Under the pieces are notes generated by a model that worked only from the letters and a program-made list of their open reading frames with translations, was not told where the DNA came from and ran no database searches. The position numbers were made by a program, and so were the translations under genes. From Candidatus Thalassospirochaeta sargassi (lineage in GTDB: Bacteria > Spirochaetota > Spirochaetia > UBA9216), in NCBI GenBank assembly GCA_028532855.1, contig JAQQAL010000011.1, positions 62,001 to 126,000 on the forward strand: a DNA stretch of 64,000 bases. The letters run 5' to 3'. This document shows positions 1 through 64,000 of this stretch, piece after piece; position 1 is the first letter of the stretch; the number at the start of each line of letters is the position of its first letter.

Positions 1-130
1 CTCCGTTCGGCCCGAGAAATCCAAAGATTGAGTTTTTAGGTACGTTCAGGTTTAAACCTTTGAGAACATTTATATTGCCGTATGATTTTCCTATCCCTGA
101 AATCTGAATTGCATCCTGGTAATTATTCAT
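1..130 (-). CDS. ABC transporter ATP-binding protein, N-terminal fragment
   Basis: The window edge cuts this gene. Only the first 43 codons are present, reading inward from an ATG at 130. They hold the beginning of an ABC ATPase: a variable first strand, an aromatic A-loop region (KSYGNINVLKGLNL) and the start of Walker A (GFLGPNG). This start overlaps the stop of the CPBP protease gene by 4 bases (ATGA), so the two are translationally coupled. The full protein probably energises an ABC exporter whose permease lies outside the window. The substrate cannot be inferred. Confidence 0.85.
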   Translation of the reverse strand, partial: MNNYQDAIQISGIGKSYGNINVLKGLNLNVPKNSIFGFLGPNG

Positions 131-927
131 CTTATTTCTCCTGTTTTATCCGTCTGCCTCGATAGTGTTCCGGATAGTACAATATTTATAGAAAGAACAA
201 TCAGTAGCCCTACTGTAATATAAAGAACCCACATATCCCCTCCGGTGTTCGAAGGAAGAACGGGCAAAAGTCCTATGGTTACATTACTTGCGGCATGAAA
301 GAAGTGAACAAGCAGCAGGCTCCCCCGGGAATTGTTATATATCCAGGTCATTACGATTGACAGCGCAACCTCCTGTATCATGAACAATGTAAATGAAATA
401 TCCTGATGGAAGTTTCCGGCTATGAAAAACAACGGCAAATGCCACAATCCCCAAATAACTCCAATACCAAGACTCGCAACTAATGCTCCGTACTTCCGCT
501 GCAGCCTCGGGAGAGCAAAACCCCTCCAGCCTGTTTCTTCTCCAAGCACACTCAGAGAAAAGACATATAAAAACACCGGTATTACTAAATACACCTTTTT
601 AAGATCGTTAAAAATAAAGATCCTGCTTCCAAGAGCAAAGGAAATTCCAATTGCCGCAACAGCAATAAGGGCTGTAGAAAAGAAACAAAAGAGATACCAG
701 TTAATATTTATACGCCAGATAGTAAATTTTCTTAAAAGCTTCCTTATACCTGAAAGCCCTTCAAAGATAAAAGTTACGATCAGGGCTGAAGAAAGCGGAC
801 CGAATGTTCCCATAATCCTCAGAACAGTAATTTCCCTGCCGGTCACAATCTGGGGAAGCCAAAATCCCCAGGAAATAATAAAGGTCAGACAAAAGAAGGG
901 AACTATTGGATTTCTAAATCTTCTCAT
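127..927 (-). CDS. CPBP family intramembrane metalloprotease
   Basis: A 266-residue polytopic membrane protein of the CPBP (Abi/Rce1-like) family. The family's putative catalytic motifs are all visible: EETGWRG at residues 130-136, a histidine at 163 in the GLWHLPLF segment, and HAASN starting at 211. Bacterial members are membrane proteases often linked to bacteriocin maturation or self-immunity; that role here is inference. The gene overlaps both neighbours by 4 bases, in an operon of FMN-binding lipoprotein, conserved membrane-anchored protein, this protease and an ABC ATPase. An export/immunity module is plausible, but the sequence does not identify a substrate. Confidence 0.85.
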   Translation of the reverse strand: MRRFRNPIVPFFCLTFIISWGFWLPQIVTGREITVLRIMGTFGPLSSALIVTFIFEGLSGIRKLLRKFTIWRININWYLFCFFSTALIAVAAIGISFALGSRIFIFNDLKKVYLVIPVFLYVFSLSVLGEETGWRGFALPRLQRKYGALVASLGIGVIWGLWHLPLFFIAGNFHQDISFTLFMIQEVALSIVMTWIYNNSRGSLLLVHFFHAASNVTIGLLPVLPSNTGGDMWVLYITVGLLIVLSINIVLSGTLSRQTDKTGEIR

Positions 928-1763
928 TGGTTTGCTCCTTCTATCAAATAATTATGATATATGTTTCTAATATTGAAGCGTGCATAGCTGTGTTCTTCGC
1001 CAGCTATTTTCCATATAGCTTCAATGCGCATGGGTATAAGCATTCCGTTTACCCTCTGGTAATCGCTTACCCGCCCTATCCATGTCTCAAGCCCGGCGTC
1101 CCCCATGTAGCGCCTGGTCTGCAGCTGCTTAATTGACCCTAGGGCATCAAAACTCACTTCGTATGAAACCTCCTGCCCCTCATGCTTAAACGTCAGGTTT
1201 GCAGTTTCATTATCTATTGCACTCCATCGAAGCCGAGGGCCTGGAAGTAAATTAGTCGGGAACCAGACACTCTCGCCGAGCCATCGAAGAAGTTCTCCCT
1301 GGTCGTATTTATAACCTTCTCCGTCAACAAGCTTGAAGATATTCAGCAGTTTGACCTTAATCCGGCCTTTTTGGGAAATATACATATCCCGAACAGAAAA
1401 AAGAGAAGTTTTTCCTACCCAAAGAAACCCCGGTTCATCAGCAGAAAAATACTGCTTACCCTTTATATCTATCCATTCTTTATCCAGGGCAGTCTTAAAC
1501 TGGCCGTCATGTTCCATGTAAACCGCGCTTACATAGGGTTGCCCCTCGCTGAGTACATATCGAAAATAGCGCTGCACCGGTAAAGGAAGTCCTACAAGCA
1601 GGTCTTCGTCATAGATATTCGCGGATATATCCCGAGTAGAAGTCCGGAGATTTTTAACCTCTTTGCTAATTTGCTTTTTTGTAAATATTGTTCCGCCAAG
1701 ATAAAGCAGGCCTGGCAATAAAAGAATTACAGCAACTGTTCCAATCAGCATCCTGTTCATCAT
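924..1763 (-). CDS. Conserved membrane-anchored protein (DUF6544/DUF6920-like, tentative)
   Basis: About 279 residues with one N-terminal hydrophobic segment (roughly residues 4-24) followed by a soluble domain rich in aromatic residues and beta-strand-like stretches (KQYFSADEPGFLWVGK, GESVWFPTNLL). I recognise the general type as a conserved protein of unknown function, and the DUF number is from memory. The start chosen is the ATG at 1763, which overlaps the upstream stop as ATGA and sits at a GGGAGGA ribosome site; a TTG 12 bases further upstream is less likely. It is translationally coupled to the FMN-binding gene upstream and the protease downstream. Function unknown. Confidence 0.6.
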   Translation of the reverse strand: MMNRMLIGTVAVILLLPGLLYLGGTIFTKKQISKEVKNLRTSTRDISANIYDEDLLVGLPLPVQRYFRYVLSEGQPYVSAVYMEHDGQFKTALDKEWIDIKGKQYFSADEPGFLWVGKTSLFSVRDMYISQKGRIKVKLLNIFKLVDGEGYKYDQGELLRWLGESVWFPTNLLPGPRLRWSAIDNETANLTFKHEGQEVSYEVSFDALGSIKQLQTRRYMGDAGLETWIGRVSDYQRVNGMLIPMRIEAIWKIAGEEHSYARFNIRNIYHNYLIEGANQ

Positions 1764-2218
1764 TCCTCCCGACAAGCCTTATCGAGTGCGACTTTTACAG
1801 CATTGATGATAACGTTACTGCTGTTCGTAGCACCCGAAACAGCATCAACATTTAGGGTCTGCTGCTCCAGTATTTTCTTTATAATGACAGCTTCAGCCAT
1901 TACACCCAGTAAGGCATCATGTTCAATGATATTAATGGATTTTATTTCTTGAGACCCTACAGAAACCTCAACCCGGGCGGAATTTAGCCCGCCCTCATAA
2001 AACCCCTCATAAACCCCGCCTCTCATTTCCCGAGGGTCAAAGGATCCTGAGATTAGTGGTGTAATCGTGCAGCCGGCAATCAATACAATACAGACTGAAA
2101 TAAGAATAAATAATGTTGATTTATTATTCTTGATTGCTTTGCACTGCCGAACCTCTTCCCGCAGCAGGGGTCCCCGCTCCATTGCCATTCTCTCTATCCC
2201 ATAACTCGATTCAAACAT
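1760..2218 (-). CDS. FMN-binding domain lipoprotein
   Basis: About 152 residues. The C-terminal half is an FMN-binding domain of the NqrC/RnfG type: the flavin-attachment motif SGAT lies in DAVSGATNSSNVI near the C-terminus. Such domains carry FMN covalently on the Thr, usually attached by ApbE, and pass electrons at the outer face of the cytoplasmic membrane. A hydrophobic stretch ends in a lipobox (LIAGC, Cys about residue 50), preceded by an unusually long charged N-terminus of about 30 residues. The start at 2218 is chosen because AGGAGGAAAGCGT precedes it; an ATG 21 bases further upstream lacks such a site. First gene of the 1-2218 operon. Confidence 0.75.
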   Translation of the reverse strand: MFESSYGIERMAMERGPLLREEVRQCKAIKNNKSTLFILISVCIVLIAGCTITPLISGSFDPREMRGGVYEGFYEGGLNSARVEVSVGSQEIKSINIIEHDALLGVMAEAVIIKKILEQQTLNVDAVSGATNSSNVIINAVKVALDKACREE

Positions 2219-2273
2219 ACGCTTTCCTCCTGACATCAAAAGATGAAATTAGGGTAGCGTATAGTTAATTACA

Positions 2274-2363
2274 GGGATATACGAAAACACACCTATTCTG
2301 CTGATAATTATGTAGGGGTTAATACTGAATTTTACCGGTGGTGAGACTAAGGGTTTATACTTA
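2274..2363. promoter_or_regulatory. Shared upstream motifs, copy 1 (upstream of FMN-binding operon)
   Basis: Positions 2274-2294 match 6498-6518 at 17 of 21 bases, with the common core TATACGAAAA. A second motif of form AGGGTTNNTACTNA occurs at 2314-2328 and 2349-2363, and again at 6538-6552. Both regions lie 55-70 bases or more upstream of minus-strand operon starts (2218 and 6429). This looks like a common operator/promoter layout, perhaps for the LuxR-type regulator encoded between them. The regulator assignment is inference. Confidence 0.5.
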
Positions 2364-2379
2364 CCCCTATTATAGCACC

Positions 2380-3291
2380 TCAAAGGGTAGAGGATAATTT
2401 TCTGGCCAGCTCAAGCTTATTCTTCACAGAACATTTTCGGTAGATATTGTAAACATGGGCTTCAACCGTACGGGTAGAAACAAAGAGTTTCTCACCAATT
2501 TCATTATTGCTTTTGCCGCACAGCAGAAGGTTGATAATTTCTTTTTCGCGCGGAGTAATACCAAAGAAGGATACTGCTTCATCGGTGAGAGTTACAGTTC
2601 CTATATTTTCCTGCCGGAAGTTTTTTATTATCAAATAAGCCAGAGTGATTGATCCCCATAAGAAACATATCAATCCGGCTGTAAAAAGGGTAATATTGAA
2701 CTCCTGCACAGGCTCCGTAAACAGGGGCAGTAATATTGATTGTAAAACTACTACAGAATAAAAGATGCAGCTCAGCCTGAGGAATAAAAGGACTACGCCT
2801 AAATTGCTTTTATCATTGGTTTTACGCAGCCGGATTATTCCGTAGAGCGTTACCCCCCCAAGATATGCATTCATAAATATTGAACCGGCCCTCTCTATGG
2901 GCAATTCGGGTGACAGGAAGTCTGCAACCATCAATGCAATGGAAATACTGACCATAACCATAATGAAAACACTTTGTTTACTGTTCCGGTTCTGTGTAAA
3001 AAGACTGAAAACAAACCTGGGAACTATTACAAGAAGCGCTAACGCAATGAGATAAGTAACAGCAACTGCAATAAAATAAAGGAAAGGGGGCATCGCGGGC
3101 AGATAAACACGGCTGAAAAAATCATAGGTATTAAAAACCGTAAAAAAAGCATAGGAGGCTAAATACAGCAGATAATATACAAGCCATTTTGGTTTCAGCT
3201 TGCTGTAAACTATATAGGTAGCCCCCATAGATGCGAAAAGAAAAGTGAAAGCCAGAATATTGAACCACAGAATAAGCTGCTGCATAATCAT
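2380..3291 (-). CDS. LuxR-type regulator with multi-spanning membrane domain
   Basis: A 303-residue protein. Residues about 1-225 form roughly seven hydrophobic segments. Residues about 237-303 form a LuxR/GerE helix-turn-helix: TPREKEIINLLLCGKSNNEIGEKL, then VSTRTVEAHVYNIYRK. The membrane part presumably senses a ligand or membrane state and the tethered C-terminal domain binds DNA. No phosphoacceptor domain is visible. The start at 3291 has no obvious Shine-Dalgarno sequence, so the exact start is uncertain. It lies among membrane, export and hydrolase genes on the same strand, two of which have similar upstream motifs, making it the likely local regulator. Confidence 0.8.
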   Translation of the reverse strand: MIMQQLILWFNILAFTFLFASMGATYIVYSKLKPKWLVYYLLYLASYAFFTVFNTYDFFSRVYLPAMPPFLYFIAVAVTYLIALALLVIVPRFVFSLFTQNRNSKQSVFIMVMVSISIALMVADFLSPELPIERAGSIFMNAYLGGVTLYGIIRLRKTNDKSNLGVVLLFLRLSCIFYSVVVLQSILLPLFTEPVQEFNITLFTAGLICFLWGSITLAYLIIKNFRQENIGTVTLTDEAVSFFGITPREKEIINLLLCGKSNNEIGEKLFVSTRTVEAHVYNIYRKCSVKNKLELARKLSSTL

Positions 3292-3345
3292 AATAATAGC
3301 AAAAAATTCTATGTGCGAAAAACATTTTTTTGGTGATGTTTTATT

Positions 3346-4272
3346 TTAAAACCGGTAAGCCCCCTCTAACCCAAGAAAAAAACCGGAATCCTCAAGGTAA
3401 GATATTTCATTTCCAAACAGCCTTCTGCCGTTAAAATTATAGCCGCCGGATATCTTAATTATGGAGAGATCTATTTTAGTATAGAGAGAGTAATACTGAA
3501 GCTCATACTCTTCATCATCTCCGCCTGGAACAAAATCTAAAACATTATTATTAATTCCGGCTGATATACCAATGAAGTCTTCTACTGATTCATTTTCCGC
3601 AAAAAGACGATAACACAGAGATAGATCAAAGAGCAGATCCCGCAGATCCTTGTAGCTATTGATTTGCAGCTGTCCGTAAATACGGAAATTGTTTTCCGGA
3701 AAAAGTACGATGTCCAGATCGGGCCCTGATATGAAGCTGAATTCCGCCTTAAAACCTGATGCAGTATATTCAAGACTTAAAAAAAGGATTGGAACCAGGG
3801 GCCAGTTACTGCCGTCAGCAAGATCTATTCCAAAATCGCCCAGGGCTGCTCCTGCCCCAACATGGAGTTTAAATACATCAGTGTTAATCAGCCGGTAGTT
3901 ATATATCACAGCAGCCTGAAGGGTTGCCCAGCCACCGTAGACCGGTTGATCAGATTCACTGATGAAGCTTGTAATCAGCTGATGCCCATCCTTATGAACC
4001 TCCATCATTAAGTCCACTGAATGGAAACCTGAAAGTGGATAAGACTGATTTTCTTCGGATAAGAATCCATGTTTATAGATTCCTGAAACAGCAAAGCTGT
4101 CATCTACAAGAATCAAGCCGATCCCGGGTGTATGAATTGTTACAGATTCAATATTGAGATAGTCATATCCGGCTACAGGAATATACATACTGCTGTCTTC
4201 GGCAATAACCGAAAATGAAAAGACGCAGAAGAATCCCGCGATAAATAAATTAAACGGGTATTTTGATTTCAT
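3346..4272 (-). CDS. Putative outer-membrane beta-barrel protein
   Basis: About 308 residues. An N-terminal signal peptide (MKSKYPFNLFIAGFFCVFSF, cleavage after the SVIA stretch) is followed by alternating amphipathic strands. The protein ends in a terminal aromatic (GAYRF), as outer-membrane barrels do. No family was recognised. The start at 4272 is chosen for its AAAGGAG site; a longer frame from 4296 would be less well initiated. The 5' end overlaps the 3' end of the MFS gene by about 23 bases, so both probably lie in one transcript with the hydrolase. Confidence 0.6.
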   Translation of the reverse strand: MKSKYPFNLFIAGFFCVFSFSVIAEDSSMYIPVAGYDYLNIESVTIHTPGIGLILVDDSFAVSGIYKHGFLSEENQSYPLSGFHSVDLMMEVHKDGHQLITSFISESDQPVYGGWATLQAAVIYNYRLINTDVFKLHVGAGAALGDFGIDLADGSNWPLVPILFLSLEYTASGFKAEFSFISGPDLDIVLFPENNFRIYGQLQINSYKDLRDLLFDLSLCYRLFAENESVEDFIGISAGINNNVLDFVPGGDDEEYELQYYSLYTKIDLSIIKISGGYNFNGRRLFGNEISYLEDSGFFLGLEGAYRF

Positions 4273-5542
4273 TTTTTTCTCCTTTTTCAACACCACCAGA
4301 TCTATATAGAGATGTAATGATCATGCCTAAACCGCACAGAACCAGAATGAAAGCGCTGCCCCTGCCGGGTCCCGTTCCGATAACCCGACCTATTGAATCA
4401 GAGAGAACACCGTTTTCAGAAAGGAGTGGGCTGAAGACCTTGTCTGACAAGAATCCGGCAGTTACATATGCCGCGAGATATCCGCTCTGACTGGTAAAAC
4501 TCACAATACCCCAGATCCTTCCCTGCCTCTCGTTTGTAATCCTGTTTCTAATCCAGACCTCAGCTGATGTATTGATAAAAGGAAGAGTAAGATAAAAGAG
4601 GAAAAAGGTTATTGTAATAAAAAACAGATTAGTACTTGTACCAAGAAGGGAAAGACTGGCGCCACCGGCAATTAATCCCAGATGCAGAACTCTTAGGGGG
4701 GGTATTTTTAATCCGAAAAGGCTGACAAATATACTGCCGGCAACCATCCCGGAGGCACTGATTGACTGTATTATACCAAGTGTTTTAGTATCGGTAATAA
4801 AAAGCAGCATTGGTGTTATAAGGACCTGTATGCATCCGGCAAAGAAAGTGACGGCTGCAAGCTTATAAACAACCTGTTTCACCCCTGAATTCTCGGATAG
4901 GCAGAGCCGGCTTTCCTTCAACGCCCCGGAAAGATGGAGGGTTAACCCTGTTTTTATTCGCCTATTTTTCCCCGGAAGTGCAAAAACCGCGGCTACAGCG
5001 ATTATAAAACTTGCTATATCCAGAAGAAGTATGTTTATAATCCCCGACAGCGAAAGCAGAATACCCGCTGCAACGGGCGACAGCAGGTGCCGGGCCGATG
5101 ACGCCAGCTGAACAAGCCCCCCGGCCTTCGCATATTCTGACTCCGAAAGCAAATCGGACAATGAAGCCTTGTATGCCGGTACCTGCAAGGCAGAGAAGGC
5201 GGATCCCGCAGCGACTCCCGGGAGAATATACCAAAGGGAAAGCCGGCCGGAAAGACAGTTTAACAGAAGAAAGAGCACCGACACTGCGGCACCGGCATCA
5301 CCGATAATGATCATAACTCTTCTATCGAAGCGATCGGCTAATATTCCGCCGAGCGGTCCCAGCAAGATTGAAGGCATGAAGGATGCCAGCAATATTGAAG
5401 CAAAGCCCGCAGCGCTGTTCGTCTGTTCGTATACCTGAATCCCGAATGCGAATGCGGTCATTCCGCTTCCAATACCCGACAGCAGCTGCCCGATCCATAC
5501 TATTATAAATCTTGTAAATGATTTTTGCTCCATCGCTGTCAC
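4250..5542 (-). CDS. MFS transporter, drug/metabolite exporter type
   Basis: A 430-residue major facilitator protein with about 12 hydrophobic segments. It has the characteristic loop 2-3 motif GGILADRFDRR (G-x-x-x-D-R-x-x-R-R) near residues 60-70. Similarity in pattern is to the MFS_3/MefA-EntS branch, which exports macrolides or siderophores; the real substrate is unknown. It overlaps the hydrolase gene upstream by 4 bases and the barrel protein downstream by about 23, implying co-expression. The partner hydrolase could process the exported compound, but that is inference. Confidence 0.85.
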   Translation of the reverse strand: MTAMEQKSFTRFIIVWIGQLLSGIGSGMTAFAFGIQVYEQTNSAAGFASILLASFMPSILLGPLGGILADRFDRRVMIIIGDAGAAVSVLFLLLNCLSGRLSLWYILPGVAAGSAFSALQVPAYKASLSDLLSESEYAKAGGLVQLASSARHLLSPVAAGILLSLSGIINILLLDIASFIIAVAAVFALPGKNRRIKTGLTLHLSGALKESRLCLSENSGVKQVVYKLAAVTFFAGCIQVLITPMLLFITDTKTLGIIQSISASGMVAGSIFVSLFGLKIPPLRVLHLGLIAGGASLSLLGTSTNLFFITITFFLFYLTLPFINTSAEVWIRNRITNERQGRIWGIVSFTSQSGYLAAYVTAGFLSDKVFSPLLSENGVLSDSIGRVIGTGPGRGSAFILVLCGLGMIITSLYRSGGVEKGEKNEIKIPV

Positions 5543-6429
5543 CTTGAACGGGTTTTGTAAAGCATGCCCAACCCATCAAGCAGATGCTCCCTCAGAGCTT
5601 TCATATCCATGGAGCCGGTAACGTGGCCCTTTTCGATGATATTCAAATTTTTCTCTGAATATATTTTCTTTTGCCTGTCGAAATCGATGTACTGATCATA
5701 GCGGGACAGCAGCGGAAAAACAGACCCGGCATCCCGGGCGTTAAAATCACCTTCAAAGTTCAATACTTCATTCAATATTGAAGGGTTTTCCCGGGCTGCG
5801 GCAGAACATAAGCTTCCATAGACACTGTCTGTGAAGAGATGGTCCAGAGCGGCTCCGGCAAATATCGGTCTGTATTCATCCATGCTGTTATATAGGCTGA
5901 AATGCAGAGTTGTAACCCAGCCCCCGAGAGATATACCGGAAGCTACAACTTTGCCTGTATTCATATTCAACAGCCAGTTATTAATAGATTCAAAGACCCG
6001 GACTGAAGAGCCTAAAAGTGCGCAAAATCTCTCAAGCTTCGCGATTCCATTCAAATACTTCTTCATTGTCCGATTGCAAGGAATGGATACCGCAATTAAA
6101 TTAATTTGTGAACAGATCGGTTTCGATAAGATTTTCATTATGCGGTCTGAATAATTGGTTTCGCCGCTGCCGTGATGAAAAATCAGGCATGGCTTATTCT
6201 TTCCCGCCCAGTTCAGTAGTGTGCAGCGTGCAGTTCCCTTCCAGGATTTGTAACTTACAGAATAGTGATATTCTCCCTCGGTCGTTGGCGGTACAAAGTC
6301 TATTTCTAATTTTCGAGTAATTTCTCTAAGCGGTTCGCTTTCTATTCCGTCCCTGAAAAAGCGAAGATTCTCTCCATAAAGATTACCCATTTTTACCGAG
6401 AGCCTGTCGATTGTTTTATGAATATTCAT
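5539..6429 (-). CDS. Alpha/beta hydrolase
   Basis: About 296 residues with an alpha/beta-hydrolase core. It has an oxyanion-type HHGSGE strand end, the nucleophile elbow GISLGGW (G-x-S-x-G), and a late HVTGS segment (KGHVTGS) that can supply the catalytic His. There is no signal peptide, so it is cytoplasmic. The start at 6429 is chosen because TTTGGAGGAATCT precedes it; an upstream in-frame ATG at 6465 has no such site. First gene of the operon with the MFS transporter. Substrate unknown. Confidence 0.75.
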   Translation of the reverse strand: MNIHKTIDRLSVKMGNLYGENLRFFRDGIESEPLREITRKLEIDFVPPTTEGEYHYSVSYKSWKGTARCTLLNWAGKNKPCLIFHHGSGETNYSDRIMKILSKPICSQINLIAVSIPCNRTMKKYLNGIAKLERFCALLGSSVRVFESINNWLLNMNTGKVVASGISLGGWVTTLHFSLYNSMDEYRPIFAGAALDHLFTDSVYGSLCSAAARENPSILNEVLNFEGDFNARDAGSVFPLLSRYDQYIDFDRQKKIYSEKNLNIIEKGHVTGSMDMKALREHLLDGLGMLYKTRSR

Positions 6430-6497
6430 AGATTCCTCCAAAGTTAATAGAGTTTGGTCTTTCAATTGAAAAGAATCTAATGCATCAGGAAAGGTCC

Positions 6498-6552
6498 GGT
6501 ATATACGAAAATATACTTGTTTTACTACCCTATCCTTAAGGGTTTCTACTTA
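6498..6552. promoter_or_regulatory. Shared upstream motifs, copy 2 (upstream of hydrolase-MFS operon)
   Basis: This carries the same 21-base block (6498-6518, core TATACGAAAA) and the AAGGGTTNNTACTTA block (6538-6552) seen upstream of the FMN-binding operon. It lies about 70-120 bases before the start at 6429. The remaining bases of the 6430-6742 gap hold the IS3 end described separately and nothing else recognisable. Confidence 0.5.
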
Positions 6553-6675
6553 ATTAAACTGCAAATCCTATGCACGATGAAGCCTTTAGACAGGAGGATA
6601 AATTACGAGTATTTACCTAGCCAATTACGTGCTTATTCGTATTCATGATTAGCTCTGCTGTTTGTATTCTCTATA

Positions 6676-7219
6676 GTGGACCCCATAGTCAATACTAATA
6701 AATCAATTTCTTTAATTTGATTTATTAGTCCCACCTAACTTACTACCCAGCCAGCTTATACATTTCATCAGGAGTCATATCTCCAAGTGTTGAATGCGGC
6801 CTTTGTGAGTTATATTTCTCAATGTATTTCTTTATTCCCTCTGCTGCTTCTATCGGCGATTGATATTCCTTTAGATAAATTTCTCCATATTTTAATGTAC
6901 GCCAGAAACGTTCAATTGCTATGTTGTCGAGCGCCCGGCCCTTACCATTCATGCTGATTTTAACTTCAGAATTTCTCAAAATATCCTGAAAGTCTTTACA
7001 TGTATATTGCGCACCCTGATCTGTGTTGAAGATTTCGGGTTTCCCGTATAGTCTCATAGCTCTTTTAAGTGCAGACACACAAAACGAGCTGTCCATACTG
7101 GTAGAGATTTCCCAGCTCAGGATTTTTCGAGTATACCAGTCCATTACAGCGGTGAGATACACAAATCCATGCTCAAGCCGAATATAGGTAATATCTGAGC
7201 ACCAAACTTCATTGGGCGT
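6676..7219 (-). pseudogene. IS3-family element remnant, transposase OrfB 3' part
   Basis: The minus strand encodes the C-terminal half of an IS3-type OrfB. In frame it reads PNEVWCSDITYIRL, then YLTAVMDWYTRKILSW, a D in FNTDQGAQYT and the E-containing AIERFWRTLKYGEIYL, ending at 6743. OrfA and the N-terminal part of OrfB are missing: the frame runs into the end of the neighbouring element at about 7211-7219 and does not resume beyond 8362. The preserved element end near 6676 reads TAGTGGACCCCATAGTC, as in IS3-type termini. Just inside it a 13-bp inverted repeat (6694-6706 and 6717-6729) forms a strong hairpin. Confidence 0.8.
6694..6729. terminator. Hairpin near IS3 end
   Basis: Perfect 13-bp arms, ACTAATAAATCAA at 6694-6706 and its complement at 6717-6729, are separated by 10 bases. 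The hairpin lies between the transposase stop and the element terminus. It probably limits transcription into or out of the element. Confidence 0.5.
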
Positions 7220-8362
7220 GGGTTATTTTTTCTCATCCGGGACTTTGAACAGCTCTAATATGGTAAATTTACCACAATCAAATTCCTGGATATAATCAAA
7301 GCATGTTCAGCTTCCTTCGCTCTTTACTCGCTTCGATATTCAACACCATATTCCGTAGAAGAAAGAATGTCATCTTCACGATGCTACTCCTCAAGAAAGA
7401 GAATGAAATCTATAGACGACATCTCAATATGCAAAACAAGAAACTGCACTTCAGGAAAAACGATAAGTTCAGTCTTTCGATGATTAAAGCCCTATCTGCG
7501 AGAGCAATGAACCATCTGACAATAGTTAGGCCAGAAACACTTCTTAGTTGGCAACGAAGGTTCATCAAAAACTTCTGGAGCTATAAACATAAAACAACTG
7601 GAAGGAGATCCGTTAACAGAGACATCAAAAATCTGATTCTTGAGATGAAACAGGAAAACTATCTCTGGGGCTGTAAAAAGATCGCTAACGAGCTGAAGAA
7701 AATCAACATCAATATTCATTACACCACTGTAAACAGAATTATCAACACATTCCGGAAGCAAGGTCTAATTCAGCCAAATGGTTCATGGAAAAAGTTCTTT
7801 AAGATGCACTGGGAGTCCCTATTCGCAATGGATTTTATGACGGTTGATACTTTATTTGGAAAACGCCTCTATCTCCTCATTATTCTTGAACTCAAATCAA
7901 GAAAAGTCGCATATTGGAAACTGACAGAAAACCCGAGTCGGGAGTTTATCAGGCAGCAACTAATTGATTTCACATATGACAATGATAGTCCTAAAACTCT
8001 TATATATGATAATGCACCACAGTTTACTTCTATTGATTATTCAGATTATGGAATTACTGGTGTTAACATCTCTTTTGCATCACCAAATATGAACACCTAT
8101 GTTGAAAGATTGAATGGAACTGTCAGACGAGAAGCTCTTGATCATTTCCTTCTGTTTTCTGAGAAGCAGATTAAGAACATAGTTTCTGAATTTGTGGAAT
8201 ATTACAACACAAAGAGAATGCATCAAGGAATCAATAAGATTCCTGATGCTGAAACTCAAGAAAACCTTGGTGTAATAAAGAAAATGAAGATTTTATCCGG
8301 GCTACACCATCATTATTATCGTTCAAGCGCTTAAGGATGTAAACAAATAACCCACGCCCAAT
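7211..8362 (+). mobile_element. Insertion sequence with integrase-core transposase (type A)
   Basis: About 1152 bp bounded by perfect 18-bp inverted repeats at 7211-7228 (ATTGGGCGTGGGTTATTT) and 8345-8362. It encloses one intact transposase gene. No clear target-site duplication is seen, and the IS3 gene at its left border does not continue on the right, so a deletion accompanied or followed insertion. A left-end remnant of a related copy lies at about 19962-20046. The outer six bases of the left repeat also fit the IS3 reading frame, so the true boundary could be a few bases further in. Confidence 0.8.
7303..8334 (+). CDS. DDE integrase-core transposase
   Basis: A 343-residue transposase of the rve integrase-core group, often annotated only as integrase core domain-containing protein. 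A helix-turn-helix-like N-terminal half (TIVRPETLLSWQRRF, LWGCKKIANELKK, TTVNRIINTFRKQG) precedes the catalytic core. Likely catalytic residues are D177 in AMDFMTVD, D236 in YDNAPQF and E268 in TYVERLNG, followed by the usual REALDHF and YYNTKRMHQG segments. It appears intact and may be active. The base composition is AT-rich compared with chromosomal genes here. The copy at 20154-21185 is homologous but diverged. Confidence 0.88.
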   Translation: MFSFLRSLLASIFNTIFRRRKNVIFTMLLLKKENEIYRRHLNMQNKKLHFRKNDKFSLSMIKALSARAMNHLTIVRPETLLSWQRRFIKNFWSYKHKTTGRRSVNRDIKNLILEMKQENYLWGCKKIANELKKININIHYTTVNRIINTFRKQGLIQPNGSWKKFFKMHWESLFAMDFMTVDTLFGKRLYLLIILELKSRKVAYWKLTENPSREFIRQQLIDFTYDNDSPKTLIYDNAPQFTSIDYSDYGITGVNISFASPNMNTYVERLNGTVRREALDHFLLFSEKQIKNIVSEFVEYYNTKRMHQGINKIPDAETQENLGVIKKMKILSGLHHHYYRSSA

Positions 8363-8621
8363 TTTAGGCCAAAAAAAAGAGTTCAGCCAATTTGACCAAA
8401 CTCCTAATCACTTACCCCGACATAATGTCCTTCGGCCATTCTGTTTGGAGTTTGTTTTCAACAAACTCCATTCCATCAAATCATGAATAGGTAATTCATC
8501 TTTAAAAAATCTACTGTTTGCCCAGAACTTGGAGGAAGCTCCTTTGTCGCTTCCTCTGGAGTTTTTCTTCGTCAAACTCCAGACAAATTACTAATCCTGG
8601 TTCGAGTCCATTTCTTTCAGA
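8363..8621. other. Gene-free stretch with hairpins and a tRNA-like fragment
   Basis: No credible gene. It holds a 25-base hairpin (8446-8470, arms TGGAGTTTGTT and complement) and two tandem hairpins (8532-8556 and 8556-8582). The second repeats the TGGAGTTT...AAACTCCA arms of the first. At 8519-8528 the sequence TTGCCCAGAACT repeats the 3' end of tRNA-Leu. At 8597-8610 CTGGTTCGAGTCCA matches the T-arm of the same tRNA in the opposite orientation. These look like debris of earlier recombination at the tRNA-Leu site. Confidence 0.5.
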
Positions 8622-8662
8622 CACAAAAAAAGACAAGCCTGCGTTGCAAGCTTGCCTTTTTT
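8622..8662 (-). terminator. Probable original tRNA-Leu terminator
   Basis: On the minus strand a stem of CAAGC/GCTTG, flanked by A and T runs (AAAAAAAG at 8625-8632, CTTTTTT at 8655-8661), forms a bidirectional intrinsic terminator. It lies directly downstream of the truncated tRNA-Leu 3' end at 8661. The intact tRNA-Leu at 21241 has no such terminator, which suggests this one was separated from it by island insertion. Confidence 0.7.
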
Positions 8663-8714
8663 GCCCAGAACTGGACTCGAACCAGCACGTCCGTGAAGAC
8701 ACTAGACCCTGAAC
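8659..8714 (-). repeat. att-like direct repeat: 3' part of tRNA-Leu (distal copy)
   Basis: 56 bases identical to 21239-21294. They cover the tRNA-Leu(CAG) from the anticodon loop through the variable arm and T-arm to the 3' end. Identity stops one base before the anticodon loop (8715 onward differs). The fragment has no 5' half and no promoter, so it is not a working tRNA. Its extent and direct orientation are those of a tyrosine-recombinase attachment site at the far end of a tRNA-borne island. The 8715-8946 stretch after it holds no recognisable gene. Confidence 0.85.
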
Positions 8715-8946
8715 TCAGTGTGCATCCTTATGTTGTTCATATACTGCTGTATTTAGCAGCATATGGAGAGCTTATGTAGTAAGCTTTCCATATATTGCTT
8801 CTGAACTCGTATAATAAAGGCATCGGTTCTGGCGTCAATAGATTATCAGTTTAGTCGACATCCTATTTTATAAGTTTACCCCATCATTATTGCCATTCAT
8901 GCACCTGAAAGTCAATAAAACCATATCACAAGCATAAAATGCTTTT

Positions 8947-10422
8947 TTATACGTAAAGGTTTTTCAGGTTTCCCAAATATTCAGTATAGCGGTTATACGG
9001 CTCTTTATATGCCTCTACGTTTTCCGGGTTTATTGTTTCGCTTCCGGCCGACAGGATGTGTTCATCCACCAGTGTTTCAAGCGCGGCTCCGTTTGCCTGT
9101 TCAACCTGCCATAGCGCCTGAACAGCTGCCCCGAGCGCGGCGCTGTCATGGTTGCTCAGAATCACCACAGGAAGGCCGGTTATATCGGCAGCCATTTGTC
9201 TCCATATAGGGTTTCGGCTTCCTCCGCCAGTAAGAACTATCTTTGCGGCAGTCATACCAAGCCGTGTAAGTGATTCAAGACCGATTTTCATACCGTATAT
9301 CGCTGACTCCATTGATGCTGCCAGGATGTTGCCCCTTGTCAGATTATTCATATTCAGCCCCATAATGCTCGCCTTGGCATGCGGCATGTTCGGGATACGC
9401 TCACCTGAAAAATACGGAAGAACCGTAACACCGTCAGCACCGGGCGGAACCTCAGCAACCAGCCGCTCCAGCTCTTTTATATCTGTGTCAAAGAGCTCTC
9501 TTGCCTGTTCGGTTGCCACGGTACAGTTCATAGTACACAGCAGCGGCATCCATCCGCCGGAAGAAGAGCAGAAGGCTGCAATAATCCCATCTTCATCAAT
9601 TACCGGCTTGTCGCTGTAGCCAAACAGGGTTCCTGACGTACCCAGGCTCATCGACAGCACTCCCGGCACCACTGCCCCGGTCCCTATTGACGCCATCATA
9701 TTATCACCGCCGCCGCAGGAGACAGGAATTCCTTCAGGAATACCGAAGTATGTGGCTGCTTCAGCAGTCACTTTTCCTGCACCATGTTCTGGACTGTACA
9801 ATGGCGGCAGTTTGTTCGGCAGGTCGGGGTCGATAGCCGCAGCCAGAGCAACGTTCCAGGTTCTTTCCCGAATATTCAGCAATCCCGTTCCGGAGGCATC
9901 GCCGTATTCCATTGTAACCTCTCCGGTAAGAAAATAATTAATGTAATCATGCGGCAGCATGACCCATTCCATCCTGGAAAATTCCTCGGGATAGTTCTTT
10001 TTGAACCATAAAATTTTCGATGCCGTATAGCCGGGCAGAACAGGATTGCCGGCTTCTTTGATAAGCTTTTTTTCTCCGCCGAAGGCGTCAGTAAGTTCTC
10101 CGCATTCAGCGGCTGTAGAGGTATCATTCCAGAGTTTAACCCTGTGCAGCACCATGCCGTCTTCGCCAACCGGAACAAAACCGTGCTGCTGTCCGGAAAC
10201 ACCTGCTGCTATTGCTGTCCGCCTGACTTCCTCAGGTATTTCGACAAGCGCCGCCCTAATGGCCTCAATCCACCAGCGGGCCTCCTGCTCGCTTGTACCG
10301 TCTGAACCGGTAATCAACTCATGGGGGGCTGATGCAACTGCGGCAACCTTTTTTGATTCATAATCATAAAACAAGACCTTGGAGCTCTGGGTTCCAACAT
10401 CAATACCTAATACTGTTTTCAT
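8947..10422 (-). CDS. xylB: Xylulokinase
   Basis: A 491-residue FGGY-family kinase, normal length for XylB, which phosphorylates D-xylulose with ATP to xylulose-5-phosphate for the pentose phosphate pathway. It has the N-terminal phosphate loop GIDVGTQSSK, the sugar-contacting GVSGQQHGFV, the catalytic Asp in GGGDNMMASIGTG, and the C-terminal ATP-site segment LTGGGSRNPIWRQM with ALGAAVQA. The XylB assignment over other FGGY kinases rests on the GQQHG segment and the neighbouring polyol dehydrogenase. Last gene of the island operon, separated from the dehydrogenase by an intrinsic terminator-like hairpin. Confidence 0.88.
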   Translation of the reverse strand: MKTVLGIDVGTQSSKVLFYDYESKKVAAVASAPHELITGSDGTSEQEARWWIEAIRAALVEIPEEVRRTAIAAGVSGQQHGFVPVGEDGMVLHRVKLWNDTSTAAECGELTDAFGGEKKLIKEAGNPVLPGYTASKILWFKKNYPEEFSRMEWVMLPHDYINYFLTGEVTMEYGDASGTGLLNIRERTWNVALAAAIDPDLPNKLPPLYSPEHGAGKVTAEAATYFGIPEGIPVSCGGGDNMMASIGTGAVVPGVLSMSLGTSGTLFGYSDKPVIDEDGIIAAFCSSSGGWMPLLCTMNCTVATEQARELFDTDIKELERLVAEVPPGADGVTVLPYFSGERIPNMPHAKASIMGLNMNNLTRGNILAASMESAIYGMKIGLESLTRLGMTAAKIVLTGGGSRNPIWRQMAADITGLPVVILSNHDSAALGAAVQALWQVEQANGAALETLVDEHILSAGSETINPENVEAYKEPYNRYTEYLGNLKNLYV

Positions 10423-10437
10423 AATACCTCTCTATAC

Positions 10438-10477
10438 AAAAAAACCGCGTCAGGAATCATGTTGATTCCCGATACGG
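10438..10477 (-). terminator. Intra-operon terminator between dehydrogenase and xylB
   Basis: On the minus strand, arms at 10445-10459 and 10463-10477 (core GGAATCA/TGATTCC with outer CCG/CGG pairs) are followed by seven T residues at 10438-10444. It sits between the dehydrogenase stop and the xylB start, so it should reduce rather than abolish kinase expression. Confidence 0.75.
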
Positions 10478-10516
10478 CTGAACTCTGCTATATAACATCC
10501 TGAAAAATAGGTTTTA

Positions 10517-11557
10517 TTAAAGTTCAACTACAGCCTTAATAACCTTATCCTTTTCATTGATACATTTCTCAAACATTTCAGGAAGGTCTTCCAGTCGACA
10601 TGTATCGGAGATCACATCCTTCACATCAATACTCTTGTCAGCAACCAGTTTTATTCCCTTAGGATAGAGGTTTTTATATCTGAACTGAGAAAAGATTTTG
10701 CCCTCTTTGCATACCAGACCGATGATATCAACCGGAATGGTTTCTTCTGCAGCCATTCCGGTAATAACAATTCTCCCGCCCTTGGCGATGGCTGCAATTG
10801 TCTGCTGGGTGGTTTTAACCGTACCTGCAGCCTCAAACGCCATATCAACTCCGCGGCCGTTTGTTGCCTTCATAAGCTGTTCAATTACATCATCGGTTTT
10901 ACCGTTCCATACAGCCTTCACACCAAGCTCTTCAGCCTTTTTAATCCTGGGCTCAAGAACATCAACGGCATAGATTTCTTTAACGCCTGCAGCTTGCAGG
11001 GTCTTGATTATCAAAAGTCCAATGCATCCACATCCGAATACAAGAGCACTCTCACCAATCTTTGCACCGGCAAGATCAAGAGCATGCAGTGCTACATCAA
11101 GGGGTTCAATCATTGCACCTTCAACGGTATCACAGCCCTCGGGCAGCTTGAATGCCATATTTTCGGGGTAGGCAATGTATTCAGCAAAAACTCCATCGTA
11201 CGGAGGAGTAGCCAGAAACTTCACATCATTACAAAGGTGATAATCTCCCCTCTTACAAACCTCACATTCTCCGCAAGGGATTCCCGGTTCTAATGCCACC
11301 TGGTCACCAACCTTGAGGTTTTTAACGTCGGCTCCAAGTTCAACAACCTCTCCACCGCTCTCGTGACCTAAAATAAACGGCGGCTTAATAACATAATCAC
11401 CGATGTTGCCGTATTCATAGTAATGAATATCAGAACCGCAAATTCCTACATGCTTAATTTTAACCAGTACCTCATCCGGCTTAATCTCCGGCTTGGGAAC
11501 ATCCTGTATTTCAATCTTCCTGATTCCGGTCATTACTGCAGCTTTCATTGTGCTCAT
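10517..11557 (-). CDS. Zinc-dependent polyol dehydrogenase (sorbitol/xylitol type)
   Basis: A 346-residue medium-chain dehydrogenase. Catalytic zinc ligands are in GICGSDIHYYEYG (Cys) and LGHESGG (His-Glu). The structural zinc lobe GIPCGECEVCKRGDYHLC has four Cys. The nucleotide fold GCGCIGLL ends in an acidic residue (AVDVLEPR), which favours NAD over NADP. The closest pattern is sorbitol or xylitol dehydrogenase. Beside xylulokinase the best guess is oxidation of xylitol or D-arabitol to D-xylulose, though sorbitol to fructose cannot be excluded. GGGAGAAGTAA precedes the ATG. It lies between two terminator-like hairpins in the operon. Confidence 0.85.
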   Translation of the reverse strand: MSTMKAAVMTGIRKIEIQDVPKPEIKPDEVLVKIKHVGICGSDIHYYEYGNIGDYVIKPPFILGHESGGEVVELGADVKNLKVGDQVALEPGIPCGECEVCKRGDYHLCNDVKFLATPPYDGVFAEYIAYPENMAFKLPEGCDTVEGAMIEPLDVALHALDLAGAKIGESALVFGCGCIGLLIIKTLQAAGVKEIYAVDVLEPRIKKAEELGVKAVWNGKTDDVIEQLMKATNGRGVDMAFEAAGTVKTTQQTIAAIAKGGRIVITGMAAEETIPVDIIGLVCKEGKIFSQFRYKNLYPKGIKLVADKSIDVKDVISDTCRLEDLPEMFEKCINEKDKVIKAVVEL

Positions 11558-11572
11558 TTACTTCTCCCTAAT

Positions 11573-11604
11573 CTAAACAAGAAGCCGGCGCTAAGGCACC
11601 GGCT
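11573..11604 (-). terminator. Intra-operon terminator after the solute-binding protein gene
   Basis: Minus-strand arms at 11583-11591 and 11596-11604 (AGCCGGTGC/GCGCCGGCT, one wobble) with a four-base loop are followed by TTCTTGTTT. This is a common device to keep the abundant binding protein expressed above downstream enzymes. Confidence 0.7.
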
Positions 11605-11625
11605 GATAAATATCTTTTTATGTGA

Positions 11626-12765
11626 TTATCGTTCCCAATATCCCGGTAGAGTCTCTTTGGTCATTTTGAGAGCGCCTTCATCATATCCCTTACTTCCACG
11701 GCCTTCGAGATATTTCTCGGTGTCATAGAACTGAGCATTTTCTTCAGTTACAACAGTTGAACTTGCATAGATAATCGGATAATCGAATGCATCCTTGTCC
11801 GGATTTACTGAATAGTCGTTCATCGGATCAAGCAGCTCATGATTCTGGAGATACAGAGCGAGCATACCAAGGTAGCCGAAGTTATATGCATCAGGCATAA
11901 CAGCGGCGGCAATACTTCCGTTTTTCATGTATTCAAGAACGTTCTGGTTAACGTCGAATGAAAGGATCTTAACATCTGAACCTACTTCTTCTACTGCTGT
12001 TGCTGCACCCATTGCTGCTGCAGGAGTGATACTGAAGATATAGTCTACGTCAGGATGAGCAAGCATTATGTTCTTTGCAGCCTCTGCACCCTTCATCTCA
12101 TCATGCTTGGTATCAGCTTTTGCTACAATTTCAACACCCGGCCAGTCCCGGTTAAGGTTTTCTGTAAAAGCAGCAATTCTTGTTTCGTGGTTTCTCTGAC
12201 CAACATTTTCAAACAGAGCAACCTGCCCCTTACCGTTAAGCATCTTTCCAATATAGTCAGCAGCCTTCTTGGTACTGATAAGGTCATTATGGTTGATAAC
12301 GGCGGCTAATCTTGCGCCCGGAATATCATTCTCGCCAACTACAAGCGGAATATTATTTTCATTAGCTCTAAGAGCAGTTTCAACTAAAGGTTCACCGTTT
12401 GTCGGGTTAATCATAATACCGGCTGGCTTAAGAGATATAACCTGTTCAAAAACACTAATCTGCTCGTTAATATCGGCAGTCATTGCACCCTGGTATTTTG
12501 TGTTAACACCAAGCTGTCTTGCTGCATCCTTAAAGCCTTCATAGTAGCTTGCCCAGTACGGATAACCGCTTAAAAAGGTAATCAGATAATAAGTCTCACC
12601 CTCATCACCAACGAAAGCCGGTGTGCTCTTTGCTGTAAATCCTGCAACCTCAGTATCAGCTGCTGATGCTGATTCGGAACTGTTTCCACATGACATGAAA
12701 ATACCCGCAATAAGCATGAGCATTACCACAATTGCCATACCCCTTTTTAACCCATTTCTCTTCAT
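11626..12765 (-). CDS. Sugar ABC transporter substrate-binding lipoprotein (ribose-type)
   Basis: About 379 residues. The signal is MKRNGLKRGMAIVVMLMLIA with lipobox IFMSC, giving a lipid-anchored periplasmic protein. The mature part is a type I periplasmic binding protein (RbsB/LacI-like). Typical segments are YWASYYEGFKDAARQLGVNT, a GIMINPTNGEPLVETALRA strand-helix, and IAAVINHNDL. The start at 12765 is chosen because GAGGAGAATCAA precedes it; the frame remains open upstream. It binds the sugar or polyol taken up by the adjacent permease and ATPase. The ligand is inferred from the operon as a pentitol or pentose. Confidence 0.88.
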   Translation of the reverse strand: MKRNGLKRGMAIVVMLMLIAGIFMSCGNSSESASAADTEVAGFTAKSTPAFVGDEGETYYLITFLSGYPYWASYYEGFKDAARQLGVNTKYQGAMTADINEQISVFEQVISLKPAGIMINPTNGEPLVETALRANENNIPLVVGENDIPGARLAAVINHNDLISTKKAADYIGKMLNGKGQVALFENVGQRNHETRIAAFTENLNRDWPGVEIVAKADTKHDEMKGAEAAKNIMLAHPDVDYIFSITPAAAMGAATAVEEVGSDVKILSFDVNQNVLEYMKNGSIAAAVMPDAYNFGYLGMLALYLQNHELLDPMNDYSVNPDKDAFDYPIIYASSTVVTEENAQFYDTEKYLEGRGSKGYDEGALKMTKETLPGYWER

Positions 12766-12800
12766 TTGATTCTCCTCAATCATTTATTTCTAAAAGAAAA

Positions 12801-13805
12801 TTATATTCTTTTATTTGCTTTAGTTCGTTCGATAATCGAATCCATCAATACAGCTATCAGCAATACAAGGCTGCTTATAAGCTGCTGCCAGTAAACCGAT
12901 ATGCCCAAAAGGACCAATGCGCCGCTTACAATTCCCAGCAGTATTAAACCAAGGGTTGAGCCGAAAACAGTTCCTTCACCGCCGCTCAGGCTTGCACCGC
13001 CGATAACAGCTGCTGATATCGCTGTCATCTCCAATCCGGTTCCGAATGTAGGTGATGCAGACTTGAATCTTGCAATAGCAAGAACTCCGGCTATCCAGCA
13101 TAAGAATCCAATCATCAGATATACGAAGAACTTAATCTTATTCGGATTGATACCTGAAAAATATGCTGCATCTTCGTTGCTGCCGACATAGAAAACCTTT
13201 CGCATCTGCCGTGAATATTTCAACAGGATGTGAAATATTATTGCCGCTATAAAAAAGATGATAACTATGTACGGAATGCCGAAAAGATGTCCCCGGCCGA
13301 TGTCTTTAAGCCATTCGGGAAGCTTCATAAGGGACATTGGTGCACCCTTTGATATGATGTAGACCAGACCACGGGCAATGCCCATTATGGATAACGTTGC
13401 TATGAACGGATTCAAACCACCTATTGTGATCAGCAAACCGTTTAATGAACCCATAACCAGAGCGACAAGCAGCGACACCAGGAGTGCAAGAAAAATATTC
13501 TCGGTTGATATGAAAATATTTCCGGCAATGATGCCGACAAGTGCTGTTACCGAGCCGACTGATAGGTCAAACCCTCCGGCTATAAGTGCAACGGTCATTC
13601 CGAGTGTCAAAAACCCTGTAATTGAAATACTCAACAGAATATTAAGTATATTCTCACTGGTTAAGAAAACCGGATTTGCAATTGACAGTACTATTGAAAA
13701 CAGGACTATGATAAAAATCAGTGCAATTTCTCTGATTTTTGTCAGCTTCTTCAGGAAGTTTTTAGCTTCTGTTTTCTCCGTTCTAATTTCGTTAACTGTT
13801 TCCAT
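12801..13805 (-). CDS. Sugar ABC transporter permease (RbsC-like)
   Basis: A 334-residue membrane protein of the ribose/xylose/galactose permease family. It has about nine to ten hydrophobic segments and the family signature GGFDLSVGSVTALVGIIAG near residues 85-105. The C-terminal EAA-like cytoplasmic loop contains IGGASLSGGEGTVFG, which docks the ATPase. The start codon overlaps the ATPase stop as TAATG, giving tight coupling. It presumably works as a homodimer with the fused RbsA-type ATPase. It is also the obvious docking candidate for the ABC domain of the histidine kinase encoded at 18108. Confidence 0.9.
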   Translation of the reverse strand: METVNEIRTEKTEAKNFLKKLTKIREIALIFIIVLFSIVLSIANPVFLTSENILNILLSISITGFLTLGMTVALIAGGFDLSVGSVTALVGIIAGNIFISTENIFLALLVSLLVALVMGSLNGLLITIGGLNPFIATLSIMGIARGLVYIISKGAPMSLMKLPEWLKDIGRGHLFGIPYIVIIFFIAAIIFHILLKYSRQMRKVFYVGSNEDAAYFSGINPNKIKFFVYLMIGFLCWIAGVLAIARFKSASPTFGTGLEMTAISAAVIGGASLSGGEGTVFGSTLGLILLGIVSGALVLLGISVYWQQLISSLVLLIAVLMDSIIERTKANKRI

Positions 13806-15334
13806 TATAAATTACTCCCTTTAGCTATTCCTGAAGCCATATGCATAATATTGCTCTCAGTGATATCTTTATCTGTAAGATCTCCCATCATTGTTCCCTC
13901 ATGGAAGACCATAACCCTGTCGCATAATCCTACAATCTCTTCCAAATCTGAAGAGATAACGATTACACCGACCCCCCTGTCTACAAGGGCCCGGATTAAT
14001 GTGTATATTTCTTTTTTGGAACCGACATCAATTCCCCGGGTAGGTTCATCAAGAATTACAATCTTTGGTGAGACCGACAGCAACTTAGCAATCAGAATCT
14101 TTTGCTGGTTACCGCCGCTCAAGGTTCCTACCTTATCGGTTTTTTCGCTGTACTTAACCGAAAGCTCTTTACAGTACCTATCGGTATTCTCAATCTCAAG
14201 AGATTTATTCATCAGGATTTTACCCGACATTTCACCCAGACTCATTGCCGAGACATTGTCGGTAATAGACATCTCAAGAAAGAGGCCCTCTTTCTTTCGG
14301 TTTTCAGTCAGATATACAATTCCCTCTGATATAGAATCCTTATAGCTCTTTATAGATAATTCCTTTCCCTCAAGAAATACTGAGCCGGTCTGTTTTCGAT
14401 CCAGCCCGCATATCGAGCGCGCCGTCTCCGTTCTTCCGGAACCCATCAGTCCTGAAACCCCGAGAATTTCACCCTTTCTAAGATCAAAAGACACATTTGC
14501 AAAGCTCGGTTTATTGGTAAGCTCCCTCACCGAAAGCAGAACTTCCTCATCGGATCCTGCTGCCTTTTCAGGATAGAAATCTCCAAGCTCGCGGCCAATC
14601 ATCTTATTAATAACAGTTTTTACTTCGACATCTTTGATATTGAGGGTATCAATAAACTGTCCGTCTCTTAGAATTGTTACCCGGTCGCAGTTGTTAAATA
14701 CCTCTTCAAGCCGGTGGCTGATATAAATAATTCCAATATTATTCTTTCGAAGCTCATCAATAATTGCAAACAGTTTTTCAGATTCGTCTTCAGTTAGTGC
14801 TGCAGTGGGCTCATCAAATATCAACACGGAACAGTCAAGCAGCAGGGCTTTAACAATTTCAACAATCTGCTGGTATGAGATAGAGAGATTAGACAACTTC
14901 TCTTTTACATTTATTTCAACGTTGAATCTAGATAGATATTCCTCAGCGGTTTTATACATCCAGTTATAATCAAGAAATCCCTTTGGATTCTTATCCATTA
15001 CACTCATGCAAATATTTTCCGCAACTGAAAGCTCAGGGCAGTTTATTATCTCCTGGTGTACAATACCGATTCCGTTAAGGTGGGCATCTCTTGGAGAAGA
15101 AAAGGCAACCTCTTCTCCTTTATATAGAAGCTTTCCGGAATCTTTCTGAAGCCCGCCCGATATAATCTTCATCAATGTAGATTTTCCGGCACCGTTTTCT
15201 CCGCATAGGCCGAGAACTTCTCCACCGTATAGATCCATTGTCACATCATCAAGTGCTTTAGTGCCCGGAAAAGATTTCGAGACATTCTGTATTTTTAGTA
15301 TGGGCTCGTTCAAAAGGTCCTCCGATACTTCCAT
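13805..15334 (-). CDS. Sugar ABC transporter ATP-binding protein (RbsA-like, two ATPase domains)
   Basis: A 509-residue protein with two tandem ABC domains, the usual form for CUT2 sugar importers. Domain 1 has Walker A GENGAGKST, signature LSISYQQIVEI and Walker B LIFDEPTAAL. Domain 2 has the altered P-loop GLMGSGRTE typical of RbsA, signature LSGGNQQK and Walker B VILDEPTRGID. It overlaps the URO-D-like gene upstream and the permease downstream (TAATG junctions at both ends). The first domain is the same type as the N-terminal domain of the nearby histidine kinase. Confidence 0.92.
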   Translation of the reverse strand: MEVSEDLLNEPILKIQNVSKSFPGTKALDDVTMDLYGGEVLGLCGENGAGKSTLMKIISGGLQKDSGKLLYKGEEVAFSSPRDAHLNGIGIVHQEIINCPELSVAENICMSVMDKNPKGFLDYNWMYKTAEEYLSRFNVEINVKEKLSNLSISYQQIVEIVKALLLDCSVLIFDEPTAALTEDESEKLFAIIDELRKNNIGIIYISHRLEEVFNNCDRVTILRDGQFIDTLNIKDVEVKTVINKMIGRELGDFYPEKAAGSDEEVLLSVRELTNKPSFANVSFDLRKGEILGVSGLMGSGRTETARSICGLDRKQTGSVFLEGKELSIKSYKDSISEGIVYLTENRKKEGLFLEMSITDNVSAMSLGEMSGKILMNKSLEIENTDRYCKELSVKYSEKTDKVGTLSGGNQQKILIAKLLSVSPKIVILDEPTRGIDVGSKKEIYTLIRALVDRGVGVIVISSDLEEIVGLCDRVMVFHEGTMMGDLTDKDITESNIMHMASGIAKGSNL

Positions 15335-16590
15335 TATTTTCCCGTAACTGCAGATATCAGTGCTCGGATATTCTCAGTCGGAGTTCCTGCCTGAATGTTA
15401 TGAATATTTGCACCGATGAACCCACCGCCTGCTGAAAGTATTTCAGTATTCTTTTTGGTTTCATCATAAACTTCTTCAGGAGTTCCGGCAGCAAGCGTTG
15501 TCTGAGGATTTACAGTACCTCCGCAGAAAACGATCTTGTCAGCGTATTTATCCTTAAGTGTCTTCGGATCCATTCCGGCTGCTGAAACCTGTACCGGATT
15601 TAAGATATCAAGTCCGGTTTCGATAAAATCATCGATAAAATCTGCAACTGCACCGCATGTATGGTTCATTGTCTTCCATGGGGTATTCTCATGAATCCAG
15701 CTCATTATCCTAATCATGTAGGGCTTATAGAACTCTCTATAAGCATCTATTGTCATCAAAGGACCGTTCTGTGCGCCGAAATCAGTTCCGCTTACATAGC
15801 AGATATCAACCTTGTCGCCCATAGCCTGATATGCAAGCTCCAGATCCTTGATACAAATCTCAGTCTGCATTTCGTAATAATCTTTCACATACTCAGGATG
15901 AAGATAGGGAGCCATCATCCAGTCTTCAAGGTTTCTGATACCGCGGGGAGCTTCAAGCCATGAACCAGGGATATGAAAGAAGTCACCGAGGCCGCCCATT
16001 CCGCAGTTAAATATTATCGACTTGTCTGTGTTGTTATACGCATAGTCAGCACATTTCTCAAAATGCCGTAATTCGTGATCTGTGTAGACCGCATACTGAT
16101 CTGAATAATCTACCCGTGCATTATATTCATGATCGGGGCCCAGAGGTTTCTGTCTATAGATATGATCAAAATAGAAACCATGCGGCGGCATATGTGCTGC
16201 AGGCTCGGAATTTGGGTTTGAATTGGCATAGAGATAAACCATTCCATCATCACCGACACTGGTTGTGAATCCTTCGCCTACCAGGAAATCCTCGCCGTTA
16301 GGGGCAGTCCAATTCTTCCAGTTACTATTCTCATATGCTAAAAGTGAATCAGGGCCGAAAATACCGATAAAATCACCGCCGACGCTATCAAGTAAATCTT
16401 CTTCTACCTCACCCAAAAACATTAACGGTTCAAATACTTTGACCGGTTTCTCTTCAAGACCGTATGAAGCACGCAACTTCTTCATTTCGAAAGCACTTAA
16501 ACCTGTAACAAAGGTAGCTCCCAAATCAAATGGAGCGCGATCGGTTTCCTTAAAGTTTATTGCATCACGAACTCTTTCTCTTGATGTCAC
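15334..16590 (-). CDS. URO-D/methyltransferase-fold protein of the sugar operon
   Basis: A 418-residue member of the uroporphyrinogen-decarboxylase fold, which also includes MtaA/MtbA/CmuA zinc methyltransferases. An H-x-C pair (MNHTCG, H310 and C312) matches the zinc-binding arrangement of the methyltransferases, and another Cys is at 356 (FCGG). The C-terminal segment IGANIHNIQAGTP is typical of members found in sugar operons. A true heme enzyme is unlikely. It is the first gene of the operon, starts with GTG behind AAAGGAG, and follows a sigma-54 promoter directly. Its role in polyol use is unknown; demethylation of a methylated substrate is one speculation. Confidence 0.75.
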   Translation of the reverse strand: MTSRERVRDAINFKETDRAPFDLGATFVTGLSAFEMKKLRASYGLEEKPVKVFEPLMFLGEVEEDLLDSVGGDFIGIFGPDSLLAYENSNWKNWTAPNGEDFLVGEGFTTSVGDDGMVYLYANSNPNSEPAAHMPPHGFYFDHIYRQKPLGPDHEYNARVDYSDQYAVYTDHELRHFEKCADYAYNNTDKSIIFNCGMGGLGDFFHIPGSWLEAPRGIRNLEDWMMAPYLHPEYVKDYYEMQTEICIKDLELAYQAMGDKVDICYVSGTDFGAQNGPLMTIDAYREFYKPYMIRIMSWIHENTPWKTMNHTCGAVADFIDDFIETGLDILNPVQVSAAGMDPKTLKDKYADKIVFCGGTVNPQTTLAAGTPEEVYDETKKNTEILSAGGGFIGANIHNIQAGTPTENIRALISAVTGK

Positions 16591-16624
16591 AAATATCTCC
16601 TTTCAAATTACATCGTTTACACAT

Positions 16625-16642
16625 ATGCAATTTAAGTGCCAA
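16625..16642 (-). promoter_or_regulatory. Sigma-54 (-24/-12) promoter of the sugar operon
   Basis: The minus strand reads TTGGCAC-TTAAA-TTGCAT (GTGCCAA at 16636-16642 and ATGCAA at 16625-16630 on the plus strand). The GG and GC elements have the exact spacing of the RpoN consensus. Transcription should start near 16613, leaving about 24 bases before the GTG at 16590. The divergently encoded sigma-54 activator supports the call. Confidence 0.88.
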
Positions 16643-16716
16643 CTTCTCAAAAATTTTGTATCTGCTTGTATAGCAACAAAATAGTATAACTACAGCCAAT
16701 ATTTACAAATTTTTAA

Positions 16717-16745
16717 TTGTGTAAATCTGTGTAACATTGTATAAT
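16717..16745 (+). promoter_or_regulatory. Sigma-70-type promoter of the response regulator gene
   Basis: TTGTGT at 16717-16722 and TATAAT at 16740-16745 are separated by 17 bases. TGTGTAA sites overlap the -35 region, and the palindrome 16750-16767 covers the likely start, so autorepression is plausible. Confidence 0.55.
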
Positions 16746-16786
16746 TTTATGTGTAAACTGTTACACAACTTTCGGAGACCCTGACT

Positions 16787-18124
16787 ATGAAATACAATAT
16801 TCTTATCGTAGATGATATAGAAAAGCTCTGCAAAATTATTGTGCAGGACCTGGAGCTGCTCGGCTACAGGGGCATGTACGCCACAAACAGCAGCACGGCC
16901 CTTGAGATATTTTCCAGCGAAAACATCCATGTTGTACTGCTTGACCTTAAACTGGGGAAAGAGGACGGCATTGAGGTTCTCGGAAAGATGAAAAAACTGA
17001 AACCAAACGTACCTGTATTTATGATCACCGGCCACGGCTCAATATCCAATGCCGTAACCGCAATAAAAAGCGGCGCATATGATTATATTCAGAAACCTGT
17101 TGATTTTGAGAGGCTGAAGATTTCTATCCAGAATGCGATTGACCATACATGCCTAAAAGATGAAAACCTCCAGCTAAAGAAGCTGCTTGAAGAAAAACGC
17201 GGCATACCTATTGTAACGATAGACCCTCAGATGCAGGCCCTGCTTGAAAGACTGAAGAAGTTTGCCGCCACCGACTATCCAATCTTTATTGAAGGTGAGA
17301 GCGGTTCAGGCAAAGAGCTCATAGCTGAATATATCCATCTTAACTCAGTACGAAAAGAGAATGAGTTATTCAAAATCAACTGCGCAGCCTTTTCCGAGAC
17401 TCTGCTCGATGATGAATTATTCGGACACTACAAGGGTGCATTCACCGGGGCGGATGCCGACTTTAAGGGTGTATTCGAACGGGCCAACAACAGCACCCTC
17501 TTTCTCGATGAGATCGGCGACATGACACCAACTATACAGGCCAAGATTCTTAGAACCCTTCAGAATAAAGAGGTAAGACGTCTCGGCGGCAAAAAAAACA
17601 TCCTTGTTGACGTTCGATTTATTGCGGCAACCAATAAGAATATTAAGGCGCTGACCGAGCAGGGCTCGTTTCGGGAAGACCTCTATTTCCGCCTAAACAC
17701 AGTCATGGTGTCTATTCCGCCGCTGAGGAAAAGACCAGGCGATATTAAATTATTATGCAGCCACTTTCTGAAAAAGTCCTCAATGCAGTCCGGCTCCGAT
17801 GAGAAAGAGGTGGCCGCCGAGGTTGAAGAGTTTTTTTCCCGATACCCCTGGCCCGGCAATATCAGAGAGCTGCAGAATGTTATAAATTACTGCAATACCG
17901 TAAACAACAGCGGAATGATTAATATGAGCGATCTGCCTAATTACCTGATAAACACCCCGCAGGAGCCCTTTATTTCAAAAGAACAGAGATTGACTGATGA
18001 GAGCAAAATAATTTTGGATGCGCTTGCAGCATGTAACTACAATAAATCCAGAGCAGCTGAATATCTGAAGATAAGCAGAAAAACTCTTTACAACAAAATG
18101 GAAAAATATGAAATCAATGTCTGA
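16787..18124 (+). CDS. Sigma-54-dependent response regulator (NtrC family)
   Basis: A 445-residue protein with three domains. The receiver (1 to about 120) has acidic pair D9-D10, phospho-acceptor D53 in VVLLDLKLG and a Lys in the QKPVDF switch. The AAA+ domain (about 140-375) has Walker A GESGSGKE, the sigma-54 contact loop GAFTGAD and the arginine-rich sensor RLNTVMVSIPPLRKRPGD. A Fis-type helix-turn-helix closes the protein (CNYNKSRAAEYLKISRKTLYNKM). It should hydrolyse ATP to open RpoN promoters. Divergent from the transporter operon, it overlaps the histidine kinase gene by 17 bases, so they form a cognate pair. An RBS-like CGGAGACC precedes the ATG. Confidence 0.93.
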   Translation: MKYNILIVDDIEKLCKIIVQDLELLGYRGMYATNSSTALEIFSSENIHVVLLDLKLGKEDGIEVLGKMKKLKPNVPVFMITGHGSISNAVTAIKSGAYDYIQKPVDFERLKISIQNAIDHTCLKDENLQLKKLLEEKRGIPIVTIDPQMQALLERLKKFAATDYPIFIEGESGSGKELIAEYIHLNSVRKENELFKINCAAFSETLLDDELFGHYKGAFTGADADFKGVFERANNSTLFLDEIGDMTPTIQAKILRTLQNKEVRRLGGKKNILVDVRFIAATNKNIKALTEQGSFREDLYFRLNTVMVSIPPLRKRPGDIKLLCSHFLKKSSMQSGSDEKEVAAEVEEFFSRYPWPGNIRELQNVINYCNTVNNSGMINMSDLPNYLINTPQEPFISKEQRLTDESKIILDALAACNYNKSRAAEYLKISRKTLYNKMEKYEINV

Positions 18125-19928
18125 GCAGCGCAAACCAGTAATCGAAATAAAAAATGCCTATCTTGACTACGGAATAATACCAGTCCTGAAGAACCTGAAT
18201 GCCTCAATATATGCAAATGAAATACATGCTCTGATAGGCGAGCATGGAGCCGGCAAATCATCACTTGCAAAGATGCTGTCGGGCTTTCAACCCCCGAAAA
18301 CCGGAAACATATATTATGACGGGGAACGAATAAAATGCTCCCCCGGCACTGCCAAACGCCTAGGCATTGAAATGGTCACCCAGGACAACCACCTTTTTCC
18401 TAATCTGACCGTTGCAAATAATATTGTGCTCGGCGAAAACGATAAATCGGCAGAGCATGCCGTAAGCAGGTTCTTTGATGAACTGGAGATAGATATCAGT
18501 CCGAAATCACTTATAAGTAATCTCAACCTCTCAGACCGCGTAATGGTTGATATCTGTAAACATTTCTACAACACACCGAAGGTTCTGATACTTGATGAGG
18601 CTCTGGAGAAATTATCAGCCAGCTACCTTGAAAAAGTAATTCAGGTGCTGCATAGAATGAAGGAGGACGGGTGCGCAATTCTATTTATTACGCACCGTGT
18701 AGATGATATCTATGAAATTGCAGACAAGGTCTCGATTATTAGAAACGGTAATATTATTGCTACACAGCCGGTTGAGGACATTGATAAGTTCAACCTTATT
18801 AAGATGGCATATACTCAGGTAATCAGAACCACCGATATAAATTATCTTAATGCTGATTTTTATAACCTGTTGAAATACAACGAGGCCGTACTTAAGAAAC
18901 TACCCTCTGCGATATTGATCTCAGACGAAATGCTGAATGTAAGGTTCATCAATGATATTGCAAAAAACTATTTTGAGATCGATGAAAGCGTCCATCCGAG
19001 AATTGAAATGAAACAGGTACTTGGAGAGGAAAACTCAAATGTCTTCAACCTGCTCCAAAGCTGTATAGCGGAAAGAAATGAGGAGATTTTCTACGATGTT
19101 CAGGTTCAGTATCTGAAGGGTCTGTCTTCTCAAAATATCAGCATCATTCCACTGTTTGACGGTAAACTTTTTATCGGCAGTATAATTACGATGGATGATG
19201 TGACAGAGTACGAAACCCTCAGAAGACAGTTATCGATCAAAGAGAACCTGTCATCTATCGGGCTGCTCTCTGCCGGAGTTGCTCACGAGATAAACAATCC
19301 CCTTGAGATAATCAATTATTATATGCAGAACCTCAAACTGACAAATCCTGATAATGAAAAAATAATGGAAATAGTTGTTGATGTTCAGGAGGAAATAAAA
19401 TCTATTTCAAACATCATTGACAACCTTCTTCTGTTCTCTGAGGATAAAAAACTAACCGCTGAAACCGTTGAGGTGAACAGCCTGATAAGCGGCATTGTGC
19501 ACCTTATAACAAAATCAACAGAAGAACGAAAAATCGATTTGGTATTTGATACTGAGAATGAAGACATCTATATCAAAACCGTCAGAACTGAATTGAAACA
19601 GGTTTTTCTAAACATCATAAAAAACTCGATTGATGCAATTAAAGAAAACGGTCGAATCTCGGTCAGCACTGCACTGAAACTCACTGATTCGGAAAGACCG
19701 GTTGCAGAGATAACCTTTTCAGATGACGGCCCTGGGGTAGACTCGGAAATTATTGACAACATCTTCATGCCGTTTTATACAACGAAGACGGGTTCATCCA
19801 ACAATATGGGCTTAGGTCTTTCAATCTCTTACAGGATTGTAGATAAGTACGGAGGTACAATGGACATGAACAATCTAACGTCAGGCGGCTGCCGAACGAC
19901 TCTCACGTTCCCAGCAGCAGTGGAGTAA
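18108..19928 (+). CDS. Soluble histidine kinase with N-terminal RbsA-like ABC ATPase domain
   Basis: A 606-residue fusion without transmembrane segments. Residues about 10-240 are an ABC ATPase most like the first domain of RbsA. It has Walker A GEHGAGKS (44-51), Q-loop Gln 92, a degenerate signature LNLSDRVMVDI (139-149, where RbsA has an LSxGxxQMVEI-type sequence), Walker B VLILDEA (159-165) and switch His 196 (ITHR). A PAS-like segment follows (about 255-370). The kinase core is HisKA with phospho-acceptor H393 (GVAHEINNPLE) and HATPase boxes NIIKNSIDAI, DDGPGVD and GLGLSI. Translationally coupled to the response regulator. I infer that the ABC domain docks on the permease and reports transporter state. 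ATP binding looks preserved; hydrolysis is uncertain. Confidence 0.88.
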   Translation: MKSMSEQRKPVIEIKNAYLDYGIIPVLKNLNASIYANEIHALIGEHGAGKSSLAKMLSGFQPPKTGNIYYDGERIKCSPGTAKRLGIEMVTQDNHLFPNLTVANNIVLGENDKSAEHAVSRFFDELEIDISPKSLISNLNLSDRVMVDICKHFYNTPKVLILDEALEKLSASYLEKVIQVLHRMKEDGCAILFITHRVDDIYEIADKVSIIRNGNIIATQPVEDIDKFNLIKMAYTQVIRTTDINYLNADFYNLLKYNEAVLKKLPSAILISDEMLNVRFINDIAKNYFEIDESVHPRIEMKQVLGEENSNVFNLLQSCIAERNEEIFYDVQVQYLKGLSSQNISIIPLFDGKLFIGSIITMDDVTEYETLRRQLSIKENLSSIGLLSAGVAHEINNPLEIINYYMQNLKLTNPDNEKIMEIVVDVQEEIKSISNIIDNLLLFSEDKKLTAETVEVNSLISGIVHLITKSTEERKIDLVFDTENEDIYIKTVRTELKQVFLNIIKNSIDAIKENGRISVSTALKLTDSERPVAEITFSDDGPGVDSEIIDNIFMPFYTTKTGSSNNMGLGLSISYRIVDKYGGTMDMNNLTSGGCRTTLTFPAAVE

Positions 19929-19961
19929 TTCACGGTCCTCCCCAACGATTAGTCTTGAATC

Positions 19962-20046
19962 AATCCCGTGCGTTTTTCTCATCCGGGACTTTGAGCAGCT
20001 CTAATATAGTAAATTTTCTACAATCAAATTCCTGGATATAATCAAA
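19962..20046 (+). repeat. Left-end remnant of the type A insertion sequence
   Basis: About 70-85 bases closely match 7217-7300, from the TCTCATCCGGGACTTTGA block to CTGGATATAATCAAA. The match ends exactly where the type A transposase start codon would follow, and unrelated sequence begins at 20047. It is a scar of an earlier insertion, later interrupted by the type B element. The rest of the 19929-20153 gap belongs to the two elements. Confidence 0.75.
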
Positions 20047-20087
20047 CCCGTACTATAGTTTTTTTAACTAATGTGGTAATTCTACCC

Positions 20088-21216
20088 GTGGTGTAGTTTA
20101 ATTCTATCGGGAACTCGAATGACCCAAATTTTCTACATTCCGATAATATAAATATGTTCAACTTTATCGTGAGTCTTCTCAAGTCCATGTTTTCTATCAT
20201 TTTCAAGAAACAGAAAGATGTAATATTTACCTTACTCTTACTCAAGAAAGAAAATGAGATTATGAAACGTCATCTTAATCTCGCCGGAAAGAAAACCAGC
20301 TCAAATATTTCTGACCGTTTCTGCTTATCACTTATTGCATCATTATCAAAACGAGCAATTAACCACCTAACAATAGTAAAACCTGAAACTCTTCTGGAGT
20401 GGCAGCGACGGTTCATTAAGAAAAGATGGTCTTTCAAACATAAAAAAAGAGGAAGAAAACCTGTTACAGCTGATCTCAAAAATCTAATTCTGGAAATGAA
20501 AACCGACAATCCATTATGGGGATGTAGAAGAATCTCTGACGAGCTGAAGAAACTGAACATCGACATCCATCATACTACCGTAAACAAGATTATCCAGACA
20601 TTTAGAAAGCAAGGGAAAATTCAATCAAATGGAAGCTGGAAGAAATTTCTTAAATCAAACTGGGATTCGCTGTATGGAATGGATTTTATGACAATTGATA
20701 CACTATTCGGTAAGAGATTCTACCTGTTAATTATTCTAGAACTAAAATCTCGAAGGATAATCCGATTTGATTTAACTGAAAATCCCTGTAGAGAATTTGT
20801 GAAGCAAAGGATTTAATTATTTTCCGAAGATTTTCATGAGAAAAAGACGTTAATCTTTGACAATGCTCCTCAATTCACATTTATTGATTACAGTAGCTAT
20901 GACATTGAGGGAGTAAATATCTGCTCTTACGCTCCAAACATGAATGCGTTTGTAGAAAGATTAAACAGCAGCATTAGACGTGAAGCTCTGGACCATTTTC
21001 TTTTATTTTCACAAAAACAGATTCGGAAAATTGTTAAATCGTATGTGGATTATTATAACCATCAACGCCCGCATCAAGGGATTAATAAGATTCCAGCGGC
21101 AAAAACAAATTCATCAACCGGAATCATCAAGAAGGAGCAAGTTTTAGGAGGTCTCCATCATCATTATTATCGAAGCAGTGCCTGAGATTCATTCAGATAG
21201 AATAAAACTACGGCAC
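20088..21216 (+). mobile_element. Insertion sequence related to type A (type B, inactive)
   Basis: About 1129 bp between imperfect inverted repeats at 20088-20110 and 21194-21216 (19 of 23 positions, core GTAGTTTNATTCTATC). It encloses a transposase gene homologous to that of the type A element but diverged. The right end lies only 24 bases from the tRNA-Leu 3' end. The transposase is interrupted by a stop codon, so the copy is probably dead unless complemented by the intact relative. Confidence 0.75.
20154..21185 (+). pseudogene. Broken integrase-core transposase (in-frame stop)
   Basis: 344 codons align end to end with the transposase at 7303. A TAA at 20814-20816 (after FVKQRI) interrupts the frame, which then continues without shift: LFSEDFHEKK, DNAPQF, then NAFVERLNSS and the C-terminal HHHYYRSSA. 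All three catalytic carboxylates are still encoded (D in GMDFMTID, D in IFDNAPQF, E in FVERLN). A single point mutation therefore inactivated it recently. Confidence 0.85.
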
Positions 21217-21238
21217 GCTCTTACCCCGTAAGGGTTTA

Positions 21239-21294
21239 TTTTGCCCAGAACTGGACTCGAACCAGCACGTCCGTGAAGACACTAGACCCTGAAC
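21239..21294 (-). repeat. att-like direct repeat (tRNA-proximal copy)
   Basis: This is the part of tRNA-Leu repeated at 8659-8714: 56 identical bases from just past the anticodon loop to the 3' end. It marks the probable recombination site of the island. Confidence 0.85.
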
Positions 21295-21326
21295 CTAGCG
21301 TGTCTACCAATTTCACCACCTGGGCA
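21241..21326 (-). tRNA. tRNA-Leu (CAG)
   Basis: An 86-base tRNA with a 7-bp acceptor stem (TGCCCAG pairing with CTGGGCA) and discriminator A. The D-arm reads GGTGAAATTGGTAGACACG. The anticodon stem-loop is CTAGG-TTCAGGG-TCTAG with anticodon CAG at 21289-21291. A long class II variable arm follows (TGTCTTCACGGACGT), then T-arm GCTGGTTCGAGTCCAGT. CCA is not encoded. No intrinsic terminator follows it at this site; a good one follows the truncated copy at 8661. Confidence 0.95.
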
Positions 21327-21336
21327 CTGTGGAGCT

Positions 21337-21365
21337 ATATTACCTAAGAGAAAGATGCTTGTCAA
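21337..21365 (-). promoter_or_regulatory. Strong sigma-70 promoter of tRNA-Leu
   Basis: On the minus strand TTGACA (21360-21365) and TAATAT (21337-21342) are separated by exactly 17 bases, ending about 10 bases before the tRNA 5' end. The gap up to 21480 also has a GC-rich palindromic run (CGGCCGGCCGG) and a small GACGG/CCGTC hairpin. I see no gene there. Confidence 0.85.
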
Positions 21366-21480
21366 TGGGAATCTCTCCCCTACGGTTCCCTCGGATGTTT
21401 TACAAAGCTGATACGAGCGGAAGGCCCGGCCGGCCGGTTTTCTATCAGAAAATAAGGACGGAGACGCCCGTCTTCTTTAT

Positions 21481-21693
21481 ATGTTAAAATGCAGTATGAG
21501 TAATGAGCCTTGCTTTTGGTACCCGGTATGCCCTATAAAACGATTCTACGATGCTGGTCTAATAGAAGAGTTCTGGGTACGCGAATACTGCTGGAGCGGC
21601 GGTAATGGCTGCGTGCGAAAGAGGATGGAGGCGGAGAGAAGATTTCATCCGGATAATATGATGCCTGACGGTTCGATTCGTGAAGATCTTTGA
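21481..21693 (+). CDS. Small conserved cysteine-rich protein
   Basis: 70 residues, or 65 from the second Met. It resembles a family of short proteins common in anaerobes, with a conserved pattern of CP-x-KRFY, then EYCW, CVRKRMEAE and the C-terminal HPDNMMPDGSI. Members are sometimes annotated, without basis I know of, as uracil-DNA glycosylase. Four cysteines could bind a metal. No Shine-Dalgarno sequence stands out, so the start is uncertain. It stands alone upstream of the chemoreceptor gene. Function unknown. Confidence 0.6.
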   Translation: MLKCSMSNEPCFWYPVCPIKRFYDAGLIEEFWVREYCWSGGNGCVRKRMEAERRFHPDNMMPDGSIREDL

Positions 21694-21784
21694 TTTTTTT
21701 TGTGATTTACTTTGATTCTCATTTTGGATCTCTTACAATATATTGTATTAGTTGAATTCTAAAATTTGATCAAAGGATACTCTA

Positions 21785-23881
21785 ATGAAGATCATATATA
21801 AACTGCTTTTTCCGGTAATTCTGCTGCTTATTATAGCGGTAGCTTCTGTCTCACTAATCGGTTATTCAAACATGAAAAAAACCATTGAAGCTTCCATGTA
21901 TTCAGCCACAGAAGGGACTCTCAACGATATACTGTTCGAGCAGGAGACTATTGACAATATAACAAATGCTTTGAAGAACTCTCTCAACATAAATTATCTG
22001 CGCATTGCCAGAAGTCTGGCAGAGACAATAAACTCCGATCCCAGATACCTTGAGCCAGAAGAGCTGACGATACTGGCCGAAAAGGTAGGTGTGGATGAGA
22101 TTCATGTGGCGAACGAAAATGGTATTCTTGTAACGGGTAATGTTCCGGGCTTTTTCGGCTTTGATTACAGCAGCGGCGATCAGGCACGGCCTTTTCTTCA
22201 GCTTCTGGAGGATCCTTCAAACGAGTTTGTTCAGGAGCCTACGATGAGAGATGCCGATAATGTTCTTTTTCAGTACATCGGGGTGTCTCTGGGTGAAGAA
22301 AAAGGCTTTCTGCAAATCGGTGTTCAGCCGCGCGAGCTTCAGAATCTGATTGAGACCTCAAACCTGCAGTCGAGTATTGACGGATTTCACTATGAACATG
22401 GGGCGTATACCTATGTTCTTGACCCGGATGAAAAAATATGTACTCATCACGTTAACCATGATCTCATAGGCTATGATATGTCGGCACTCGATTTTACTAT
22501 GAAAATTTTCGAGATGAAGAACGGTAAATTCACCTACGTCTGGGGTGATGAGGAGATATTTGCATATTTCAGTACAACACCTTCCGGAATAATCGTTGCG
22601 GCGGTTCCGACCTCTTCATACTATGAGACCCTGATTCCTGTCAGGAACGCACTTTTTATATCAAGCTTTGGTGCAGTGATTATACTCCTCAGTATTATGG
22701 TTTTTCTGATCAGACTGATATTCAGACCGCTTGGACGAATACAGGAATCACTGAGTGAGATAGCAGCCGGAAATGCGGATTTAACAAAAAGACTTGATGT
22801 CAGCAGCAGGGATGAGATAGGCTTGGTTGCTGCTAATTTTAACGGGTTTATGGAGAAGCAGCAGGAACTGATCAGCGGTATTCAGGCTGCGGTAAATCAG
22901 ACGGATATAATAAAAGACAGGATTCTTGAGGGTGTTAACGGCGCTGTTCATTCTATGAGTGATATTAATAATACGATAGCCAATGCCGAGGTTAAGCTTA
23001 ACCAGCTTAATGAGAAGGTTAACGACAATGCATCGGCAATGGTACAGGTGTCTTCAAATACTGATTCGTTCGACAATATGATTTCAACACAGGCTTCAAT
23101 GGTTGAAGAATCTACAGCCGCGATTACAGAAATGATTGCGTCGCTCAACAGCGTCGGAAGCATAACGAAATCCAAACAGCAGTCGACACTTATCTTGAAA
23201 GAAACCGCTGATAAGGGCAGAAAACAGATCGATGAAACTTCGAGCAGATTTGCCGAAGTGGCAGATAAGGTTTCAAGTATCCAGGAGATGGCTGACACAA
23301 TTAATGGTATTGCATCTCAGACGAACCTGCTTTCTATGAATGCCGCGATTGAGGCGGCGCATGCAGGTGACGCAGGTAAGGGTTTTGCGGTAGTAGCTGA
23401 AGAAATAAGGAAACTTGCGGAAACATCGGCGGCGTCCTCAGACGCAATATCTAAACTGATTGCGGAGATAACTGACGGAATAACAGGAACAGCCGATAAT
23501 ATTTCAATTACGCTGAAGACCTTTGACTCAATATCTAATGAGGTTGAATCTACCGTTAACGCATTCATGGAAATTGAAAGCTCGGTATCAGAGCTGACCA
23601 TCGGAGGGAAACAGATAATGACATCAACAGAAGAAATCAACAATGTCACAGCCGAGGTTAAAAATAGCTCAGCGGAGATCAATAACGGTATCGATTCGTC
23701 AAACAAAGCGCTTCATGTTATCAAAGATAATTCATTCGAGGTGAAGGCAGGCATCAAGCAGATTTCGGACAAATCCGAAAATGTAACTGAGACAATGAAC
23801 ACCCTTGCAGGAATTAGCGAAGAATTGAAGGATATTGCCGCCGACCTGGCCGCCAGGTTCAATCAGTTCAAAACAGAATAG
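21785..23881 (+). CDS. Methyl-accepting chemotaxis protein
   Basis: A 698-residue chemoreceptor. TM1 is near residues 5-27 and a periplasmic Cache-like ligand domain spans about 28-280. TM2 is near 283-308 ([21 protein letters not shown]). A HAMP linker follows ([24 protein letters not shown]), then a long coiled signalling domain. The hairpin tip is highly conserved ([20 protein letters not shown] and onward to KLAETSA). It would control CheA in flagellar chemotaxis; ligand unknown. AAAGGATA precedes the ATG. A hairpin terminator follows. Confidence 0.95.
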
Positions 23882-23896
23882 TAGATTACTTAACAG

Positions 23897-23930
23897 AGTC
23901 GCGACTTTTCGCGGCTACTTTCCTTTTCCC
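23897..23930 (+). terminator. Terminator after the chemoreceptor gene
   Basis: Arms AGTCGCGA (23897-23904) and TCGCGGCT (23909-23916) with a four-base loop, then a pyrimidine-rich tail (ACTTTCCTTTTCC). Confidence 0.6.
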
Positions 23931-23953
23931 CCACTTTTCTGTATCTTATAGCC

Positions 23954-24790
23954 ATGAGCACAAGCGTTGTGAGGACCAGAGTCCTCTGCATAGGCGAGGT
24001 CGTCGGCAAAGCCGGGATCTTTTGTATTAAAAAACTTCTTCCCGAAATCAAGAAAGAAGAGAATATAGACTTCGTAATCGCAAACACTGAAGGCGTCACC
24101 GGCGGTTTCGGCATAGGTAAAAACCATTCGGTTTATATGCGTAAGCTAGGCATCGACTGCCAGACTCTGGGAGAGAAGGGGTTTTACAAAAAAGACATTG
24201 TGGAACACATCGTCAAGGCGCCGTACATTCTGCGTCCGGCAAACTATCCACCGGGAAACCCCGGCCGCGGCTGGCGAATATACGACTGCGGTGAAAAAAG
24301 GATAGGCGTATTCTCAATGCTCGGACAATCCGGCTTTCCCCGGACTCACCTGAGCAACCCCTTCACCTACGCCCCCGACCTTGCGGCAAAGCTTAACGCT
24401 GATGCCGACATACTCATAATGGATTTTCATGCAGCCACGACGGCTGAGAAATATACAATGTTTCATCTGATGGACGGTAAGGTCTCTGCTGTTGTCGGTT
24501 CGCACACCAAGGCCCAGTCGGCTGATGAACAGCTTATGCCGAAAGGAACAGCTGTTATCTGTGACACCGGTCGCACGGGAAGTCTTGAATCGGTAGGCGG
24601 ACTTGATCCGAAAATCGAAATAGAAAAATTCCTGACATCCATCCCTGAGCGCTCTCATGACGCATGGAAAAAACTGGAGCTTCAGGGGGTGATTATCGAG
24701 TTCGACGATACGGGAAAGACTCAATCTATCAGAAGAATCAGAAAGGAATGTACGGAGGTACCCGATGCTGGAGAAAGCAACCGTAGTTAA
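23954..24790 (+). CDS. YmdB-like metallophosphoesterase fold with altered metal ligands
   Basis: 278 residues aligning over their full length with the YmdB/DR1281 family (cyclic-nucleotide phosphodiesterases, TIGR00282 type). The framework is clear: IGEVVGKAG, FVIANTEGVTGG, LGEKGFY, MDFHAATTAEK, VGSHTKAQSADE and ICDTGRTGSLESVGG. Known members have GDVVG, NGEN, GNH and THTH at these places. Here Asp is replaced by Glu, the Asn-His of GNH by Glu-Lys, and the second His of THTH by Lys. Most di-metal ligands are therefore changed and catalysis is doubtful. The 3' end overlaps the next gene by 26 bases. Confidence 0.75.
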   Translation: MSTSVVRTRVLCIGEVVGKAGIFCIKKLLPEIKKEENIDFVIANTEGVTGGFGIGKNHSVYMRKLGIDCQTLGEKGFYKKDIVEHIVKAPYILRPANYPPGNPGRGWRIYDCGEKRIGVFSMLGQSGFPRTHLSNPFTYAPDLAAKLNADADILIMDFHAATTAEKYTMFHLMDGKVSAVVGSHTKAQSADEQLMPKGTAVICDTGRTGSLESVGGLDPKIEIEKFLTSIPERSHDAWKKLELQGVIIEFDDTGKTQSIRRIRKECTEVPDAGESNRS

Positions 24791-25172
24791 TGTTAAAAAT
24801 AAAATAATAACCCTTGCATGCGGAGACAGTGAGGGCTGCAGTTCATGTGCAGCTCACGGTTTCTGCGGGGGCGTATCAGATAAAACCTTCGAGGCCTGGA
24901 ACGCTAACAGCTTTGAACTGGAAAGAGGCGACAGTGTAGAGGTGCTGCTTCCTACCGGTAAAACAATTGGATCTGCCTTTATGGTTATGATTTTTCCACT
25001 GCTCCTGTTTTTTCTCGGATTCTATGCTGTCAAACTTATTGACGCATCATCAGGCGAGGGACTTCAGGTCCTGGGCGGACTTGCCGGTATTGCCGCAGGC
25101 TTTGGAATCAACTTCCTGCTTAACCGCAAACCGGCCAAAAAAAATATGCCCGAAATTATCCGGAAACTCTAA
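24765..25172 (+). CDS. RseC/MucC-family membrane protein
   Basis: 135 residues. The N-terminal soluble part has a Cys cluster (GCSSCAAHGFCG) followed by a beta-rich stretch (VEVLLPTGKTIGSAF), then two transmembrane helices (MVMIFPLLLFFLGFYAV and LGGLAGIAAGFGINFLL). This is the layout of RseC/MucC proteins, linked to SoxR reduction and to Rnf or envelope stress in proteobacteria. No such partner is nearby here. It overlaps the YmdB-like gene and runs convergently into cheB with a one-base gap. Confidence 0.75.
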   Translation: MLEKATVVNVKNKIITLACGDSEGCSSCAAHGFCGGVSDKTFEAWNANSFELERGDSVEVLLPTGKTIGSAFMVMIFPLLLFFLGFYAVKLIDASSGEGLQVLGGLAGIAAGFGINFLLNRKPAKKNMPEIIRKL

Positions 25173-25173
25173 G

Positions 25174-26325
25174 TCAGGACAGTTCTTTAACTATCTCTGA
25201 TATCTTTCCGGCGATCTCTTTAAGCGGCAGCTGATAATCAACATAACCCGCTTCATACGCAACCTTGGGCATACCATATACAATGCTGCTTTCCTCATCC
25301 TGACCGATGGTCACTGCACCCTTATTATAGAGGGTTCCCAGATGTCGCGCGCCGTCCTTTCCCATTCCGGTCATTATAACGCCCAGAACATTGCCGCCGT
25401 AGGTTTCAGCTGCAGAGGAAAAAAGAACATCGGCTGATGGCCGGTGACCATTTACCGGATCGGATTCATCAAGCTTGATAATTGTCGCTAGTTTTTTTCG
25501 TTCAATTTTTATATGCGCACTGCCGGGGGCTATCAGAACGCGGCCTGGTTTAAGAATATCGCCGTTTGCCGCCTCCTTAACCTCAAGCGGACATATTCTA
25601 TCTAGGCTTCGCGCGAACTCTTCGGTAAACCCCGCAGGCATATGCTGAACGACCAGGACAGGAACCCTGAGCTCTGAATCAATATCCCTGAAGACTTCGC
25701 GAAGGGCGTTGGGTCCTCCGGTTGATATTCCTATTACCACCAGCTCCACCATCTTTGTCCGCACCCTTGTTCCTGAGGGCTGTACAAATGTTGCAGGCCT
25801 TTTTACCGGAGCGGCAGGAGCCGGTTTCGACTGCGTGCCGGACTTTACATCAATGGCCTTTGCTCTGCCTGCATCAGCGCGTTTTGCTTTTGCAGAAGTC
25901 CATTCTTCACCCTTATAGTTTTTACCGTATGCGATGAGAGTCTTCACTATTGATTCAGCAATCTCATCCAGATCAAGGGTATTTGTATCAGAGGGCTTCA
26001 TGATAAAGTCGGATGCACCAAGACTGATCGCTTCCATTGTTACCTCGGCGCCCTTCTTTGCAACTGAGGAAAGTATGACTACAGGAATCTCAATTCCACG
26101 CTTCTTTTTCTCTTTCAGAAACTCAATACCGTTCATTTCGGGCATTTCCAGATCAAGCATGATAATATCAGGTTTCAACTTGGGTATTTTTTCCAGGGCA
26201 AATCTGCCGTTCATAGCCTTACCCGCAAGGCTTAATCCGTCCGCATTCTCGATAATCCGTCCGATGAGATTTCTCATTAATGCTGAATCATCACAGACCA
26301 GGACTGAGATGTCGTTATGGCTCAA
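25174..26325 (-). CDS. cheB: Chemotaxis protein-glutamate methylesterase CheB
   Basis: About 383 residues: an N-terminal receiver domain (CDDSALMR, phospho-Asp in IIMLDLEMPEMNG), a linker, and a C-terminal methylesterase domain. The Ser-His-Asp triad lies in GISTGGPNAL, VVQHMPAGF and MTGMGKDGARH. It removes methyl groups from chemoreceptors when phosphorylated by CheA. The start is taken as the TTG at 26325, with GGAGG five bases upstream; an in-frame GTG at 26337 lacks a ribosome site. It follows cheR closely, so the two form an adaptation pair. Confidence 0.93.
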   Translation of the reverse strand: MSHNDISVLVCDDSALMRNLIGRIIENADGLSLAGKAMNGRFALEKIPKLKPDIIMLDLEMPEMNGIEFLKEKKKRGIEIPVVILSSVAKKGAEVTMEAISLGASDFIMKPSDTNTLDLDEIAESIVKTLIAYGKNYKGEEWTSAKAKRADAGRAKAIDVKSGTQSKPAPAAPVKRPATFVQPSGTRVRTKMVELVVIGISTGGPNALREVFRDIDSELRVPVLVVQHMPAGFTEEFARSLDRICPLEVKEAANGDILKPGRVLIAPGSAHIKIERKKLATIIKLDESDPVNGHRPSADVLFSSAAETYGGNVLGVIMTGMGKDGARHLGTLYNKGAVTIGQDEESSIVYGMPKVAYEAGYVDYQLPLKEIAGKISEIVKELS

Positions 26326-26348
26326 ACCATCCTCCACTTTTTACTAAA

Positions 26349-27170
26349 TCAGTTGTCTTTAAACTTTCTGTACAGACATGCCCAGTCGGTTTTCAAAAAC
26401 TCGAATTCCGTTTTCATACCGAATAATGATTCCGAGTGCCCGATAAACAGAAAAGAATGATTGTTCAGGGAACTCCAGAACTTATCGATTACAGCCTGCT
26501 GAGCGGTTTCGTCAAAATATATTATTACATTACGACAAAAGATCATATCCAGATTATTCTGTCCGCTGTCGAATTTCAGATTATGATAATCGAATTTTAC
26601 GCTGTTTCTAATCTCTTCGATAACCTTATAACCGCCATCCTTCTTTTCAAAGTATCGATTCAGGTATTTCTCAGGAACCCCGTTCATTCGATTATCGGCA
26701 TAGAATCCCTCTTTTGCAGTCATAAGAGACTGAAGACTTAAATCAGAAGCTGTAATTTCATATTTGATATCCGGTGGTAGCAATTCTTTCATAACCATTG
26801 CAAGCGAATAAGGTTCTTCACCGGTTGAGCAGCCTGCACTCCAGAGTTTTATTGTTTTGTTGCCTGTTTTTCTCTTGTATTCGACTAGCTCAGGTATTAC
26901 ATAGTTCTCAAAGGTTTGGAAATGGGCGGTATTTCTGAAAAATCTGGTTAGATTGGTCGTTACGGAGTCGAGGAGAACCTTCAGCTCACCCTCATTCTGC
27001 TTGATATACCGATAATACTCAGCTGGAGTTTCAATATTCATCTTTCTAAGACGGTCTTTCAACCTGCTCTCTAGAATTGTTGCATTCGAATCAGAAAAAA
27101 AGATACCGCTGGCATCGTAAATCATTGTCTTGAAATCATTAAAGTCTTTTTCATTTAAAAAACGCGTCAT
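26349..27170 (-). CDS. cheR: Chemotaxis protein methyltransferase CheR
   Basis: A 273-residue CheR. The all-helical N-terminal domain contains TTNLTRFFRNTAHFQTF. The SAM-binding domain has LWSAGCSTGEEPYSLAM and, later, MIFCRNVIIYFDETAQ. It methylates receptor glutamates using S-adenosylmethionine and opposes CheB, encoded 23 bases downstream. No C-terminal tetratricopeptide extension is present. Confidence 0.95.
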   Translation of the reverse strand: MTRFLNEKDFNDFKTMIYDASGIFFSDSNATILESRLKDRLRKMNIETPAEYYRYIKQNEGELKVLLDSVTTNLTRFFRNTAHFQTFENYVIPELVEYKRKTGNKTIKLWSAGCSTGEEPYSLAMVMKELLPPDIKYEITASDLSLQSLMTAKEGFYADNRMNGVPEKYLNRYFEKKDGGYKVIEEIRNSVKFDYHNLKFDSGQNNLDMIFCRNVIIYFDETAQQAVIDKFWSSLNNHSFLFIGHSESLFGMKTEFEFLKTDWACLYRKFKDN

Positions 27171-27268
27171 AACGGTTCCTTGTTCTTGGTATACTAAGTT
27201 TAGTTATGAGAACAGCCATTGTCAACTTATATTGATTTTTTCACATAATTCTTCGATAATCAGAATAG

Positions 27269-27826
27269 ATGCTAAAAAAAGAATTATTCCTTACAGCAGC
27301 AATTTTTATACTTATGCTCAGCCTTAACGGTTGTCGTTTCGATTACGAAGAAAGTATTATGGCCGAGAATCTATCAGAAGAGGTTCCGGATACAATACTG
27401 AAAAACTTTTCACAGATAATGGTTAAAGATTCCGTCCCCACATTTTATATTGAGGCGGAAGAATCGCTTTCCTTCGGGAAGCGAAAGGAGACTGTTTTCA
27501 GTAATGTTCACTTCCAGGAGTTTGATTCCGAAGGAAAGGTAATAACTGACGGACATGCGGATAATGCAAAAATGTTTAATGAAACAGAAAGCGTCGAACT
27601 CTGGGGAGGACTGAACTTCTATTCGGATAGAGAACGTGCATCTCTGGAAGGCGAATATCTCTTCTGGGATAATGAACTTTCAACGCTTTCAGGAAAACCA
27701 GATGACCGAATAAGTATAGTCGAAGAAGACGGCTCCGAAATAGCCGGGAAAGGCTTTTTTGCAGACAGCAAAACAAAGACCATCAAATTCAGCAGCCAGG
27801 TTTCAGGATCGTGGAAAGATGAATAA
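27269..27826 (+). CDS. lptC: LPS export protein LptC
   Basis: 185 residues. A lipoprotein-type signal (LTAAIFILMLSLNGC, Cys 22) precedes an OstA/LptC-like beta-jellyroll: YIEAEESLSFGKRKETVFSNVHF, ITDGHADNAKMFNETESVELWGG. Classical LptC is anchored by a transmembrane helix, so the lipobox form is a variant seen in some phyla. It bridges the inner-membrane LptBFG extractor to periplasmic LptA. First of lptC-lptA-lptB, immediately upstream of rpoN as in many proteobacteria. Its presence implies an LPS-bearing diderm. Confidence 0.85.
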   Translation: MLKKELFLTAAIFILMLSLNGCRFDYEESIMAENLSEEVPDTILKNFSQIMVKDSVPTFYIEAEESLSFGKRKETVFSNVHFQEFDSEGKVITDGHADNAKMFNETESVELWGGLNFYSDRERASLEGEYLFWDNELSTLSGKPDDRISIVEEDGSEIAGKGFFADSKTKTIKFSSQVSGSWKDE

Positions 27827-28502
27827 AAGAACAATACTGATAATCTGCCTGATGGTGTTATCGGGCTCTATATGTTTCTCCCAGGCAGATGAGGCACCGA
27901 AGAACCAGACTCCGGTCGAAGAAGAAAAGGATAATACCTTCAGATTTTCCAGCAACAGGACCGAGGCCGTGCTTGCCAAGGGCCGGGAACATACAGTGCT
28001 TGAGGGCAACGCGGAGATAATTACCGGAAGCAGGGAAATCCGCGCCGACCGGATAGATATCTACGGTGAAGATTTTGAGATAGCAGTCTGCAGCGGCAAC
28101 GTAAATGTTTTTGACCAGGAAAACGACACGACCCTGGTATGTGAAAACCTGAAATTCAACCGCGAAACCGAGGTTGTTATAGTAGAAGGATATTCGGAGC
28201 TCGAAGACAGGAAGAATGAGCTAATAGCAAAAAGCGGCTTTATTGAACAGAAAAGCAGGGAAGAGTTTACAATACTTCAGATAGGGGTGAGGATATTAAA
28301 GATTTCAGACGGAGAAATAATGTCATGCCGTTCGGAATATGCCGGTTTCGACCAGAAAAACAATATTCTTGAGTTGACGGGCATGCCCCGTGTATACTGG
28401 AAGGGCGATAACTATGAGGCCTCAAGAATCATAGTTGATCTTGATACAGACGAAATAAAACTGGAAGGCAATGTCAGGGGATCAATCAGTTCAGATGAAT
28501 AA
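27819..28502 (+). CDS. lptA: LPS transport periplasmic protein LptA
   Basis: About 227 residues. The signal peptide ([20 protein letters not shown], cleavage near FSQA) is followed by the OstA/LptA jellyroll with repeated strand patterns ([53 protein letters not shown]). It forms the periplasmic bridge that carries LPS to the outer membrane. The start is the ATG at 27819, overlapping the end of lptC. It ends in an overlap with lptB. Confidence 0.87.
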
Positions 28503-29229
28503 AGAATCAATCCTCAGGGTCGAAGGCCTGCGAAAAACCTTCGGAAAAAAGGTTGCGGTACAGGATGTAAGCTTTTCCATGAAAAAGGGGGAGATTGTCG
28601 GCCTCCTCGGCCCCAACGGTGCTGGAAAAACGACCGTCTTCTATATGATCGTCGGCTTCATCAGAGCTACAGCCGGCAGGATACTCCTTGACGAAAACGA
28701 TATCACCCATGATCCGATGTATAAACGTGCCCGGAAAGGCATTTCCTATCTGCCGCAGGAAGCTTCCGTATTCAGAAAACTTACTGTTGAAGACAATATC
28801 AAGGCAATTCTTGAAACCCGAAACGATATCAAAAAACAGGAAAAAGCAGAGCGTCTGGAATATCTTATCGAACAGCTTGGAATAGGTCATATTAGAAATC
28901 AAAAAGCATTCACACTATCAGGTGGAGAACGTCGCCGAACAGAAATAGCGAGGGCACTGGCCATAGAGCCGGGCTTCCTCCTGCTTGATGAACCGTTCGC
29001 CGGTATAGATCCGATAGCTGTTTATGAAATTAAACGAATAATAGAAAACCTTTCAAAAATGGGAATAGGTGTACTTATAACCGACCACAATGTACGCGAT
29101 ACCCTTGAGATAACCGAGCGGGCCAATATCATCAATCTAGGCGAAATCATGGTTTCAGGCAACCATGATGAACTGTTGAATAATGAAATTGCAAGAAAGA
29201 TTTATCTCGGCGAAGATTTCAGAATGTAA
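28495..29229 (+). CDS. lptB: LPS export ABC ATPase LptB
   Basis: About 244 residues, usual LptB length. Walker A is [13 protein letters not shown]-loop [17 protein letters not shown], signature [15 protein letters not shown], Walker [14 protein letters not shown] and switch His ITDHNV. The [12 protein letters not shown] segment is highly characteristic of LptB. It powers extraction of LPS from the inner membrane with LptFG, which are not in this window. The ATG at 28495 overlaps the lptA stop; an in-frame ATG at 28471 is possible. Confidence 0.95.
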
Positions 29230-29282
29230 TTGAACCAAACACTGCGGACCAACACTTTACCTTTCGATTAATCGCTTATTCC

Positions 29283-29311
29283 TTGACAAATAGCTCCGGC
29301 TAAATCATATT
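29283..29311 (+). promoter_or_regulatory. Sigma-70-type promoter upstream of rpoN
   Basis: TTGACA at 29283-29288 and CATATT at 29306-29311 with a 17-base spacer, about 40 bases before the rpoN start. This gives rpoN an independent promoter downstream of the lpt genes. Confidence 0.65.
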
Positions 29312-29352
29312 AATAACAGGTACTTACTAGTTTTTCAACTTCGGAGGGTCTG

Positions 29353-30741
29353 TTGCAGTATCAGAAGCCTGTTATCATACAGGAACAGAAATTAAAGTTA
29401 AGCCCGCAGATGTATCAGTCGATTCAGCTGATGGCGCTTCCTCTCAATGAGTTGAACACAAGAATACAGGAAGAACTTGAAAAAAATCCCGCGCTTGAGA
29501 TTGTTTCTGAAAAACCTACGGTATCTCTCGAAGAAGCGGAAGGCGAACGAATAACCAAAAATGACGAGTTTGAATACTTCGAAAATACCTCTGATCCCGG
29601 ATTCTCGACAACATCCGGAAGGGTTGATACCGAAGCAGCCGACGCAAAGCATAAATTTATAGAGGGCACCCTCAGTAGACCGGAAACCCTTCAGGACAAC
29701 CTTATATGGCAGCTTGCAGTACAAAAACTGACTGAACGTGAAAGAGAAATCGGCGAACTGCTCATCCACAATCTTGATTCAAACGGTTTTCACGCCGAAG
29801 ATCCGAAAAAACTGGTTGATCCTGAAGAAGTTGACACCCTCGAAAGAATAATCTCTCTCATACAAACCTTCGAGCCGGTCGGAACATGTACAACGGATTA
29901 CATCGAATCACTCCTCATACAGATTGATCTTGATTTTGATTCTCCGGAAAAACTCAGTGAACTAGTTGAATATCATTTTGAGCAGCTCAAAAAAAACAAA
30001 ACTAAAGAAATCATGAAAGCCATGTCTATAGATGCTGAAGAGCTGGCGGAATTAATAAATTATCTAAAGCACTTCAACCCTTTTCCTGGACGGGAATTTT
30101 CCGACGATGAGGTTAAATATGTAATTCCTGATTTGGTTGTTGAGCTCAAAGAAGGTGAATTTGTCATCATCCTGAATGATGAAGAAATACCCGTTCTTGG
30201 GCTGAATACTTTCTTCCAGGAACTGAACCGGGACAAAAGCAAAGAGCATAAAGAGGCCAGTCAGTTTGTAAAAGCAAACATTCAGGAAGCGCGGTGGTTT
30301 ATCCGAAGTGTAAACCAGAGGAATGAAACCCTGTTGAAGATAACCTCCGCAATTGTGGATTTTCAGAGAAATTTTTTCCTTAAAGGGCCTAAGTATCTTG
30401 CTCCCCTGACACTGAAAGATATTGCGGAAACCGTTTCTGTTCATGAAACAACAGTATCAAGAATATCCAATGCTAAATATATTCAGACGGAATGGGGAAT
30501 CCTGCCGTTGAAATATTTTTTCTCAAACTCTGTATCCGGTTCTGGAACTGACGGAACCTCCTATTCCAAGGGTGGAGTAAAAGAAATAATGAAGGAGATT
30601 ATCGAGGAATACACAGGAGAAAAGAAGTTGTCTGATCAGAAAATATCTGATTTGCTAAAACAGAAGGGAATAAATATTGCTCGAAGAACTGTTGCAAAAT
30701 ACAGAAAAGAGTTGAATATCGATTCCTCATATACAAGGTAA
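29353..30741 (+). CDS. rpoN: RNA polymerase sigma-54 factor RpoN
   Basis: 462 residues. Region I at the N-terminus contains LKLSPQMYQSIQLMALPLNEL. An acidic region II follows, then the core-binding domain. The DNA-binding part has the helix-turn-helix TLKDIAETVSVHETTVSRISNAKYIQTEWG and the RpoN box ARRTVAKYRKEL. The start codon is TTG at 29353 behind CGGAGGGTC. This factor would serve the -24/-12 promoter at 16625 and the two NtrC-family activators in the window. It is followed by hpf, as in many bacteria. Confidence 0.97.
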   Translation: MQYQKPVIIQEQKLKLSPQMYQSIQLMALPLNELNTRIQEELEKNPALEIVSEKPTVSLEEAEGERITKNDEFEYFENTSDPGFSTTSGRVDTEAADAKHKFIEGTLSRPETLQDNLIWQLAVQKLTEREREIGELLIHNLDSNGFHAEDPKKLVDPEEVDTLERIISLIQTFEPVGTCTTDYIESLLIQIDLDFDSPEKLSELVEYHFEQLKKNKTKEIMKAMSIDAEELAELINYLKHFNPFPGREFSDDEVKYVIPDLVVELKEGEFVIILNDEEIPVLGLNTFFQELNRDKSKEHKEASQFVKANIQEARWFIRSVNQRNETLLKITSAIVDFQRNFFLKGPKYLAPLTLKDIAETVSVHETTVSRISNAKYIQTEWGILPLKYFFSNSVSGSGTDGTSYSKGGVKEIMKEIIEEYTGEKKLSDQKISDLLKQKGINIARRTVAKYRKELNIDSSYTR

Positions 30742-30805
30742 TCTCTCTTGGAGACTCGTCTCTAAAGAGATTAAAAGCGGTACCAAATCCAAAAAGATAC
30801 CGTTT
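30740..30805 (+). promoter_or_regulatory. Hairpins in the rpoN-hpf gap
   Basis: An interrupted hairpin (AATCTCT/AGAGATT outside, GGAGAC/GTCTCT inside, 30740-30772) is followed by a second inverted repeat (GCGGTA/TACCGTT, about 30776-30804). There is no T-run, so it is not a simple terminator. It could be a processing or attenuation site separating rpoN from hpf. Confidence 0.35.
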
Positions 30806-30826
30806 CCATATTTTACGGAGGTTTCT

Positions 30827-31117
30827 ATGAACGTAGACATTCGGGGCGTACATTACGACATCAGCGACAACACAAGGGATCATGTGCAGAAAAAGCTCAA
30901 AAGGCTTGGTTATGCAGAAGATCTTATTATTGACCTGCTGCTGACTATTTCACACGACAAGAACGGTTACGGAATCGAAGCAACTGTTAATTTCAAATGG
31001 GCAAAATCGGCACATGTGAAGGTCGATACATATGACTTATTCAAAGGTATAGACAATCTTTTCAATAAACTCGATAATAAGATCGTCAAAGAAAAAGAAA
31101 AGATTCAGGAACATTAA
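30827..31117 (+). CDS. hpf: Ribosome hibernation promoting factor, short form
   Basis: 96 residues of the HPF/YfiA (RaiA) fold: VDIRGVHYDISDNTRDHVQK, then IEATVNFKWAKSAHVKVDT and YDLFKGIDNLFNKLDNKIVKEKEK. The short form lacks the C-terminal dimerisation extension. It binds the ribosome decoding centre and silences it in stationary phase. TACGGAGGTTTCT precedes the ATG. It lies in the conserved rpoN-hpf-PTS arrangement. Confidence 0.93.
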   Translation: MNVDIRGVHYDISDNTRDHVQKKLKRLGYAEDLIIDLLLTISHDKNGYGIEATVNFKWAKSAHVKVDTYDLFKGIDNLFNKLDNKIVKEKEKIQEH

Positions 31118-31120
31118 AAT

Positions 31121-32107
31121 ATGACGAACATGTTCACGGTACTCGATCTATTAGATCTCGACCTTAAAGAACATAATGAATTAAATCTAAGATGCCTTTG
31201 CGGCAGATCGGGACTGGCCAATCCTATAAAGGAACAGGATCTAAACCGTCCCGGTCTGACCCTGTCGGGCTTTTTCGACGGGTTTCAGTACAATCGAATT
31301 CAGGTTTTCGGCAAGGGAGAAGCGGCTTATTTAAAGAAGCTTGTAGCTGAAGGTACTCTGGACAGTATAAAAAAGTTTTTTGAATTCAAGATTCCCTGTT
31401 GTGCTTTCACAACCAATCTTCAACCGGAAAAGGAATTCCTTGATTTTGCTGAAGAAGCCGGTGTGCCCGTACTTATCACCGATTTAAATTCCAGCGAATT
31501 TTCCAGACGGCTTATACGGGCATTGAATTCAATTTTTGCGGACAAAAAGGTTGTTCATGCAACACTGGTAGAAGTCTTCGGTATCGGCATCCTTTTAAAG
31601 GGCGCAAGCGGTATCGGAAAAAGTGAAACAGCCCTGGAATTAATTGAGAGAGGACACAGACTGATAGCTGATGACGCGGTTGAACTCAGCTGCGTAAACG
31701 GCAACCTGATAATCGGCAGGGGTGTTAACGACATTGCCGGTCATCATATGGAAATCAGGGGTCTCGGAATTATCAATATCAGCCATCTTTTCGGAGTCGG
31801 GGCTATTCGGGACAGCAAGCAGGTTCAGCTGGTAGTTGAACTGGAAGAATGGGACTCAAACAAGGTATACGACCGGCTCGGTTCAAATGAAACAACCATT
31901 GACTATCTCGGTGTCGGTGTACCTGTAGTAACCATGCCGATTAAACCGGGAAGAAATATCCCTATTATTATAGAAACTGCGGCAATGAATGAGAGGCTGA
32001 AGAAGCTCGGCTACTACTCAGCGCGTGAGTTCAATCAAAACGTATTGAAATGGCTGGAAGGTCAGAACGCACGGGCCGCCTATTATGATAAAAACAATTT
32101 GAAATAG
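31121..32107 (+). CDS. hprK: HPr kinase/phosphorylase
   Basis: A 328-residue HprK. The N-terminal domain is followed by the P-loop GASGIGKSETALELIERGH, the catalytic segment LIADDAVEL and the C-terminal HprK signature around LGIINISHLFGVGAI. It phosphorylates or dephosphorylates HPr on Ser46. The HPr gene follows directly. No sugar-PTS permease is in view, so the pair probably serves regulation rather than transport here. That is inference. Confidence 0.95.
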   Translation: MTNMFTVLDLLDLDLKEHNELNLRCLCGRSGLANPIKEQDLNRPGLTLSGFFDGFQYNRIQVFGKGEAAYLKKLVAEGTLDSIKKFFEFKIPCCAFTTNLQPEKEFLDFAEEAGVPVLITDLNSSEFSRRLIRALNSIFADKKVVHATLVEVFGIGILLKGASGIGKSETALELIERGHRLIADDAVELSCVNGNLIIGRGVNDIAGHHMEIRGLGIINISHLFGVGAIRDSKQVQLVVELEEWDSNKVYDRLGSNETTIDYLGVGVPVVTMPIKPGRNIPIIIETAAMNERLKKLGYYSAREFNQNVLKWLEGQNARAAYYDKNNLK

Positions 32108-32127
32108 AATCAACTTAGAGGATAAAA

Positions 32128-32394
32128 ATGCAGACACAGGACGTAACCATAAAGAACAGAGCGGGAATACATGCCCGCCCCGCAGCTTTGATTGTACAGA
32201 CGGCCAACGAGTTCGAATGTGAAATATACCTTGAAAAGGATAATAACAGCATAAATGCTAAATCGATAATGGGAATAATCACCCTAGGGGCTGCTTATAA
32301 CTCCGTTGTCAATGTCAAGACTGAGGGAACCGACGAAGAAGCAGCTCTCAAAGCAATTGTAAAACTGTTTGAAAATCGTTTTGAGGAGGATTAA
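32128..32394 (+). CDS. ptsH: Phosphocarrier protein HPr
   Basis: 88 residues with both phosphorylation sites: the active His in GIHARPAAL and the regulatory Ser in INAKSIMGIITLGA, the HprK target. It is small, cytoplasmic and encoded right after hprK. GAGGAT precedes the ATG. Its stop codon overlaps the putative AUA start of the next gene. Confidence 0.95.
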   Translation: MQTQDVTIKNRAGIHARPAALIVQTANEFECEIYLEKDNNSINAKSIMGIITLGAAYNSVVNVKTEGTDEEAALKAIVKLFENRFEED

Positions 32395-32924
32395 TAACGG
32401 GAAGGCAATTTATCGCCGCAATTCTATTATTTCTCATTCCTGCGACTATCTTCAGCGCCGGGCTTGAACTTGAGATCGATTACGAAATCAGTCCGCCGGA
32501 ACTAATAATACAAGTCACCGATATAGATATGGATCTTTTCCTGGAAACTCTTGAACAGGGCTACAGCTCAGGTATAAATTATTCTGTAAGAGTTCGAAAC
32601 AGCAGCCTATCCAGCGCAATTACGAATCCCGGAGCACGGGAAACCCGGCGTATAATCAAAAAGGCCGGCAAAGATTTTCTAACCGGTTTATACCTGCTTG
32701 AAACAACCGGTGGTGAAACCCTCTATCTTAATTCTGATGATTTTTCCAGAGAATTCTTTACATGCAGAACCCCGGTTCCAGCAAGATTCCTGAATTCCGA
32801 CCAGCTTATTCTTGAAGCAAAGGTCTCCGCCGATTTAATCGTTCAGCCCATACCCCTGTCACTTCTTGATCCCTTCATAAGATCTGAAATATCCGAAACA
32901 GGATGGTGTAAATTTGGCGATTAG
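32394..32924 (+). CDS. Secreted DUF4390-like protein with probable AUA start
   Basis: From the first ATG (32529) the protein would be 131 residues and lack an N-terminus. In the same frame, however, codons from 32394 encode a clear signal peptide (GRQFIAAILLFLIPATIFSA, then GLELEIDYEISPP). The only start candidates there are ATA at 32394, overlapping the ptsH stop as TAATA, or ACG at 32397. Both sit just behind GAGGAGGA. Position directly upstream of an NtrY-type kinase matches DUF4390 genes of betaproteobacteria. Function unknown; a periplasmic partner of NtrY is plausible. The 3' end overlaps ntrY by 11 bases. Confidence 0.6.
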   Translation: MTGRQFIAAILLFLIPATIFSAGLELEIDYEISPPELIIQVTDIDMDLFLETLEQGYSSGINYSVRVRNSSLSSAITNPGARETRRIIKKAGKDFLTGLYLLETTGGETLYLNSDDFSREFFTCRTPVPARFLNSDQLILEAKVSADLIVQPIPLSLLDPFIRSEISETGWCKFGD

Positions 32925-34689
32925 CAGTAAGAAAGCGGGAGCTTCCCGTTCAGGTCTGATTTCGGTATTTCTCATTTATATTCTACTGATAATTTTAATC
33001 TACTATCTGACAGGAGAAGTACTGCGGGGCATGCCGACCAGCGGCGCAACAGGGTTAATATTGATACTGGCCGGGATGGTTCTTCCGCTTGCTCTGCTTG
33101 TATACGTTGGAATAAACGTTCGCAAACTGGTGATAGACACCAGAAACGGAAGTCCTGGAGCACGATTCAAAACACATCTGATTCTTTTCTTTTCGCTTAT
33201 AGTCATTATGACCTCTATTCCGCAGGCTATTGTTTCTATGCGCTTTGTGAATACGGCAGTAAATGCCTGGTTCGCACCGGAAATAGGTAATGCTATAAAC
33301 GGCGGATTAAATCTTTCGCTTGCTTACTACAACGATAAAATCGACACCCTTGTAGATTTCGCCGAGGGACCTGTTTTCAATAATATGCTATCGGATATTG
33401 AACGCTCCCCGCAGAGAATGTGGACTAATATCCATAATGCAAATCCGGGCATTGATTCCATTCAGATATTCAATACCGATGGGGAAACTATCTTTTTCAA
33501 CGGTCAAAACGGTACTGAACTAGACATACCCCCATCACTTGACGGCGCGAACGGCCTGCTGCCCAGGGAAGACAGGGAAACAACCAGCCTGCTTCGCTAT
33601 CTGCAGATGTATGAAACCGGAAGTCGGAAATATTCTGTAATAATTAGCGCCCTGTTGCCGCAGAATCTTGATGAAACAGCCAGAAGCCTCACAGAAGCAA
33701 GGGAAGTATTTCTGACATTTCAGAAGAACCAGCAGGATTTCTCCGTTCTTCTACTTGTGTTCTATACATTTCTGTCTATTCCGCTAATCCTGCTTTCAAT
33801 TCTCATTTCTTTTCTGTTGAGCGATGAGGTAATCCGACCGATTGTAAGCCTGGAAGCGGCAACAAGAAGGGTTTCTGAAGGAGATTACTCCTACCGCATT
33901 CTTACCCGTTCAGGAGATGAGCTTTCAAACCTGACAAAATCCTTCAATCAGATGATGAGCGAGCTTGAGAATTCAAGAAAGAAAATCCTTCAAACAGAAA
34001 AAATAACCGCATGGCAGGAAATTGCGCGACAGCTTGCACATGAACTCAGAAATCCGCTGACACCTATAAAGCTTTCGTCTGAACGACTATTGAGAAAATA
34101 CAAAAATGATCCGGAAAACTTATCGTCAGTACTTGAACCGGCAATAAATAATATCATAACCGAGGTTAACGCTCTGGATAACCTTCTTCGCGAGTTCAGG
34201 GACTTCTCGAGAATCCCTGCCCCCTCCCTTTCTATGCAGAATATCAGTGAAATTATTAACGAAACAATTGACACCTATCGCATGTCATATCCGGGAATAA
34301 AATTTAAATTCAGTTCCGAACATGAAAGCATTGAACTCGAGGTTGACCCTGCTCAGATGAAACAGGTTTTTTCCAACCTTTTAAAAAACGCCTGCGAGGC
34401 TCTTCCCCCTGTAGACGGGTTAATTTCCATTCAAACCGACCTTGTCAGAAAGGGGAATTCAAGTTACTGTAGAATAAGAGTTCAGGATAACGGATCAGGA
34501 ATCGATCCGGAAAAACAGGAACAGGTATTTAATCCTTATTTCACAACAAAAACTGAAGGTACAGGTCTGGGACTTCCCATTGTTGAACGGATAATATTTG
34601 ATCATAAGGGACAAATATGGTTCGAGTCCGATAAGGGACACGGAACTACATTCTTTATAGACCTGCCGTTGGAGAAAAAATTTGGCTAA
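32914..34689 (+). CDS. ntrY: NtrY-like sensor histidine kinase
   Basis: 591 residues. Two N-terminal transmembrane helices, a third near residue 95 and a fourth near 275-300 flank an extracytoplasmic sensing domain. HAMP comes next (VSLEAATRRVSEGDYSYRI), then HisKA with phospho-His in RQLAHELRNPLTPIKL and HATPase boxes NLLKNACEAL, DNGSGIDPEKQ and GLGLPIV. The NPLTPI sequence after the His is typical of NtrY. The start is TTG at 32914. It overlaps ntrX by 8 bases, so the two form a cognate pair. Confidence 0.92.
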   Translation: MAISSKKAGASRSGLISVFLIYILLIILIYYLTGEVLRGMPTSGATGLILILAGMVLPLALLVYVGINVRKLVIDTRNGSPGARFKTHLILFFSLIVIMTSIPQAIVSMRFVNTAVNAWFAPEIGNAINGGLNLSLAYYNDKIDTLVDFAEGPVFNNMLSDIERSPQRMWTNIHNANPGIDSIQIFNTDGETIFFNGQNGTELDIPPSLDGANGLLPREDRETTSLLRYLQMYETGSRKYSVIISALLPQNLDETARSLTEAREVFLTFQKNQQDFSVLLLVFYTFLSIPLILLSILISFLLSDEVIRPIVSLEAATRRVSEGDYSYRILTRSGDELSNLTKSFNQMMSELENSRKKILQTEKITAWQEIARQLAHELRNPLTPIKLSSERLLRKYKNDPENLSSVLEPAINNIITEVNALDNLLREFRDFSRIPAPSLSMQNISEIINETIDTYRMSYPGIKFKFSSEHESIELEVDPAQMKQVFSNLLKNACEALPPVDGLISIQTDLVRKGNSSYCRIRVQDNGSGIDPEKQEQVFNPYFTTKTEGTGLGLPIVERIIFDHKGQIWFESDKGHGTTFFIDLPLEKKFG

Positions 34690-36055
34690 CATTCTTGTTA
34701 TTGATGATGAGCCCGGAATCAGATCAGTTCTTAGAGATATCTTCGAAGATGAATCATACAATGTATTTGACGCAGGTGACGGCATCAGAGGACTTGAAAT
34801 GCTTGAATCCGAAATTATTCATCTAGTTGTTCTGGATGTATGGCTCCCGAATATCGGAGGGATTGACGTACTGAAGAAGATCAAGGAGGATTATCCTGAA
34901 ATCGAGGTAATTATAATTTCGGGTCATGCGAATATCGATCTGGCCGTAAAGGCTGTCAAACTGGGAGCCTTCGATTTTCTTGAAAAACCCCTGTCGCTGG
35001 ATAAGATTCTGACTCTCGCACGAAATGCAACCGCGATGAATGCGCTTAAAACTGAAAACAAGAAGCTTAAATCATCAGTGATTTCCGAAGAAACAATGAT
35101 AGGTGAAAGCGAACCCATCAGGCTTATTAAACAGACGATCAACCAGAGCGCAGGCTCCGACGCTAAGATCCTCATAACCGGAGACAACGGCACAGGTAAA
35201 GAGCTTGTGGCTCGCGATATACACAGGAAATCACAGCGCAATACTAAACCCTTTATTGAAGTAAACTGTGCCGCTATACCGGACACCCTCATTGAGAGTG
35301 AGCTGTTCGGGCATGAAAAAGGTGCCTTTACGGGAGCCCTCTCACAGCGCCGGGGTAAATTCGAAAGTGCTGACGGCGGGACTCTGTTTCTGGATGAGGT
35401 AGCCGATATGTCGCTTTCAGCCCAGGCTAAAGTTCTCAGGGTAATTCAGGAGATGCGGTTTGAAAGAGTTGGCAGCGAGGAGACCCGTAAGGTTGATGTG
35501 CGCATCATTGCCGCAACAAACAAGGATATACATCAGGAAATTGCCGACGGTAATTTCAGAGAAGATCTTTACTTCCGCCTGAATGTTGTCCCCATTCACG
35601 TGCCGCCGCTGTCCGACAGACGGGGTGACATCCCGCTGCTGATAGAATACTTTATTCAGGAAATGCATAAAACTGAGAATATTACAGCATCCGAGTTCAG
35701 TCCGGAAGCCATTGACATGCTGATTGACTACAGCTGGCCGGGAAACGTCAGAGAACTGAAAAATTTCATAGAGCGTGTTACAATTATGTCGGAGGAAGAT
35801 GTTATCAGTGTTGAAACTGCATCAAAATTCCTTGGTTCCAGTGAAGAAAAACAGGAAAAAATAATCAATCCGCTTATCGAAAAATTCAGTGATATGAAGC
35901 TTTCAGAAGCAAGAGATGAATTTGAACGAATGCTTTTACTTCAAAAACTTGAAGAAAACGAGTATAATATTACAAGGGCGGCCCAGAGTCTGGGAATATA
36001 CCCGAGCAATCTGCATGGTAAGATCAAGAAATTCGATATTGAGATAAAAAAATGA
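34682..36055 (+). CDS. ntrX: NtrX-like sigma-54 response regulator
   Basis: 457 residues. The receiver has VIDDEPGIRSVL with phospho-Asp in VVLDVWLPNIGG. The AAA+ domain has Walker A TGDNGTGKE (slightly unusual, with Asn and Thr), the GAFTGA loop and LFLDEVADM. A Fis-type helix-turn-helix closes the protein (EENEYNITRAAQSLGIYPSNLHGKI), where YPSNLH-K is typical of NtrX. The start is TTG at 34682. It probably controls envelope, nitrogen or redox genes with NtrY; targets are not visible here. Confidence 0.92.
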   Translation: MANILVIDDEPGIRSVLRDIFEDESYNVFDAGDGIRGLEMLESEIIHLVVLDVWLPNIGGIDVLKKIKEDYPEIEVIIISGHANIDLAVKAVKLGAFDFLEKPLSLDKILTLARNATAMNALKTENKKLKSSVISEETMIGESEPIRLIKQTINQSAGSDAKILITGDNGTGKELVARDIHRKSQRNTKPFIEVNCAAIPDTLIESELFGHEKGAFTGALSQRRGKFESADGGTLFLDEVADMSLSAQAKVLRVIQEMRFERVGSEETRKVDVRIIAATNKDIHQEIADGNFREDLYFRLNVVPIHVPPLSDRRGDIPLLIEYFIQEMHKTENITASEFSPEAIDMLIDYSWPGNVRELKNFIERVTIMSEEDVISVETASKFLGSSEEKQEKIINPLIEKFSDMKLSEARDEFERMLLLQKLEENEYNITRAAQSLGIYPSNLHGKIKKFDIEIKK

Positions 36056-36660
36056 AGGAACTGACTAAGCGCCAGGAAGAAACATTAGATTATATCAGGA
36101 GCTATATCGAACAGCATAAATATCCCCCGACTATCAGGGAGATGGCTGCTTCATTCAGTATTTCGGTAAAAGGCGCATATGATCATATCAAGGCTCTGGA
36201 AAAAAAAGGCCGGATCAAATGCGACGGTAACCGCTCCCGAACAATAGAAATCCTCGACCAGAAAACACCTGCCGAACCGGAAACTCTTGAGGTCCCGATT
36301 CTGGGCAAGGTTGCCGCAGGTAAACCGCTTTTTGCTGAAGAAAATTTCGAAGGAACCATCAATATGCCGGTCGCAAGACTGGGAAAAGGCACCTTTTTCG
36401 CGCTTCATGTCGCAGGCGACAGCATGCAGGACATTGGAATACTCGACGGCGATACGGCTATCTTTAAACAGCGTAATACTGCAGATAACGGCGACATTGT
36501 CGTGGCAATGATAAATGAAGAGGCTTACACCCTCAAACGGTTTTACCGTGAAAAAAACAGGATTAAACTGAAAGCTGAGAACCCGGTCTATCCTCCCATA
36601 TACACACAGAATGTGAAGGTTCTCGGCAAATTAAAATGCATCGTAAGGGACTATGACTGA
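36052..36660 (+). CDS. lexA: LexA repressor
   Basis: 202 residues, normal for LexA. The N-terminal winged helix reads LTKRQEETLDYIRSYIEQHK, PPTIREMAASFSISVKGAYDH. The cleavage dipeptide Ala-Gly is in GKVAAGKPLF. The catalytic Ser is in VAGDSMQDIGI and the Lys in EAYTLKRFYR. It represses SOS genes until RecA-stimulated self-cleavage. It overlaps ntrX by 4 bases and holA by 8, so SOS control is embedded in this regulatory operon. No operator was identified here. Confidence 0.95.
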   Translation: MKELTKRQEETLDYIRSYIEQHKYPPTIREMAASFSISVKGAYDHIKALEKKGRIKCDGNRSRTIEILDQKTPAEPETLEVPILGKVAAGKPLFAEENFEGTINMPVARLGKGTFFALHVAGDSMQDIGILDGDTAIFKQRNTADNGDIVVAMINEEAYTLKRFYREKNRIKLKAENPVYPPIYTQNVKVLGKLKCIVRDYD

Positions 36661-37633
36661 TACAGCCTGGCTTCTCTCCGGCCCTGAAGCAGGGGAACGG
36701 ACAAACTTTCTTAAACAACTTAGAAACCGACTCACCGACAGCTTCGGCGAAGAACCGGAACAGCACCGATTCTACCCATTTGAAAGCACCGTATCCGAGA
36801 TTATCTCTCTTATAAAAAACGGTTCGCTTTTCTCCGCCTGGAAACTGATTATTATTGGCCAGGCCGATCTGCTTAAAAAGGCCGAGATTGAAGAAATCAA
36901 GGCCTATCTTTCAAATCCATCTGAAGATGCGGTTCTTATCTTTCTGTCAGATGAGACCTCGTTGAAGAACGGTCTCGGAAAAATTGTTCCGAAACAGAAC
37001 CAGAAGATTTTCTGGGAAATGTTCGAAAACCAGAAGAAAGGCTGGCTTTCCGGATTTTTCCGCAATCGGCGTATTGAGATTGAACCCGATGCAATAGAGC
37101 TTCTGTTGACCCTTGTAGAGAACAATACAGCCGACATGAAAAAAGAATGTGAGAAACTCGCAATATTCTTCGGTGAAGGGGCATCAATTTCCAAAGGAGA
37201 GATTGAAAATTTCTTCTATCACGGAAAGGAAGAAAACGTCTTTTCCCTCTTCAACCGCATTGCCGCGGCTGATTTTGGCGGCTCTGTTGAAATACTTCAA
37301 AAGATAATGCTCGGCAATGAAACAAATACCGTGCAGCTACTTGGCGGCCTGATGTGGCAGCTGCGCAACCTGCAGGGAATAGCTGTTGAACTGAATAAGG
37401 GCGAGTCGTTTCAATCCGCTTGTTATAAAAACAACATCAGGGGAAAGAAGGCACAGGCGGTGTATTCGGAGGCGTTAAAACATTACAGCGAAAAAAATCT
37501 GCGCGATATAATTGCCCTGACAGCCGAATATGATATCAAGCTGCGAACAGCCAGGCAGGAGCAGCGCGAGATGACCGCACAGCTCTACCTTTATTCTCTG
37601 ATTATTCAGAAAGGATCGGCGAGAATTCTATAA
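36653..37633 (+). CDS. holA: DNA polymerase III subunit delta
   Basis: A 326-residue HolA-type clamp-loader subunit. It begins LLSGPEAGERTNFLKQL in place of a full Walker motif, as delta subunits do. It continues with LIIIGQADLLKKAEIEEIKAYL, the ENNTADMKKECEKLAIF segment and a C-terminal LLGGLMWQLRNLQGIA domain. It opens the sliding clamp during replication. It overlaps lexA, and its 3' end overlaps the convergent EEP-like gene by 32 bases. Confidence 0.9.
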   Translation: MTDTAWLLSGPEAGERTNFLKQLRNRLTDSFGEEPEQHRFYPFESTVSEIISLIKNGSLFSAWKLIIIGQADLLKKAEIEEIKAYLSNPSEDAVLIFLSDETSLKNGLGKIVPKQNQKIFWEMFENQKKGWLSGFFRNRRIEIEPDAIELLLTLVENNTADMKKECEKLAIFFGEGASISKGEIENFFYHGKEENVFSLFNRIAAADFGGSVEILQKIMLGNETNTVQLLGGLMWQLRNLQGIAVELNKGESFQSACYKNNIRGKKAQAVYSEALKHYSEKNLRDIIALTAEYDIKLRTARQEQREMTAQLYLYSLIIQKGSARIL

Positions 37634-38657
37634 CAGCCTTTACTCCATAGCGTGCCGACGGAAATACACCGTAGACCGGCTCATCCAGTACAATTTCAGC
37701 TGAGACAGGCTTCATTCCGCGGCCCCGCATCAGGATATAATCGCTTCTGTATTGCCCGGAGAGAAGCGCCCGGGCCTTCTGCAGCCCTCCTTCGGGTATC
37801 TTTTTAAAACTGCTGTTTCCCGCCATGTCTACGGTGTATCCGGGGCCCCGTCCCGATCTGGCATAGATATCAATAAATCCAGCATCAGTCAACAGATCAA
37901 GTTCGGCGCTTCCGGGCAGCGCGTTCAGACTCCCCATCAGAACAACAGGTGTCTCGCCGGCAACACTGTTAATAAACGATAGGGTTTCCGCTGCCTGTTC
38001 GAGCCTTGCAGCCGCTCCTTCTACCGCATTCTCTGTAAAACCGGTATATTCTTCGCCGCTGATCTCACCGTTCGAATAGGCGCTCAGCAGCGTTAGAAGA
38101 CTCTCTTTATCTGCGAAGAGCGACTCAGTCCAGACCACGGAAAACACATAAAAGGATACATCACCGGTTGAGACCAGACATCCGGCGGCCTGCACCCCGT
38201 CGCGCGCGAAGAGGGTTACGGCAGAGCCGGCGCTAAGCCCCTTCATCTGCATTCGTCCGGCAGGCTCGACTGTCAATCCCTCTGCAGTAAGAACCGCATC
38301 GCCTTCTTTTAAATTGGCCGGCAGGCTCACTGGTCCAATGCGTACACCGCTGCGTGAAACCCAGGCGTAGGATTTCATCCCCAGCTCGCCGGATACAGCA
38401 CCTGCGGCCGGGCCGGCGGGGTTTAGACCGTTCAATACAATTACATCCGCGGACGTATCCGCAAGGGAGGAAGTCAGAATTTCACGCCTGAATTCTCTGT
38501 CCCCGTCGGATTCATACTCATCACAGGAGATAATGCCCGAATAATCCATACCGGACCATGCATTGACCGTTACAAAGCTAAGCTCTTCCGCTGCGGCTGA
38601 TTCAATAATAAACACCGCCAGAACCAGGGTTATTAATCTGCTGATATTTCTTTTCAT
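37602..38657 (-). CDS. Secreted EEP-fold protein with degenerate catalytic motifs
   Basis: 351 residues with a signal peptide (ISRLITLVLAVFIIESAAAE). The mature part resembles an endonuclease/exonuclease/phosphatase domain: LSFVTVNAWSGMDY, a DVIVLNGLNP strand, VVLMGSLNALPGSAELDLL and YRSDYILMRG. The usual catalytic residues look replaced: Glu after LQ is absent (LNG), GDFN reads GSLN, and the terminal SDHxP reads SARYGVKA. It may be a non-catalytic binding protein of the envelope. It lies downstream of the RNA candidate at 38753. Confidence 0.6.
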   Translation of the reverse strand: MKRNISRLITLVLAVFIIESAAAEELSFVTVNAWSGMDYSGIISCDEYESDGDREFRREILTSSLADTSADVIVLNGLNPAGPAAGAVSGELGMKSYAWVSRSGVRIGPVSLPANLKEGDAVLTAEGLTVEPAGRMQMKGLSAGSAVTLFARDGVQAAGCLVSTGDVSFYVFSVVWTESLFADKESLLTLLSAYSNGEISGEEYTGFTENAVEGAAARLEQAAETLSFINSVAGETPVVLMGSLNALPGSAELDLLTDAGFIDIYARSGRGPGYTVDMAGNSSFKKIPEGGLQKARALLSGQYRSDYILMRGRGMKPVSAEIVLDEPVYGVFPSARYGVKAVIEFSPILSE

Positions 38658-38752
38658 AATTCTACCTGCTGATATTATAATACGATAACAGAAAAGGAAA
38701 AGAAGTTTTCTGTGTAATATAGCGTTAGTTGCGGGATTTTGGTGATTAGGGC

Positions 38753-38783
38753 AAAAAAAAAAGCCGGACTGATTACCGGCTTT
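38753..38783 (-). terminator. Intrinsic terminator of the RNA candidate
   Basis: Minus-strand arms AAAGCCGG and CCGGCTTT (38776-38783 and 38760-38767) with an eight-base loop, followed by an unbroken T-run at 38753-38760. Confidence 0.9.
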
Positions 38784-38974
38784 AGAAAATTCAGTGACAC
38801 CCTAAGTGGCATCTGAATTCTCACTAATTTTAAGAGTTAAACAACTCTTCATTAAAATCAATGTCTGTTTGCCGGCTCAGCACCGGCGATCCTTTTCAGG
38901 TGGAGTCATCTTCTCCTCCTTAATTCAAGTTTAGAAGCCGTTGGCTCTCGGCCAAGGCTTGTCTTACCTCGTCT
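38753..38974 (-). ncRNA. Candidate structured RNA of about 220 nt with own promoter and terminator
   Basis: The uvrC/EEP gap (394 bases) has a complete transcription unit on the minus strand. The RNA would fold into successive hairpins: AAGCC-TTGGC/GCCAA-C-GGCTT near its 5' end, AGGAGGAG/CTCCACCT, GCCGG/CCGGC, AAGAGTT/AACTCTT and a long AATTCAG...CTGAATT stem, then the terminator. It contains a 10-codon frame (MTPPEKDRRC) behind AAGGAGGAGAAG, whose ribosome site is itself inside a hairpin. I did not recognise a known RNA family. Existence of the transcript is inference. Confidence 0.6.
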
Positions 38975-38980
38975 ATGTTA

Positions 38981-39009
38981 AAGTTAGTACAGTTTCACTC
39001 AGAAGTCAA
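38981..39009 (-). promoter_or_regulatory. Sigma-70 promoter of the RNA candidate
   Basis: On the minus strand TTGACT (39004-39009) and TAACTT (38981-38986) are separated by 17 bases. Start expected near 38974, inside the gap after uvrC. Confidence 0.7.
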
Positions 39010-39051
39010 ATTTTTTGTTAATATATTTGCGATATATTTACTAATATTTAT

Positions 39052-40842
39052 TCAGCTCTTTATTTTATGTATTTCTTCAAGCAGGGCTTTAATTGTTTCA
39101 GACCGGAGACCGGCAGTCTCTTTCAGCTTTTCTTCAGACTGTTTCCCGATTTCTTCCAGCGAACCGAAAGCCTGAATCAGTTTTCTGCTCTTTGAGGGAC
39201 CAATCCCCGGTATACCTTCAAGCACCGAAAACCGGCTGTCTTTCTGCCGCATTTTTTTATTGAAACCAGTCGCAAACCTGTGTGTTTCGTCACGAACATA
39301 CTGAAGCACCCTGAGAGCTGGATCCCCCTCAGGCAGATTGATGGGTTTATTTCTGCCGTTGAGATAAATCTCCTCATTACGTTTAGCGAGACCGGCAAGG
39401 GGAATATACTCAAGACCAAGGGCAGTCAGGACGCCACGGGCGGCACTCACCTGACCGGCACCCCCGTCTATGAGGATCAGATCGGGCATCGTCAAATTTT
39501 CATTCAGCAAACGGCTGTACCGCCTTGAGACAGCCTCCCTCACTGCTGCAAAATCGTCTATACGACCGTCGAGGGTCTTTAGATGGAAATGCCGATAATT
39601 ATTCCTGTCCGGAACGCCGTCCTTGAATGACACCAGAGATGCTGCAGGATATTTACCTGAAAGCTGGGCAATATCAAAACCCTCAATCCGTCTCGGAATC
39701 CTGGCAAGCCCAAGAACATCTTTTAATGCCTCAAGTCCTTCTTCATTCTTAACATGACGCTTTCGTTTTGTAATATCCTGCCAGGCATTCTCTTCCGCCA
39801 TTTTCAAAATCGAGAGGTTCTGCCCTTTTTCCGGAAAAATCAACTGCGGCTGTGCTTTTTTCTCTTTCCGGAAAAAATTTTTCAGAAGCTTGAGAGAGAT
39901 AAGCCTGGAAAAGTAGATCTCTCCCGGAACATCATCCAGCTCGGAATAATATTGAATTATAAACTGCTCAAGAGCTTCTTCGTCGGTAGAAACAAATTCA
40001 GTGCGATAAAGATCGCGGCCGATAAGTCTTCCTTCACGCATCTGAAATACCGCAAAGGTGTAGAGATTCTCAAAAGAGGAAAATGAGATATAATCCCTCT
40101 GCTGGTCATTAAAATCAATTATCTTCTGGTTGAATTCCTCAATAAGACCCTCAGCTGCCGCATATGCATCCCTGAATTCGGCCGCTCTTTCATATTCAAG
40201 GGCAGAAGAAGCCTCCGTCATACGGTCTTTCAGCCATTTCAGCAGGCTTTCATTATCTCCCGAAAGCAGGTCTTCAACCTGTTCAACAATTTTTCCGTAA
40301 TCTTCTACCGAAATCATACCCACACAGGGGGCTGTACAGCGCCCTATATGATAATAAAGACAGGGATTATCCCTTTTCTTAAGCGGCCCCCGGCATTTTC
40401 TAAGTTTAAAAATTTTATCAATAGTCTCAATATAAATACTCAAAAGGCCTGCAGAAGGAAATGGTCCGAAGTATTTTGAACCGTCGCGGATAATCCTCCG
40501 GGTCTTGAACACACGGGGATAATCTTCCTTTGTGATTCTTACAACCGGATAGCTTTTTCCGTCTTTCAATCTGATATTATATCTAGGAGTCCATTTCTTG
40601 ATTAAGATATTCTCAAGCAGCAGGGCTTCATACTCTGATTCAGTAATTATAGTTTCGATATCATCGATTTTTGATACAAGAACAGTAGTTTTCGGATCAC
40701 GATTCTTTAAAAAATACGAGCTGACTCTTTTTTTCAGGTTTACCGCTTTGCCGACATAAATAATCTTCCCGGTTTTATCCTTCATCAGATAAACACCGGA
40801 TGATTCAGGAAATTCCGACACTGCAGCTTTTAATCTTTCCAT
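39052..40842 (-). CDS. uvrC: Excinuclease ABC subunit C
   Basis: 596 residues, normal UvrC length. An N-terminal GIY-YIG nuclease (SGVYLMKDKTGKIIYVGKAVNLKKR) makes the 3' incision. A Cys-containing segment (CRGPLKKRDNPCLYYHIGRCTAPCVG) and a UVR motif (ASSALEYERAAEFRDAY) follow. The RNase H-like nuclease has FDIAQLSG and LILIDGGAGQ. C-terminal helix-hairpin-helix repeats end the protein (LEGIPGIGPSKSRKLIQAFG). It acts in nucleotide excision repair with UvrAB, and is probably LexA-linked in many bacteria. Confidence 0.97.
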   Translation of the reverse strand: MERLKAAVSEFPESSGVYLMKDKTGKIIYVGKAVNLKKRVSSYFLKNRDPKTTVLVSKIDDIETIITESEYEALLLENILIKKWTPRYNIRLKDGKSYPVVRITKEDYPRVFKTRRIIRDGSKYFGPFPSAGLLSIYIETIDKIFKLRKCRGPLKKRDNPCLYYHIGRCTAPCVGMISVEDYGKIVEQVEDLLSGDNESLLKWLKDRMTEASSALEYERAAEFRDAYAAAEGLIEEFNQKIIDFNDQQRDYISFSSFENLYTFAVFQMREGRLIGRDLYRTEFVSTDEEALEQFIIQYYSELDDVPGEIYFSRLISLKLLKNFFRKEKKAQPQLIFPEKGQNLSILKMAEENAWQDITKRKRHVKNEEGLEALKDVLGLARIPRRIEGFDIAQLSGKYPAASLVSFKDGVPDRNNYRHFHLKTLDGRIDDFAAVREAVSRRYSRLLNENLTMPDLILIDGGAGQVSAARGVLTALGLEYIPLAGLAKRNEEIYLNGRNKPINLPEGDPALRVLQYVRDETHRFATGFNKKMRQKDSRFSVLEGIPGIGPSKSRKLIQAFGSLEEIGKQSEEKLKETAGLRSETIKALLEEIHKIKS

Positions 40843-40909
40843 ACTTCGCTGTTTATAAGATAATGATTTAATGGTATTCGGTCTACAATCCGATTATTAA
40901 TAAGTAGCT

Positions 40910-42397
40910 ATGTACAATAAAAAGATAATTCTATTATTTATTCTGATATGCTCTTCCGCAACAACCCTCTTTTCAGAGGAGATTGTCCTGGGCGGTAATG
41001 AGGGTTGGGGTCTACTTTACAGTATGGAGACCGAAATCGGCGGCTTGCCGGGTCCTGCGCATCTGAGGCTGGCAGACAGTGAATACAGTGCCGATGCGGA
41101 CACGGAAATGCTCCTCCATTTTAACGACGGAATAACAGACGCAGCCGGAAAATACCGGATAAAGAAGAACACCGGTGTTGTTTTATCTAACAGTGTATCT
41201 GAAAAAGGCGGCGGTTCCGCTGTTTTCAACGGCGGAATAACATTTCTAGAAATGATTCCTGATGATTCCGCGGCTTTTGCCGCCGGAAGCGGGAGACTTG
41301 ATGATTTTTCAATTGAGTTCTGGCTTAACCCGGCCCGGCTTTCGGAGGGCGAGACAATCATTCAATGGAACGGCGCAGCCGTTGTCGGTGAAACAATTCA
41401 GCAGGAGATTCTCTGCGCGATTTCAAACCGGGACCTGTTCTGGGAACTGAAGAACATATTTCTTACCCCGGAGCTCGGCCCGTCAACCTTTATCCTGAAA
41501 TCGTCGCGTTCGCTGATTCCAAAACGCTGGCATCATCATATGATTCGCTATGACGATGAAACAGGCCTTCTCGAGTATCTAATAGACGGAATCCCTGAAG
41601 ATATAATACACACCAGCCGCAGCGGCGGCGAGGAGCAGGAACTGTATTCACCATACGTAGGTGCTGCTAAAGCTGCCAGTTTCATTATAGGCCGCGGCTT
41701 CACCGGCTACATTGACGAATTACGAATATCAGCAGCCTTTGAGCAGCCGGAACTGAATAAATACAGTATGAACAGCGGAACTGCAATCACGGAGATAATT
41801 GATCTGGGCAATTATGACTCCAGGTTCCTGAGGCTGAATACTGAAAGCCGGACGGAGGGAAAGACCCAGATATACTATTATTACAGAATATCGAATAGAT
41901 ACTTTCAGCCGGATGCCGAGTTTCCAGGCTGGAACCAGTTTAATGCAGAGGAAACGCTTCCTCCCGGTACAACAGGACGCTATCTTCAGATAATGTGTGA
42001 ACTTTTTCCGGACGGCACCGGGGTTAACAGTCCCCAGCTTGCTGCGCTCGGTATTGAATTCACCCGCAACCTGCCTCCGGTTCCGCCGGCATACATATCG
42101 GGTAAAGCCGGCAGCGGCAGTGTAGTCCTCAACTGGCAGCCCGTTACCGATGCTGATATAGGGGGGTATAAACTCTATTACGGAGAAAAGCCCGGTATGT
42201 ATTTCGGGGCAGATGCTGCGGCAGGATCGTCGCCGATAGATGTCGGAAATATAAACTCATTTACAATAAACGGGCTTGTTAATGGAAAACTTTATTATTT
42301 TGCTGTAACCTCTTATGATAATGCTGAGATACCCCATGAGAGTACATTCTCACGGGAAATCAGTATACGACCCTCAGCAATTATCAGGAACGAATAA
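40910..42397 (+). CDS. Secreted LamG-like and fibronectin type III protein
   Basis: 495 residues. The signal peptide (KKIILLFILICSSATTLFSE) is followed by a concanavalin/LamG-like jellyroll (about 60-290: LLHFNDGITDAAGKY, FSIEFWLNPARLSEGETIIQW, WHHHMIRYDDETGLLEYLIDG). A beta-rich middle comes next, then a fibronectin type III domain (about 395-490: PPVPPAYISGKAGSGSVVLN and GLVNGKLYYFAVTSYD). It probably sits on the periplasmic or outer surface. It abuts the TPR gene (stop/start overlap of one base), suggesting a shared function. No enzyme activity is apparent. Confidence 0.75.
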   Translation: MYNKKIILLFILICSSATTLFSEEIVLGGNEGWGLLYSMETEIGGLPGPAHLRLADSEYSADADTEMLLHFNDGITDAAGKYRIKKNTGVVLSNSVSEKGGGSAVFNGGITFLEMIPDDSAAFAAGSGRLDDFSIEFWLNPARLSEGETIIQWNGAAVVGETIQQEILCAISNRDLFWELKNIFLTPELGPSTFILKSSRSLIPKRWHHHMIRYDDETGLLEYLIDGIPEDIIHTSRSGGEEQELYSPYVGAAKAASFIIGRGFTGYIDELRISAAFEQPELNKYSMNSGTAITEIIDLGNYDSRFLRLNTESRTEGKTQIYYYYRISNRYFQPDAEFPGWNQFNAEETLPPGTTGRYLQIMCELFPDGTGVNSPQLAALGIEFTRNLPPVPPAYISGKAGSGSVVLNWQPVTDADIGGYKLYYGEKPGMYFGADAAAGSSPIDVGNINSFTINGLVNGKLYYFAVTSYDNAEIPHESTFSREISIRPSAIIRNE

Positions 42398-44805
42398 TGG
42401 CAGATGATTTATATACCCGATCAAGATACGCACTGCTTACCGGAGACCTGGCGCAGGCGGAAAAACTCTGTCTGCAGCTAGTCGACAGACAGCCTTCAAA
42501 CATTTCAGGGCAGATGTTGCTGGGCAGCATTTATATAAAGGAAGGCAAACTGCAGAGCGCCCAGAAGGTGTTCGAGACACTGACCAACCATGATTCTAAT
42601 AATGCCGAGGCCTGGATTAATGCAGCCCTTGTCTATCAAAAACGTGGAAAACTGAAAACAGCTCTGAACGCTGCTCAGAATGCCTACAAGCTAGCAGGTG
42701 ATCGTGCCGACATTATCTTCAACATCGCTAATATCTACCGGCAGCTTGGCGAACTCTCAAAAGCAGAAGATATCTATAACCTCGCACTCCGCACGCAACC
42801 TGATTTTGTAGCTACCTATAACAACCTGGCTCTTCTTCTTGCCGAAGCCGGAAGAACCGACGAGGCGGAGGATGTGCTCAGGCGAGGGCTTCTGATTGAC
42901 GAAAACAACCCGGGCCTTCATTTCAATCTCGCCAACCTGTACTGCTCAAAAGGCGACTGCGAGAAGGCTGCTGAGGGCTACCGCCGGGCACTCAAAATAA
43001 ACCCGGGCTGGGAAGAATGCCTTCTGCTTCTTGGGGACACCCTGAGGAAAAAGCAGCCCGAAGAAGCGGGAAGGATGTACCGGAAAGCAATGGAGCTCTC
43101 GCCGGACTCTCCCGATGCAAAAAACAAGCTCGGCGAGATCATATTCGAAAGCGGAGATATGCATGAAGCAGAGGTGGCATTTTCAAAGATCGTCACCGAG
43201 AATCCGCTATACACCCCCGCTGCGGTTAATCTAGCAGCAGTTTATCATGAAGGAAACCGGCTATCTGAGGCAGAAAAACTGCTCAGGGAATACCAGACAA
43301 GGGATCCGGACAACCTTGAACTTAGACTCCTACTTGGTACAATCCTGCTTGAAACCGGAAAATACAATGAAGCTTTTACGAACATCAGGTTTGTTCTCGA
43401 CCGCAACCCCAACGAGAGCAGAGCATGGTTCCTGATGGCGAGACAGTTCAGCCTTTCCGGTAAAAAAGACAGGGCACTGAACACCTACCGCAAAGGGCTC
43501 AACATCAATCCTGAAGCCAACGAAGAAAGGCTGCAGCTTGCCCTGCTGTTAAAGAGTCAGAATAAAATTGACGGTGCAGTAACGGAGTGCGAATACATTT
43601 ATAAAGCGGTACCGGAAGAATTTGCCCCCGCCCTACTGCTTGCCGAGCTTTATATCGAAAAGACAGAATACCGAAAGGCCGCGCTAATACTAGAAAAACT
43701 AACCGCAGCAAACCCTGAAGACATCAAACTGCTTCAGATGTATGCCGAAACCGCAAAAAAAGCAGGACTGACAGATAGAGCTCTTCAGGCTGCCGAACAG
43801 CTTGCAGCCGCCCGCAATGAAGAAGATGACGACTTCGATCTCGATGAACTAAATAAAAATCTTAAACTCTACGATGAGATGGCTGTTGAATACGCTAACG
43901 AGTACGGAAACACCTGGAATAAGAACCTCAAGGTTCTTGCAGAAATTATTGACCCAAAACCGCAGATAAAGGCGGAAGGCAACTTTCTCTTTGAAGGACT
44001 TCAGGATATCGCTGGCGAGTATGTTCCTATAATTGATGTGGGCGGAATAGACCCAGTTATTATTTTTGACGAGGACGAAGAGATTCTTACCCTGACTGAC
44101 GAAGATGAGTTCATTCCTCCTCCGGAAGAGGATGAGGAAGAACCTGAGGATGAGATCAATATCGCAAACGCAGCTCCTCCGGCTCAGCCGGGTATACCGT
44201 CAGCGGAATCTGGACAATCCCCCACACCACAGCCGCTGGCCCCGGTTCAACCCATCGACTTCAGCAGTCCCTTGACTATCAAACTGGAAACGGCGCCTAT
44301 TGTGGTTCAGCAGACACCGCCGCCCCCGCCGCCGGAGGAAGAGGAGAGAGAAGAGATCCCAGAGCCTGAACCGGAAGACGACTGGGAAGAACCTGAAGAT
44401 GAGATTATCAGGATCGAACCACTCAATGACGAAAATGATGATGAAGAACCTGACAACCTATTCGGATATCTTGATAAGCTGACATCCTTTCTCCCAGATG
44501 ACAAAAAAGATGAATATATAAACTCGGATACCAGACTTAAACTTGCCGCTTTGAAAAAAAAGCTGGACGGCGATCCCGGTCTGATATCAAAGATACAGGA
44601 CAGCAGGACAGAAGAAGCAGCAAAAGAGTATACCGAACAGCCGGAACCGATAAAATTGACAAAAACCCGTATCGGGAATACTCTGAACTTTATGAGCAGC
44701 CTTACCGAGGCTCTACCGGACGCAAAACTTGCAGAATCATTGGGAGAAAAACTAAAGGGCATTCTCAACCGGCTCGAAACGGTAAAGGACAACGCAGATG
44801 ATTAA
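42397..44805 (+). CDS. Long TPR-repeat scaffold protein with acidic proline-rich linker
   Basis: 802 residues without a signal peptide. Residues about 1-470 are some 13 tandem tetratricopeptide repeats of 34 residues (AEAWINAALVYQKRGKLKTALNAA, FVATYNNLALLLAEAGRTDEAE and similar). About 545-690 is a low-complexity region rich in Glu, Asp and Pro (PPPPPPEEEEREEIPEPE-type). A short helical domain ends the protein. It is a probable cytoplasmic scaffold for protein complexes. The gene overlaps the HDOD gene by 8 bases. The partner is unknown. Confidence 0.8.
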   Translation: MADDLYTRSRYALLTGDLAQAEKLCLQLVDRQPSNISGQMLLGSIYIKEGKLQSAQKVFETLTNHDSNNAEAWINAALVYQKRGKLKTALNAAQNAYKLAGDRADIIFNIANIYRQLGELSKAEDIYNLALRTQPDFVATYNNLALLLAEAGRTDEAEDVLRRGLLIDENNPGLHFNLANLYCSKGDCEKAAEGYRRALKINPGWEECLLLLGDTLRKKQPEEAGRMYRKAMELSPDSPDAKNKLGEIIFESGDMHEAEVAFSKIVTENPLYTPAAVNLAAVYHEGNRLSEAEKLLREYQTRDPDNLELRLLLGTILLETGKYNEAFTNIRFVLDRNPNESRAWFLMARQFSLSGKKDRALNTYRKGLNINPEANEERLQLALLLKSQNKIDGAVTECEYIYKAVPEEFAPALLLAELYIEKTEYRKAALILEKLTAANPEDIKLLQMYAETAKKAGLTDRALQAAEQLAAARNEEDDDFDLDELNKNLKLYDEMAVEYANEYGNTWNKNLKVLAEIIDPKPQIKAEGNFLFEGLQDIAGEYVPIIDVGGIDPVIIFDEDEEILTLTDEDEFIPPPEEDEEEPEDEINIANAAPPAQPGIPSAESGQSPTPQPLAPVQPIDFSSPLTIKLETAPIVVQQTPPPPPPEEEEREEIPEPEPEDDWEEPEDEIIRIEPLNDENDDEEPDNLFGYLDKLTSFLPDDKKDEYINSDTRLKLAALKKKLDGDPGLISKIQDSRTEEAAKEYTEQPEPIKLTKTRIGNTLNFMSSLTEALPDAKLAESLGEKLKGILNRLETVKDNADD

Positions 44806-45652
44806 ATCAATTGAGAAATTCATCGATAAAATGCCGAGCCTGCCGGCGACTGTAAGCCGCGTAATGGAAATATGTGATGACCCGGCAACTTCTCCTGCTG
44901 ATCTGAACCGTGTTGTCGGCCTTGATCCCGTATTGATGGGTAAGGTTATGCAGCTGATAAACTCAGCTTATTACGGAAGACCGAATAAGATTACCTCGCT
45001 TGTAAGGGCTATTATCCTACTGGGTCTCAATACCGTTAAAAATCTGGCATTGAGTACAGCAGTTCTTGGAAACCTCTCATCAGGACATGCGAACGACATC
45101 CTCAATATGGACGGCTTCTGGGAGCATTCGCTTTGTACCGGCGTTATCGCAAAGAAAATCGCGGCGGCATCAAAGATTGATCCCAAGCGGCATGAAGAAT
45201 TTTTCATAGCAGGACTACTCCACGATATCGGTAAAATACCGTTTACAAACTGTTTCCCGCAGGAATATCTCGCTGCAATTTCCAGTTCTGATATGAACAG
45301 AAAACCTCTGCATCAGGTAGAGTCCGAGCTGTTCACCTTTGATCACCAGATAGTTGGTGCCCTTGTAGCCGATCACTGGAAGATTGAAGGTGCTATAAAG
45401 GACGCAATTGAATACCACCACAGGCCGGAAGAATATGAAGGCGAGAACCGCCAGCTTGTTTATGCGGTAGCTATAGCCGATTACCTCTCGCTTTACCTTG
45501 AACGGGGCTTTGCCGGAAACCGGTACCCTGTTGAGCCTTCGGCGTCTATCTACGACAGTCTTGGTGTTTCTTTTGATCAGCTTGAATCAATGAGCAATGA
45601 AATCAAAAACGAAATAGAAAAAGCACGGGTATTTTTGAAAATCTCACAATAG
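44798..45652 (+). CDS. HDOD domain signalling protein
   Basis: 284 residues. The HDOD domain covers about 1-200 (MPSLPATVSRVMEICDDPATS, VMQLINSAYYG, GLNTVKNLALSTAVLG). An HD-like His-Asp pair is kept in FIAGLLHDIGKIPF, and a later His pair in AIEYHHRPEEY. HDOD proteins are signalling adaptors related to HD hydrolases and often linked to chemotaxis or c-di-GMP. The retained HD and HH motifs could allow metal binding. It lies between a TPR scaffold and an MBL-fold gene. Confidence 0.88.
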   Translation: MIKSIEKFIDKMPSLPATVSRVMEICDDPATSPADLNRVVGLDPVLMGKVMQLINSAYYGRPNKITSLVRAIILLGLNTVKNLALSTAVLGNLSSGHANDILNMDGFWEHSLCTGVIAKKIAAASKIDPKRHEEFFIAGLLHDIGKIPFTNCFPQEYLAAISSSDMNRKPLHQVESELFTFDHQIVGALVADHWKIEGAIKDAIEYHHRPEEYEGENRQLVYAVAIADYLSLYLERGFAGNRYPVEPSASIYDSLGVSFDQLESMSNEIKNEIEKARVFLKISQ

Positions 45653-45679
45653 TATGTATATTTAATCCGGAGGCTTATA

Positions 45680-46594
45680 ATGAAGGTTAAATTCTGGGGC
45701 GTCAGAGGCTCCACCCCCTGTCCAGGTCCCGATACTGTAAGAATCGGAGGCAACACCTCCTGTATTGAATTACGATACGGCAATGAAGATGAACTGATCA
45801 TTATCGATGCAGGCTCCGGTATCAGACTCCTGGGAAACCATCTTATGAAAACTGGAACCTGCCCCAAAAAAATTAAGATCTTCCTTACTCATACCCATTC
45901 GGATCATATTATGGGCCTTCCCTACTTTACACCAATCTACATCCCGGGCTATGAAATAGACATCTACGGACCGGTAACCTACGAAGAAGAAGGACTTGAA
46001 AAGATAATATCGGATCAGTTTTCTTACCGATATTTTCCCGTTAAACATTCTGAACTCAGCGCAACCATGTCTTACCATCATCTGCAGCAGACCGAAATGA
46101 CTTTCGGGGATCTCAGCGTTTCAACTCATTATCTTAACCATCCGATTCTAACCCTGGGCTACAGGTTCGAATATGATGGAAAGGCAATCAGTACAGCCTA
46201 TGACACGGAACCCTTTTTCAACCTCTTTCCCGAGGATCCGGAAGATCCGTCATATGATGAATTCGCCGCAGAAGAGGGTAAACTGGCTGCGCAGGAAGCT
46301 AATGATGAGATAAGCGCCTTTGTTGCCGGCTCCGACATCCTCATCCATGACAGTCAGTACATCGACGAAGAACTGCAAACCAGTTATCGCGGGTGGGGCC
46401 ATTCCTCATTTGAGTGGACTATCAAACTTGCCGGCGAAAACAATATCGGGAAGCTTCTTTTCTTCCATCATGCGATGGAACGCTGTGATGATGAACTTGA
46501 AACACTTCTGGAAGGTTATCGAAACAATGAGGCAGCAGCCTATCCGCAGATGGAAATTGATCTTGCGCGAGAGGGTATTGTTGAGGAATGCTGA
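45680..46594 (+). CDS. MBL-fold metallohydrolase
   Basis: 304 residues of the metallo-beta-lactamase superfamily. Motifs visible are the opening GVRGSTPCPGP and GGNTSCIEL, the metal-binding THTHSDHIMGLPYF (H-x-H-x-D-H), a His in STHYLNHP, Asp in AYDTEP and a late His in LLFFHHAMER. This subgroup, starting with a WGVRGS motif, is common in bacteria with signalling genes; its substrate is not established. TCCGGAGGCTTATA precedes the ATG, and a 27-base gap follows the HDOD gene. Confidence 0.88.
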   Translation: MKVKFWGVRGSTPCPGPDTVRIGGNTSCIELRYGNEDELIIIDAGSGIRLLGNHLMKTGTCPKKIKIFLTHTHSDHIMGLPYFTPIYIPGYEIDIYGPVTYEEEGLEKIISDQFSYRYFPVKHSELSATMSYHHLQQTEMTFGDLSVSTHYLNHPILTLGYRFEYDGKAISTAYDTEPFFNLFPEDPEDPSYDEFAAEEGKLAAQEANDEISAFVAGSDILIHDSQYIDEELQTSYRGWGHSSFEWTIKLAGENNIGKLLFFHHAMERCDDELETLLEGYRNNEAAAYPQMEIDLAREGIVEEC

Positions 46595-46608
46595 AAAACC
46601 CTGTTTAG

Positions 46609-47091
46609 TCAGGGAAGAAAGGCTATCTTTTTACCGTCGCCGAATACAAGGCTCTCCCAAGCATCCGTGCTGAACTCTATCCGCACAACAGCACCGGTAG
46701 GCATAAGGATGGCTGTATCGTTACAAAACTGCTGCGCAGCCCAGCTGATACCGTTATTATGTGAAAACAGAAATACATCACTGTATCGATTATCAAGACC
46801 GCGGACGCAGTCGAGAATGTCACCCGGTGACGGCAGATAGAGCTCTTCAGCCTGAAGAATGGACTCTGCGCCGGGAGAACAGCCGGATTCAGCAGCGAAG
46901 ATCTCCGCCGTCTGCATTGCCCTTACTGCGGGGCTGGAGACAATCATGTCCGGGCAGCATCCGCGCTCAGGCAGCCTTACAGCATTCAACCTCGCCTTTT
47001 CGATCCCCTTGGATCTCAGAGGACGTTCGTAATCCCTGTATGCCGCATCATGAACAGCGGCGGCATGACGAACAAGGGTCAGATATTTCAA
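46609..47091 (-). CDS. SixA-like phosphohistidine phosphatase
   Basis: 160 residues of the histidine phosphatase superfamily, SixA branch. The catalytic LVRHAAA lies at the N-terminus (RHA rather than RHG, as in SixA), with PLRSKGIEKARLNA, the SSPAVRAMQTAEIF arginine, and a second His in VFLFSHNNGIS. SixA removes phosphate from His of phosphotransfer or PTS-Ntr proteins. With HPr, a PtsN-like EIIA and many kinases encoded nearby, such a role is plausible. The start is TTG immediately after the GNAT stop codon. Confidence 0.8.
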   Translation of the reverse strand: MKYLTLVRHAAAVHDAAYRDYERPLRSKGIEKARLNAVRLPERGCCPDMIVSSPAVRAMQTAEIFAAESGCSPGAESILQAEELYLPSPGDILDCVRGLDNRYSDVFLFSHNNGISWAAQQFCNDTAILMPTGAVVRIEFSTDAWESLVFGDGKKIAFLP

Positions 47092-47544
47092 CTAGAGAAG
47101 CTCCAGTTTCATCTCTTTTTCGTTTCCGTGAAATTCTCCGGAATCAACAAAACCGAGGGTTTTAAAGAACCGGGATGCATTACCCTTCTCCGGAACATAG
47201 CAGAGGTATATCTCATCGCAGTCAGGAAGCTCATTCAAAAAAGTTATTACCGTTTCCATTGCCTGCCTGCCGTAACCCCGGCCCTGATAATCTTTATCTA
47301 TCATGAGCCGCCAGATTTCATAATGCGGACTGTCGGGATCCAGGTACAGTAACACAAATCCCACGGCAATATTGTCTGCGTAAATGGCTCTCATCCATGA
47401 GAACTTAGAGAAATGCGCCTGTGCAATTGATTTAGCATTATTAGCAATCAGATGCTTCTGTGCATCGGCTACTTCTAAAGATAACACATCGGATAGTGAA
47501 TCTTCTGTAATTTCCTGTAAACTTATTTTTACCTTACCGGACAT
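47092..47544 (-). CDS. GNAT family N-acetyltransferase
   Basis: 150 residues with the GNAT fold. The strand pair IAVGFVLLYLDPD and YEIWRLMIDKDYQGRGYGRQAM contains the acetyl-CoA pyrophosphate-binding motif QGRGYG. The C-terminal segment EKGNASRFFKTLGFVDSGEF is typical of spermidine/diamine-type acetyltransferases (SpeG/Bltd-like). AAGGAGGAATAT precedes the ATG. Directly followed by the SixA-like gene. Confidence 0.88.
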   Translation of the reverse strand: MSGKVKISLQEITEDSLSDVLSLEVADAQKHLIANNAKSIAQAHFSKFSWMRAIYADNIAVGFVLLYLDPDSPHYEIWRLMIDKDYQGRGYGRQAMETVITFLNELPDCDEIYLCYVPEKGNASRFFKTLGFVDSGEFHGNEKEMKLELL

Positions 47545-47601
47545 ATATTCCTCCTTGGTAATTTAGTATTATATCAGTCTCAAAGTTATCGATCATCCCT
47601 T

Positions 47602-48168
47602 TTATTCTCTGCTTTCGAGTTCTTTGAAAATTTCTTCAGGTCTGATGTCAGCTGCCGCAAGCAGAACAAGCATGTGATAAATCAGATCGGCAGCTTCATA
47701 GACAATCTCATCATGATTTTCAGCTAACAGAAGCTCTACAGCTTCTTCACCCGTTTTTTTCTTAATTTTCGAAAGGCCTGAATTAAAAAGGTGGGTTGTA
47801 TAAGAGCCCTCAGGCATTTCGATCTTTCGCTTTTCAATTACTGAATACAATCTGTCGATGATTCCGGCATCACTGTCTGTTGAAACAGCCCCGGGAGCTT
47901 TGGCTGATACCCTGTCAGAGGCTCCCTCCGTCTCCTGTGCGGATTTCGCCGTATCCCCAACAACAACCTCATACCATCCTTCCTTCTCACTGAAACCGCA
48001 CACGGTTCCGGGTATTTCCACCGGCAGAAGGCGCTCTGTTTCGGGGTTAACCGCCCAGATCTGACTGTTTTCTATGCTTTTTTTATAACCCTTTTCGTTT
48101 GTCTGCAGCATTGAAAGAATTCGTCCGTCCGGAGATACCACCGCATAGGGTAAAATTTTACTGTTCAT
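47602..48168 (-). CDS. hisE: Phosphoribosyl-ATP pyrophosphatase with vestigial HisI-like N-terminus
   Basis: 188 residues. The C-terminal about 90 are a clear HisE/MazG-type PRA-PH domain: IIDRLYSVIEKRKIEMPEGSYTTHL, KKKTGEEAVELLLA and VYEAADLIYHMLVLL. It hydrolyses phosphoribosyl-ATP in histidine synthesis. The first about 75 residues resemble HisI only faintly (SMLQTNEKGYKKSIENSQIWAV) and lack its zinc-binding Cys/His set. They are joined by a linker rich in Ala, Ser and Glu. A true HisI must be elsewhere. Immediately downstream of hisA. Confidence 0.78.
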   Translation of the reverse strand: MNSKILPYAVVSPDGRILSMLQTNEKGYKKSIENSQIWAVNPETERLLPVEIPGTVCGFSEKEGWYEVVVGDTAKSAQETEGASDRVSAKAPGAVSTDSDAGIIDRLYSVIEKRKIEMPEGSYTTHLFNSGLSKIKKKTGEEAVELLLAENHDEIVYEAADLIYHMLVLLAAADIRPEEIFKELESRE

Positions 48169-48918
48169 CTACCACTCCATTGATCCTTCATTGCCGGTCT
48201 GGAATTCGGCTATGACCGATGCCGTATCGATACGGCCTTCATATATCGCTTTTCCGGTAATTATACCGGCAATACCGCTTTCACTGCCGACAGCAGCTAC
48301 CTGTTTGAAATCATCTTTGGAACTGATCCCGCCGGAAAGGATTACCGGGAGGCCGGACTCCTTGGCAATTCTGACCGTATTTTCAATATCGGGCCCGCTT
48401 AATGTACCGTCCTTGGCGATATTGGTATAAACTATGCTTATAATACCCATCTCGGCGGATGCTTTCGCAATCCCGGTATCGCTGAGTCCTGAGCCCTTTT
48501 CCCAGCCGCTGACCTTAACCTCTCCGTCAAGGGCGTCAATGCCGGCAATAAAATATTTACCGAACCCGGCAATCCATCCGGCAACAAGGTCAGGGTCTTT
48601 TGCAAGGACGGTACCGGCTATCATTCTGGTGATACCGCAGTCTACAAGCTCTTTTACATCATCGGTAGTTCTAATTCCGCCTCCGGTTTCAACAACAGCT
48701 GAGACCGAATTCCGGATTGACTTTATCACCGAACGGTTGTTGCCGTCACCCCGGGCCGCGTCGAGATCGACAATATGAATACGTTTAGCACCTGCAGCCT
48801 CGAAGGCTTTTGCTGTTTCAACCGGATCATCGTTGTATATTTTTGAGGTATCGTAATCACCCTTGGTCAGGCGGACACATTTTCCGTTTATCAAATCTAT
48901 AGCTGGAATAACAATCAT
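48169..48918 (-). CDS. hisA: ProFAR isomerase HisA
   Basis: A 249-residue TIM barrel. VIPAIDLINGKCVRL has the catalytic Asp (Asp8-like), with AKRIHIVDLDAA and a GGGIRTTDDV phosphate loop. A second Asp is in IVYTNIAKDGTLSGPDIE and a second phosphate site in ILSGGISSKDD. It isomerises ProFAR to PRFAR in histidine biosynthesis. The hisE-like gene follows with no gap. The other his genes are not in this window. Confidence 0.95.
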   Translation of the reverse strand: MIVIPAIDLINGKCVRLTKGDYDTSKIYNDDPVETAKAFEAAGAKRIHIVDLDAARGDGNNRSVIKSIRNSVSAVVETGGGIRTTDDVKELVDCGITRMIAGTVLAKDPDLVAGWIAGFGKYFIAGIDALDGEVKVSGWEKGSGLSDTGIAKASAEMGIISIVYTNIAKDGTLSGPDIENTVRIAKESGLPVILSGGISSKDDFKQVAAVGSESGIAGIITGKAIYEGRIDTASVIAEFQTGNEGSMEW

Positions 48919-48992
48919 AATTAACCTTAAACTATTACACAGATTCAGGCAATATTGATTATAAAGAGTAATTCGTTTAACATAACCTCATT

Positions 48993-49910
48993 ATGAACGC
49001 CAAACCAGATTGCATTGTTTGCTTACTAAATCAGTACCTTAAAATCAGTCGCTTATGCGGGCTTGAAGAAGAAACCATAAAAACCAATTTTTTTGGTACC
49101 CTCGCAGAACTATCTGAACTCAATGAAGAAATGACTCCTCCGGAAATTGCAGCCTACTGTACAAACTCAATAGAGAAGACCTCCGGGGTTTCTGATCCTT
49201 ATAAAGATATCAAGATTCTCAGTAATGAATCTGCCATGGAACTCTACCCGGAGTTGAAACAGCGGGTTTCTGATGCTGAATATCCCTTCGCCGAAGCCCT
49301 GGCCCTGGCTATTGCCGGAAACCTGATAGATTACGGAGCAAAGATTTCGCTTAATCTGCATGATGCACTTGAAGAAATCCTGTCACAGCCCCTTTTTCAG
49401 CATATTGAAGAGGGCGAAGATTTTAACCAGGAACTGTTTCAGCTCAGCAGATTTCATAACGAGCTCAAGTCAGCTGAGAATATAATTTACCTCGGGGACA
49501 ATGCAGGGGAGATTGTCTTTGATAGAATATTTATTGAAACCCTGCTTAAGGAGTTTCCCGACAAGAAGATTACCTTCGTAGTACGCGGCGGACCGGCATT
49601 AAATGATGCTCTGCTTGAGGATACAGCTGATGTAGGCATTGATAAGATAGTCGATGTAATGAGCTCCGGAACAGCAACCGCAGGAACCGTCCTCTCAAAC
49701 TGTTCGGAGGACTTTCTTGATAAACTCTATGCTGCCGATCTTGTTATCTCCAAGGGGCAGGGCAACTATGAAGCCCTGTCAGGACAGGAACTTCCACCAA
49801 CCTGGTTTCTTTTCAGGATTAAATGTGATCTTGTTGCTGAGCATGCCGGCGGTCCGGAAGGCGCTCTCGTCCTTAAGAAGAACAGACTTGTAAAAGAAGC
49901 TGTGATCTGA
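48993..49910 (+). CDS. DUF89/ARMT1-like metal-dependent phosphatase
   Basis: 305 residues of the DUF89 family (AF1104-like subgroup). An N-terminal CIVC Cys pair is in KPDCIVCLLNQYLK. The metal site segment is YLGDNAGEIVFDRIF (Asp, Asn and Glu ligands), followed by ITFVVRGGPALNDAL and LVISKGQGNYEAL. Family members are damage-control phosphatases that remove harmful phosphometabolites. The physiological substrate here is unknown. It is transcribed divergently from hisA. Confidence 0.85.
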   Translation: MNAKPDCIVCLLNQYLKISRLCGLEEETIKTNFFGTLAELSELNEEMTPPEIAAYCTNSIEKTSGVSDPYKDIKILSNESAMELYPELKQRVSDAEYPFAEALALAIAGNLIDYGAKISLNLHDALEEILSQPLFQHIEEGEDFNQELFQLSRFHNELKSAENIIYLGDNAGEIVFDRIFIETLLKEFPDKKITFVVRGGPALNDALLEDTADVGIDKIVDVMSSGTATAGTVLSNCSEDFLDKLYAADLVISKGQGNYEALSGQELPPTWFLFRIKCDLVAEHAGGPEGALVLKKNRLVKEAVI

Positions 49911-49969
49911 AAAATCGCACAAATAGACAAAACTAATTAACTTAAGCTTGCAAAACCTTAACCCGCCTC

Positions 49970-49998
49970 TTGACCTAAGGTTGAAGCTAAAATATCAT
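49970..49998 (+). promoter_or_regulatory. Sigma-70-type promoter of lysA
   Basis: TTGACC at 49970-49975 and TATCAT at 49993-49998 with a 17-base spacer, just upstream of the GGAAGGAG ribosome site. Confidence 0.65.
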
Positions 49999-50018
49999 CA
50001 CTATGGAAGGAGAACAAT

Positions 50019-51272
50019 ATGAGCAGTAAGAAAATTCCGTTTTCAAAAGAACAACTCGATAAAATTATCGAAAAATACCCTACCCCTTTTCACATCTATG
50101 ATGAAAAAGCTATCAGAGAAAACGCACGTGAACTCTATAACCACTTCAGCTGGGTTCCCGGCGGTTTTAAGAATTTCTTTGCTGTCAAAGCATGCCCCAA
50201 CCCCTATATAATGGACATTCTCAAAGAAGAAGGCATGGGAGCCGACTGCTCCTCTTTACCCGAGCTTCTGCTTGCCGATGCAGTTGGAATAAAGGGCAGC
50301 GACATCTTCTTTTCATCAAACGACACCCCTGCGGATGAATATATCAAGGCAAAGGATCTTGACGTAATTATCAACCTCGATGATATCAGTCATATTGACT
50401 ACCTTGAGAAAAACGCAGGAATCCCCGACAGCATCTGTTTCAGATACAATCCCGGTCCACTTAAGGAAGGAAATGTAATAATCGGTAAACCAGAAGAAGC
50501 AAAATACGGATTTACCCGCGAACAGCTCTTTAATGGTTATAAAAGAATGAAAGATAAGGGCGTTAAGCACTTCGGCCTTCACACTATGGTTGCTTCAAAC
50601 GAACTTAACTGGACATATTTTGTAGAGACCGCGGACCTTCTGCTTACCCTCGTTGCAGAGCTTAGCACTGAACTGGACATCACATTTGATTTTATCAATC
50701 TCGGAGGCGGAATCGGTATTCCGTACAAGCCGGAAGACGAAGCTGTAGATCTTGGAAAGGTCAGCGATGGAATCAAAGCGCTGTATGCTGAGAAGATTAA
50801 GGCCGCAGGACTGCCGGACCTCCGGATTGTAATGGAGTCGGGCCGAATGGTGATGGGCCCCTACGGCTACCTTGTAACAAAGGTACTGCACCGGAAGGAC
50901 ACTTACAAGACCTTCATTGGTCTGGATGCCTCAATGGCAAACCTTATGCGGCCCGCTCTCTACGGCGCCTACCATCACATTACTCCCGTCGGCAAGGAGA
51001 ACGCGCCGCTCGCAGGTCCTGTAGACGTAACCGGTTCACTTTGCGAAAATAATGATAAATTTGCCATAGACAGGAACCTGCCCGAGCTTGAAGCGGGTGA
51101 TGTCCTCGTTATTCACGACACCGGAGCCCACGGCTATGCGATGGGCTTCAATTACAACGGCAAACTCCGCAGCGCCGAGCTGCTGCTTAAAGAAGACGGA
51201 AGCGTCGTTCAGATAAGGCGCGCCGAAACTGAAGCAGACTATTTTGCAACCCTGGATTACCCGGGTTTGTAA
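50019..51272 (+). CDS. lysA: Diaminopimelate decarboxylase
   Basis: 417 residues of the fold III PLP decarboxylases. The PLP lysine lies in FFAVKACPNPY and the His in LHTMVASNEL. The glycine-rich phosphate loop is FINLGGGIGIPY, and a later Cys occurs in DVTGSLCENNDKFAIDR, near the active site. VMESGRMVMGPYGYL completes the barrel and the C-terminal domain has IHDTGAHGYAMGFNYNG. It makes lysine from meso-diaminopimelate. Related enzymes act on ornithine or carboxynorspermidine, but the GCLCE-like and GAHGYAMG motifs favour LysA. Monocistronic, ending at a terminator. Confidence 0.88.
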   Translation: MSSKKIPFSKEQLDKIIEKYPTPFHIYDEKAIRENARELYNHFSWVPGGFKNFFAVKACPNPYIMDILKEEGMGADCSSLPELLLADAVGIKGSDIFFSSNDTPADEYIKAKDLDVIINLDDISHIDYLEKNAGIPDSICFRYNPGPLKEGNVIIGKPEEAKYGFTREQLFNGYKRMKDKGVKHFGLHTMVASNELNWTYFVETADLLLTLVAELSTELDITFDFINLGGGIGIPYKPEDEAVDLGKVSDGIKALYAEKIKAAGLPDLRIVMESGRMVMGPYGYLVTKVLHRKDTYKTFIGLDASMANLMRPALYGAYHHITPVGKENAPLAGPVDVTGSLCENNDKFAIDRNLPELEAGDVLVIHDTGAHGYAMGFNYNGKLRSAELLLKEDGSVVQIRRAETEADYFATLDYPGL

Positions 51273-51296
51273 TAAGCCAGCCAATAGATACACAGA

Positions 51297-51337
51297 CCCC
51301 TTTGAAGTAGATACTTTAAGGGGGTTTTTCTTTTTTT
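51297..51337 (+). terminator. Terminator after lysA
   Basis: CCCCTTTGAAGT pairs with ACTTTAAGGGG (51297-51324, one mismatch) and is followed by T-rich TTTTTCTTTTTTT. Confidence 0.88.
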
Positions 51338-51428
51338 GAATAGGTCGGAACACAGCGAGGATTCTTTTCTTGCCAACTGAGGCGCAACATTGTAAACTAA
51401 ATCAATAAACCAACTAAGGATAAAGATA

Positions 51429-52991
51429 ATGAAAAAATTGTTTTTCTTTCTATCTTTTTTCCTGTTGTTCACAGCCTTACTAACTGCACAAAAGGGCGAG
51501 CTTATAGCCGTTCCTCATATTGAAGCCTCCGGAACATCAGAAATTGAAGCGGAAACCGCACGAAGCATGTTAGAGATTGGGCTTGTAAAAGCCGGATTAT
51601 ATACCGTAATTGCCAACAACGACATAGAAACAATACTTGAAGCGCAGGCCTTCACTTTAACCGGATGTACCGACGATTCCTGTGCCATCGAAATTGGTAA
51701 GCTGCTTGCTGCTGACAGAATTGTCCTCGGAGAGCTTGTAAGCCTGGGTGATCAGTTTATTCTGAACATTCGCCTGATAAACGTCTCCACCGGTCGCACC
51801 GAAAAGGCCGAATCAATCAGCATGGATTCGCTTGAAGGGCTACAGGACGCCAGTTACCAGGCTGCATACGCCCTGTCGAATCAGAAATATGTTCCGGGCA
51901 TGGAATCAGGAATATCCGAATTCGGAGAACTCTATGTAGAAGCCCCGGATAAGGGCAAACATACTGTCTATATCGACGGAAAGTATAAGGGCGAAAGCCC
52001 GCTGCTTATACAGGAGGTACCCTTCGGTGTCCATCTGCTGCAGGTGAAAAGCGACAGCCTTGAGTACGAATCGGAGATAAACGTATCGACCAAGAAGATT
52101 CAGAAGATTATGGCTGATCCGGACCTGCTCACAGGCAATCTGATTCTTTCACTTAACCCCGATTTTCTCGACGACGTAAAAGTCTACATAGACGGCACCG
52201 AAACAGGGGCAGGCTTGCTTGAAGACCTTAAATCAGGCGCCCGCTTCATCTATGCGGTCGGAGACGGCTGGGCGGGATATGACTATATTGAAATAGTCAC
52301 CGGAAAGACGGCATCAGCGGAACTGAAATTGTATAACGAAATTGGAACCCTGACCGTAAGCCGTGATACGGAAGATGCTGATACGTTATTTAAATTAACA
52401 GATTCAGGAGGCGGAGTAATACCCGTCACCCTGAACGAAGCAGCAGTTCTGCCCACAGGAGAATATACATTCACAATTACGGAGTCGGATTACGAAACAT
52501 ACCGTGAAACAGTATTCCTCAGCAACGGCGACAAAATAAGTCTGACACCAGAGTTATCATACAGCCGGCTTTTTCTGCTCACGCAGGAGCGCGAAATACT
52601 GAACCTTGAACTTGAAAAATTGAGTAAACGTGACCGCTCTTCCCGGGGATGGTTCTGGACGGGAACAGTAATCGGGGGAACAGGCCTTGCTGGCGCCATT
52701 ATATCCGAGATAGCAATTCAGCTGAATATTAAAAATATTGAGGAATCAACCCCGCTTCTTGAAGCGGCAGTTACTGCAGAGGAGGCTGCGGAGTATGGGC
52801 AGAGCATCAGTAACAGTATTAACTTGATAGATCCATCTCTACGGATACTTCGAAACTCCAGCCTGATCACCGGCGGAGTCGGAGCTCTTATCGCCGGGAC
52901 AGCATTGCTTACCAGACCAGATCTGGAGGACAGCAAGGCAAGGCTTGCTGAACTTGATAAAGAAATTTCAAAGGAGGCTGTAAATGAATAG
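51429..52991 (+). CDS. Exported CsgG-like and PEGA-domain protein
   Basis: 520 residues. The signal peptide (KKLFFFLSFFLLFTALLTAQ) precedes a CsgG/DUF2380-like domain (about 22-150: LIAVPHIEASGTSEIEAETA, ALTG-C-DDSCAIEIGKLLAADRIVLGELV, a lipoprotein-assembly-like pattern). A PEGA domain (about 165-230: HTVYIDGKYKGESPLL) and further beta repeats follow. There are two C-terminal hydrophobic segments (about 410-435 and 485-505). Such proteins are common in spirochaetes and probably interact with the envelope. It overlaps the next lipoprotein gene by 8 bases. Confidence 0.72.
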   Translation: MKKLFFFLSFFLLFTALLTAQKGELIAVPHIEASGTSEIEAETARSMLEIGLVKAGLYTVIANNDIETILEAQAFTLTGCTDDSCAIEIGKLLAADRIVLGELVSLGDQFILNIRLINVSTGRTEKAESISMDSLEGLQDASYQAAYALSNQKYVPGMESGISEFGELYVEAPDKGKHTVYIDGKYKGESPLLIQEVPFGVHLLQVKSDSLEYESEINVSTKKIQKIMADPDLLTGNLILSLNPDFLDDVKVYIDGTETGAGLLEDLKSGARFIYAVGDGWAGYDYIEIVTGKTASAELKLYNEIGTLTVSRDTEDADTLFKLTDSGGGVIPVTLNEAAVLPTGEYTFTITESDYETYRETVFLSNGDKISLTPELSYSRLFLLTQEREILNLELEKLSKRDRSSRGWFWTGTVIGGTGLAGAIISEIAIQLNIKNIEESTPLLEAAVTAEEAAEYGQSISNSINLIDPSLRILRNSSLITGGVGALIAGTALLTRPDLEDSKARLAELDKEISKEAVNE

Positions 52992-54459
52992 GAAAATAAT
53001 AATAGCTGCAACATTATTTATTGCAGCAGTATTCAGCCTCATTTATTCATGTGATCTGTTCAGCACTGATTCTTATGATGAAGCGGTTGCCGCTTTTAAC
53101 GAGGTTGACAACCCGCTGTATGGTAATTACTGGAAGAAGCTGACATATACAGGACCTGATCTAACCGATTTAGACGGCGATACTAAGGTTGCTATTGTTG
53201 ATAATGTTTTCTATCTGCTGCAGGACGTAGAGTACGACGATGTATATTCGGATTATCAGTTTTATAAAGTGGATCTCGAAAAAATGGTATCAGAAAAATT
53301 ATCAGAGCCCAAACCGGACAACTTCGAAACAAGCGGGTATAGAACAGAAGGCTTCGAATACCAATCAGTCGAAGACGAGATATTCCTAGCATTCAGCGGA
53401 TGGACGACAGATGAAGAATGGCTTCTTAGTAATTTTGATGTTTTGCATTTTGATTCAGCATCCTTGAAATGGGAATCGGTAATAGATGTTTCAGTTCTCG
53501 GCAGCGGTAATTACTGGAACTCCAGGCTATTTGAAAACTCAGGTAATATTTATTTGATATTGACATATAACCACGATTATGAGACCGGAAATGAAACAGC
53601 TGTATTCAAGTTTGATTCTGTCAGCAGCAGCTTTGTCTTTAAGGAAGCTGTGGAAGGAGACTGTTCTGCATACAACAGCACCGAGCTGATTGTTATGAAA
53701 AACTCGAGCGAAAACATAGAATGCTACCAATATAACTTTACAACCGACAGCTTTTCCTTGATTCCGGTTACCGAACTGAGAACAGTAGACGAATATAACG
53801 AGATCTATGATTACACCGGTTCCTATAATTACCAGCAACAAGAAAACTGGGTATTGACCGAATCGATGCTGATGTATCAGCTGCATTATGATTACCAATG
53901 GGGTCAAACCTCTGGCTTTGGTCCCCTTGTTATCGAATATGTAGATTTCTCGGACGACAACAGCCTCCGGTTTGTTAAACTCGATGAATATGACACAATA
54001 GGCAATTCTCTTTATACCGGTTTTTATGATAACGATATTTATCTGTTGTCTAACAGCGGATATGAGTATACAGATGATATAGAAACTGCAACTGATACTG
54101 ATATCTACAGAATTGATCTGGAAACAATGGAAATAAAGGTGTTTGATGAAATCCCCGACTCCGGTGAATCCAGCTTTCAAAGCGCAGAAATTTTCGTGAA
54201 TGATCTCGAAATGCTGATCTGCCAGACCTCCCATAAGGAGAATTTCATGAGCGACTTCCCCCGGGTAAAATACTATGATCCGGTTACTCAAAGCTGGGAA
54301 AACGTTGGTTATTCCGCCCAGTTTCTCTGGGCCGGCTGGTCGGACAGTCTGCAATGGGGAGGGTTCTATAACGGGAAATACTATAATACAGGAAATGTCG
54401 GCGGCCCTGTGTCCTATAATAACACAATAATGAAATACATCCCGCCTGCCTCATTTTAA
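52984..54459 (+). CDS. Putative lipoprotein with propeller-like repeats
   Basis: 491 residues. The signal ends at lipobox LIYSC (Cys 23). The rest is rich in Tyr, Asp and Ser, with repeated blocks of the form variable strand, YxVDLE or IDLETM, then a turn, reminiscent of Kelch/galactose-oxidase-type beta-propeller repeats. No family was recognised. Probably surface or periplasmic, and co-expressed with the PEGA protein upstream. An intrinsic terminator follows. Confidence 0.62.
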   Translation: MNRKIIIAATLFIAAVFSLIYSCDLFSTDSYDEAVAAFNEVDNPLYGNYWKKLTYTGPDLTDLDGDTKVAIVDNVFYLLQDVEYDDVYSDYQFYKVDLEKMVSEKLSEPKPDNFETSGYRTEGFEYQSVEDEIFLAFSGWTTDEEWLLSNFDVLHFDSASLKWESVIDVSVLGSGNYWNSRLFENSGNIYLILTYNHDYETGNETAVFKFDSVSSSFVFKEAVEGDCSAYNSTELIVMKNSSENIECYQYNFTTDSFSLIPVTELRTVDEYNEIYDYTGSYNYQQQENWVLTESMLMYQLHYDYQWGQTSGFGPLVIEYVDFSDDNSLRFVKLDEYDTIGNSLYTGFYDNDIYLLSNSGYEYTDDIETATDTDIYRIDLETMEIKVFDEIPDSGESSFQSAEIFVNDLEMLICQTSHKENFMSDFPRVKYYDPVTQSWENVGYSAQFLWAGWSDSLQWGGFYNGKYYNTGNVGGPVSYNNTIMKYIPPASF

Positions 54460-54480
54460 TTTACTTTATTAATACACTGA

Positions 54481-54510
54481 GCCCGGGGGCTTCGGCTTCC
54501 GGGTTTTTTT
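54481..54510 (+). terminator. Terminator after the lipoprotein gene
   Basis: CCCGG...CCGGG arms with an inner GGC-TTCG-GCT tetraloop stem, followed by seven T residues (54504-54510). Confidence 0.92.
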
Positions 54511-54531
54511 GATAATTTATAAAAATTTTCA

Positions 54532-54558
54532 GGGCAAAAAAAATAGCCCTTATGGGCT
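54532..54558 (-). terminator. Terminator of the EIIA gene
   Basis: On the minus strand AGCCC-ATAA-GGGCT (54545-54558) is followed by a run of T residues (complement of the A-run 54536-54543). It sits just downstream of the EIIA stop codon. Confidence 0.85.
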
Positions 54559-54564
54559 GTTCTT

Positions 54565-55029
54565 TTAACATTTAACTTCAAGCGCTTCCAGCTCCTGCCG
54601 GAATAAATGTTCTATTTTATGCTGATCTTTCATTTGAAGTATTTTCTCCCGAAATCCATTATCCCTTAATATCCGGCTGAGTTCGGAAATGAGTCGCAGG
54701 TACTCCTGATGACCGTTCTCAGGATTAGCAACAATAAAAAGCAGGTGTACGGGTTTTTTATCAAGTGCTTCGTATTCTATTCCCTCTTTTGAAATCCCAA
54801 GAGCAATGTAGAGTGAATCTACTACATCAGTCTTACCGTGCGCAAAAGCCACACCATGACCGAGTCCGGTCGACAGCTTTTTTTCCCGCTCTACAACTAC
54901 TTCTTCAAAGGCGGAAATATTTTTTATTTGGCGAAACACCGGGGCTTTTGATAAAAGTTCATGAATGGCGGAGTACTTTTCCCTGCTTTCAAGATCACAT
55001 ATTACAGACCCGTCATAAAAAAATTGCAT
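54565..55029 (-). CDS. PTS EIIA domain protein (fructose/nitrogen type, PtsN-like)
   Basis: About 154 residues, a free-standing EIIA of the PtsN/FruA family. The phospho-His is in GLGHGVAFAHGKTD, with flanking segments AFEEVVVEREKKLSTG and KKPVHLLFIVANPENGHQEYLRLISELSRIL. Free-standing EIIA(Ntr) proteins regulate rather than transport. With HPr and HprK encoded at 31-32 kb it probably forms a regulatory PTS; no EI gene is visible. The start at 55029 follows CCGGTGG, while a TTG at 55050 is in frame. Confidence 0.82.
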   Translation of the reverse strand: MQFFYDGSVICDLESREKYSAIHELLSKAPVFRQIKNISAFEEVVVEREKKLSTGLGHGVAFAHGKTDVVDSLYIALGISKEGIEYEALDKKPVHLLFIVANPENGHQEYLRLISELSRILRDNGFREKILQMKDQHKIEHLFRQELEALEVKC

Positions 55030-55143
55030 TACATAACTACCACCGGACAAGCTTAAATAATAATCATCTATTAATCCATAGATTATAATAAAAATCTGAT
55101 GATTTTAATCAGCTGCAGGATTATAAGGGTCCTGTCCGGCCTT

Positions 55144-55182
55144 CATCCTACATTGAAAATATAACTATTTTACTGTAGGATG
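55144..55182. promoter_or_regulatory. Leader hairpin or palindromic operator upstream of purL
   Basis: Arms CATCCTACA (55144-55152) and TGTAGGATG (55174-55182) pair perfectly, with an inner AAAATA/TATTTT stem around a TAAC loop. The 3' arm includes the GTAGGAT region that serves as the purL ribosome site, so folding would hide it. It could equally be a protein-binding palindrome. It does not match the purine riboswitch pattern I know. Confidence 0.55.
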
Positions 55183-55193
55183 GAAACACAATT

Positions 55194-58100
55194 ATGAGAA
55201 TGGAAGTATTTTTCAAGGACCCCGGACTCGACGGCAGATCACATAAGCTCGTCGAAAGTCTACGTACATCCGTTTCCGCATCGATAGAGAATATCTCTAT
55301 CGCGGATATATACATAACCGATTTTGAAGACCTCGATAGAGACACTGCGGAAGGCATTTTTTCCGACCCGGTTGCCCAGAACGTCTGCTTCAATGAAGCT
55401 GCTGCCGATAGGCTTATCGGCACATGGCGTTATCTCTTCGAGATTTCCTACAAAACCGGTGTCACAAACCCGACAGCCATTACGGCGCGGACAGCAATTG
55501 GTGCCGCCGTCGGCAAACCGCTTGAACGCAGAACAATCGTTCAGACCGCAAGACAGCTGATGATTCAATGCTCTGAACTGTCTGAAACGGAGATGGAGAA
55601 ACTTAAAAAGCATCTCTACAACCCTTTGATTGAACAGGCTGTCATTATATCGGACTCGGAATGGTCCGGCGGCAAAAAATTTCCGGAGATCTATCCTGCA
55701 AAGGTTGCTGAGAGCAGTATAGAAATCGAAAAATTCGATGTTACTTCAATGAAGGACGACGAGCTGTTGAAGTTCTCCAAGGATAGGCTGCTTGCTCTGA
55801 CACTTCCGGAGATGTCGGCCGTTAAGGAATACTACAAGCGGCCGGACGTTGTCGAAGCTCGAAAAAAGGCAGGCCTCGGAGCCGCGGCCAGCGATGTTGA
55901 GATAGAGATGATTGCCCAGACCTGGTCTGAGCACTGCAAACATAAAATTCTTAATGCTGCCGTTGAGTACACCGACCTCGACGCCGGAACATCTGAGAAT
56001 ATAAAATCCCTTTTCAAGGAATACATTCGCGATACAACGGATGACATCTCTAAAAAGAAAGATTATCTGCGTTCAGTCTTTCATGACAATTCGGGCGTTA
56101 TTGTTTTCGACGACGAAAACCTCGTATGCTTCAAGGTAGAAACGCATAATTCTCCCTCAGCGCTTGATCCCTATGGCGGAGCCATCACAGGTATCGTCGG
56201 TGTTAACCGAGACATCCTGGGAACAGGCAAGGGCGCCCGACCTATATTCAATACAAACTACCTCTGCTTCGGTGATGTCACAGCAGGCGACGAAGAGATC
56301 CCCGAAGGCCTGCTTCATCCTAAGCAGATAATGGAAGGAGTCCACCGCGGCATCGTCGACGGCGGCAACCAGTCGGGAATTCCTGTTGTCGGCGGCGGAT
56401 TTCTATTTGATGACAGCTACACCGGCAAGCCCCTCGTTTTCTGCGGCACAGGAGGAATCCTTCCAGCCGAAATAGACGGTGAAGGCGCATGGATAAACCA
56501 TGTAGATCCCGGACACAAAGCAGTTATGCTCGGCGGCCGAATAGGTAAAGACGGTATCCACGGCGCGACATTCTCGTCGCTGGCGCTCGATGAAGAGTCT
56601 CCGACATCAGCCGTGCAGATAGGCGATCCGATAACCCAGAAAAAAATGTCCGACTTCCTAATCGAAGCACGCGACAAGGGCCTCTACGCGGGCCTTACCG
56701 ATAACGGTGCTGGCGGCCTGTCGTCATCGCTCGGCGAAATGGCTGAATCATCGGGCGGTATCCGTATAGACCTCGATAAATGCCCGCTCAAATACGCCGG
56801 CCTCGCCCCCTGGGAGATCCTGGTATCAGAGAGCCAGGAGCGAATGAGTCTGGCCATTGCCGATGATACCCTTGAAGAGTTTATCACCCTCGCCGCCGCC
56901 CGCGGTGTTGAGGCTGTTGAAATCGGCGAGTTCACAGACAACGGCTACATCGACCTGCGCTATGGCAACGAGGTAGTCGGCTTGATAGGACTCGATTTTC
57001 TGCACGACGGCCTCCCGAAGATGGAACTGAAAGCTGAATGGAAAAAAGTTCGTACCGAGCTAATTCCGCTTGAGGGAACATCACTCGGAGGCGACGATGC
57101 AGCTGCCAATACAGCAATGCTGCTGAAGCTTCTTGCCGAGCCGAACATTGCCTCCAAGGAGGGGCTTATCAGGCAGTATGACCATGAGGTCCAGGCTCAG
57201 TCGGTAATGAAACCCTTTGTAGGCGTTGAAAACGACGCTCCTTCCGACGGTGCCGTTCTACGGCCCGTACACGACTCAAAGAAGGGAGTTACCGTAACAC
57301 ACGGCGTCTGCCCCCGCTTCGGTGATGCCGACGCATACGATATGGCGGCATGCGGCGTTGATGAAGCGTACAGAGCCCACATAGCAGTTGGGGGCGACCC
57401 GGAGGTAACCTCGGCGCTGGACAACTTCTGCTGGCCCGATCCAGTACAAAGTCCCGAAAATCCGGACGGCGTATTCAGGATGGCTCAGCTTGTACGGGCC
57501 TGTAAGGGCCTGCGCGACACCTGCCTTGCATACGGTATGCCGCTTATTTCCGGAAAGGATTCGATGAAGAACGAATCAAAGATCGGCGGAAAAAAAATTC
57601 CAGTAAGACCTACCCTGCTTGTATCTCAGATGGGACTCATCGAGGATGTCACTAAGTCGGTAACAAGTGATTTCAAGGATGCCGGAGATTTAATCTACCT
57701 TCTCGGAGAAACCAGGGCCGAACTCGGAGGAAGCTTTCTTGAAAAACTTCTTGCAGCGGAAGCCGGAAAAGATACCGATTACAGCAAAGACCCGGACCCC
57801 GACACATTTCACCTCGGACCATGCCCATCGCTGAAGGCTGACGAAGCACTGGAACTGTACAGAAAACTGCACATCGCCATGAAAGAAGGAATTGTAAAAT
57901 CATGTCACGATCTTTCAGACGGCGGTCTTGCAGCGGCAGCGGCTGAATCAGCCCTCGGAGGCAGACTGGGAGCAGAAATTATCCTTGATTCTGCTGTCGG
58001 GGAATTGGAGACGGCACGTGCCCTGTTCAGTGAAACACCCTCCCGATTTATTGCAACCGTCGCGGAGAAAGACCGCCAGCGATTTGAAGAGATCATGTCC

Positions 58101-58238
58101 GGAACAAAAACATCCGAGGCTGGTTTTGTAAGCGGAACGGAAGGTGGTAACAACAGCCTTGTTATAACCCGATACGGTAAAACCTGTCTGGATGTTGAAA
58201 TTGCTGAAATAGAAAGAGCCTGGAAGAGCTTCAATTAA
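55194..58238 (+). CDS. purL: Phosphoribosylformylglycinamidine synthase, synthase subunit
   Basis: 1014 residues, intermediate between small PurL (about 740) and the full-length fused enzyme (about 1300). An N-terminal PurS-like part (EVFFKDPGLDGRSHKLVESL) is followed by a linker and two AIR-synthase-like halves: SEHCKHKILNAAV, FKVETHNSPSALDPYGGAITGIVGVNRDILGTG, TDNGAGGLSSSLGEMAESSGG and SCHDLSDGGLAAAAAESALGG. It makes FGAM from FGAR, ATP and ammonia in purine synthesis. The glutaminase is the separate purQ gene downstream. Hence a PurS-PurL fusion working with PurQ. Confidence 0.92.
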   Translation: MRMEVFFKDPGLDGRSHKLVESLRTSVSASIENISIADIYITDFEDLDRDTAEGIFSDPVAQNVCFNEAAADRLIGTWRYLFEISYKTGVTNPTAITARTAIGAAVGKPLERRTIVQTARQLMIQCSELSETEMEKLKKHLYNPLIEQAVIISDSEWSGGKKFPEIYPAKVAESSIEIEKFDVTSMKDDELLKFSKDRLLALTLPEMSAVKEYYKRPDVVEARKKAGLGAAASDVEIEMIAQTWSEHCKHKILNAAVEYTDLDAGTSENIKSLFKEYIRDTTDDISKKKDYLRSVFHDNSGVIVFDDENLVCFKVETHNSPSALDPYGGAITGIVGVNRDILGTGKGARPIFNTNYLCFGDVTAGDEEIPEGLLHPKQIMEGVHRGIVDGGNQSGIPVVGGGFLFDDSYTGKPLVFCGTGGILPAEIDGEGAWINHVDPGHKAVMLGGRIGKDGIHGATFSSLALDEESPTSAVQIGDPITQKKMSDFLIEARDKGLYAGLTDNGAGGLSSSLGEMAESSGGIRIDLDKCPLKYAGLAPWEILVSESQERMSLAIADDTLEEFITLAAARGVEAVEIGEFTDNGYIDLRYGNEVVGLIGLDFLHDGLPKMELKAEWKKVRTELIPLEGTSLGGDDAAANTAMLLKLLAEPNIASKEGLIRQYDHEVQAQSVMKPFVGVENDAPSDGAVLRPVHDSKKGVTVTHGVCPRFGDADAYDMAACGVDEAYRAHIAVGGDPEVTSALDNFCWPDPVQSPENPDGVFRMAQLVRACKGLRDTCLAYGMPLISGKDSMKNESKIGGKKIPVRPTLLVSQMGLIEDVTKSVTSDFKDAGDLIYLLGETRAELGGSFLEKLLAAEAGKDTDYSKDPDPDTFHLGPCPSLKADEALELYRKLHIAMKEGIVKSCHDLSDGGLAAAAAESALGGRLGAEIILDSAVGELETARALFSETPSRFIATVAEKDRQRFEEIMSGTKTSEAGFVSGTEGGNNSLVITRYGKTCLDVEIAEIERAWKSFN

Positions 58239-58245
58239 ATGAGGA

Positions 58246-59004
58246 ATGGAAAATATGACTGTTAAAACCTGCATAATCACCGGCTTCGGCATCAATTCAG
58301 ACAGAGATCTGGCCGAAGCTTTTAAAATGTCCGGGTCGGAAGTTGAGCTTCTGCATATAAATGATCTTATTGCAAAGCCCTCACACCTTGATGATTTTCA
58401 GATTCTAGGCTTTCCCGGCGGTTTTTCTTTCGGGGATCACCTGGGCTCAGGACTTGTCTTCGCCCATCTTTTTAAGAAACACCTTAAAAACAGCCTGCAG
58501 AAATTCATCGACGAGGGAAAACTTATTATCGGAATCTGCAACGGATTTCAGGTTCTTGTTAAAATGGGTGTACTTCCAAACACCGGTGGAGACTGGAAAC
58601 CGGAGGTAACCCTGGTTCACAACGACTGTGGAACCTTCATTGACGACTGGGTAACCCTTGAGGCTAAACCAGGCTCAAATTGTGTCTGGCTGAAAGATAT
58701 CGAAAGAATCGATCTCCCCATCAGACACGGCGAGGGCCGGTTCATCACTGATGATGAGGCCGTTCTTAATTACCTGAAAGAAAATGATCTTGATGTTCTT
58801 ACCTATTCTGGCTGGAACCCCAACGGGTCGGTTTCCGATATTGCGGGAATTACCGATAAAACGGGAAGGATTCTCGGCCTTATGCCACACCCTGAAGCCT
58901 TTATACATCCTGAAAATCATCCGATGTGGGCCCGTAAAACGATTGACCGTGGCTACGGTTTGGATATAATAAAAAACGGGGTTAACTATTTTAGTCATAA
59001 TTAA
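58246..59004 (+). CDS. purQ: Phosphoribosylformylglycinamidine synthase, glutaminase subunit
   Basis: 252 residues of the class I glutamine amidotransferase fold. The nucleophilic Cys lies in IIGICNGFQVLVKMG, and the His-Glu pair in GLMPHPEAFIHPENHP. It supplies ammonia to PurL. The oxyanion region GFPGGFSFGDHLGSG is typical. It starts 7 bases after purL, which GAGGAATGGAAAAT separates. Together they give a complete FGAM synthase. Confidence 0.95.
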   Translation: MENMTVKTCIITGFGINSDRDLAEAFKMSGSEVELLHINDLIAKPSHLDDFQILGFPGGFSFGDHLGSGLVFAHLFKKHLKNSLQKFIDEGKLIIGICNGFQVLVKMGVLPNTGGDWKPEVTLVHNDCGTFIDDWVTLEAKPGSNCVWLKDIERIDLPIRHGEGRFITDDEAVLNYLKENDLDVLTYSGWNPNGSVSDIAGITDKTGRILGLMPHPEAFIHPENHPMWARKTIDRGYGLDIIKNGVNYFSHN

Positions 59005-59024
59005 TCCGTCAAGGAGTTAGTAAT

Positions 59025-60239
59025 ATGAAAGCAATTGAAATAGCAGACGGCGTCTACCGGGTTGCAGCAAATATCGGCAGCAAAGACCTTTTTGAAGGGA
59101 TCTGGCCCATACCGGATGGCGTTTCGATTAATTCCTATCTTGTAAAAGGTGAGAAAACCGCTCTGATAGACATTGTAAAGGATTGGGATAATGCACTCGA
59201 ACAGGTAAATGAACAGCTTGCTGATGCAGGAAGTTCCGTTGAAAGCATCGACTATCTTATCCTGAACCATATGGAACCGGATCATACCGGCTGGCTGTCC
59301 GAGTTAAAAGCTAAAAATCCGGATGTAAAGATCTACTGTTCAAAAAAATCTGTTCCGCTTATCAAGGCGTTTTATAAAATTGAAGATAACGTCTTTCCGG
59401 TGGGTTCCGGAGACAGCCTCGATCTCGGTGGGGGAAAGATTCTGACATTTGAGGACGCGCCCAATGTTCACTGGCCGGAAACTATGGTGACCTTCGAAAC
59501 ATCAACCGGCGTTCTCTTTTCGTGTGATGCCTTCGGAGCCTTCGGACAGGTTACCGAACATGTCTTCGATGACCAGCTTACGGAGGATGAGGTAGTATTC
59601 CACGAAAATGAGACCAGGCGATATTATTCAAATATCGTTTCAACCTTTTCAGGCTTTGTTCTGAAGGCTATTGATAAACTATCCGGTCTTGATATTAAGG
59701 TTGTTGCCCCCTCACACGGGGTAATTTACCGGAAAAATCCGGGTAAGATTATAGAGCATTACCGCAGGCTTGCATCCTACCATAACGGACCGGCGGAAAA
59801 AGAAATAACATTTATCTGGTCTTCCATGTACGGAAACACCGAAAAACTTGTTGAACCCATTATCAAAGCAGTTGAAGAGGAGGGCGTCAAGATAAATGTA
59901 CACCGTGTACCGCAGGAACATGTATCTTTCGTACTTTCCGACGCCTGGAAATCAGCCGGTCTGATTTTCGGTATGCCGACCTATGAGTACCGGATGTTTC
60001 CGCCGATGTCCTATGTTCTCGATATCTTTGATCGCAGCCATGTAAAGTTTAGAAAAATCTTCCGTTTCGGTTCTTTCGGCTGGTCGGGCGGTGCTCAAAA
60101 GCAGTTTCAAGAGATGACTGAAGGTCTTAAATGGGAATGTATTGAGCCTGTGGAATGGCAGGGCTCAGCTGATGAGGAAACGGTTGCCAGGGCTGTTGAG
60201 CAGGCAAAGATGCTGGCAAGAGAGATTAAGTCTTTATAG
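59025..60239 (+). CDS. Flavodiiron protein (A-type flavoprotein, FprA-like)
   Basis: 404 residues. The N-terminal MBL-fold domain has the di-iron ligands in NHMEPDHTGWL (H-x-E-x-D-H), NVHWPETM, SCDAFGAFG and APSHGVIY, all present. The C-terminal flavodoxin domain (about 255-400) has the FMN loop WSSMYGNTEKL and GMPTYEYRMFPPM. It reduces O2 to water or NO to N2O, taking electrons from rubredoxin or a similar donor. It protects anaerobes against oxygen. AAGGAG precedes the ATG, 20 bases after purQ. Confidence 0.95.
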   Translation: MKAIEIADGVYRVAANIGSKDLFEGIWPIPDGVSINSYLVKGEKTALIDIVKDWDNALEQVNEQLADAGSSVESIDYLILNHMEPDHTGWLSELKAKNPDVKIYCSKKSVPLIKAFYKIEDNVFPVGSGDSLDLGGGKILTFEDAPNVHWPETMVTFETSTGVLFSCDAFGAFGQVTEHVFDDQLTEDEVVFHENETRRYYSNIVSTFSGFVLKAIDKLSGLDIKVVAPSHGVIYRKNPGKIIEHYRRLASYHNGPAEKEITFIWSSMYGNTEKLVEPIIKAVEEEGVKINVHRVPQEHVSFVLSDAWKSAGLIFGMPTYEYRMFPPMSYVLDIFDRSHVKFRKIFRFGSFGWSGGAQKQFQEMTEGLKWECIEPVEWQGSADEETVARAVEQAKMLAREIKSL

Positions 60240-60272
60240 TACGGCAGTACCGTATTTAAACATAATTCATAA

Positions 60273-60325
60273 ACAAAAAAAGCCGTTCGGCCTCCGGATA
60301 TCCCGGAAAGTCGGACGGCTTATTA
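60273..60325 (-). terminator. Terminator between fprA-like and pepD operons
   Basis: AAGCCGT/ACGGCTT outer arms (60280-60286, 60315-60321), extended by wobble pairs and an inner CCGG/CCGG stem. The T-run lies on the minus-strand side (complement of the A-run 60275-60281). It mainly ends the minus-strand operon but may serve both directions. Confidence 0.8.
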
Positions 60326-60357
60326 ATTATAAGAGCTAACATGCTGTACACAGTTTA

Positions 60358-60675
60358 TCAACAGGCTATCAACAACCTGTTTGTTTCTTCATCGAAAACA
60401 AGCAGCGCTTTATCCGGCATTCCGATTTTCAACCAGAGTTTCTGAGACATCTCCAGTTTGTCAGCACCGCATTCATTCAAAAGCATAAGATCAACATTGC
60501 AGAACACCTCGGAACATCCTGTTTTAAACTCTTCAACGCCTGAATTTATACATAGCTGCGGTACATACTTTAATTGCATGAATCCAAGATCAAAACCGGT
60601 ATTGGGATGAATAACGAGTTTATTCACCGGAAAGGCGGTATCGTGAATGATCTTCAACACTCCTGTGCGTTTCAT
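60358..60675 (-). CDS. Small conserved protein of unknown function
   Basis: 105 residues with no recognised domain. It has mixed alpha/beta character, five Cys (LCINSG, TGCSEVFCNVDLMLLNECGADK, LLIAC at the C-terminus) and no signal peptide. It is supported as a gene by a GGGGGAAG ribosome-site-like sequence before its ATG, a 20-base gap to pepD upstream on the same strand, and a terminator just downstream. The C-terminal half (KLWLKIGMPDKALLVFDEETNRLLIAC) is PilZ- or KH-like only in length; I do not assign it. Confidence 0.6.
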   Translation of the reverse strand: MKRTGVLKIIHDTAFPVNKLVIHPNTGFDLGFMQLKYVPQLCINSGVEEFKTGCSEVFCNVDLMLLNECGADKLEMSQKLWLKIGMPDKALLVFDEETNRLLIAC

Positions 60676-60695
60676 CAGCTTCCCCCTGAAATTCT

Positions 60696-62186
60696 TTATA
60701 CTATTCTAAGAATTTCCATCAGGAATTTCCATGCATTTTCGACAGATTTTATCTCCATTTTTTCGCCGGGGGTATGAACATCAGCCAGCTCGGGTCCGAA
60801 TGACACCATATCGATACTCTCGAATTTCTTCCCGATAACACCGCACTCAAGTCCGGCATGAATAGCTTTGATTTCCGGCCCGTGTCCGAATATGTTTTTA
60901 TATGCTGCTTCAGCCGTTTTTAGAATCTCCGACTGAGGATTCGGGTCCCACCCCGGGTATTCATGCTTTATCTCACAGCGTCCGCCGGCGGCTCTTATGC
61001 AGGCTCTGGCTGAATCGGCAATATCGTCGCATTCGGTATCGACAGATGAGCGGTGACAATTCTGTACGAAGAACTCAGTCTCACCTGTTGAGTTGGAGGC
61101 CTCTACACCCTTTCCATCCTTCAGCAGTTCTACCCTTGCCAGGTTTGTAGAAGTCTCTACAAGATTTTCAAGCACCTTGCTCATTTTGACAACACCGTGG
61201 GGCAGTGCATAGATCAGGTCCAGGATGCGCTGCTGAGAATCCTCACTGTAAATCTGCGCAGGAACATCTGTAGGTTTCAGTTCAAAACTCAGGTTCGGTT
61301 CAGTAACACTCAGCTCTGATTTTATCACTGCCGCATACTCATCGGCATATCCTAAAAGGGCAGCTGTATCAGTATCCTTTACAAGCAGGCTGGCAAAACA
61401 CTCCCGTGCTATAACATTATGTTTTCCGCCGCCTTCAAGGTATGCCAGTCTTGCTCCATAGCGCTCGGCAGCATTCCAGATGAACCGGCTGCCGAGTTTA
61501 ATAGCATTACCGAGGCCGATATGAATCTCACCCCCGGAGTGACCGCCTTTGAGTCCCTTAAGTTCAAGAGCGAAGGCGGAATATCCTGCCGGGACAGCTT
61601 CGAAATCAACAGGAAGATAACCTTCTGTATTCTTTCCTCCGGCACAGCCGACATAGACAACACCGTCTTCTTCAGAATCAAGGTTGATAAGAATCCTCGA
61701 ATCGACTATTGAGGGATCAAGCTCCATTGCGCCTGTAAGTCCGGTTTCCTCATCCACAGTCAGCAGCACTTCAACAGGCCCCAGAGCTTCATCTGATTCG
61801 AGAACTGCAAGCCCTGCTGCAACAGCCACTCCGTTATCGGCGCCGAGAGTGGTCCCGTCAGCCTTAAGCCAGCCGTCCTCTATTACAAGAGCAATCGGGT
61901 CCTTCGCAAAATCATGAACCTTGTCGCGATTTTTCTCGCAGACCATATCCATATGTCCCTGCAGTACAACAGACGGCGACTTTTCCCTTCCGGGAGCCGC
62001 GGGTCGTTTTATTATTATATTTCCTATCGCATCAATCTTATATTCAAGTCCCTGTGCATCGGCAAAATCAGACACATACTTCCGTACACCCTCTTCGTTC
62101 CCTGACTCACGCGGGATTCGGGTAAGATTATAAAAATGCTTCCAGAAGGAAGCCGGCTCGAGGCCTTTGATAATATCCATATTCAT
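60696..62186 (-). CDS. pepD: Aminoacyl-histidine dipeptidase (peptidase D, M20C)
   Basis: 496 residues, normal for PepD. Di-zinc site motifs are VVLQGHMDMVCEKN, TLGADNGVAVAAGL, LTVDEETGLTGAMEL and LIN-LDSEEDGVVYVGCAGG, with the late ECGVIGKKFESIDMVSFGP. It cleaves Xaa-His and other unspecified dipeptides in the cytoplasm. It is probably co-transcribed with gpmI upstream (7-base gap) and the small protein downstream. Confidence 0.95.
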   Translation of the reverse strand: MNMDIIKGLEPASFWKHFYNLTRIPRESGNEEGVRKYVSDFADAQGLEYKIDAIGNIIIKRPAAPGREKSPSVVLQGHMDMVCEKNRDKVHDFAKDPIALVIEDGWLKADGTTLGADNGVAVAAGLAVLESDEALGPVEVLLTVDEETGLTGAMELDPSIVDSRILINLDSEEDGVVYVGCAGGKNTEGYLPVDFEAVPAGYSAFALELKGLKGGHSGGEIHIGLGNAIKLGSRFIWNAAERYGARLAYLEGGGKHNVIARECFASLLVKDTDTAALLGYADEYAAVIKSELSVTEPNLSFELKPTDVPAQIYSEDSQQRILDLIYALPHGVVKMSKVLENLVETSTNLARVELLKDGKGVEASNSTGETEFFVQNCHRSSVDTECDDIADSARACIRAAGGRCEIKHEYPGWDPNPQSEILKTAEAAYKNIFGHGPEIKAIHAGLECGVIGKKFESIDMVSFGPELADVHTPGEKMEIKSVENAWKFLMEILRIV

Positions 62187-62192
62187 TCCTGT

Positions 62193-63848
62193 CTATTTAT
62201 AATTTAGAACTGAAGAGTCGTAGCCTTCAGGTGCTTCAAAGCCGAGAAACTCAAGCGTGGTTGCCGCAAGCGAACTGATACCGAGCCCCTCTTTCAGCTC
62301 AGTCTTGTATTCTCCCTTGCCTGCCGGATCATAAACTATGCAGGGAACAGGGTTAAGCGAGTGCGCAGTCTTAGCCTTCGGTTTCCCGTTTTCATTCGTT
62401 TTTACGGCTCCTGTTTTTTTATCATGCTCGTACATATCGTCTGAATTTCCATGGTCGGCAGAAACAATCATCACGCCGCCGGCAGCTTCAACAGCCTTCT
62501 TCAGCCTGCCGATACAGAGGTCAAGGGCTTCCATAGAACAAACTACGGCCGGAAAAACTCCGGTATGTCCAACCATGTCACCATTGGGAAAGTTCATCCT
62601 GATAAAATCATACTCACCGCTTTCAACCACTTCAAGAACCCGGTCGGTAATATCGGCACATTTCATCCAGGGGCGCTGCTCAAAAGGAACAACGTCCGAG
62701 AGGATTTCCTCGAATGTTTCCAGCTTTTCATCGAATTTACCGAGCTTGTTGCCGTTGAAGAAGTAGGTTACGTGGCCGTACTTCTGAGTTTCGCTTATCG
62801 CGAATGATTTAACACCGCTTGCGGCAAGATATTCACCCATCGTGCGGTCAATTGCCGGCGGGGACACGAGATACTGAGCGGGAATATGCAGATCACCGTC
62901 GTACTCCATCATCCCGGCGTACTCTACAGAAGGACAGCGTTTCCTATCAAATTCGCTGAAATCATCTCCAGCCTCAAATGCCTTTGTAATTTCCAGAGCT
63001 CTGTCGCCCCTGAAGTTGAAGAATACAACTGCATCACCATCCTCAACCGTACCCACAGCCTTGCCGTCTTCGGCAATAACAAAGGGAGGAAGGTCCTGAT
63101 CAATAGCTTCTGTTTCAGCTCTCAGGGTTTCTATGGCCTCGTGAGGGTTCGCAAAGCTTCGGCCTTCACCAAGCACATGTGTTTCCCATCCAAGTTTTAC
63201 CATATTCCAGTTGGCTCCGTATCGGTCCATAGTAATTACCATTCTGCCGCCGCCGCTTGCAATTCTCGCAGAAAATCCGTCTGTACTGAGTTCTCTGCAA
63301 AAATCCTCAAAGGGATCAAAATATTCAAGGGCCGATGTTTCACCGACATCACGACCGTCAAGAAGAGCATGAACCCTTACTTTTTTTACTCCGGCCTCTT
63401 TCGCTTTTATTATCATCTGTTTAAGGTGATCTATATGGGAATGAACATTTCCATCGGATAGAAGTCCGATAAAATGCATCGTTGATCCCTTCTCTGCACA
63501 GTTTCCTGTAAGTTTTTTCCAGGTATCGCCTTCGAACATTGCGCCGCTGGCAATGGAATTTGAAACAAGCTTGGCTCCCTGTGCAAAGACACGCCCGCAG
63601 CCTATAGCGTTATGTCCGACCTCTGAGTTACCCATATCATCATCTGAGGGCAAACCGACGGCAGTTCCATGAGCCTTCATCGAAACTGTAGGCCATTCGG
63701 ACATCAGGGCGTCGAGATTAGGTGTAAGCGCAGCCTTGAAACCGTCGCCTTCTTCATATTTTCCATACCCGACGCCGTCCATTATAACCAGCATAACGGG
63801 GCCTTTTCTTTTTTCCATTTTGGTATTCTTAGCTAAGGGTTTAACCAT
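62193..63848 (-). CDS. gpmI: Cofactor-independent phosphoglycerate mutase
   Basis: 551 residues of the alkaline-phosphatase superfamily. The metal-site Asp is in VMLVIMDGVGYG and the catalytic Ser in DDDMGNSEVGHNAIGCGR. Substrate-site segments are LLSDGNVHSHIDHL, VRVHALLDGRDVG, NFRGDRALEIT and the C-terminal ADHGNSDDM with AHSLNPVPCI. It interconverts 3- and 2-phosphoglycerate in glycolysis. The length and insertions match iPGMs of spirochaetes and other anaerobes. A CAGGAGAAACAA site precedes the ATG. Confidence 0.95.
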   Translation of the reverse strand: MVKPLAKNTKMEKRKGPVMLVIMDGVGYGKYEEGDGFKAALTPNLDALMSEWPTVSMKAHGTAVGLPSDDDMGNSEVGHNAIGCGRVFAQGAKLVSNSIASGAMFEGDTWKKLTGNCAEKGSTMHFIGLLSDGNVHSHIDHLKQMIIKAKEAGVKKVRVHALLDGRDVGETSALEYFDPFEDFCRELSTDGFSARIASGGGRMVITMDRYGANWNMVKLGWETHVLGEGRSFANPHEAIETLRAETEAIDQDLPPFVIAEDGKAVGTVEDGDAVVFFNFRGDRALEITKAFEAGDDFSEFDRKRCPSVEYAGMMEYDGDLHIPAQYLVSPPAIDRTMGEYLAASGVKSFAISETQKYGHVTYFFNGNKLGKFDEKLETFEEILSDVVPFEQRPWMKCADITDRVLEVVESGEYDFIRMNFPNGDMVGHTGVFPAVVCSMEALDLCIGRLKKAVEAAGGVMIVSADHGNSDDMYEHDKKTGAVKTNENGKPKAKTAHSLNPVPCIVYDPAGKGEYKTELKEGLGISSLAATTLEFLGFEAPEGYDSSVLNYK

Positions 63849-63905
63849 TTGTTTCTCCTGATATGTAAAATTGTAATTATTTGTAATTTTGTCGATTTAA
63901 GTATA

Positions 63906-64000
63906 CTAATCGAGGCTTTCCTCTGTCAAACCGTAGCGCTCCTGATCCTCAAAATTACCGCCCGGTTCCAGATGAACAATAACATCATAAAGATTATCAA
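63906..64000 (-). CDS. C-terminal fragment, probable cation diffusion facilitator
   Basis: The last 31 codons of a minus-strand gene that continues past the window. The visible end reads YDVIVHLEPGGNFEDQERYG, then LTEESLD and a TAG stop at 63906-63908. The VIVHLEP block followed by an acidic tail resembles the cytoplasmic C-terminal domain of CDF-family Zn/Fe/Mn efflux proteins. With so little sequence the assignment is tentative. Confidence 0.5.
   Translation of the reverse strand, partial: DNLYDVIVHLEPGGNFEDQERYGLTEESLD

Follow-up and report, generated by a model that had tools for sequence, protein, structure and literature searches.

How a bacterium adjusts the synthesis of a sugar transporter to the work of that transporter is the question raised by a locus of Candidatus Thalassospirochaeta sargassi. 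The locus was analysed within a 64-kb stretch of contig JAQQAL010000011.1 (64,000 nucleotides, hereafter the window). A 196-bp intergenic segment (16591-16786) separates a transporter operon from the divergent genes for a response regulator and a sensor histidine kinase. The original prediction, made from the DNA alone, was that this segment carries a sigma-54 promoter and an array of TGTGTAA sites, by which the regulator would activate the operon and repress its own gene. We asked how much of this circuit is borne out by related loci, and what the kinase might sense.

The transporter operon and its surroundings

The operon lies on the minus strand. Its first gene encodes a uroporphyrinogen decarboxylase (URO-D)/MtaA-like protein (15334-16590, Pfam PF01208), and is followed by genes for a tandem sugar ABC ATPase of the CUT2/RbsA type (13805-15334), a CUT2-type permease (12801-13805, Pfam PF02653), a periplasmic sugar-binding protein (11626-12783, Pfam PF13407), a zinc-type polyol/alcohol dehydrogenase (10517-11557), and a xylulokinase (8947-10422) that matches TIGR01312 above its cut-off. 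Since XylB and a dehydrogenase are encoded in the operon, its substrate is probably a pentitol or a pentulose-yielding sugar. The URO-D/MtaA-like gene recurs beside several related kinase-transporter modules (loci L053, L054, L057 and L064).

The kinase, the regulator and the operon are flanked by two related IS3/IS481-like elements (6900-8946 and 19929-21784), which have the same orientation, the right one being apparently shortened. The two flanks have in common 56 bp that are identical (8659-8714 and 21239-21294) and 74 bp that match at 95%, and the whole cassette may once have been mobile as one unit. Three matches to the flagellar filament family FlaA were found in the genome and none in the control genomes, in keeping with a spirochaete.

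A sigma-54 element that follows the transporter

The consensus -24/-12 element predicted before the operon proved to be an exact match. The sequence TGGCACTTAAATTGCA, at 16641-16626 on the minus strand and facing the operon, reads TGGCAC-N5-TTGCA with no mismatch to the consensus. It is the single occurrence of TGGCAC-N5-TTGCW in the 64 kb, and its GG and GC dinucleotides have the usual spacing in a TGGCAC-N5-TTGC context. The element stops 35 nt short of the GTG with which the first gene starts, at 16590. With transcription presumed to begin near 16615, the leader would be about 25 nt long.

Next, 69 related loci were sorted by gene order, and 58 of them had a clear divergent or downstream transporter. 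In 39 of the 47 divergent loci, window included, the transporter strand carried a -24/-12 element within 350 bp, compared to 1.75 expected. One of the 47 had such an element on the opposite strand, and eight had no recognisable element. When the transporter was placed 3′ of the kinase, the element was found at most 300 bp after the kinase gene, again on the transporter strand, in 9 loci out of 11 (0.23 expected). Its position relative to the transporter is conserved in 48 of the 58 loci. The element accompanies the transporter in both gene orders. This strongly indicates that in this kinase family it is the promoter of the transporter, and supports the sigma-54 promoter proposed for the operon.

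TGTGTAA sites and the candidate operator

The five TGTGTAA/TTACACA sites reported in the intergenic segment are all exact: 16617-16623 (minus strand), 16718-16724, 16728-16734 and 16750-16756 (plus strand), and 16761-16767 (minus strand). Of 2000 dinucleotide shuffles, one gave five copies of any single 7-mer in 196 bp, and such a density was seen at no other place in 3191 windows across the 64 kb.

The last two sites form TGTGTAA-ACTG-TTACACA, the palindromic pair that had been announced. Sequence and comparison together make this pair, TGTGTAAACTGTTACACA (16750-16767), a candidate palindromic operator of the TGT-N12-ACA type. Its centre lies about 144 bp upstream of where sigma-54 transcription is presumed to start, and it is presumed to be the high-affinity site of the response regulator. 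By itself, the palindrome is not significant, as an equally good one was found in 406 of the 2000 shuffles. The exact TGTGTAA-N4-TTACACA is present in a single copy in the 3.8-Mb genome. A one-mismatch palindrome found elsewhere in the genome, inside a permease gene, was taken as a chance occurrence in coding DNA.

This is the one full palindrome of the window locus, and the remaining sites are candidate half-sites. The site at 16728 begins 10 bp after the one at 16718. A variant half-site, TGTATAA (16738-16744, plus strand), differs from them by one mismatch, keeps the 10-bp register and overlaps a TATAAT at 16740-16745; TGTATAA is also enriched as a half-site in the relatives. The putative helical phasing (10, 10 and 12 bp, counting TGTATAA) is shared by three or four sites alone. 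The half-site at 16617-16623 lies downstream of the -12 box and ahead of the presumed start. At glnA, governor sites restrain transcription when the regulator is abundant, and by analogy this half-site may be a downstream, governor-like site with the same effect. In one relative, L033, TTACACA likewise lies 3′ of the -12 box.

The regulator gene (16787-18124, plus strand) encodes an NtrC-family activator, as had been claimed. Its product has a receiver, a sigma-54 AAA+ domain and a Fis-type helix-turn-helix (Pfam PF00072, PF00158, PF25601 and PF02954), with a GAFTGA motif and the phospho-acceptor D53. The putative sigma-70 promoter of this gene, TTGTGT-N17-TATAAT at 16717-16745 (plus strand), is plausible by eye but was not called by a consensus scan of the plus strand. 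The operators overlie this guessed promoter, and would probably limit expression of the regulator. RpoN is indeed encoded at 29353; lptC, lptB and the gene for HPr kinase are its neighbours. This lpt-rpoN-hprK cluster is an ordinary housekeeping neighbourhood, not part of a local circuit. RpoN would serve the circuit without belonging to it, and the description of the circuit as self-contained is not supported.

Operators were then compared in the 66 loci having enough upstream sequence, window included. Palindromes of the form TGT..ACA, with at least 6 of 7 arm positions matched, were scored before the regulator start. Those of width 17 were found in 13 loci (0.28 expected) and those of width 18 in 9 loci (0.27 expected). 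The remaining widths between 14 and 22 did not exceed the background. TGT-N11/12-ACA palindromes are thus enriched about 40 fold before the regulator gene, with the proviso that these counts, like those of the half-sites below, overstate independence, the loci being kin. Palindromes of close relatives are 17 bp wide, compared to 18 bp in the window, a spacing difference of one base.

The half-site word depended on the recognition helix of the regulator. With SR[KR]TLYN helices, 12 TGTGTAA sites were found in 6 of 24 loci (1.2 expected), compared to 2 sites in the 41 loci with other helices (2.2 expected). TGTGCA was strongest with HR (His) helices (12 sites in 7 of 11 loci, 2.0 expected). Conservation of TGTGTAA before orthologous operons, which had been suggested as a check, is therefore observed in the helix-matched subset. 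At L102, a TGTTCA-type palindrome occurs at the regulator start and recurs upstream of the sigma-54 element of the transporter. In L053 and L054, the regulator is preceded by densely packed, overlapping GGTAACAGATCTGTTACC-type repeats, a clearer candidate operator array than that of the window. The palindromes and half-sites form the pattern that a regulator binding its own promoter and its target promoter would leave. The promoter circuit is ordinary in kind, and is well supported by the comparison.

A histidine kinase with an ABC ATPase domain

The kinase paired with this regulator (18108-19928, plus strand) has a feature absent from the original prediction, an N-terminal ABC ATPase domain, detected with Pfam and by alignment. 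This domain (about residues 9-236) is followed by a PAS-like region, HisKA and HATPase_c. Pfam matched ABC_tran (residues 27-166), HisKA and HATPase_c, and no other domain. No strong membrane segment, and no evident membrane sensor, was seen in the protein. The residues of a histidine kinase, the phospho-acceptor H393 and N502/N506, G541, G543, G568 and G570 of the N and G boxes, are invariant. Both ABC_tran and HATPase_c were matched in 27 of 27 aligned relatives; PAS was matched in about half of these, presumably in the region between ABC_tran and HisKA.

The fusion was found in 55 of the 347 genomes of the class (E ≤ 1e-50); beyond the class, two families of this phylum also have it. A tblastn search of plasmids did not find the full-length fusion, and a scan of contigs with the kinase as query gave partial matches, none of them full. 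Nearly all family members with enough flank adjoin CUT2 transporter genes, and some genomes have three copies of the fusion, each near a different sugar transporter. The genome studied here contains at least two further ABC-kinase modules, G000:C11:330651-332465 (L035) and G000:C53:3355-5139 (L057), each with its own CUT2 transporter. At L050, the ATPase of the neighbouring transporter was matched over one nucleotide-binding domain, compared to the tandem form elsewhere.

In a tree of 59 domains, the ABC domains of the kinases form one clade (support 100/95), nested among the first nucleotide-binding domains (NBD1) of the neighbouring CUT2 ATPases. The second ones (NBD2) stand apart from the kinase/NBD1 group (100/100). 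The kinase domain descends from a CUT2 NBD1.

K50 (Walker A), Q92 (Q-loop) and D163 (Walker B) are invariant in the kinase alignment A1, and E164 is kept in 90% or more. CUT2 NBD1 domains keep the Walker A Lys, the Q-loop Gln and the H-loop His and have a weak signature, while in NBD2 domains the Walker A is degenerate and LSGGQ intact. The idea that the signature motif had been lost in the kinases was dropped, as weak signatures are normal in CUT2 NBD1. The mark of the kinases is loss of the LDEP Pro, absent in all 19 kinase domains compared; the H-loop His is present in 13 of the 19, among them the window protein. Judged on LSGGQ, the LDEP Pro and the H-loop His taken together, the domain is not classed as a functional ABC ATPase. 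As an NBD1-like domain that retains Lys, Gln and Asp, it probably binds ATP, and it could still face a permease. In the absence of an LSGGQ signature, two copies would be unable to build a normal ATP site.

A literature search, thin in subscription journals, returned no description of an ABC-ATPase/histidine-kinase fusion.

Proposed mechanism and alternative explanations

We propose that this kinase, a cytoplasmic protein, uses its captured CUT2 NBD1 as a sensor that would report the state of the neighbouring transporter, most likely by docking on the permease. The kinase would phosphorylate the NtrC-type regulator, which would bind TGT-N12-ACA at 16750-16767 and the adjoining TGTGTAA half-sites. 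Bound some 100-150 bp upstream of the sigma-54 start, the regulator would loop and activate RpoN polymerase at 16641-16626, and sugar uptake and breakdown would be switched on. The same sites would probably restrain the gene of the regulator itself. As an explanation of the promoter region, this circuit is quite probable, although the single full palindrome in the window, the eight divergent loci with no element and the one-base difference in palindrome width tell against it. The docking step is a tentative proposal, somewhat below an even chance. So is its generalisation to the soluble kinases of spirochaetes with a captured NBD1, which we hold with the same reserve. There, the permease dimer would be met by the two NBD1-like domains of a kinase dimer instead of by the transport ATPase, and induction of the pump would have the pump itself as its receptor. 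As for the sign of the signal, the kinase is supposed to fire upon engagement of the permease by the loaded binding protein. Contact between kinase and permease is not established by distance correlation, which for the kinase ABC domain and the permease was weakly above the controls (partial r 0.27, with 0.13 for PAS and 0.28 for the regulator). A single-sequence structure model was unusable (pLDDT 32).

Another regulator, global or repressor-type, might bind the TGTGTAA cluster, with the NtrC-type regulator using other sites. The exact half-sites do form no regular palindrome series, and the 16617 site lies inside the promoter, as this explanation would have it. However, the same operator type is enriched before the regulator gene in the relatives and covaries with the recognition helix of the regulator, so that such an assignment is improbable. 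A global regulator is a particularly poor fit to a palindrome that is unique in the genome, its one-mismatch copy being in coding DNA. Regarding the kinase, an annotation or assembly artefact is practically excluded, since the fusion is a single open frame both in the window and across dozens of genomes, internal stops being present in only one of the listed matches, and since both ABC_tran and HATPase_c were recognised in every aligned member.

A more serious competitor to docking, though in our opinion a somewhat less likely one, is that the ABC domain responds to a small molecule, cytoplasmic ATP or another, with no contact to the transporter. The kinase appears soluble, its ATP-binding residues are kept, and lacking LSGGQ, two copies would form no canonical ATP site. 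Against this stand the origin of the domain in a CUT2 NBD1, the proximity of CUT2 genes in nearly all members with enough flank, and the invariant Q-loop Gln, which in ABC importers is next to the permease contact. Alternatively, the kinase may double as a working ATPase subunit, substituting for NBD1 in some complexes. An NBD1 contributes Walker A, the Q-loop and the catalytic Glu, and an NBD2 the LSGGQ, and the kinase domain is of the NBD1 type. Yet a complete tandem ATPase is already encoded at most loci, and the LDEP Pro is lost in 19 of 19 kinase domains and the H-loop His often, which makes a transporting kinase very doubtful. Docking of the kinase on the permease, with the reserve stated above, remains our preferred reading.

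Comparison with known systems

How kinases read the working state of ABC importers is studied in systems such as PhoR/PhoU/Pst, which involve several separate proteins. At the present locus, the kinase itself contains an ATPase domain of the transporter type, and its output would be a compact sigma-54 promoter, so that transporter sensing could be tested directly with purified kinase, permease and one promoter. Since such kinases are widespread in the class, and some genomes have three of them, the family would provide a general route of sugar choice in these spirochaetes. Our analysis suggests that a kinase carrying a piece of the motor of a sugar pump listens to the pump itself.

With NtrB/NtrC, the locus has in common a receiver-AAA+-Fis regulator with GAFTGA, a -24/-12 promoter, and candidate operators that are palindromic and lie at distal upstream sites. 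It differs by the presumed sensor of the kinase, which is an ABC ATPase domain, and by candidate operators of the TGT-N11/12-ACA type. A transporter-derived module fused to a histidine kinase is also the hallmark of CbrA/CbrB and other SLC5/STAC kinases (PMC7096432, PMC9100948), where it is the membrane domain of an SLC5 symporter, whereas here it is a soluble ABC nucleotide-binding domain; neither an SLC5 membrane domain nor a STAC domain was found in the window kinase by Pfam and a membrane-segment check. In BceAB-BceS modules and 5TMR/S-component kinases (PMC11109136), an ABC transporter and a kinase likewise make one sensing unit, or share a fold, but these are membrane kinases without a fused nucleotide-binding domain. 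The CUT2 ATPases RbsA, AraG and LsrA have an NBD1 of the same type as the kinase domain, whereas the kinase has a single NBD, joined to PAS-HisKA-HATPase.

The closest parallel in function may be PhoR/PhoU/PstSCAB, in which PhoR senses which conformation the ATPase PstB adopts (PMC5775613), kinase output being set by the conformational state of an importer ATPase, as might by analogy be the case here. In that system the ATPase is a separate subunit and PhoU is also needed; here the ATPase domain lies within the kinase, and the regulator is sigma-54-dependent. Given the PhoR/PstB precedent, docking of the captured NBD1 on the permease would allow a PhoR-like reading of transporter state to be made directly.

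Follow-up and report, generated by a model that had tools for sequence, protein, structure and literature searches.

What kind of RNA, if any, is made from the gap between uvrC and an Exo_endo_phos gene in Candidatus Thalassospirochaeta sargassi, and what might the very short reading frame inside it be doing there? Within the window (the whole 64,000-nucleotide stretch of DNA that was analysed), minus-strand positions 38753-39009 of this gap hold a promoter, six hairpins, a 10-codon frame and a terminator. These features and the two flanking genes are arranged as follows.

39052-40842, minus strand: uvrC, which ends at 39052, upstream of the RNA
38981..39009, minus strand: promoter TTGACT-17-TAACTT (by direct reading, TTGACT at 39009-39004, a 17-base spacer and TAACTT at 38986-38981); a similar 17-base-spaced site is found in most relatives
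38753..38974, minus strand: RNA of about 222 nt (fold z -6.1 and homologues; 5' end placed from the -10 box)
38930..38974, minus strand: 5' hairpin region P1 (consensus fold of four congeners; variable among relatives)
38913..38920, minus strand: Shine-Dalgarno sequence AGGAGGAG, the 5' arm of hairpin P2 (sequence, fold, covariation and accessibility)
38877..38909, minus strand: mini-ORF MTPPEKDRRC plus stop, ATG...TGA (in-frame start and Pro-Pro in 38/38 loci)
38898..38905, minus strand: CTCCACCT, the 3' arm of P2, which includes the Pro-Pro codons at 38903-38898
38871..38887, minus strand: hairpin P3, GCCGG..CCGGC, with the stop codon inside (covariation and four-congener consensus)
38832..38849, minus strand: hairpin P4 (minimum free energy (MFE) fold; absent from the four-congener consensus)
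38785..38824, minus strand: GUGAG hairpin P5, part of the 3' module (3'-module comparisons and consensus fold)
38753..38783, minus strand: intrinsic terminator P6 with ten T (stem 38783-38760, T-run 38762-38753; sequence and terminator scan)
37602-38657, minus strand: Exo_endo_phos (EEP-like) gene, named by Pfam, the next gene downstream, with its start at 38657

Reading the minus strand directly bore out the original prediction that promoter, hairpins and terminator share one strand, and the whole RNA folded at -80.9 kcal/mol against -54.1 kcal/mol in shuffles (sd 4.4; z -6.1), a value equalled by none of 200 shuffles. The ribosome site of the 10-codon frame proved to be sequestered, as had also been claimed: CTCCACCT pairs with AGGAGGAG except for one A-A mismatch. 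Transcription would start at about 38974. The 3' hairpin was recovered by a terminator scan of the window. A generic promoter scan of the window missed TTGACT-17-TAACTT, which taken alone is unremarkable (8/12 consensus letters, a score reached by 56/100 shuffles). Across 35 relatives the best upstream promoter averaged 9.3/12, compared with 7.5 in shuffles, and scores of at least 10/12 were found in 16 of the 35 and in 3% of shuffles. As judged from sequence, the RNA would be an independent transcript with its own promoter and terminator.

The RNA had been described as an orphan, which our searches did not bear out: we collected homologues at 38 loci, one in each of 38 genomes, and these genomes span 14 families of a single class, Spirochaetia. 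A nucleotide search of 60 related genomes recovered the whole RNA in congeners and the 3' end alone further out. With R1, a covariance model built on the 66-nt mini-ORF region, 70 places in 55 of 138 genomes matched at E <= 0.05, and 36 of these places were judged real, namely the best 30, kept without selection, and six weaker ones that were inspected. Twenty of the lower 40 places were inspected, with five kept (L223, L224, L225, L230, L239) and 15 rejected from their sequences as chance matches or coding DNA; L011 in genome G019, also retained among the weaker places, had already been found by earlier inspection of the nucleotide matches. A model of the 3' module made without the mini-ORF (R2) placed most of its best matches at R1 loci and supplied one extra locus (L272). 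One more (L283, in a family f24 genome) came from a refined model (R3) run over 392 genomes of the phylum, most of which had no match; nothing convincing lay outside the class among the R3 matches inspected, and 12 further lower-scoring ones were all rejected on inspection. In a wider contig scan, in which 80 pattern-selected loci were scored with R1, two of the matches listed exceeded 30 bits (L147 and L122). Both are spirochaetal (their records are a Spirochaetia MAG and a Spirochaetales MAG) and coincide in score and coordinates with the place of L088 and with L098. Five of the 11 other scored loci (L146, L168, L115, L145, L126) were inspected and had no matching layout, and the terminator pattern, run over 392 genomes, was too loose beyond near relatives. 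Relatives repeat the layout of promoter, GG-rich site, tiny M-(x)-Pro-Pro frame, GCCGG hairpin, more hairpins and terminator. The RNA appears to be a member of an undescribed Spirochaetia RNA family, and comparison supports both the family and its frame well.

The consensus fold of four congeners contains five local helices (5' stem, P2, P3, P5 and terminator), and the full-length fold had z < -2 in 29 of 32 loci, the values for L089, L098, L225 and L239 being approximate because the folded stretch overran the likely terminator. P1 is nearly absent where the promoter directly precedes the ribosome site, with the promoter-to-Shine-Dalgarno distance ranging from 8 to 74 nt. Compensatory base changes in relatives, originally proposed as a check, are present in P2 and P3: their covariation score was reached by only 2/500 shuffles and their nine pairs with two-sided changes by 1/500, and the true register was 77.5% paired as against at most 49% in slid registers. 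Weaker statistics were the percentage paired, reached by 17/500 shuffles, and the number of pair types, reached by 157/500. P3 had 94% of its cells paired and two-sided changes at three of five pairs. The inner pairs of P2, set by the two motifs, hardly vary and so are little informative; its outer pairs show two-sided changes in several lineages, and the outermost cannot form in roughly half of the sequences. The Shine-Dalgarno sequence had a median unpaired probability of 0.21, a modest difference from the 0.33 of 24 ordinary genes whose site is of the same type (p 0.005), and since GGNGG and CCNCC are naturally complementary, the masking may simply follow from Pro-Pro, or Pro-Pro from the masking.

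The 10-codon frame, mentioned only in passing in the original prediction, turned out to be the most conserved feature of the RNA. Counting from 2 nt past the ribosome site onward, the earliest ATG, GTG or TTG shares its frame with CCR-CCN (Pro-Pro) in 38/38 loci, a count that overstates the number of events because the sequences are related and not independent; all of the best 30 R1 places, taken unselected, show this in-frame start and Pro-Pro. The start codon lies 2-8 nt after the ribosome site, and Pro-Pro follows the start at a distance of 1, 2, 3, 4 or 6 codons, which implies at least four length changes, all of them multiples of three. A GCCGG-type hairpin then begins 10 nt past Pro-Pro (37 of 38 loci; 8 nt in one). 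The stop codon falls inside P3 in 25 loci, beginning 3-12 nt after the start of the hairpin. In the remaining 13 loci the frame continues past P3 with Pro-Pro still in phase, so that this phase is not merely imposed by the stop. Comparison of the loci shows the reading frame to be under selection and predicts that it is translated.

The proline codons themselves are used unevenly. The first is CCA (25 loci) or CCG (13 loci) and in no locus CCC or CCT, which together make up 313 of 638 proline codons in the long ORFs of the window; the second takes all four synonyms (CCT 25, CCG 6, CCA 4, CCC 3). PMC8129111 describes CCC/U-C as a cause of frameshifting and CCA as a means of setting pausing strength. 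Avoidance of frameshift-prone CCC/U-C together with CCA-set pausing would fit the bias at the first codon, as would adjustment of how well the codons pair with the Shine-Dalgarno sequence.

We favour a reading in which this RNA of about 220 nt is free-standing and carries a self-masking Pro-Pro mini-ORF, occupancy of which by ribosomes gates a trans-acting RNA; our confidence in it is evenly balanced. The molecule would have two parts, a translated 5' mini-ORF of about 10 codons and a 3' GUGAG hairpin with terminator, the Shine-Dalgarno sequence pairing with the frame's own two proline codons and the stop usually lying in the next hairpin. An entering ribosome would open the masking hairpin P2, pause at the early Pro-Pro and stop within the second hairpin, P3, and its occupancy would switch the fold, the lifetime or the exposed pairing surface of the trans-acting RNA. 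The act of translation would then count for more than the peptide. We infer the gating, the targets and the expression of the RNA. It is possible, though doubtful, that the RNA reports diproline translation in trans, with the Pro-Pro pause, whose length would depend on EF-P activity or the supply of prolyl-tRNA, fixing the time for which P2 is held open and so switching between an active RNA and an inactive or degraded one; no downstream gene would be needed.

The 3' module also occurs in shorter form. In G041, G413, G058 and G442 it stands without a mini-ORF and with promoter-like sequence just upstream (L253 in G041 at about 1490-1590; L268, L269 and L271 near 1500), and consists of a GUGAG-type hairpin and a CUAAAGCCGG terminator. 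L253 is convincing (R2, 62 bits), and L268, L269 and L271 are tentative assignments that lean on the terminator. If these are right, the 3' module would form a core of its own, with control added by the mini-ORF; the four short RNAs appear without the ORF, which suggests that the ORF is not indispensable to the role of the 3' part.

Could the micropeptide itself be the active product of a dual-function RNA, whether or not the RNA also base-pairs? The in-frame start and Pro-Pro at 38/38 loci, together with the synonymous variation of the second proline codon, would be expected of such a product, and in many of the peptides [GCSR]-Arg stands at or close to the C-terminus. However, the 38 loci encode 34 distinct peptides of 9-33 residues in which Pro-Pro is the sole constant. 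Beyond it, Arg alone recurs, and this residue derives from the CGG of the GCCGG hairpin and is lost in L005 and L011, whose hairpin differs. The four short relatives, moreover, appear to lack the ORF, and we consider an active micropeptide unlikely. The pattern is an unusual one, with a frame clearly under selection and a peptide almost unconserved except for Pro-Pro, and it suggests selection for translation itself.

The conserved proline codons could alternatively be read as RNA, in which case a non-coding sRNA would target the Shine-Dalgarno sequences of mRNAs through CCRCCU and the ORF would be incidental. CCRCC is kept in 38/38 loci and adjoins a hairpin, and the preferred CCA CCT are not the favoured proline codons of the window, both of which agree with this idea. 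An incidental frame, in contrast, should not survive five different distances from start to CC, and a well-spaced Shine-Dalgarno sequence (2-8 nt before the start) would be unneeded, which makes targeting of this kind improbable.

The neighbouring genes vary among the families. The upstream gene is uvrC in f1 (5/6), f2, f23 and f25 (assigned with Pfam or on inspection), and elsewhere Hsp33 (G006, divergent), DUF2779 (f14), a transport permease (f33), a TPR protein (f8) or an arginyl-tRNA-protein transferase (f11). Downstream genes differ by family (EEP-type, holA, ABC transporter, transport permease, gyrase-B type, dehydrogenase) and are often convergent, as with holA, the ABC transporter and the transport permease. 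Because the flanking genes differ and the downstream ones are often convergent, the RNA would be neither the leader of the next gene nor linked to DNA repair. Comparison thus shows the predicted RNA to be a free-standing unit with no fixed neighbour, and the original suggestion of a small regulatory RNA fits this conserved transcription unit, which occurs in differing gene neighbourhoods. The DNA-damage connection once raised through uvrC found no support and was rejected: the synteny is real in f1, f2, f23 and f25 and absent in the other families with a named upstream gene. In G006 (L006) the RNA adjoins holA and a lexA-like gene, and Hsp33 replaces uvrC. Within the window, the span 36052-38657 carries lexA-like (by eye) and holA-like genes beyond the EEP-like gene.

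It is very unlikely that the RNA serves the EEP-like gene downstream as its leader or attenuator. In the window, in L002-L005 and in L007 the RNA and the gene after it run in the same direction, Pfam names that gene Exo_endo_phos in both cases tested (the window and L007), and the arms of P3 and P6 are both GCCGG-like and could pair, all of which would suit a leader. In other families, however, what follows is a convergent or unrelated gene (holA in L006 and L088, an ABC transporter in L091, a transport permease in L101, a gyrase-B type gene in L096, a dehydrogenase in L087), and across the families with named neighbours we found no conserved codirectional downstream gene of the kind that an attenuator requires. 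An antiterminator exchange between P3 and P6, suggested by the MFE fold, was rejected, being without covariation and absent from the consensus fold. By eye, the two hairpins change independently: f8 combines a GCCAGC terminator with an unchanged P3, and L005 a changed P3 with an unchanged P6, so a covarying alternative pairing that would undo the terminator was not found. The leader-type sensor of the original prediction is accordingly set aside as a leader of the EEP-like gene and survives in altered form, as a mini-ORF in which translation would be coupled to folding.

That no known family would be recognised was confirmed against Rfam 15, the scan first proposed for this RNA. The window contained a single match, a tRNA gene elsewhere (21242-21325, minus strand), and nothing at the RNA; a 361-base stretch searched with permissive filters gave nine matches (E 0.16-8.7), none of which came close to the gathering score of its family; and 20 of the loci gave two tRNAs only, both outside the RNA. 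A divergent 6S, SRP RNA or tmRNA has next to no chance of being the explanation: essentially one convincing locus per genome, an own promoter and strong structure would be in keeping with it, but all three RNAs lie elsewhere in the same genome above cut-offs, their covariance models (RF00013, RF00169, RF00023) have no match at the locus, and neither the window RNA nor the 20 loci match Rfam. The SRP RNA gene of this genome is at G000:C11:169502-169600 and its 6S RNA gene at G000:C16:40624-40802. We found no prior description of the RNA in the open-licence PubMed Central literature, and one elsewhere is possible. The family appears to be new to Rfam 15 and to the open-licence literature searched, would add an undescribed RNA family to a class with little sRNA work found in that literature, and by its sequence features resembles dual-function sRNAs and proline-paused leader ORFs, from which it differs in having no fixed gene in cis and hardly any conservation of the peptide.

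Among the systems with which it can be compared, SgrS and SR1 encode a defined peptide, rnTrpL lies before its operon, and mgtL works in cis on mgtA. With the dual-function sRNAs SgrS, SR1 and VcdRP our RNA would share a free-standing structured transcript that has a promoter, a terminator and a small translated frame. Of the three traits expected of such sRNAs, two are seen here, a promoter and terminator of its own by sequence and a conserved, putatively translated frame by comparison (38/38 in frame); the third would be regulation of other mRNAs through base pairing. The spirochaete frame differs from theirs in having about 10 codons (VcdP, the peptide of VcdRP, is given as 29 aa in PMC8672173), in masking its own ribosome site and in keeping only Pro-Pro. 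Like rnTrpL/peTrpL of Sinorhizobium meliloti, whose products act in trans according to PMC7298713, it combines a short leader-peptide-like frame with a terminator; unlike rnTrpL, it has neither a fixed downstream gene nor a covarying antiterminator. With mgtL, the EF-P-responsive proline-rich leader ORF treated in PMC6460261, it shares early prolines in a very short ORF that would couple ribosome progress to the RNA. In contrast to mgtL, the spirochaete RNA has no conserved downstream target gene, and it may offer a compact system for asking whether ribosome pausing can control an RNA in trans.
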